From: a virus
Length of the DNA stretch: 26,723 nucleotides
IMG/VR virus record: IMGVR_UViG_3300033142_000285
Span: 1 to 26,723 of that record
Direction: 5' to 3' (one strand)
Shown piece after piece: positions 1 to 26,723 of this stretch. The number at the start of each line of letters is the position of its first letter. The first letter of the stretch is position 1. A program made the translations under genes and the position numbers. The notes below the pieces were generated by a model that saw only the letters and a program-made list of their open reading frames with translations, had not been told where the DNA came from and ran no database searches.

Positions 1-1
1 A

Positions 2-1570
2 ATGTTCACAGATAAAGTTGTCCCGATATCCGTTAACTATCCGTTTTTCTTCAAACCGATCCAGGATGGTATGGATCGTCCTAAGACCGAACTGGCATAT
101 AGAGTCCCAGCTTCGAAACTTACTAGACGTAAATTAGAAACAAACGAACAGTTAAGAGAATTAGAAGGATTAGATACAACAATAGATTGGAAAAATACAG
201 GAGATAACTCTTACGATGGTGAAAAATTAAAGTTATTAGCGCATGATGAAAGTGGTAAGTGGGAAAGACCTGATAATATATTAAACAATTGGAGAGTCAC
301 AAAAACTACATTAAGACTAGGGCGTAGGATCGTAGGCAAGTGTATGATGGGCTCAACTTCAAACGCATTAGATAAAGGTGGGAACAACTTTAAAAAACTC
401 TACTACAATTCAGACGTTACAAAAAGAAATAGAAATGGACAAACAAGTAGCGGACTCTATTCTCTTTTCATCCCTATGGAATGGAACTACGAAGGATTCA
501 TGGATACTTTTGGATCACCTGTATTCACTACGCCGGAAAATAAAACAATCGGAGTTGACAATCTCCCAATTGAAACAGGAGTAATAGAGCATTGGGAGAA
601 CGAAGTAGAAGGATTAAAGTCAGATCAAGATAGCTTAAATGAATATTACAGACAGTTTCCAAGAACTGAACAACACGCTTTTAGAGATGAAGCAAAAGAA
701 TCTTTATTTAATCTAGTTAAAATATATGAGCAAATAGATTACAATGATGAAGTTGTAAACTCAGCAAATATAACTAGAGGAAGCTTTCAATGGGAGAGCG
801 GCATAAAAGATACTAAAGTAATATTTTATCCAAATAAAAACGGTAGATTTCTAATATCGTGGGTTCCACCTAAAAATCTTCAAAATCAAGTAATTATAAA
901 AAATGGACTTAAATACCCTGGAAACGATCATGTCGGAGCATTTGGTTGTGATTCTTATGATATTAGTGGTACTGTCGACGGCAAAGGGTCTAATGGATCA
1001 CTACATGGATTAACTAAGTTTTCAATGGAAGATGCGCCGCCTAACCACTTCTTTTTAGAATATATATCTAGACCTCAAACTGCAGAAACATTTTTTGAAG
1101 ATGTATTGATGGCTTGTGTGTTTTATAGTATGCCTATACTATGTGAGAATAACAAACCTAGATTATTGTATTATTTTAAAAGAAGAGGATATAGAGGTTT
1201 TAGTATGAACCGTCCTGATAAAATATGGAACAAGCTTTCTAAAACCGAAAGAGAAATAGGTGGTATACCTAACTCAAGTGAAGATATTAAACAAGCACAC
1301 GCGGCTGCAATAGAAACATATATAGAGGAAAATATAGGTTTAGTTGGAGATGGGTATGGAAATATGTATTTTCAACAGACTTTAGAAGACTGGGCGGTGT
1401 TTAATATAAACAATAGAACTAAGCATGATGCATCAATAAGTTCTGGTTTAGCTATAATGGCTTGCAATAAAAACAAATATAAACCTAACGCCAATAGACA
1501 GTTTAAACCATTGAGTTTAAAATTTAATGTATATGACAACGAAGGAATTATTTCAAAAATTAAAAAATAA
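2..1570 (+). CDS. terL: Terminase large subunit (ATPase/nuclease), 5'-truncated by window edge
   Basis: This is the motor protein that packages DNA through the portal and cuts the concatemer. 522 codons are visible. The Walker A loop is not present, so the ATPase N-terminus lies upstream and the ATG at 2 is probably an internal Met. Visible in order: a Walker B-like segment KLLAHDESGKW with D82-E83 (numbering from base 2); a coupling-type motif GSTSN near 117-121; and a RuvC-like nuclease domain with candidate metal ligands D317 (FGCDSYD), E382 (ILCENN) and D476 (TKHDASIS). The spacing and order of these motifs are those of phage large terminases. The stop codon abuts the portal ATG directly (TAAATG), which suggests translational coupling. 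The identification is strong; the true start cannot be given. Confidence 0.93.
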   Translation: MFTDKVVPISVNYPFFFKPIQDGMDRPKTELAYRVPASKLTRRKLETNEQLRELEGLDTTIDWKNTGDNSYDGEKLKLLAHDESGKWERPDNILNNWRVTKTTLRLGRRIVGKCMMGSTSNALDKGGNNFKKLYYNSDVTKRNRNGQTSSGLYSLFIPMEWNYEGFMDTFGSPVFTTPENKTIGVDNLPIETGVIEHWENEVEGLKSDQDSLNEYYRQFPRTEQHAFRDEAKESLFNLVKIYEQIDYNDEVVNSANITRGSFQWESGIKDTKVIFYPNKNGRFLISWVPPKNLQNQVIIKNGLKYPGNDHVGAFGCDSYDISGTVDGKGSNGSLHGLTKFSMEDAPPNHFFLEYISRPQTAETFFEDVLMACVFYSMPILCENNKPRLLYYFKRRGYRGFSMNRPDKIWNKLSKTEREIGGIPNSSEDIKQAHAAAIETYIEENIGLVGDGYGNMYFQQTLEDWAVFNINNRTKHDASISSGLAIMACNKNKYKPNANRQFKPLSLKFNVYDNEGIISKIKK

Positions 1571-3976
1571 ATGATTTACAATAGCACTAACAGTTCATTT
1601 CCGGATCAAGTAGTTTCAGCCGAAGAAAAAGCAAGTTTTGATTATGGCTTAAGAGTTGCGTTGGCTATAGAGGGAGAATGGTTTAGAAACAATAGAGGAG
1701 GTGAAAGATTTATAATGAATTATAATAACTTTCACAGGTTGAGACTATACGCACGTGGGGAACAACCGATTCAAAAGTACAAAGATGAATTATCTATAAA
1801 TGGAGACTTATCATACTTAAACTTAGATTGGCAGAACGTACCTGTTATTCCCAAATTTGTAGACATAGTTGTAAATGGTATATCAAGTAGAAATTACGCT
1901 ATAAATGCTTATGCACAGGATCCTACGTCAACTGCACAAAGAACATCTTATGCAAATAAACTTTTAAAAGATGTAAGGCAAAGAGAGCTATTAGCCAGAA
2001 TACAACAGGTTACTGGAGCTGATTTGTCAGATGGAACAGCAGCTAAACTTGGTTTAGAAAATGAAGATGATATAAAACTTCATTTACAGTTAACATATAA
2101 ACAGTCCATAGAAATAGCTGAAGAAGAATTAATAGATAATGTTTTAGCTAAAAACAAATATGACTTAATTAATAAAAGATTAAATTACGATTTAACAGTA
2201 TTAGGTATTGGATGTGTAAAAACTTCTTTCAATAAGTCTAACGGCGTGACTGTGGATTATGTAGATCCGGCTAATATAGTATACTCGTATACAGAAGATC
2301 CTAACTTTGAAGATATATATTATGTTGGTGAAGTAAAGTCTATACCATTAGTTGAAATTAAAAAAGAATTTCCATGGTTGACAGATGAAGAGCTGAAAAA
2401 AATACAACAGTTCCAAGGTAACACTGAGTACACTAGAAACTGGAATGGTAGAAGTGACAATCAAACTGTTCAGGTTTTATACTTTGAGTGGAAATCATAT
2501 TTAGACCAAGTATTTAAAATAAAATATACTGAGAACGGATTAGAGAAAGCAATAGAAAAACCAGATACTTTTAATCCTGAACCTAATGATAATTTTGAAA
2601 GAGCGTCTAGAGCTATAGAAGTATTATATAGTGGTGCTAAAATACTAGGTATGGAGATGATGTTAGACTGGGGGTTATCTGAAAATATGACGAGACCTTT
2701 TTCTAATAGCGTTAAAGTAAATATGAATTATAATATTGTAGCGCCTAGAATGTATAAAGGTCGTATAGAATCATTAGTTAGTAGAATAACTAGTTTTGCT
2801 GACATGATACAATTAACTCATTTAAAATTACAGCAAGTAATGTCTAGAGTAACACCTGATGGTGTTTACTTAGATGTAGATGGTTTAGCGGAAATAGATC
2901 TTGGCAATGGTACAAATTACAATCCTCAAGAGGCTTTAAATATGTACTTTCAAACAGGTAGTATAGTTGGTAGATCGTTAACTCAAGATGGTGATTTAAA
3001 CCATGGCAAAGTTCCTATACAAGAGCTACAGTCTTCTAGTGGACAAGCTAAGATCGCTTCGTTAATACAAACTTATCAGTATTATTTACAAATGATAAGA
3101 GATGTAACCGGCTTAAATGAAGCTAGAGATGGAAGTTCTCCTGATCCTAATTCATTAGTAGGTCTACAAAAACTAGCCGCTGCAAACAGTAATACAGCAA
3201 CAAGGCATATACTTCAAGCAAGTTTATTTTTGACCTTGAGAACTGCAGAGAATATATCACTTAGAGCAGCAGATGCTTTATCATTTCCTTTAACTAGAGA
3301 GGTACTAATAAAAAGCATCTCTAAATTTAATACTGAAACATTAACAGAGTTAATACAACTTAACCTACATGATTTTGGTATATTTTTAGAACTAGAACCA
3401 GACGAAGATGAAAAAGCACAGCTAGAACAAAATATTCAAGTAGCACTACAAGGAGGACAAATATTTTTAGAAGATGCTATAGACTTAAGAGAAATAAGAA
3501 ATTTAAAATTAGCAAATCAAGTTTTAAAACAAAGGAGGTTAAAGAAGCAGGCTTTAGATCAACAGCAACAACAAGCAAATATTCAAGCACAATCTCAAGC
3601 AAATGCTCAAGCTGCTGAAAGAGCTGCAGCTGCTGAGATGCAGAAAGCTCAAGCTCTTAATCAAACAAACGTTCAATTTGAGCAAGCTAAGTCACAGTTT
3701 GAGATACAGAAAATGGAAAGAGAAGCTCAGATTAAAAAAGAATTAATGGAGCAAGAATTTCAGTATAACCTACAACTAGCTCAAGCTAGTGTTCAAAGAG
3801 ATAAAGAAAAAGAACAATTTATAGAAGATAGAAAAGATAAAAGAACAAAAATACAAGCCACTCAACAAAGCCAAATGATACAACAAAGACAGCAAGATGG
3901 TTTACCAACAGACTTTGAATCAGCCGGCAATGACAATTTAGGTGGTTTTGCAGCAGAGCAATTTATGCCTCGCTAA
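1571..3976 (+). CDS. Portal protein
   Basis: An 801-residue protein directly after the large terminase, the usual place and a typical size for a podovirus/crAss-like portal, the dodecameric ring at the head vertex through which DNA enters and leaves. The N-terminal two thirds is mixed alpha/beta (wing and clip). A helical segment near residues 530-560 carries the PDPNSLVGLQKLAAA stretch I associate with the portal stem/crown region. From about residue 658 to 777 the chain is extremely Gln/Ala/Glu/Lys-rich and predicted to be a long coiled coil, fitting a C-terminal barrel helix projecting into the head. No ribosome-binding site is seen; the start touches the terminase stop. The call rests on position, length and remembered family resemblance, not on a search. 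Confidence 0.88.
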   Translation: MIYNSTNSSFPDQVVSAEEKASFDYGLRVALAIEGEWFRNNRGGERFIMNYNNFHRLRLYARGEQPIQKYKDELSINGDLSYLNLDWQNVPVIPKFVDIVVNGISSRNYAINAYAQDPTSTAQRTSYANKLLKDVRQRELLARIQQVTGADLSDGTAAKLGLENEDDIKLHLQLTYKQSIEIAEEELIDNVLAKNKYDLINKRLNYDLTVLGIGCVKTSFNKSNGVTVDYVDPANIVYSYTEDPNFEDIYYVGEVKSIPLVEIKKEFPWLTDEELKKIQQFQGNTEYTRNWNGRSDNQTVQVLYFEWKSYLDQVFKIKYTENGLEKAIEKPDTFNPEPNDNFERASRAIEVLYSGAKILGMEMMLDWGLSENMTRPFSNSVKVNMNYNIVAPRMYKGRIESLVSRITSFADMIQLTHLKLQQVMSRVTPDGVYLDVDGLAEIDLGNGTNYNPQEALNMYFQTGSIVGRSLTQDGDLNHGKVPIQELQSSSGQAKIASLIQTYQYYLQMIRDVTGLNEARDGSSPDPNSLVGLQKLAAANSNTATRHILQASLFLTLRTAENISLRAADALSFPLTREVLIKSISKFNTETLTELIQLNLHDFGIFLELEPDEDEKAQLEQNIQVALQGGQIFLEDAIDLREIRNLKLANQVLKQRRLKKQALDQQQQQANIQAQSQANAQAAERAAAAEMQKAQALNQTNVQFEQAKSQFEIQKMEREAQIKKELMEQEFQYNLQLAQASVQRDKEKEQFIEDRKDKRTKIQATQQSQMIQQRQQDGLPTDFESAGNDNLGGFAAEQFMPR

Positions 3977-3999
3977 TAACAATTATATAATATCATATC

Positions 4000-5082
4000 A
4001 TGTCAAAATCAGGAAAACTAAAAATAAACAAAGAAAGATTACCTAAAACAAAAAAAGAACAAACAAGTAAAGATGCCATTCAAGAGTCAAAAACAGAGGA
4101 AGTTGTGTTACAGTCTGATGAGAAGAAGGAAGAACAAGAAGTGGGACTGCAAGAAGTGGGACAAACACACGAAGAACAAAAGACTACCGATAAAGTTGAA
4201 GAAGTAACTATTATTGAAGATAAGGAAGAAATAGAAAAACCTAAAGAAGTTGTACAAAATACTGTACAAGTTCCAGAAAATTTAGAAAAAGTCGTTTCTT
4301 TTATGAATGAAACAGGAGGTAACCTAGAAGACTACGTTAGACTTAATGCAGATTATAGTAACGTAGATGAAAAAACATTATTAAGAGAATATTATAAAAG
4401 TACTAAACCACATTTAGATGTTGATGAAATAAACTTTATATTAAGTGATAAATTTTCATATGACAAAGATGTGGCTGATGATCGTGAGATAAAAAAGAAA
4501 AATCTTGCGATGAAAGAAGAAATTGCTAAAGCTAAAACGCATCTAGTTGGACTAAAAGATAAATATTACGAGGAAATCAAGTTGAGATCTAATGTAACTA
4601 AAGAACAGCAAGAGGCTTTAAACTTTTTCAATAGATATAAAGAGAATGTAGACAAAAAAACAAAACAACATTCTGAGTTTGTGAATAAAACTAAAAACTA
4701 TTTTTCAAGTGAATTTGAAGGTTTCGATTTTAATGTGGGAAATAAAAAGTTTAGATATAAAGTATCAAACGTAGATAACATTGTTAAAAACCAGTCAGAC
4801 GTTGGAGATTTTCTAAAGACGTTCTTAGATGAAGATGGAAACGTCACAGATACAGCTGGTTACCATAAAGCTATATACTCTGCTAAAAACATAGACAAGA
4901 TTGCTAATCATTTTTATGAACAAGGTAAAGCTGATGGAGTTAAAAACATTACGGCTAACGCTAATAATATAACAACAGAAGCAAGGAAAGTTCCTAATGA
5001 CACTATGTACTTAAATGGATTACGCGTCAAAGCTATTAACGGTGTAGATACATCTAAATTAAAAATTAAAAAACGAAAGTAA
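4000..5082 (+). CDS. Capsid assembly scaffold-like protein
   Basis: A 360-residue, highly charged, largely helical protein between portal and major capsid protein, the standard position of a phage scaffold (the internal template for shell assembly that is later removed). Residues 1-90 are rich in Lys, Glu and Gln and probably disordered. They include an exact-phase duplication of a five-residue unit (QEVGL/QEVGQ). From about residue 90 there is an ordered helical region (ENLEKVVSFMNETGGNLEDY) followed by coiled-coil-like sequence to about 230. The C-terminus ends in a basic run, KLKIKKRK, a plausible capsid-binding tail because many scaffolds end in a basic helix-turn-helix. No protease gene lies next to it. 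The function is inferred from context and composition. Confidence 0.72.
   Translation: MSKSGKLKINKERLPKTKKEQTSKDAIQESKTEEVVLQSDEKKEEQEVGLQEVGQTHEEQKTTDKVEEVTIIEDKEEIEKPKEVVQNTVQVPENLEKVVSFMNETGGNLEDYVRLNADYSNVDEKTLLREYYKSTKPHLDVDEINFILSDKFSYDKDVADDREIKKKNLAMKEEIAKAKTHLVGLKDKYYEEIKLRSNVTKEQQEALNFFNRYKENVDKKTKQHSEFVNKTKNYFSSEFEGFDFNVGNKKFRYKVSNVDNIVKNQSDVGDFLKTFLDEDGNVTDTAGYHKAIYSAKNIDKIANHFYEQGKADGVKNITANANNITTEARKVPNDTMYLNGLRVKAINGVDTSKLKIKKRK
4135..4164 (+). repeat. 15-bp tandem duplication inside the scaffold-like gene
   Basis: Two adjacent copies of a 15-base unit, CAAGAAGTGGGACTG and CAAGAAGTGGGACAA, agree at the first 13 positions. They keep the frame and encode QEVGL then QEVGQ. They lie in the low-complexity, probably disordered N-terminal part of the protein, where in-frame slippage would be tolerated. 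Confidence 0.75.
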
Positions 5083-5094
5083 ATTTAAACTAAA

Positions 5095-6555
5095 ATGGGA
5101 GAATTTGTAAACAATGGTGCACCCGGAGGAATTGGAGCTTTTCCAGCTTCTTTAGCACCATCTCAAAACAAAGTTGTTCTTGAGAGCAACTACTTGAAAT
5201 TTGACGGTGAGGACGGCGTTAACTTTTCACAACAATACCTACCTGAGCTTTACGAAGCAGAAGTAGAGAGATACGGAAACAGAACTTTATCTGCTTTCTT
5301 GAGAATGGTTGGAGCTGAAATGCCAATGACTTCAGATCAAGTTATCTGGTCAGAGCAAAACAGACTTCACGTTTCTTATAACGAAGTTGTTATTGCTAGC
5401 ACAAACAGTATTGATATTACTGTTCCTGCTGAAAACACAGGTAACTGTGCTATTAGAAAAGGACAAACAGTTGCTATATCTAACGGCTATACTACAGTAA
5501 AAGCTTATGTTACCGCTGCTCCGACAGGTGCTGGTGTAGCATGGAACGTTACTGTTGAATGCTATCAGTTTGCTGATTTAGCTGCTGCTGGATTAGCTAA
5601 TGGAGACAATGTAACTGTATTTGTTTACGGTTCTGAGTTTGCTAAAGGTACAGAAGGAATGGACACAGCTATTGAGCCAGTATTGACTCAGTTTAGCAAC
5701 AAACCAATTATCATTAAAGACTTTTTCGAAGTATCAGGTTCTGATGCTGCACAAATCGGTTGGGTAGAAATAGCTACTGAAGAAGGTGCATCTGGATACC
5801 TATGGTATTTAAAGTCTGAGTCTGAAACAAGATTAAGATTTGAAGATTATCTTGAAATGGCAATGGTTGAAGGTGAACTAAGATCAGCTACTAGTGGTAT
5901 TCCTGCTGGTGATAAAATCGAAGGTACACAAGGTATGTTCGCTGCTATCGAAGAAAGAGGCTTAGTATATGAAGACTTTGCTGCTGCTCCAGTTCCTGCT
6001 AATGGTTCACTAGGAGATTTTGATAATATCCTACAGCAATTAGACAAGCAAGGTGCTATTGAAGAAAACATGTTATTCTTGAACAGATCTACTGCTCTTG
6101 ACTTTGATGATATGTTAGGCGCAATTGGTGCTGGCTACGACGGAGGTACTTCATATGGTCTTTTTGACAATGAAGCTGATATGGCGTTGAACTTAGGTTT
6201 TTCTGGTTTTAGAAGAGGTTCTTATGACTTTTATAAAACTGACTGGAAATATCTAAACGATGCTTCTACTAGAGGGTTAACTAAAGACATCGATGGTGTT
6301 TTAGTTCCAGCTGGTACAACAACTGTTTATGATCAAATGATGGGATCAAATATCCGTAGACCTTTCTTACACGTACGTTACAGAGCTTCTGAAGCGGATG
6401 ATAGAAGAATGAAGTCTTGGGTGACTGGTTCTGTAGGTGGAGCTTATACTTCATCTTTAGATGCGATGCAGATTCACTTTTTATCTGAAAGATGTTTAGT
6501 GACTCAAGCTGCTAATAACTTTGTGTTATTTACAGCTACTGCTAACCCTGCATAA
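5095..6555 (+). CDS. Major capsid protein (HK97-fold, probable)
   Basis: A 486-residue protein, the expected size for crAss-like and related podovirus capsid proteins, placed after the scaffold-like gene and closed by a strong terminator. The N-terminal arm (1-50) is Gly/Pro-rich. Residues 51-94 contain the helix-rich LYEAEVERYGNRTLSAFLR segment typical of the start of a capsid fold. Residues about 95-185 are beta-rich (repeated Val/Thr strands) and look like an extended loop or inserted domain. The rest contains long helices such as the one around 240-262. The gene is visibly less AT-rich than its neighbours and favours codons such as GCT, AAC, GGT and TTC, consistent with a very highly expressed product. 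The start is preceded by AAACTAAA with no Shine-Dalgarno. The call is from context and remembered resemblance; a fold prediction would settle it. Confidence 0.88.
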   Translation: MGEFVNNGAPGGIGAFPASLAPSQNKVVLESNYLKFDGEDGVNFSQQYLPELYEAEVERYGNRTLSAFLRMVGAEMPMTSDQVIWSEQNRLHVSYNEVVIASTNSIDITVPAENTGNCAIRKGQTVAISNGYTTVKAYVTAAPTGAGVAWNVTVECYQFADLAAAGLANGDNVTVFVYGSEFAKGTEGMDTAIEPVLTQFSNKPIIIKDFFEVSGSDAAQIGWVEIATEEGASGYLWYLKSESETRLRFEDYLEMAMVEGELRSATSGIPAGDKIEGTQGMFAAIEERGLVYEDFAAAPVPANGSLGDFDNILQQLDKQGAIEENMLFLNRSTALDFDDMLGAIGAGYDGGTSYGLFDNEADMALNLGFSGFRRGSYDFYKTDWKYLNDASTRGLTKDIDGVLVPAGTTTVYDQMMGSNIRRPFLHVRYRASEADDRRMKSWVTGSVGGAYTSSLDAMQIHFLSERCLVTQAANNFVLFTATANPA

Positions 6556-6566
6556 GGAAAAACAAT

Positions 6567-6594
6567 AAGATCCCGCTTCGGCGGGGTCTTTTTT
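6567..6594 (+). terminator. Intrinsic terminator after the major capsid gene
   Basis: A stem GATCCCGC / GCGGGGTC (6569-6576 with 6581-6588, one T-G wobble) closes a stable TTCG tetraloop and is followed by a run of six T (6589-6594). Upstream A residues can extend the stem into the T tract. It begins 11 bases after the capsid stop codon. The hairpin is one of the very few GC-rich spots in the window. Confidence 0.93.
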
Positions 6595-6616
6595 ATTTAT
6601 TATATTATATTAAATT

Positions 6617-7402
6617 ATGGAAACAAAAACAAAAAAATCTTCACCAAAAAGTGAAGTAAAAAAAGATACTTGGGAAATTAAAGATAGATATTATCACTTA
6701 CTGAATAATAGAACTCCTTTAAATTATACAATAAACTCTAGGCATTCTTCACGTAAGCCATTACTGTATTGGGATGAAACTACTAATAGTCAAAGAGAAC
6801 TAAGATATGCCACTAACCAAAACTCTCCTTTTGTGGACGAACAAAAAGGACAGGTAACACTTGGTCATATAACTTTTGAAAATGGTGTATTAATGGTTCC
6901 TAGAAGAAACCAAGCTTTACAAAAGATGCTTTCTTTATATCATCCAAATAGAAATAAAACATTTGCAGAAAAAGACGCGGTTGTAGAAGCTAGTAATGAC
7001 TTAGCTTACTTAGAGTATGAAGCTAAAGCTATGATGACAGCTTTTGAAGTGGATATTGATCAAGCAGAGGCGATATTAAGAGTTGAAGTTGGTTCTAATG
7101 TTGATAAGATGAACTCTAAGGAAATAAAAAGAGATTTAATACTATTAGCTAAGACTAATCCAGTATTGTTCTTAGAACTAGCCAATGACGAAAATGTAAT
7201 GTTAAGAAACTTTGCTATAAAAGCAAAAGAAGCTGGAATAATTAAATTATCTCAGGATAACAGAACTTTTAGTTGGGGAGCTAATGGGAAAAAATTAATG
7301 ACAATTCCTTTTGAAGAAAACCCTTACTCAGCTATGGCAGCATGGTTTCAAACTGATGAAGGTTTAGAAGTTTATAAATCTATAGAGAAAAAGTTCTCAT
7401 AA
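6617..7402 (+). CDS. Virion-module protein of unknown function next to the capsid gene
   Basis: A 261-residue soluble protein with no signal peptide or membrane segment. It is the only gene flanked on both sides by strong intrinsic terminators. The N-terminus (1-18) is Lys/Ser-rich and probably disordered. Residues 20-100 contain a compact beta-rich region with the segment RHSSRKPLLYWDE and later LRYATNQNSPFVDEQ. Residues 115-225 are mainly helical and negatively charged, with VEVGSNVDKMNSKEIKRDLILLA. The C-terminus has a well-defined NPYSAMAAWFQTDEGLEVY ending. I remember the same overall pattern beside capsid genes in uncultured marine phage contigs, but I know no assigned function. An auxiliary capsid or head-completion role is a guess from position. 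The start ATG follows TTAAATT with no Shine-Dalgarno. Confidence 0.85.
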   Translation: METKTKKSSPKSEVKKDTWEIKDRYYHLLNNRTPLNYTINSRHSSRKPLLYWDETTNSQRELRYATNQNSPFVDEQKGQVTLGHITFENGVLMVPRRNQALQKMLSLYHPNRNKTFAEKDAVVEASNDLAYLEYEAKAMMTAFEVDIDQAEAILRVEVGSNVDKMNSKEIKRDLILLAKTNPVLFLELANDENVMLRNFAIKAKEAGIIKLSQDNRTFSWGANGKKLMTIPFEENPYSAMAAWFQTDEGLEVYKSIEKKFS

Positions 7403-7417
7403 CATGTAACTATATAT

Positions 7418-7445
7418 AAAGGCGGCAAATCGCCGCCTTTTTTTT
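7418..7445 (+). terminator. Intrinsic terminator after the 261-residue protein gene
   Basis: A hairpin GGCGGC / GCCGCC (7421-7426 with 7432-7437) with a five-base loop AAATC, flanked by AAA on the left and a run of eight T (7438-7445) on the right that can extend the stem. It begins 15 bases after the stop codon and ends only 12 bases before the next start codon, which leaves no room for a separate promoter between them. Confidence 0.93.
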
Positions 7446-7457
7446 AAAATATTAATA

Positions 7458-8162
7458 ATGGCAATAAACGCAAATACAGTATACCAAACCGTTTTACTTA
7501 TATTGAATAAAGAGCAGAGAGGATACATGACTCCATTAGAATTCAATAAAACTGCAACACAGGTTCAGTTGGAAATATTTGAAAGCTATTTCGAAGATTT
7601 AAACCAACAACTTAGACTACCTGAAAACGATACTGCATACGCTAACAGGGTTAAACATATTGAAGAAAAAATAAGTATATTCGAAACATCTGCTAATGTT
7701 AGCACTGTTTTACCTACAGATTGCCATAGAGTAGGCACACTAGTTTACTATAAACCTAATACTAATAAAGTTATTGAATTCGAAAAAGTGTCGGTTCACG
7801 AATATAATTTAATAACTACATCTCCACTCACAGCTCCGTCAGTTGATTTTCCAATATATTACTTAACATCACAAAATACTATAAATGTATATCCTATAGG
7901 ATTAAATCTTCAAGGAAACGTTAGATTAAACTATATTAGAAAACCTAAAGATGTAGAATGGGCTTATTCTGTGGACTCTAGCAACGGCGCTTATATATGG
8001 TCAGGCTTAGGGTCTGGTCAAAACTTTGAAATCGACGACAGTGAACAAACAGAGCTTATATTAAAAATATTAGCTTATGCTGGTATAATAATAAGAGATC
8101 CTCAAATAATACAAACAGCATCTGCGATGGCTCAGCAACAAGATCAAAACGAAAAATCATAA
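7458..8162 (+). CDS. Putative neck (head-tail connector/ring) protein, 234 residues
   Basis: A soluble protein at the first position after the capsid cluster, where short-tailed phages encode the ring or adaptor proteins that extend the portal. Residues 1-75 are helical (TATQVQLEIFESYFEDLNQQLRL lies within this part, in a region rich in Gln/Glu/Leu). Residues 80-180 are beta-rich with the pattern TVLPTDCHRVGTLVYY and YYLTSQNTINVYPIG. The last 35 residues form a helix (ELILKILAYAGIIIRDP) and a Gln-rich end. A helical bundle, beta domain and C-terminal helix would suit P22 gp4-like or crAss-like ring adaptors, but I cannot name the family with certainty. The gene starts 12 bases after the terminator T tract and is separated from the next gene by only three bases. 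Confidence 0.7.
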   Translation: MAINANTVYQTVLLILNKEQRGYMTPLEFNKTATQVQLEIFESYFEDLNQQLRLPENDTAYANRVKHIEEKISIFETSANVSTVLPTDCHRVGTLVYYKPNTNKVIEFEKVSVHEYNLITTSPLTAPSVDFPIYYLTSQNTINVYPIGLNLQGNVRLNYIRKPKDVEWAYSVDSSNGAYIWSGLGSGQNFEIDDSEQTELILKILAYAGIIIRDPQIIQTASAMAQQQDQNEKS

Positions 8163-8165
8163 ATT

Positions 8166-9371
8166 ATGGCTAACTCACCTAACGGCGGTTTAATAACAGA
8201 AACTAATTACCAGTATTATGAGGGACAACAAATTATAAACATAACTAGTCCTACTACATTCTTTAATTTCAACTCTTTTAATACTACGTTGGTAGATGAA
8301 ACCACAAATGGAAATGCTAATTACATAATAGAGTATTCCCCTTTAAACTCTTCTCAACCTGTATTTACACCTTTGCTTTTAGAGCAATATAGTTCTGAAA
8401 ACAACGGGGTAACTATTTATTTTGAAGATCCACTTAATCCAGGTGTTTATGACCAACCTGTACCAGCTAATAGTATCATAAGATGTAGGTTAGTTATACC
8501 TTCTAAATGGGAAAACTATGGAGGTTATGAGTACGTTAATTTAACAGATATAGTAAACAACTTCATGGTTGGATATGTAGGTACTGATAAAATAATTCAA
8601 CACGTTAAGAGATCTGATGTAATATTCCACGCTAAGAGAGGTTTACAAGAATTTAGTTATGATACTTTAAAAAGCGTTAAATCTCAAGAATTAACTATTC
8701 CTCCAAGTCTTTCTTTAATAATACCTCAAGACTATGTTAATTACGTTCAAATGTCATGGGTTGATTCTATTGGTGTTAAACATATTATTTATCCAACAAC
8801 ACTAACTAGTAATCCTTATAATGTTCCAGCCCAAGATCAATTAGGAGTTCCTACACAAGATAACTTTGGTGAAAACGTTGAAACAACTTCACTAACTAAC
8901 GAAAGATGGAAAAAAGCAAATGACTTAAATATAACAGGTCAAGCTGCTCAATGGATGTTCGGGAATGCTAATGTCTACAACTGGCAATGGTGGAAAGCTG
9001 CTTATGGAGAAAGATATGGATTAGATCCATTGTACACTAATGAGAATGGATGGTTTACTATAGATAGAAGAGAGGGTAAGTTTTCTTTTAGTAGTAACTT
9101 AAGAGGTAAGTTAATAATACTTAGTTATATATCAGACGGGTTAGCTTATGATGAAGATATGAAGTTTCCTAAAATGGCTGAAGAAGCTATTTATGCTCAT
9201 ATAGCGTATTCAATACTATCAAACAAACGAAACATACCAGAGTATATAGTTCAAAGATTTAAAAAAGAGAAAAGAGCTAAATTGAGAAATACAAAAATAA
9301 GATTAAGCGATATTAAATTAGAAGCTTTTACTCAAGTTATGAGAGGAAAATCTAAGTGGATTAAACACTAA
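8166..9371 (+). CDS. Putative neck/head-closure protein with an added N-terminal beta domain
   Basis: A 401-residue protein that follows the previous gene with the compact junction TAAATTATG (stop, three bases, start), suggesting coupled translation. Residues 1-115 are Asn/Thr-rich and beta-like (ITSPTTFFNFNSFNTT, VPANSIIRCRLVI), resembling a small beta-sandwich. From about residue 118 the chain changes character: the segment around YVNLTDIVNNFMVGYVG and KRSDVIFHAKRGLQEFSYD, then ELTIPPSLSLIIPQDYVNYV, looks like a conserved core I recall beside neck genes in uncultured marine phages. The C-terminus is basic and helical (IVQRFKKEKRAKLRNTK). The call is connector or head-closure/ring protein by position; function is otherwise unknown. 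It could be a tail-tube component. Confidence 0.68.
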   Translation: MANSPNGGLITETNYQYYEGQQIINITSPTTFFNFNSFNTTLVDETTNGNANYIIEYSPLNSSQPVFTPLLLEQYSSENNGVTIYFEDPLNPGVYDQPVPANSIIRCRLVIPSKWENYGGYEYVNLTDIVNNFMVGYVGTDKIIQHVKRSDVIFHAKRGLQEFSYDTLKSVKSQELTIPPSLSLIIPQDYVNYVQMSWVDSIGVKHIIYPTTLTSNPYNVPAQDQLGVPTQDNFGENVETTSLTNERWKKANDLNITGQAAQWMFGNANVYNWQWWKAAYGERYGLDPLYTNENGWFTIDRREGKFSFSSNLRGKLIILSYISDGLAYDEDMKFPKMAEEAIYAHIAYSILSNKRNIPEYIVQRFKKEKRAKLRNTKIRLSDIKLEAFTQVMRGKSKWIKH

Positions 9372-9377
9372 AATATA

Positions 9378-12300
9378 ATGGCAGAAGTAAAAAACACGTT
9401 CATCAAGTCTAAGATGAACAAAGATTTAGACGATAGATTAATTCCAAATGGTGAATATAGAAATGCTGTAAACATAAACGTATCAAAGTCTGAAGGTCCA
9501 GACGTAGGCGCTATGGAAAATGTTTTGGGTAATATTTCTATTGAGGATTTTGGTTTAGCATTAGATGAGAATATATCTATAATAGGTAAGTTCATGGACT
9601 TGTCTAATGATTTTATATTTGTTTTCATGACAGATTATACTGACTCTTCTCCAGATAAATTAAGCAACTTCGCTCCATCTTCGGCTAATCATTATATATG
9701 GAAATATGATTTAAGAAGTGATCAACCTACTTTAATTATAGGTCCACAAGGAAATCTTACATCAGGTCAAAGTTTTTTAAATTTTTCAAAAACTCACCCC
9801 ATTGACAATATTAATTTGATAGAAGATTTATTGTTTTGGACTGATAATAGAAACCAACCAAGAAAAATAAATATAGAAAGAGAATTAGGTTACTATACTA
9901 ATGAAGATCAAATATCAGTAGCTAAATATTATCCTTACCAACCTATACAGTTGTTTGATGAGGTTATAACTGGAATTACTATTATAAACTCTGGAACAGG
10001 CTATCAAACATGTTCTAATAATCCAAACTCTTGTGGTGTTCCAATGCTCGCAACTTTTGGCGCTCCAGGAAGTGGTTTAACTGTTAACATAACTGGCGTA
10101 AGTAATCCTAGTGGTAATTTCCCACCAACAGGTGGGGTAACAAACATAGAAATAAACACACCTGGAAATGGGTACGTAGATGGTCAACAGCTTTTTTTGA
10201 ACACAAAGCAAAACGGCAATGGCTGTCTAGTAGAAGTTTCAACAGAGCTTAAATGTACAATGACTAATAAGTCTGAACAATATTTTGCTGCTCCCGAAAC
10301 AGTTGAAAACGAAAATCCTAATTATGACCCAGAATGGCAAGGTGACATTGATTTTCTACAAGATAAATTTGTTAGATTTAGTTATAGATTTTTATATGAA
10401 GATGGAGAGTACTCATTAATTGCTCCATTTACTCAACCTTGTTTTATTCCTAAGCAATATGGTTATTTTAATTCAGTACCATCTTCTGATCCCAATATCA
10501 CGTGGGAAGTAAATGATCAACAAGAAGCATACGAGTCAACAATAGTTAAGTTTATGGAGAACTTAGTACAGGAAGTAACTTTTGTAATACCCTCTCCTGG
10601 CGTTAATCCTTTTGAAAATTTAAGAATAAAAGCTATAGAAATACTATATAAAGACAGTAATCAAGATTCAATAAGGGTTGTAGATACAATAAAAGGTAGA
10701 TCTTTAGAAGACAACGTGTTTGCTAACGCTTTTTATACTTATAAATCAGAGAAACCTTATAAAGCTTTACCAGCTAGAGAAATAACAAGAGTTTATGATA
10801 AGGTTCCAGTTAGAGCTCTTACTCAAGAAGTTTCTGGAAATAGAGTTATATATGGTAATTATGAAGATAGACAATCGTATCCTAAAAACATAGAATATAG
10901 AGTTGGTTTTTCAGACAAATGGCAACCTACTAATATAATATCAAACAGACCATTTGCGACTAATGCATCTATAGAATATCCTAATCACAGCGTAAAACAG
11001 AACAGAAGTTATCAGGTTGGTATAGTTTTATCTGACCGATATGGTAGACAATCTCCAGTTATATTATCTAGTAGCGATATACCTTTCAATCCTACTACTG
11101 GCTTTGGAGGAGATACAATATATGTGCCTTATAGAAATGATTTAAATGTAGTTGGGCCAAACTATGATGAAGCTGTATGGAAATGGCCTGGGTACTCTTT
11201 AAAAGTATTATTTAACAATGTTATACCTATGGGGGAAGTTGGAGCTTGGGCTACCGATAATCCTTTAGGTTGGTATTCTTATAAGATTGTTGTTAAGCAA
11301 CAAGAGCAGGATTATTACAATGTATACTTACCTGGCTTACTAAATGGTTATCCTGGCCGTAGATTTGGAGGTGGTAATGACCAAAATAATATAGCATTTA
11401 CGCCACTTATAAACGATAATATAAACAAAATACCTAGAAGGTTGAATGAAGTTGGTCCTAATGAAAAGCTTTATGGTAGTGGAGTTTTATTATATGGTAG
11501 AGTAACTAATTGGTGGTCACCAGATATATCTTCACCTACTTCATACCCAGGTATAAATTACACTAGACAATTTAATATAGCTCCTGGAAAATACGATGTA
11601 GCTGTAACTATAGGTCCTAAGTCAGATTTATCACTAAACGATATTATAATTGATGCATTAATGCCTCCATATGTTGAGGTTCCAGGCACTTCTGGAGATG
11701 GAGAATTTCCTTTTTACAATGGAAGTAACAACCCTTTGTTTGCTTCTATAGAACCGTCTTTTGAGCTTATAAACCCTAATACTGTTCCAACACCCCCAGA
11801 CAACACTATAGGTGTAGTTGGGTATCCATTTATTCAAACCCAAAATAACGATAACTGGACTTCTTTTTCTCCTCAACTAGCGGTATACGAAACTGATCCT
11901 ACTAAGTCAAAAATAGATATATATTGGGAAACAACATCAGCTGGTTTAATAAGTGAATTAAATGATGAAATAAGAACAGGTGACCCAACCCTACCGTTTG
12001 AAGTAGAAGATTGGAACTTCTTTTTACCAGAAGACCAAAGTTTATTACCAACAGGTTTATATGTTACTGATAATTTTTATTTTAAAAATCAATTAGGAAA
12101 TCAAATAAATGATATAGTAGGAGTAGACAACCTATTAGTGACTGATATATCTTTTCCTACACCTACGGTTTTAAATAATCAATTTACACTAGAATATAAT
12201 GGAGGTAATACTGCTAGAATTAAGTTAAATCCTAATATAGGTTTAGTGTATTTAGAAAATGTAAATGAAAGAATTTATGAATTTACGTTTGATGTTACTA

Positions 12301-14528
12301 CTAGCTCAGGTGTTGTAACAACATTAACAGTAGAAGGTAATTTATTAAATATACCTCCTAAATTTACTAATTTTGCTAGTAATATAAATCCAACATCTCC
12401 TCAAAACTTAAGCTTTAAAGAAGATTTCATAGGTCCTTGGGTTATTGAAGCAACTAACGGAACTAGTGTTGCTGCTAGAGATAAAGAAGAATTAAAATAT
12501 GAAATAGTAAAACAAGAACAAGTTAATGGTAATTCTATTAATAACTTTATACTAACCACGAATAACAATGGTAATATTACTACAGCTGAGTTATCAGTAG
12601 ATCCAAACAATTTATTGTTAACTGGAGATTATTTTATTGAAATAAAAGTTACAGATGCTAATGGAGTTGGTTTGAGTTCGTTCCTTACTATAAATGCTTT
12701 TGTTACAGCTCAATCAGTTACTCCCGGATTTTTTGGGCCAACAAACAATTATTACAACTTTTCATTTTCAAATGATATTGATGACAATGATGTGCCTGAC
12801 ACTGAGCCTGTTCTTAATGGAGCAGTTATAAACTTAGGTAATAAGTTTTCTATAGGTTATTGGGATACTCTTCCACCTGATGTTTTCCCGCAAAATCCAT
12901 TAACGGTTACTGGAGGACAACAATCTCAAGCTTTAGGTATTCCTTGGTTTGGTATGGGTTGGGCTATGACAAAAAGTGATTCTGGTAGTATTTACAACTC
13001 AAAAGAGTGGAATTGGGTTAATGGTGATGCTATGGAATTAGAAGGTGGATTACTCTTTGACCATAAAAGAAATAAATGGATTTATCCTTATTATGGAGAT
13101 CAATTAGGCACTGTGGAATTAGGTTACGCAAAAGCTGATGTGTGGACAGATAACAATAATACTTATAGAACTAAATTTTGGAAAGTTGGTAGATATAGCG
13201 AACACCCTTATCCTCTTGCAGCATTTGGAGTTGACCTAAGTGAAGGTACTGTAAACGTTTGTGTTGAGTTTGAATTAAAAGTTAGAGACTGGAGAAGAAC
13301 ATTAGATGACGTCGGTGAAATACTACCTGAATGGTTGTTATTTGCAGGGGTTGTTTCGCTTTTTACAAAATATAAACAAGCACCAGAGTTATACTGGATA
13401 TTAAGATCAGCTGTTGATATACAAACTAGATCTTTAAATCCTTCTAGTGGTAATTACTCTGCTTGGTCTTCTGCTTCGGATATAAACGCTAGGCCTTGTA
13501 GAGAAATATTTAATGGTAATTATCAATCTGCGCCTATTGATGCTAACTCGCTGGGTGAAGCTTTTGATAAGTCATATTCACAATCTGTAAAAGCAACTGA
13601 AACATCAGAGGCTGATTCTAATGTGCAATTGTTTTTTAATGCACCAAGTCCTCCTGATTTATCTAGTAGTTCTGGTATATTTACAAACCAAGATGTATCA
13701 GGTGGAACTGTAAAGGCTTCTTTTAATTTTGCATTTGACAATCCTGGGCAGTATAAGATATTTGTAGCTAATATGGGATCATTTAATAGCTATAGTCCAA
13801 ACGGACAGCTAAACGCTGGTTTAGGTACAGAAGCTTCTAACTTGGCTGCGGGTGGAGCTGGTGAAATAAATGGTCAACCTTGGAACTTTAGAGGTTCTAC
13901 TAGGAGTGATAACCCGATATACGGCATACCAGGTAGATGGAAAAGTCTCAGAGGTGGATCATCAACTTTTAAAAAGAATGGATGTACTGTTATAGCTAGA
14001 GAAAATGGTTCTAATACTCAAAATATAAACGCTATAGAAAAAGCGCAGTGTAATATATATGTAGAAGATATAAATTATAGAAATGGTAACTCATTTGTTT
14101 TTTACCCATTGCTTCTGTGTACAGATTATTATTCAACAAGGCAAGATGCTGAAGGAAATGCTTTAGCTAATACTTCTGGCGGTGATCCACAAGGTGTTAA
14201 TGGTATAGAAGTTTTTGCTAAATACGGTCCGCTAAGATATGTAGACAGTTTTTACGAAAGAACAGGCACACCTGGCAATTACTCTTACTCAAAATGGGTG
14301 CCTCCGTCTATACCAATAAATGAAGAAGTGTACGTAGCATACGGAACAAATCCAAGTCCACCAGCAGATTGTAATCCAGTACTTACGAGAGATCATGAAT
14401 ACTCTTGCACTTTTGATTTTTCAGTTCCAGACGATAATACTAAAAGTAGAGTTTGGACATGTAAGATAAACGCGTTTGGCGATGTATCCCTGAACGAGCC
14501 TAAAACATTATACTATTCAAAACAATAA
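9378..14528 (+). CDS. Large tail hub/nozzle-type structural protein (1716 residues)
   Basis: A very large, beta-rich, Asn/Gly/Pro/Tyr-rich protein without signal peptide or membrane segment. The N-terminus contains NKDLDDRLIPNGEYRNA (from residue 14), a signature I associate with P22 gp10-like stabilisation or crAss-like muzzle proteins, which build the distal short-tail nozzle from beta propellers. Added modules are visible: a Gly-rich domain with paired GTGY/GNGY motifs at about residues 199-287, and a cadherin/Ig-like domain at about 993-1111 ending in VTDANG. Beyond that lies a Trp- and Tyr-rich C-terminal third of no recognised fold, ending with several Cys residues. The protein is separated from its partner at 14532 by three bases. 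The tail location is inferred from position and the N-terminal signature. An adhesin role for the C-terminal part is possible but unproven. Confidence 0.75.
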   Translation: MAEVKNTFIKSKMNKDLDDRLIPNGEYRNAVNINVSKSEGPDVGAMENVLGNISIEDFGLALDENISIIGKFMDLSNDFIFVFMTDYTDSSPDKLSNFAPSSANHYIWKYDLRSDQPTLIIGPQGNLTSGQSFLNFSKTHPIDNINLIEDLLFWTDNRNQPRKINIERELGYYTNEDQISVAKYYPYQPIQLFDEVITGITIINSGTGYQTCSNNPNSCGVPMLATFGAPGSGLTVNITGVSNPSGNFPPTGGVTNIEINTPGNGYVDGQQLFLNTKQNGNGCLVEVSTELKCTMTNKSEQYFAAPETVENENPNYDPEWQGDIDFLQDKFVRFSYRFLYEDGEYSLIAPFTQPCFIPKQYGYFNSVPSSDPNITWEVNDQQEAYESTIVKFMENLVQEVTFVIPSPGVNPFENLRIKAIEILYKDSNQDSIRVVDTIKGRSLEDNVFANAFYTYKSEKPYKALPAREITRVYDKVPVRALTQEVSGNRVIYGNYEDRQSYPKNIEYRVGFSDKWQPTNIISNRPFATNASIEYPNHSVKQNRSYQVGIVLSDRYGRQSPVILSSSDIPFNPTTGFGGDTIYVPYRNDLNVVGPNYDEAVWKWPGYSLKVLFNNVIPMGEVGAWATDNPLGWYSYKIVVKQQEQDYYNVYLPGLLNGYPGRRFGGGNDQNNIAFTPLINDNINKIPRRLNEVGPNEKLYGSGVLLYGRVTNWWSPDISSPTSYPGINYTRQFNIAPGKYDVAVTIGPKSDLSLNDIIIDALMPPYVEVPGTSGDGEFPFYNGSNNPLFASIEPSFELINPNTVPTPPDNTIGVVGYPFIQTQNNDNWTSFSPQLAVYETDPTKSKIDIYWETTSAGLISELNDEIRTGDPTLPFEVEDWNFFLPEDQSLLPTGLYVTDNFYFKNQLGNQINDIVGVDNLLVTDISFPTPTVLNNQFTLEYNGGNTARIKLNPNIGLVYLENVNERIYEFTFDVTTSSGVVTTLTVEGNLLNIPPKFTNFASNINPTSPQNLSFKEDFIGPWVIEATNGTSVAARDKEELKYEIVKQEQVNGNSINNFILTTNNNGNITTAELSVDPNNLLLTGDYFIEIKVTDANGVGLSSFLTINAFVTAQSVTPGFFGPTNNYYNFSFSNDIDDNDVPDTEPVLNGAVINLGNKFSIGYWDTLPPDVFPQNPLTVTGGQQSQALGIPWFGMGWAMTKSDSGSIYNSKEWNWVNGDAMELEGGLLFDHKRNKWIYPYYGDQLGTVELGYAKADVWTDNNNTYRTKFWKVGRYSEHPYPLAAFGVDLSEGTVNVCVEFELKVRDWRRTLDDVGEILPEWLLFAGVVSLFTKYKQAPELYWILRSAVDIQTRSLNPSSGNYSAWSSASDINARPCREIFNGNYQSAPIDANSLGEAFDKSYSQSVKATETSEADSNVQLFFNAPSPPDLSSSSGIFTNQDVSGGTVKASFNFAFDNPGQYKIFVANMGSFNSYSPNGQLNAGLGTEASNLAAGGAGEINGQPWNFRGSTRSDNPIYGIPGRWKSLRGGSSTFKKNGCTVIARENGSNTQNINAIEKAQCNIYVEDINYRNGNSFVFYPLLLCTDYYSTRQDAEGNALANTSGGDPQGVNGIEVFAKYGPLRYVDSFYERTGTPGNYSYSKWVPPSIPINEEVYVAYGTNPSPPADCNPVLTRDHEYSCTFDFSVPDDNTKSRVWTCKINAFGDVSLNEPKTLYYSKQ
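9972..10238 (+). other. Gly-rich GTGY/GNGY domain inserted in the 1716-residue tail protein
   Basis: Residues 199-287 contain two related motifs: IINSGTGYQT and, about 50 residues later, IEINTPGNGYVDGQ. They are separated by a Gly/Pro-rich segment (GAPGSGLTVNITGV). Two Cys flank the first motif (C212, C219) and one follows the second (C283), with another just outside at 293. Such paired GxGY strands occur as small beta modules in phage tail proteins. The flanks before and after read as continuous hub sequence, so this appears to be an insertion. Confidence 0.5.
12354..12710 (+). other. Cadherin/Ig-like domain in the 1716-residue tail protein
   Basis: Residues about 993-1111 start with PPKFTN, a common linker entry to cadherin-like repeats. 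They continue with alternating hydrophobic strands and finish with GDYFIEIKVTDANGVG (VTDANG at 1091-1096) followed by a last strand. This is the familiar end of a cadherin or Ig-like repeat. Only one clear copy is seen, possibly preceded by a second, more diverged one at about 930-990. Confidence 0.5.
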
Positions 14529-14531
14529 ATA

Positions 14532-16301
14532 ATGCCAGCAGTAATTGAAGTTAAATTTTTTAATACATTTCTTTTAAAGAAAATACCAAGAGCAAACACA
14601 ACTGGATCTATACCTGAAGGAGAAGGTGTGGATGGTAGATACCCTGTTTACCCAGGTATACCTGAGTGGGGTGTAGATGGATATGTTTGGCCAAATAGTT
14701 TGATATCACCCGTAGATGATGTAACTTTAAAAGCGTCTTGGTTTATAGAAGAATCAAGAATAAGAGGTGGATATAATAATAGCATAGTCGACTTAGGCGT
14801 TAGAGCTTACGCTACTGAAGATCAAGAATTAAATAAACAAAGATTTAATTCGCTTATATATTCTGGTATATATAATTCTAGAACAGGAGTTAATGACACT
14901 AATGTTTTTAGCGTAGGTGAAGCAATAACAAAAAGTTTAGATCCAACAAATGGCTCTATACAAAAAATATATGCAGAAGACACTAATTTAATAATTTTCC
15001 AAGAAAACAAAGTAAGTAGAGCTCTTATAGATAAAGACGCTATATATTCTGCTGAAGGAGGTGGAGCTGTTACTTCTTCTAACTTAGTAATTGGTCAAAT
15101 AATTCCTTATGCTGGACAATATGGCATAAGTAGAAACCCTGAATCTTTTGCTAAGTTTGGGTATAGAAAATATTTCACCGATAGAAACAGAGGTGTTGTG
15201 ATGAGATTATCTAAAGACGGTATGACTGAAATATCTAGATATGGTATGACTGATTACTTTAGAGATAACTTAGCATTGATATCTGAAGACTGGCAGCTTA
15301 AGAAACAATTTTTTGAATTAGATACAAATAATATAAACCCTACAGGACAGCAAGATATTACTATATTTTTAGACGACGATAATTGGCCGGTGCTAGGAGC
15401 TGAACTAACTATACTAGATGCTAACAACGTTTTAAATTTTACAGCTTATATAACAAAAATCATACATTTAGGAGGTAATAAGTTTAATTTAGAATTAAAT
15501 AGAGCAATTCTTATATTATCTCCAGGAGATTATAGAGGTTCTTATTTAAGCTACTATGTGAAATCTAAAGTAGTTGGTGGTTATGATATACATAATCAAA
15601 ACTATGTTTTATCACTACAGCCTAGTCCTAACTACACTGCTGATGAAAATTATAAAGATATTGAAAGTTATGCAACCCTAGCTTTTGATGAAGATATAAA
15701 TGGTTGGACAAGTTTTTATACTTATAAACCTACATTTATAGATAGTTTAAAAGGTAATTATTATAGTTTTATAGGTAATAGTATTTATAAGCATTATAAT
15801 TTAGAACCTAATACAAGAAATTTATTCTATGGTTTATATAATGACTCTTTAGTAGACTTTGTTTTTAATCCAAACCCATCTATAGTTAAGAACTTTCAAA
15901 CTATATCATATGAAGGTAACAGCGGTTGGGAAGTTGATGAGTTTGCGTCTGGCTTTGAAGGAGTGTCTTTAAACATTGATCCTACTTCTTTAACACCGTG
16001 GGTACAACATAGAGACACTACAGCTCAAGTACTATCATATGAAGCTGGAAAATATACTAATAATAACATACAGTATAATGCTGGCTTTGCTAGAAAAGAA
16101 AATTTATATGTAGCTAATTTAGTTAACAACAGTGAGCCTAGGTATGGTGAGGTTGTATTTGGACCTGATAATTATGGTGGATATCCTACCACAGGTATTA
16201 AAGGATTTTTCGCCACTGTTAGAATGTCCACAGATCAAACTACAGAAGTTGGTGGTTTGAAAGAATTATTTGCAGCTTCATCTAAATTCGTCAAATCATG
16301 A
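14532..16301 (+). CDS. Second tail hub-type structural protein (589 residues)
   Basis: A beta-rich protein that starts three bases after the stop of the 1716-residue gene (TAAATAATG), so the two are very likely co-translated partners. The opening VIEVKFFNTFLLKK and the central block with KVSRALIDKDAIYS, NPESFAKFGYRKYFTD and GVVMRLSKDGMTEISRYGM look like blades of a propeller or beta hub. I remember these in uncultured marine phage tail genes, sometimes linked to the upstream type of sequence. No membrane segment or enzyme motif is seen. The gene ends with TGA overlapping the next start (ATGA). A companion of the tail nozzle is the best guess; whether the two proteins derive from one split gene is unknown. 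Confidence 0.7.
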   Translation: MPAVIEVKFFNTFLLKKIPRANTTGSIPEGEGVDGRYPVYPGIPEWGVDGYVWPNSLISPVDDVTLKASWFIEESRIRGGYNNSIVDLGVRAYATEDQELNKQRFNSLIYSGIYNSRTGVNDTNVFSVGEAITKSLDPTNGSIQKIYAEDTNLIIFQENKVSRALIDKDAIYSAEGGGAVTSSNLVIGQIIPYAGQYGISRNPESFAKFGYRKYFTDRNRGVVMRLSKDGMTEISRYGMTDYFRDNLALISEDWQLKKQFFELDTNNINPTGQQDITIFLDDDNWPVLGAELTILDANNVLNFTAYITKIIHLGGNKFNLELNRAILILSPGDYRGSYLSYYVKSKVVGGYDIHNQNYVLSLQPSPNYTADENYKDIESYATLAFDEDINGWTSFYTYKPTFIDSLKGNYYSFIGNSIYKHYNLEPNTRNLFYGLYNDSLVDFVFNPNPSIVKNFQTISYEGNSGWEVDEFASGFEGVSLNIDPTSLTPWVQHRDTTAQVLSYEAGKYTNNNIQYNAGFARKENLYVANLVNNSEPRYGEVVFGPDNYGGYPTTGIKGFFATVRMSTDQTTEVGGLKELFAASSKFVKS

Positions 16302-17035
16302 ATCCAACAGCTTTAAATGCGATACTTACAACAACAAGCGTTGGATCACCAACAAATAATAATATGACAGATAATCAAAAAATGGCTCTAGGACTTGGAG
16401 GTGTTGGAGCTTTAGGCGGTATTGCGACTAGCATTATGGCTAATGGCAAAGCAAAGGCCCTCAATAATCAAATATCTCAATATGAAGGAGATATAAGAAT
16501 GTTAGAAAATCAAAGACCACCAATAACTGATCCATACGAAAATATAAAAGACACATCTAGCTTTATATCTAACCCGTTTGAAAATTTATCGGTAGCTACA
16601 CAAGCAGCTAAAATACAGATGGACGAAACAGATATAGCTTTAGCAAATACTTTAGATACTATACAAAGATCTGGCATGGGTGCTGGTGGTGCTACAGCTT
16701 TAGCCAATGCGGCAGCATCTAGTAAAAGAGCTGTTGCTTCTAGCATAGAGCAGCAAGAAGTTAACAATGAAAAACTTAGAGCTCAAGGAGAGCAACAAGC
16801 TCAACAAGCAAGACAAGCAGAAGCTATAAGACTACAAAATGCAGATGTAGCAGGAGAGCAATTTGTGTTCCAGCAAGAAGATGCTAGAGTTATGCAACAA
16901 TTAAATAGAAAACAAGCCATGTTAGATAACACATTGGCTCAACAAGCGCAGTACCAATCTGACTCTATGACTGCTCTTGGTGATGCTTTTGGAGGGTTAT
17001 CATCAACAGCTGCAGCTTTTGCAGGTAATAAATAA
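16298..17035 (+). CDS. Putative internal virion (ejection) protein, 245 residues
   Basis: The start overlaps the preceding stop by four bases (ATGA), a strong sign of translational coupling. Residues 29-48 form a Gly/Ala-rich hydrophobic segment (LGLGGVGALGGIATSIMA) able to span a membrane. Residues about 50-70 and 140-215 are Gln/Ala/Glu-rich coiled coil. A central NPFENLSVATQAAK plus GAGGATALANAAA block resembles the pattern of T7 gp14-like internal proteins in marine podoviruses. Such proteins are ejected ahead of the DNA and line a channel across the cell envelope. The gene closes with two successive stop codons (TAATAA). The call is from composition, hydrophobic segment and position between tail and giant ejection-type genes. 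Confidence 0.68.
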   Translation: MNPTALNAILTTTSVGSPTNNNMTDNQKMALGLGGVGALGGIATSIMANGKAKALNNQISQYEGDIRMLENQRPPITDPYENIKDTSSFISNPFENLSVATQAAKIQMDETDIALANTLDTIQRSGMGAGGATALANAAASSKRAVASSIEQQEVNNEKLRAQGEQQAQQARQAEAIRLQNADVAGEQFVFQQEDARVMQQLNRKQAMLDNTLAQQAQYQSDSMTALGDAFGGLSSTAAAFAGNK

Positions 17036-17041
17036 TAAGAT

Positions 17042-18952
17042 ATGGGAACGTACGAGCAACCAGGGTTAGTATTAGATAAGAGCATGGGCCAACTTGCTGC
17101 AGGTATAAAAGCAGGTGTAGACAAAGGTCAAGCAATATTAAAAGCAGATCAAGATAGAAAAGCTAAGTTAGCGCTAGCAGAAGCAAAAGAAAAAGCTAGA
17201 CAAGAAGCAAAAGTAAAAGCTAATTTAGAAAAATTAAAGCAAAAAAGAATTGACAATATTGCTGACATAAATGGTAGTATACAGAGAAGTTACAAGCCAG
17301 GAGCTACTCAAGGACTTATTTCTAGAAAAACGGTTGGTAATGTAACTACTGTTACTTCCGAGCAAGTAGACGCTTCAGATCCTAGTTTAAGTAGAGATAC
17401 TGAAATGGGAATGCAAGGGCTATGGGTGTCTACATTAGAAGGCATGACTGATGAATTAGAAAAAATACAATTTGATACACCAGAATACAAAGCGTTAGAG
17501 CAAGATATAAAAACATTAATAGAATTAGGTGGAGTAGGAAATCAGATGATGGACAAAGGTGTCCAAATATGGGAAGACTCTTTTATGTATGATCCTACTT
17601 CAAAAAAATTAATAAGAAAACCATATGCTAGTAATGGCGCAAGTATATATGGTCAAGACGTAATGAGAGAAAACATGGCTATAGCTTGGAGTAATGGTGG
17701 TAAAGATCCAATAACAGGAGAACAGGCGGTGTCATATGTGGTTAAAGGAAATAAAGTAGGTGTTAAATACGTTGATCCAGTGATAGCAAAACAACAAGTC
17801 GGGAAAAAACAAGGAGATCCAGATTACATTGATCCTGATGAGTATACGTTTTTTCAAGATTACTCTCAAAAAATTAAAGGAACTAATAAATATGGAACTG
17901 AGTTTTGGCAGGTGGCAGATGTTGATGAATTTGATAAAAAACTACAAAGAACTTGGAATCAATTTGACAATGGTTATAGTGCTGAGATAACAAGAATACA
18001 AAACCTTAGCGGAAATCAAATAACTACTCAAACAGTGAAAGACTATGATAAAGCTAATGAAGACTTAAGAGCTAGGATGACTTCAGATGATGCTATTAAA
18101 AATCTAAACATGGATCCTAATACATGGCAGATGATACGTCGACCTGGTGATCCTGAGAAATGGGAACCTACAGAAGAACTTAGAACACTGGCTGCTGAAA
18201 GAATGGCTGACAAATGTATAAACACTTTTGGTAAACCAAGTGTAATGAATACAACATTAAAAGATGCTAGAACAAAAGCTGATCAAGAATTAAAAGTACA
18301 GGCAACGGTGGAAGGCTTTGCCGGTCTAGACACTCTACCTATGTATACAAGTTTCTTTGATAATTCTCCTTTGAAAAGCAGGGTTAATAATTCTGGAATT
18401 AAGTTTGGTGAGTCTGGATACAAGTACACTGTTCAGGAGTTAGATAAATTATCTAGAGAAATAAGTGGTGGTGGAGCTGTAGGTCAAACTATACTAGTAG
18501 ATGTATTAAACCAATCAGGAGGTAGAGGCGGAATGCAGCAATACATAAGTGGCAGTAAATTAATGCAAGAGACAGCAGATAATTTTGCTGACGAAGCTAT
18601 AGCTGGTGGAGTTAGTGTTGTTGATAGAAACAATATGACAAGAGTTGAAAAAGAAGACATAATAAACTGGGCTATTAACGATATTGACCCATCTACAGGA
18701 AATCCTAGATTGTCATCCGGTTATCAAAGTTTAGACCCTAATAAAGTTTACGATAAGTCAAATGTTAAAAAAGCTTTTGATACACAGAATGATAGAAATG
18801 TTTTAAGAATATTATTAGATCAGTTCGTAACGCCTACAAACGCACAAAAAGTTTTAGACATGAACCCTGATCCAAACAGTTCTGATTATATAGCGCTACA
18901 GCAAGCACAAGATGAATTTAACGCTCAAGAAGCATCACAAGGTTTTGCATAA
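17042..18952 (+). CDS. Putative internal virion protein, 636 residues
   Basis: The gene lies six bases after the 245-residue gene. The N-terminus has a short head (YEQPGLVLDKSMGQLAAGI) followed by a strongly Lys/Ala/Glu-rich coiled coil at about residues 25-80. The remainder is mostly helical, with repeated Asp/Asn/Gly turns (for example ITGEQAVSYVVKG, ISGGGAVGQT). No catalytic motif, signal peptide or clear membrane segment was seen. Between the T7 gp14-like gene and the giant protein, this is the place where podoviruses encode a second ejection protein. That is the basis of the call; no family is recognised with confidence. Confidence 0.62.
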   Translation: MGTYEQPGLVLDKSMGQLAAGIKAGVDKGQAILKADQDRKAKLALAEAKEKARQEAKVKANLEKLKQKRIDNIADINGSIQRSYKPGATQGLISRKTVGNVTTVTSEQVDASDPSLSRDTEMGMQGLWVSTLEGMTDELEKIQFDTPEYKALEQDIKTLIELGGVGNQMMDKGVQIWEDSFMYDPTSKKLIRKPYASNGASIYGQDVMRENMAIAWSNGGKDPITGEQAVSYVVKGNKVGVKYVDPVIAKQQVGKKQGDPDYIDPDEYTFFQDYSQKIKGTNKYGTEFWQVADVDEFDKKLQRTWNQFDNGYSAEITRIQNLSGNQITTQTVKDYDKANEDLRARMTSDDAIKNLNMDPNTWQMIRRPGDPEKWEPTEELRTLAAERMADKCINTFGKPSVMNTTLKDARTKADQELKVQATVEGFAGLDTLPMYTSFFDNSPLKSRVNNSGIKFGESGYKYTVQELDKLSREISGGGAVGQTILVDVLNQSGGRGGMQQYISGSKLMQETADNFADEAIAGGVSVVDRNNMTRVEKEDIINWAINDIDPSTGNPRLSSGYQSLDPNKVYDKSNVKKAFDTQNDRNVLRILLDQFVTPTNAQKVLDMNPDPNSSDYIALQQAQDEFNAQEASQGFA

Positions 18953-18967
18953 TTAAATATAATAAAA

Positions 18968-21900
18968 ATGTATAAATTTCAAGATAAAGTTTACAGTGAA
19001 GATCAGTTAAATAAAATAGCTGAAGTAAAAGGATATTCACTAGAAGAATTAATGGGTAAAAATCCTGAGATAACTCTAGTTGAAGAAGAAGAGGGAGATG
19101 ACAAAGATGATAAAAAGAAAAAGAAAGAAAAGAAGGCTAAAGTGGGAAAGCCGTCAGGCCCTGTTGTGGCAGAAAAGACTCAACCAACGGGGCCTCAGAA
19201 TACGGTTTTAGACTCGGAAAATTCTTCTTTGGATTCGTTCAAAATTACTGATATAAAACCTTCTGAAACATTTATTAAAGAAAGTGAAGATCAAAAAGAG
19301 AAAGAATTAGAGCTTCAAAAGAAGCTTAACTTAATGAGTTTACCCAACTACTCAAAAGATGACAGCGGTAATGTAAATATTTTTACTCCTCCAACCGGAT
19401 GGTCAATGCCTATGAACAAGCAAGATAATTTTTTCGAAGGTATTGATATGAATGGAATAATCACGCCATATGATGAGCAAGGACCTGATTACTTCAAAAG
19501 AGGAAATCAAATATATAATGAAGATTATGAAGAGGGTAGAGGACAACCTGGTTTTATGGAGCAGGATCGTATAAGAATTCAAAAAGAAGGTTATACAGGG
19601 CAAGTAAATAATTTGGAGTCACAATATGAATTTGAACAAGGTTTGCTTTACAGCAAAATACACTCTAAAGGTTCTGCTGTTCAAGTGCCAATTGAGAACG
19701 CTATATACAAAGCTTTGTCAGAAGGTGGTCAAACTATAGCTGGAAATAGATTAGCTGACATAACACTGTACCCACATACTAATCATGAGAAGTTTGCTTT
19801 TGCTGATGTTGTAATGAAAACATTAGCAGCTAATACTGGAGATGACGTTTTCTACAGTAAAAGCGGAAGCGCTGAAGGTGTTACACAGGAGGATGCACCT
19901 TCGTTTTTTTACACTTCTGCAACGGTAGTGCCAACTTTTATATACGATCCAAGAGACAGTGAAGCAGATGAAGTTTACAAAAAAGCTTTAAAAATGCTAG
20001 ATAACTGGAACATAACGTTACCTGATCTTCAAAATAGGAAATCTCAAGCTGTAGAAAAAGACTTATATAAAGATGACTTAATAAAATACGGAGATACATA
20101 TAGTGTAAATAAGTTTATAGAAAAAGAAGGATCTTATTATTTAAGTGGAGATGAAAAGATTATAGCTTCGCTAGAGGATCAAAGAGCTACTATGCAAGCA
20201 GAGATAAGTAATTTATCTAACTCGCCTGAAAAAGCGCTTGAAGCTCAAAAAGAATTAGACAGAATAGAAGAAAGACTTACCGAGTTAAAAGGAGAAGGTG
20301 TTAGACAGCTTTATGATCCAGCAACAGGCTCTTTTGTTGATGCTACGAAAGCTAGTGAAGAAGCTAAAACTTTAGATGAAAAGACATTTGAAGACGCAGA
20401 AGAAATAGTAGCTAATAACGATTACGAAGCTATAGTAGCTTGGAGAAGAAATTCTTACTATAAGTTAAGATCTTTAATGAAAGAAGCTTCAAGTGCTGAT
20501 TTAAAAGGTGAAATGTCACTTGTTGAAGACATCGAACAACTTATTGTAGATGTAGGTAAATTTGGTGGATTTTCTGATATAACAGGAGGAACGGGGCCAG
20601 GCGACGTTATAGAAAGAGTACAAAAAAGAGGTGCTAAAGGAGAAGAAGTAGGTTATATTCCAGGTAAAATTCCTGGAAGTCATGTACTTTCGAGTCAAGT
20701 TGAAGAAGCTTTAGAACAGTTTATAACACTTAATAAAGCTGTTGAGTTAAACATAAACCCTTTAACACAGGAAAAAGATAATTTAGGAGTTGAATTTATA
20801 GACGAGGTTTATTATAATATATTTGGAGAAAGAGTTTCTAGTAGAACAGGAAGCGGAAATTACTTTCCATTAGGTAATAGAGAGCAAAAACAACACTTTG
20901 CTAACGCGTTTGCCATGAACAACTATAATCTTAATTCTACACAGTTAGAAGTATTAGATAAAAGTATAACTGAAATGGCTACATTAGATGTGTTACCTCC
21001 GTTAGTTCCTTTAATATCCACTATAGTAATAGCTAAAAAAACACCTACTTGGTCAGCAACTACTAAATACATCGACAAGATTGGTAACTTATTAAAAGGT
21101 GGTGGAAAGTCTAGGCTATGGAACAACACTGTTGATATCTTATGGGGTAGTGGTGTTTCTACTACAGGTGGACAAAGTGCTTTGAAAGAAACCTTATTAC
21201 TTTCTGGAGCTGAAAAAATAAACGCTGAACTTTACGGATCGGAGCAAGGTAATGTTTTAATGGGTACATCTTTAGGTGCAAATAATGCTGCGTTGTCTAA
21301 GATGTCAAATAAAATATTATTAGGGAGAATACCTTTAGTTAGCCCTTTGTTAAGGCAAATTGAAAGAGCAGAGTCAAGACTATCTAAAGGCGTAGGTTTA
21401 GTCACTAAGCCAATTGTTGGTGGTGGAACTGCCACTGGAACAATGATAGTTTCTGAAGCTGTAGTATTGGAAATAGAATCCTTAAAAGAAAATGGTAAGT
21501 TTGCTGAAGCTGCAGAACTTGAAAAACTCACAGAAACTGAACATGTATTAAGTACATTCTTTGCTATGACCGCTATGCAAATGTCTAGTGGTACTTATAG
21601 AAATGTAAAGGATCTATTGTCTAAAGATATACAGAAAATGCCTTTAGAAACCCCAGAGGTTAAATCAGCTTTAGATCTTTTAGGTTTAGAACTAGAATCT
21701 AAAGATGGTAAAAAAGGTGTTAACGATATGTCTTCTGCTGAATTAGATGCAACTATAGAGTCATTGTTCATTGAAAAAAATGGAACAGATCCTAGTTTCA
21801 TTAACAAGTCTATAGAAGGTCCAATTCAGTTTGATCCTTATAGAGCAGAAAAAACAAAATATGTCGAAGCAAGAAATGTTTTAAATACCTACAAAGACAT

Positions 21901-24900
21901 AAAGTTCGCTAAAGTACAAGCTGATAATTACCTTAGTGAAAAAAATGTGCTAGAAAGAAATAAGATATTAGATGAAGTAGACTTGATAGCTCGTAAAATG
22001 AAAGCAGGCATTGATCTAACTAATAAAGAAAATGATTTCTTAGCTAATCTACCTGACCAAGGTTGGAATTCAGGAGTGTTACTAGGTGAAGCAATTGGAG
22101 GAAAATCCTATAAGGATAATACTCAAATGGTTAATGATATTAATAAACGTATTGAGAATGCTCAGCAAAATCAAAGAATAGTAAACGATTATGGTTATGA
22201 ACCTGGATCTGCTAAAGCAGAAAAACTAACTACTGACTTAAACAATTTAAACGCTATTCAAAACAACTTGAATACTGCTAAAAACAAACTAAAGACAGCT
22301 GATGGTTCTACTAGAATGATATTGGAAAATGAAATTGAAAGCAATAAACTACAGTATGACCAAAAAGTTGAAGAAATAAAAGCAGATAACTTAAAGCATG
22401 ATAAAGTTATAGAAAAAAGGTTATTAGAAGCAGCAGAAGAAGTTGTAGCTATGAACACAGGTGCTGAATTAATTATGCCTCCCACTGTAGATGAATTCCA
22501 GAAAATGCATGAAGCTGAAAATCCAGAGTCAAATAAAGATGTAAGAAAAATGGATGCTTTTATTTCTGGTAATAAATTAATTATTAATAAAGCAAGAGCT
22601 ATTGAGACAAGAGCTATTACTGCACCTAAGCATGAGCTGTTTCATTATCTATTTAGAAACTCATATAAAGAACCTGCTACTATAGTAAATGAAAAAGGAG
22701 AGACTATAAAAAATCCTGAAGCTGGTAAAATGACTAAGGAGGGATTAAAATTAGTTGAAGATTTCAAAAATAGTTTATCTGAATCTCAAAGAAGATTAAT
22801 CAACGAAAGAATAGATAATAATTACAGATATGAGAAGAATGATAAAGGAGAATTTATTAGAGATGAACAAGGTAACAGAATAGAAAGACCTGAAAATGAA
22901 TATGCTGAAGAGGTTTTTACAGCTGCAATAGATTTAAGAGGTAGTAATAAAATAAAGAAAAAACAATTAGAAAAAATTGTAGACTATATTAGACCTACTT
23001 TTCCTAATCTAAAGATTGGCAGTGGTCAAGAAGTAATAGAAATGATTAAAACTCTTGATAAACCTACTAGTAGAAATAAGAAAGCTATTGAACAATTTGA
23101 TGCTAAGCAAGGGGAAGTAGGGCAAGATGTTAAGTATTCTGAAAATGTAACAAACACAGAAGCTCTTGATTTATATAGAGAGAAAAAGTCGCTTATTGAA
23201 GCTAATCAACAACTAATAAAAGAAAAAGCTCCAAACTATTTAGATAAAGCTAAAGAAAATTCTATTAAAATAGCTGAGATAAATAAGAAAATGGAAGACA
23301 AAGGTGCTCAGGTTAATCTTGTTTATGAATTAAATAAAGATGTTTTCTTAGGTAAACCTTTGAAAGAATATTCCCCAACAGAGCTAGAAAACCTTAGTAA
23401 AGTATTAGCAAAAACAAGGATTGATAAAACTGATTCTCAAGGAAATCCAATATATAAGACTGACGTTAAAACTAACAAGCCAGGTAATGTTGTTGACAAA
23501 GAAACAATGCCAGGTTTAGGCGATTTATATACTGAATATGCTACTAAAATAGCTCAAAAATATAAAAACTTACCTGACTATAATGAAGCAGATTTTGTTC
23601 AAACGCTACTATATGGTGATATAGGTAATAAAAAATCAAGAGGTTTATTATCTATATTATCTATATTTAAAGGTGGAGAGAACAACAGCTTAAACGCTTT
23701 TGTAAATAGACACCTTAAGGAAAGAGCTAAAGAAATAGCTGCAGAACTAGATACTGAAGCTGGATTTAAAGGTGAATTAGATGTAAACATGAAAGCTAAA
23801 GATCAAAACATGTTTACTAAAGAAGATACTTCTCCTAAACAAGTTGCTTCTACTGTTTTAAAGAATGTAGACACTGATGGTAAAATAAGAAGTTCTATTA
23901 TAGATTTAGCAAAAGACATTGAGGTAAGTAAAGAGGCTTTAAATAAGGAGATAAAACAAAAAAGCGATCCTTTTTTAACTGACTTAAGATCTACTGTTAA
24001 AAGCGACAAGGTTGTTAAACAAGTTAAAAATTCTTTAGGAACTAGAAAACAATATGAAGATAACTTAAACAAGGTTTATGAAGATGTTAAGAAAATAATA
24101 ACCAATGACGTCAGTGTAGCCGTAGATGCTAAGTGGTTTCCATTTTACGAAGTTGGAGGAACAGCAAAAGTTTCTGACGCTAGAACTGCTGGATCTAAAA
24201 TAAAAAATGAAAAAGCAGGAAATAATATAAATATACCTGTAGACTTTACTAAAGAAAATTTTGTAGACTACATGTTAGGTAAGGGTGAGTGGGCTTTCAA
24301 ACACGACTCTAAAGGTAATATTATATACAAAGACGGTATGCCTCAGGAAATATCAGCAGGTACTCCGGGTAATAGGAAAGATAGACTAGCTTTGATGATA
24401 GCAGAGCAAGCTATAAGAGATGCTTTACCTCAAGTTAAAAGCGAGCAGTTAACAAATAAATCTAATGAACTAGAAAAAATATTAGATGAAATTAAAAAGC
24501 AAGATCAAGATTTAAGAGGTGTAAACTATAAAGATCCAAAATTAATAGAGTTAGCTAAAGAAAGAAAAAACATTGTAGACGAATTAATGACTAACAATGT
24601 TGAACAAGTTGTTGCTAGCTTAGCTGATAAACTTAAAGTTAATCCTAATACTAAATTTTCTGAAACTAAAATAAAAGATTTAGAAGAAATATTAAATGAT
24701 TTTAGAAAGTCAGATACTAAGGATATAGTAACATTAGAATCTATAGTTAATAGTAAAGGTAATTTATCTGATGATGAGAAAGGTATTATAGTTTCAGATC
24801 TTAACAAAAAGTATAATTCTATACTAGAAAAAGGTAGCACAGGAGATATTGCCCAAGCTAAAGAAGTTAAGAAGCAAGAGTTAATAGAAAAATACGGAGA

Positions 24901-26723
24901 AGAAGAAGGTAAAAAGCTTTTCGAAGAATTAGATAAAATAGAAATATCACAAGGTAAAAACTGGAATGACACTACTAAAGATCTTAATACTGAGTTTAAA
25001 GATATGCTACCAAAAGATACTGATGGTAATAGTATACCTTTTGAGACTCCAACAGGTAAAAATGGTTTACAACAGGTCATGCAAGATCCTGTTAGGAAAG
25101 CTTCTTATGATAAAACTCAAACAAGTATATTAAACAGATTAGAACCATCTTTAATTAACTCTGGTGTATTAACTACCTCAATGGGTTATAACTCTCTTAA
25201 AGTTCCAGTAAAGGGCAAAGGTGGTAAAGTGGAAATGAAAAACCTAAGTAAGTCTTTAAAGTTAAATAAAGAAACTGGAATTTGGGAAACTACTAAAGAA
25301 AAAAGAACTGAAAGTCAATTAATAAATGATTTATTAGATGGTGAAATCAAAGGAACGGTTAACGAACAGGTTGCAAAAGATATAGCTGGTTCTAATATTA
25401 TAGATCCAGGTAGAGTTAAAAAAGAAGTTAATGACTGGATGGAAAGCAAAGGCTTAAAAGAAGGAGAAACCCTTTCACCTGAACTAAGATCTGAGTTAAG
25501 AGACTTTGTAAGAAAAAGAGTGGCTGGTAAAGAGGGTGATTTAGAAGGCGTCATGGCTGCTAATAAAAACCTTCGTGATCATTATTATGTTGACGGTGTT
25601 TACGCAGAACTACAAGCCGCTTACGAAAAAGGACCTAATGCTTTAAAAGAAGCTGTTGATAATGTAAACAAGCAGTTTCAGATACAAACCAATATAAGCA
25701 AAGGTATTATAAAAGGTACAGCTACTGTTAAAGACGTTTCTATAAAAAGAGGTGATCAAAGTATTGAAAAAAATATAAGTGGTTTACATTCCGAACATTA
25801 CTTACAACTTCAAAAGTTTCATGATACATTTATAAAACAAGCATTAAAGAATATAGATAACCCTGCAGAATTTAAAAAAGTTTACGAGGAATTAAGTACT
25901 GAATTTGAACAAGGCTTAGTAGCTAAAGAATATCAGATGCGTTATGACTCTAAAGCGGAAGGTGGACCAGCAATGTACAGTGGTCCTACACCTTTAACTT
26001 TAGGTACATCAAACTTTCAAGGAGGTACTTATTTAGATGGTAAAGGACTTAATGTTGGTAATAGTATGCTTGATCTTACTACTGGCAAAACAATAACAGA
26101 AAAAATTGTAGAAGCAGGATTTACTGGTGAAGTGGATATGTACACTAAAAACTTTCAAGAAGTTCTTAAAGATATAGAAAACTACGAGTTTGGAAGTAAA
26201 ACATTAGATAACCCAACTATTGAAGTAGGTTTAAACAATCTTGCTGGTCAAGGTTTAGATGCTATGAATGGCAAAGGTGATCCTTACAAAGTTGGTATTT
26301 TAGCCGAACAGGTTAAAAGACAAATGGAAAACATGGACGCAACTAATAGAGTCCAAGACAGAAATATAGAAGTATCCGGTAGCATACCATATAGTGGCAA
26401 TAAGTTTTCTAGTAATGTAAATCCTTTAGAATTATCAACTCAAAAATCCTTACAAGAGATACAGCTAGAAGATGCTTTAAATAAAATGGGTAACGAACTA
26501 AACAAGAAACCTGCTGAGGTTATTATGTTTGATGCTGATGGTGTTTTATTGAATGATCCAGATGCTAAGGTTAAAGCAACTATGCCAAATGGTAAAGTTA
26601 TAGAATTAGATGGTGTTCAGTATGCTAAAAGAGGAGAGAAGTTAGCAGCTAAAGGTGCGGAGTTTAACTTCGACATGTTTGATGGTATTACTGATGTTGC
26701 TGTACCAGCTAAGATGTTGCCAG
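18968..26723 (+). CDS. Giant multidomain virion/ejection protein (at least 2585 residues, 3'-truncated)
   Basis: One frame without a stop runs from ATG 18968 to the window end. Residues 1-35 form a small helical head (YSEDQLNKIAEVKGYSLEEL). Residues 39-58 pass from an acidic to a Lys-rich run, probably disordered. Coiled coils lie near 401-445 and 1087-1165. Hydrophobic helices lie near 675-690 (VLPPLVPLISTIVIA) and 809-836. An HExxH site is at 1222-1226 with a possible third ligand at E1311 or E1314. A conserved-looking SLNAFVNRHLKERAKEI is at 1574-1590, and a GNRKDRLALMIAEQAI helix at about 1801-1816. A HAD-like FDADGVL starts at 2521. These order and composition features match the giant polyvalent proteins described for phages, which are packed in the head and delivered with DNA. 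Their enzymatic role in the host is unproven. The start follows TATAATAAAA, with A at -3. Confidence 0.85.
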   Translation, partial: MYKFQDKVYSEDQLNKIAEVKGYSLEELMGKNPEITLVEEEEGDDKDDKKKKKEKKAKVGKPSGPVVAEKTQPTGPQNTVLDSENSSLDSFKITDIKPSETFIKESEDQKEKELELQKKLNLMSLPNYSKDDSGNVNIFTPPTGWSMPMNKQDNFFEGIDMNGIITPYDEQGPDYFKRGNQIYNEDYEEGRGQPGFMEQDRIRIQKEGYTGQVNNLESQYEFEQGLLYSKIHSKGSAVQVPIENAIYKALSEGGQTIAGNRLADITLYPHTNHEKFAFADVVMKTLAANTGDDVFYSKSGSAEGVTQEDAPSFFYTSATVVPTFIYDPRDSEADEVYKKALKMLDNWNITLPDLQNRKSQAVEKDLYKDDLIKYGDTYSVNKFIEKEGSYYLSGDEKIIASLEDQRATMQAEISNLSNSPEKALEAQKELDRIEERLTELKGEGVRQLYDPATGSFVDATKASEEAKTLDEKTFEDAEEIVANNDYEAIVAWRRNSYYKLRSLMKEASSADLKGEMSLVEDIEQLIVDVGKFGGFSDITGGTGPGDVIERVQKRGAKGEEVGYIPGKIPGSHVLSSQVEEALEQFITLNKAVELNINPLTQEKDNLGVEFIDEVYYNIFGERVSSRTGSGNYFPLGNREQKQHFANAFAMNNYNLNSTQLEVLDKSITEMATLDVLPPLVPLISTIVIAKKTPTWSATTKYIDKIGNLLKGGGKSRLWNNTVDILWGSGVSTTGGQSALKETLLLSGAEKINAELYGSEQGNVLMGTSLGANNAALSKMSNKILLGRIPLVSPLLRQIERAESRLSKGVGLVTKPIVGGGTATGTMIVSEAVVLEIESLKENGKFAEAAELEKLTETEHVLSTFFAMTAMQMSSGTYRNVKDLLSKDIQKMPLETPEVKSALDLLGLELESKDGKKGVNDMSSAELDATIESLFIEKNGTDPSFINKSIEGPIQFDPYRAEKTKYVEARNVLNTYKDIKFAKVQADNYLSEKNVLERNKILDEVDLIARKMKAGIDLTNKENDFLANLPDQGWNSGVLLGEAIGGKSYKDNTQMVNDINKRIENAQQNQRIVNDYGYEPGSAKAEKLTTDLNNLNAIQNNLNTAKNKLKTADGSTRMILENEIESNKLQYDQKVEEIKADNLKHDKVIEKRLLEAAEEVVAMNTGAELIMPPTVDEFQKMHEAENPESNKDVRKMDAFISGNKLIINKARAIETRAITAPKHELFHYLFRNSYKEPATIVNEKGETIKNPEAGKMTKEGLKLVEDFKNSLSESQRRLINERIDNNYRYEKNDKGEFIRDEQGNRIERPENEYAEEVFTAAIDLRGSNKIKKKQLEKIVDYIRPTFPNLKIGSGQEVIEMIKTLDKPTSRNKKAIEQFDAKQGEVGQDVKYSENVTNTEALDLYREKKSLIEANQQLIKEKAPNYLDKAKENSIKIAEINKKMEDKGAQVNLVYELNKDVFLGKPLKEYSPTELENLSKVLAKTRIDKTDSQGNPIYKTDVKTNKPGNVVDKETMPGLGDLYTEYATKIAQKYKNLPDYNEADFVQTLLYGDIGNKKSRGLLSILSIFKGGENNSLNAFVNRHLKERAKEIAAELDTEAGFKGELDVNMKAKDQNMFTKEDTSPKQVASTVLKNVDTDGKIRSSIIDLAKDIEVSKEALNKEIKQKSDPFLTDLRSTVKSDKVVKQVKNSLGTRKQYEDNLNKVYEDVKKIITNDVSVAVDAKWFPFYEVGGTAKVSDARTAGSKIKNEKAGNNINIPVDFTKENFVDYMLGKGEWAFKHDSKGNIIYKDGMPQEISAGTPGNRKDRLALMIAEQAIRDALPQVKSEQLTNKSNELEKILDEIKKQDQDLRGVNYKDPKLIELAKERKNIVDELMTNNVEQVVASLADKLKVNPNTKFSETKIKDLEEILNDFRKSDTKDIVTLESIVNSKGNLSDDEKGIIVSDLNKKYNSILEKGSTGDIAQAKEVKKQELIEKYGEEEGKKLFEELDKIEISQGKNWNDTTKDLNTEFKDMLPKDTDGNSIPFETPTGKNGLQQVMQDPVRKASYDKTQTSILNRLEPSLINSGVLTTSMGYNSLKVPVKGKGGKVEMKNLSKSLKLNKETGIWETTKEKRTESQLINDLLDGEIKGTVNEQVAKDIAGSNIIDPGRVKKEVNDWMESKGLKEGETLSPELRSELRDFVRKRVAGKEGDLEGVMAANKNLRDHYYVDGVYAELQAAYEKGPNALKEAVDNVNKQFQIQTNISKGIIKGTATVKDVSIKRGDQSIEKNISGLHSEHYLQLQKFHDTFIKQALKNIDNPAEFKKVYEELSTEFEQGLVAKEYQMRYDSKAEGGPAMYSGPTPLTLGTSNFQGGTYLDGKGLNVGNSMLDLTTGKTITEKIVEAGFTGEVDMYTKNFQEVLKDIENYEFGSKTLDNPTIEVGLNNLAGQGLDAMNGKGDPYKVGILAEQVKRQMENMDATNRVQDRNIEVSGSIPYSGNKFSSNVNPLELSTQKSLQEIQLEDALNKMGNELNKKPAEVIMFDADGVLLNDPDAKVKATMPNGKVIELDGVQYAKRGEKLAAKGAEFNFDMFDGITDVAVPAKMLP
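22631..22645 (+). other. HExxH zinc-metallopeptidase-like site in the giant protein
   Basis: Codons for H-E-L-F-H (residues 1222-1226) follow a helix-like lead KARAIETRAITAPK. About 85 residues later comes ENEYAEEVFTAAID (E1309-D1322), which could supply the third metal ligand (E1311 or E1314), as in gluzincin-type peptidases. The surrounding pattern, a strand ending in INKARAIET before the motif, recalls a peptidase-like domain in giant proteins of uncultured phages. Activity is not shown. Confidence 0.6.
26519..26723 (+). other. HAD-like phosphatase N-terminal motif in the giant protein (cut by window)
   Basis: Residues 2518 onward read VIMFDADGVLLNDPDAKV, then a TMPNGKVIEL strand and a GAEFNFDMFDG segment. 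A hydrophobic strand ending in DxDGV (nucleophile D2522, second Asp D2524) is motif I of haloacid dehalogenase-fold phosphatases. The following strands match the remembered phage subgroup that usually reads FDxDDTL. Motifs II-IV lie beyond the window. Confidence 0.6.

Follow-up and report, generated by a model that had tools for sequence, protein, structure and literature searches.

A giant polyvalent-type protein with zincin-like and HAD-like domains ends the late gene block of an environmental phage

What kind of protein is encoded by the last 7.7 kb of the virus record IMGVR_UViG_3300033142_000285, and does it travel in the phage particle? The record is a linear fragment of 26,723 bases, and the window analysed here covers it entirely. 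A first-pass annotation made from the sequence alone had read this region as a single frame without a stop, encoding a giant polyvalent-type virion protein. The frame stands. It begins with an ATG at position 18968 of the + strand and runs through 2585 codons to 26722, with base 26723 left over and the 3' end missing. Because the record itself ends at base 26,723, the missing part of the giant was deduced from relatives.

Judged by its genes, the source is a podovirus akin to the Flavobacterium elemo phages and to Cellulophaga phages. Twelve consecutive genes, all on the + strand, are read as a single late block in the order terminase, portal, scaffold position, capsid, structural genes, muzzle-type tail protein, two genes and the giant. 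The terminase large subunit (2-1570; phrog_6681, E=5e-116) lost its 5' end at the contig start, and the profile matches from position 231. It is 66% identical to that of the Manatee Spring podovirus (MW202828) and 47% identical to those of Flavobacterium elemo phages, and it also matches Cellulophaga and Tenacibaculum phages. The portal protein (1571-3976; phrog_6547, E=1e-144) is followed by a gene whose putative scaffold role is assigned from its position (4000-5082; homologues lie between portal and capsid in L002, L003, L004 and L007), and by a virion structural protein in the capsid position (5095-6555; phrog_13704, E=2.5e-96), the L007 homologue of which is annotated as major capsid protein.

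The tail-hub/muzzle protein is encoded by one gene in phage phi38:1 (gp97, 1324 aa) and by two in the window (9378-16301), which are 3 bases apart. The first (9378-14528, 1716 aa) is strongly enlarged and corresponds to the N-terminal part of the relatives' gene, matching phrog_14478 positions 1-180 and aligning with the start of phi38:1 gp97. The second (14532-16301, 589 aa) corresponds to the C-terminal part and matches Pfam crAss_MUZ_C above the cut-off (E=4.6e-9); many environmental relatives match it from residue 1. A 245-aa protein (16298-17035) and a 636-aa protein adjoining the giant (17042-18952) occupy, by gene order, the positions of phi40:1 gp98/gp99 and gp100, respectively.

The giant is composed of modules recognised by profiles from which the window was left out. 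It starts with an N-terminal tag (residues 1-40, 18968-19087; E=9.5e-5) common to about 19 giants, and a charged low-complexity linker defined by sequence composition (residues 41-110, 19088-19297). The charged head that had been described is indeed there, with 41% charged residues over positions 1-110. A conserved module containing both hydrophobic segments (residues 428-860, 20249-21547; E=6e-70) is common to the giants of L061, L067, L013 and L025, and in part to that of L016. The zincin-like metallopeptidase domain (residues 1131-1445, 22358-23302; E=2.8e-31) has one long helix immediately before its core in the AlphaFold2 (AF2) model. Segment 1518-1722 (23519-24133; E=2.8e-8) is present in 39 giants, and module 2191-2338 (25538-25981; E=2.6e-5) also in those of L016 and L061. 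The frame breaks off within a HAD domain, of which the N-terminal part is left (residues 2498-2585, 26459-26722; E=1.3e-11).

When the window-free profiles were scored against the window frame and 200 shuffled copies of it, none of the copies reached the window scores for the zincin domain, the sigma-like segment, the HAD fragment, the tag or module 428-860. The frame is therefore not a chance product, since its modules match window-free profiles and relatives have a similar long frame at the same place. That the frame is chimaeric, or an artefact of assembly or of a frameshift, as the open end and the lack of a close relative spanning the whole frame might suggest, is extremely improbable in view of six modules that match independent profiles in the same order as in other contigs, and of frames of 2100-3340 aa at the giant's place in relatives from many samples. 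The whole giant, searched directly in viral_contigs, phages, Pfam, PHROGs and PDB, gave nothing usable, and neither it nor a full-length relative resembled any of 50,697 deposited phage records in sequence. Phmmer matches to the 'putative surface protein' 6qo1/6roc and to a laminin chain were set aside as weak and probably due to helical similarity.

Relatives were collected with the neighbouring muzzle gene, for which at least 541 relatives were confirmed; 80 loci were taken among the matches listed. Where these loci are long enough to tell, the giant is at the same place, which yielded about 50 environmental relatives. Iterated profiles built over 55 giants detect an N-terminal tag of 30-40 residues, the hydrophobic module in five or six giants, the zincin domain in about 45, the post-zincin segment in 39 and the HAD domain in 19. 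All environmental giants whose C terminus is included in the contig also have a core of about 690 residues there. Among 6029 frames examined, the zincin, HAD and post-zincin modules occur solely inside long giant frames, never alone, and the tag solely at the start of giants or of cut giants. By these profiles the architecture is clear: a tag, a variable middle with the zincin domain, an optional HAD domain and a constant core.

UniProt contains several close relatives (39-44% identity) among proteins of uncultured viruses; members of the family are therefore already in databases, without description. By our searches, the giants form a large environmental family that lacks a description in the libraries searched. 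GTDB contigs from metagenome-assembled genomes assigned to Aliivibrio, Woesearchaeota, Maricaulis and other taxa (L194-L198, L201) also carry the phage giant or core. As the bins belong to very different taxa, these contigs are most likely misbinned phage, and therefore give no host.

An HExxH site had been noted in the giant, and it is present as H1222-E-L-F-H1226 (22631-22645). The site lies in a recurrent domain family, and the structure model agrees with a zincin topology. In an alignment of 39 sequences (A2), the invariant columns are solely the H, E and H of the motif and one downstream glutamate, E1315 (22910-22912), a putative third zinc ligand. The AF2 model of the domain, with a mean pLDDT of 80 and more than 90 in the core, runs from a helix through a strand, a second helix and two strands to the HExxH helix and a later helix with the glutamate. 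The HExxH helix and later-helix glutamate that characterise gluzincin-type zincins are provided by H1222, E1223, H1226 and E1315. A Foldseek search of PDB gave weak matches, the first of which was anthrax lethal factor (E=0.84, probability 0.23), itself a zincin. Iyer et al. name lethal factor as the template for the metallopeptidase (MPTase) group of polyvalent proteins, and the zincin topology that they give for this group is that of our model (PMC5512222). The giant gp21 of Flavobacterium phage elemoA_7-9A also has the domain (E=1.9e-17 against a profile built without gp21). Matches of relatives to Pfam DUF2608, Peptidase_M78 and SprT-like were set aside, as they involve few members and weak E-values.

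The second enzyme-like site of the first-pass annotation was found as well, as D2522-A-D2524-G-V (26531-26545), which conforms to HAD motif I, DxDx[T/V]. Comparison with relatives indicates that it opens a real HAD domain, the first 88 residues of which are within the window. Motifs II (T/S), III (K) and IV (DD) fall past the contig end and are invariant in relatives, whose conserved columns are D34xD36, LT113AR, K150 and D169D170. A separate HAD search, with at least 521 relatives, returned DxDDT, LTAR, K and DD as invariant in 80 loci among the matches listed. In the AF2 model of one relative (L101, 871 aa, pLDDT 75), the HAD part is built of alternating strands and helices, and among PDB structures a class C acid phosphatase matches best (probability 0.98). 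The motif belongs to a recurrent domain family. The window fragment is divergent, with about 30-37% identity to relatives and FDADGV in place of FDFDDT; therefore, the window HAD domain might be inactive. Searching with the HAD fragment alone led to L008, which was discarded because the match was fortuitous and lay in an unrelated structural gene.

Phage polynucleotide kinase/3'-phosphatase (PHROG 415) shares the HAD motifs of the giants and matches 13 of 18 members of the HAD family (best E-value 4e-8). In contrast to this enzyme, the giants have the phosphatase-type HAD part only, fused into a much larger polypeptide, and the window copy is incomplete. The HAD relatives appear closest to phage polynucleotide kinase/phosphatase, which points to nucleic-acid ends as the target rather than the envelope, which the first-pass annotation had proposed alongside host targets.

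Like the shared N-terminal tag and the conserved core past the contig end, a sigma-region-2-like segment was missing from the first-pass annotation. The first ~85 residues of segment 1518-1722 (23519-23767, + strand) resemble sigma-70 region 2 at the family level. Searches of PDB with profile A5 gave sigma factors as the first two matches (E 0.01, 0.024) and as several others, and the larger profile A6 gave its first sigma-factor match at E=0.003. Pfam Sigma70_r2, run over 40 related records, matches four giants below the cut-off, always on the post-zincin segment as located from locus coordinates. In a profile-profile comparison, the segment aligned with sigma factors over 68 collinear columns (E=8.5e-5), compared with E>0.08 for five other giant modules. 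None of 150 permuted targets and one of 150 permuted queries, an outlier, reached this score. The window segment alone has no match in Pfam, the sigma C-terminal half including region 4 (-35 recognition) gave no match, and, as we read the alignment, the segment has not kept the polar residues through which E. coli sigma contacts beta-prime. The segment is likely, by profile similarity, a distant relative of sigma-70 region 2, and is not classed as a sigma factor because it lies inside the giant rather than standing alone.

The same scan detected an ordinary, separate sigma gene of ~250 aa in each of 11 records out of the 40 (L181-L191, corresponding to G002, G004, G010, G016, G017, G021, G026, G032, G035, G038 and G042). 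The conserved product of these genes starts with MKKYNVQNYIRYKEDL or similar. The giant could be imagined as a virion-borne transcription starter, whose metalloprotease frees the sigma-like module before the phage's own separate sigma factor is made, and whose freed module, having entered the cell with the DNA, steers host RNA polymerase to early phage promoters. We consider this idea rather unlikely.

The C-terminal core corresponds to a region of the window protein past the contig end. From the start of the HAD domain to the stop, most closed loci have ~863 residues; therefore, the expected full length of the window giant is ~3,360 residues, of which ~775 are missing. The core has no sequence match in Pfam, PDB or INPHARED, and PHROGs match the HAD part only. 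It is predicted to be all-helical in relatives. Its predicted fold matches viral MuF C-terminal, PolyVal ADP-ribosyltransferase, ART-PolyVal and Large polyvalent protein associated domain proteins (probability 1.00). A further match, to a structural protein of Tenacibaculum phage Gundel_1, superposes poorly (TM 0.17). Sequence searches did not find the core in the giants of elemoA, Manatee Spring or Cellulophaga phages.

A giant is the last structural gene in the inspected relatives that have the window's gene order: gp21 of elemoA (3694 aa), the Manatee Spring protein (3859 aa), phi38:1 gp101 (1691 aa) and phi19:3 gp129 (1871 aa). The elemoA protein (Elemovirus) shares position and zincin family with the window giant, and differs from it in lacking the HAD domain and in having no tag or core recognisable by sequence. 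The Manatee Spring giant (L002, 741-12320) contains HExxH twice, each time in a different context, and its annotation as a reticulocyte binding/rhoptry protein is very probably a misannotation. The gp101 proteins of phi40:1 and phi38:1 (Pervagoviridae) are large and last in the same structural block, and the phi40:1 copy was detected in virions, its record bearing the note 'experimental MS/MS proteomics analysis'. Unlike the window giant, they have 1691 aa and no HExxH motif; as no sequence homology to the window giant was found, the comparison is one of position. The notes in the phi38:1 record (L004, KC821614) cite 'phi18:1_gpNN' as reference. This label seems wrong, because phi18:1 is a 39-kb phage (PMC11946311) and it is the phi40:1 genes that bear the experimental MS/MS notes.

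The combination of zincin domain, HAD fragment and sigma-like segment, unrelated domains predicted in one polypeptide, agrees with the definition of polyvalent proteins by Iyer et al., who found zincins to be their commonest domain and proposed self-processing (PMC5512222). Like N4 virion RNA polymerase and P1 DarB/DdrB, the giant is very long, has several unrelated domains including the common, though not universal, zincin MPTase with HExxH, distal Glu and agreeing topology, and is encoded among late virion genes, after those for terminase, portal, capsid and tail. It differs from them in that no RNA polymerase, helicase-methylase or ART domain was found, with HAD and sigma-like modules instead; no polymerase family matched it in Pfam, PHROGs or PDB. 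The text of Iyer et al. (PMC5512222) mentions neither 'phosphatase' nor 'sigma', and a limited literature check found no virion polyvalent protein bearing a sigma module.

Because the gene has the same position as phi40:1 gp101, elemoA gp21 and phi38:1 gp101, and because the core fold matches MuF, PolyVal and Large polyvalent protein associated domain proteins, we favour, with a probability of roughly 0.68, a polyvalent protein that is packaged in the virion and injected, and that bears zincin and HAD modules. Of the initial reading as a polyvalent-type virion protein, the multi-domain frame within the late block holds, and the virion location is suggested by position. The same core fold and the MS/MS detection of phi40:1 gp101 make it improbable that the giant is instead an unpackaged late intracellular protein, a maturation protease and repair enzyme encoded beside virion genes, a role that would suit a zincin serving head maturation and the fact that the MS/MS link to the giant family is by position only.

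Two hydrophobic helices had also been reported. Segment 670-688 (20975-21031) is clear, with a Kyte-Doolittle mean of 1.82, and segment 816-834 (21413-21469) is borderline, its mean of 1.43 being under the usual cut of 1.6. Since the latter is borderline and aligned relatives vary from 0.8 to 2.1, transmembrane status is doubtful and the case for membrane spans is weak. The segments bear on whether the giant is chiefly an internal virion protein of an ejection channel, like crassvirus gp45 or T7 gp14-16, in which the hydrophobic module would insert into the inner membrane, helical regions would line the conduit and the zincin would merely trim. The gene follows the tail genes, both segments are within a conserved module, the elemoA and phi38:1 giants each have one hydrophobic stretch, and gp45 has a predicted transmembrane helix according to the crassvirus atlas (PMC10172136). 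We nonetheless consider a channel unlikely, as the hydrophobic peaks are weak and variable, the module is limited to five or six giants, and a conduit has no need of the zincin, HAD and sigma-like modules and their conserved sites.

The frame, its gene position, the homology of the zincin and HAD domains, the conservation of the zinc site and the architecture of the relatives were obtained directly; from them we infer packaging, injection, exit order, cleavage, both substrates and every enzyme activity. As a packaged polyvalent protein, the giant would be made late with virion proteins and packed into the particle, with the helical C-terminal core serving as packaging scaffold, as the C-terminal part does in N4 virion RNA polymerase. 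It would leave through the tail N-end first, led by the short tag and the charged disordered head. The cargo proteins gp45-gp50 of crassvirus phi-crAss001, a phage that shares the tail muzzle domain with the window, are carried in the capsid and the tail and are probably ejected, with unfolding proposed during ejection; they include RNA polymerase-associated giants, and the relevant sections of the atlas describe no zincin/HAD giant (PMC10172136). In the cell, the zincin could cut the polypeptide in cis or in trans and release the modules, a step to which we give an even chance. Cleavage is not a given, because N4 virion RNA polymerase, which has a peptidase domain of this kind, enters the particle uncut (PMC5512222). 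More tentatively, and with the odds against it, the freed modules might act early, when the HAD domain would be a phosphatase with nucleic-acid 3' ends as its most likely substrate and the sigma-region-2-like segment would make contact with host RNA polymerase.

With at least 541 tail-gene relatives and at least 521 HAD-domain relatives, the giant family is common in environmental virus contigs. It would extend the polyvalent repertoire by a phosphatase-type HAD domain and a sigma-like segment. As the architecture is clear, the hypotheses of packaging, processing and early function may be tested in cultured elemo and Cellulophaga phages.
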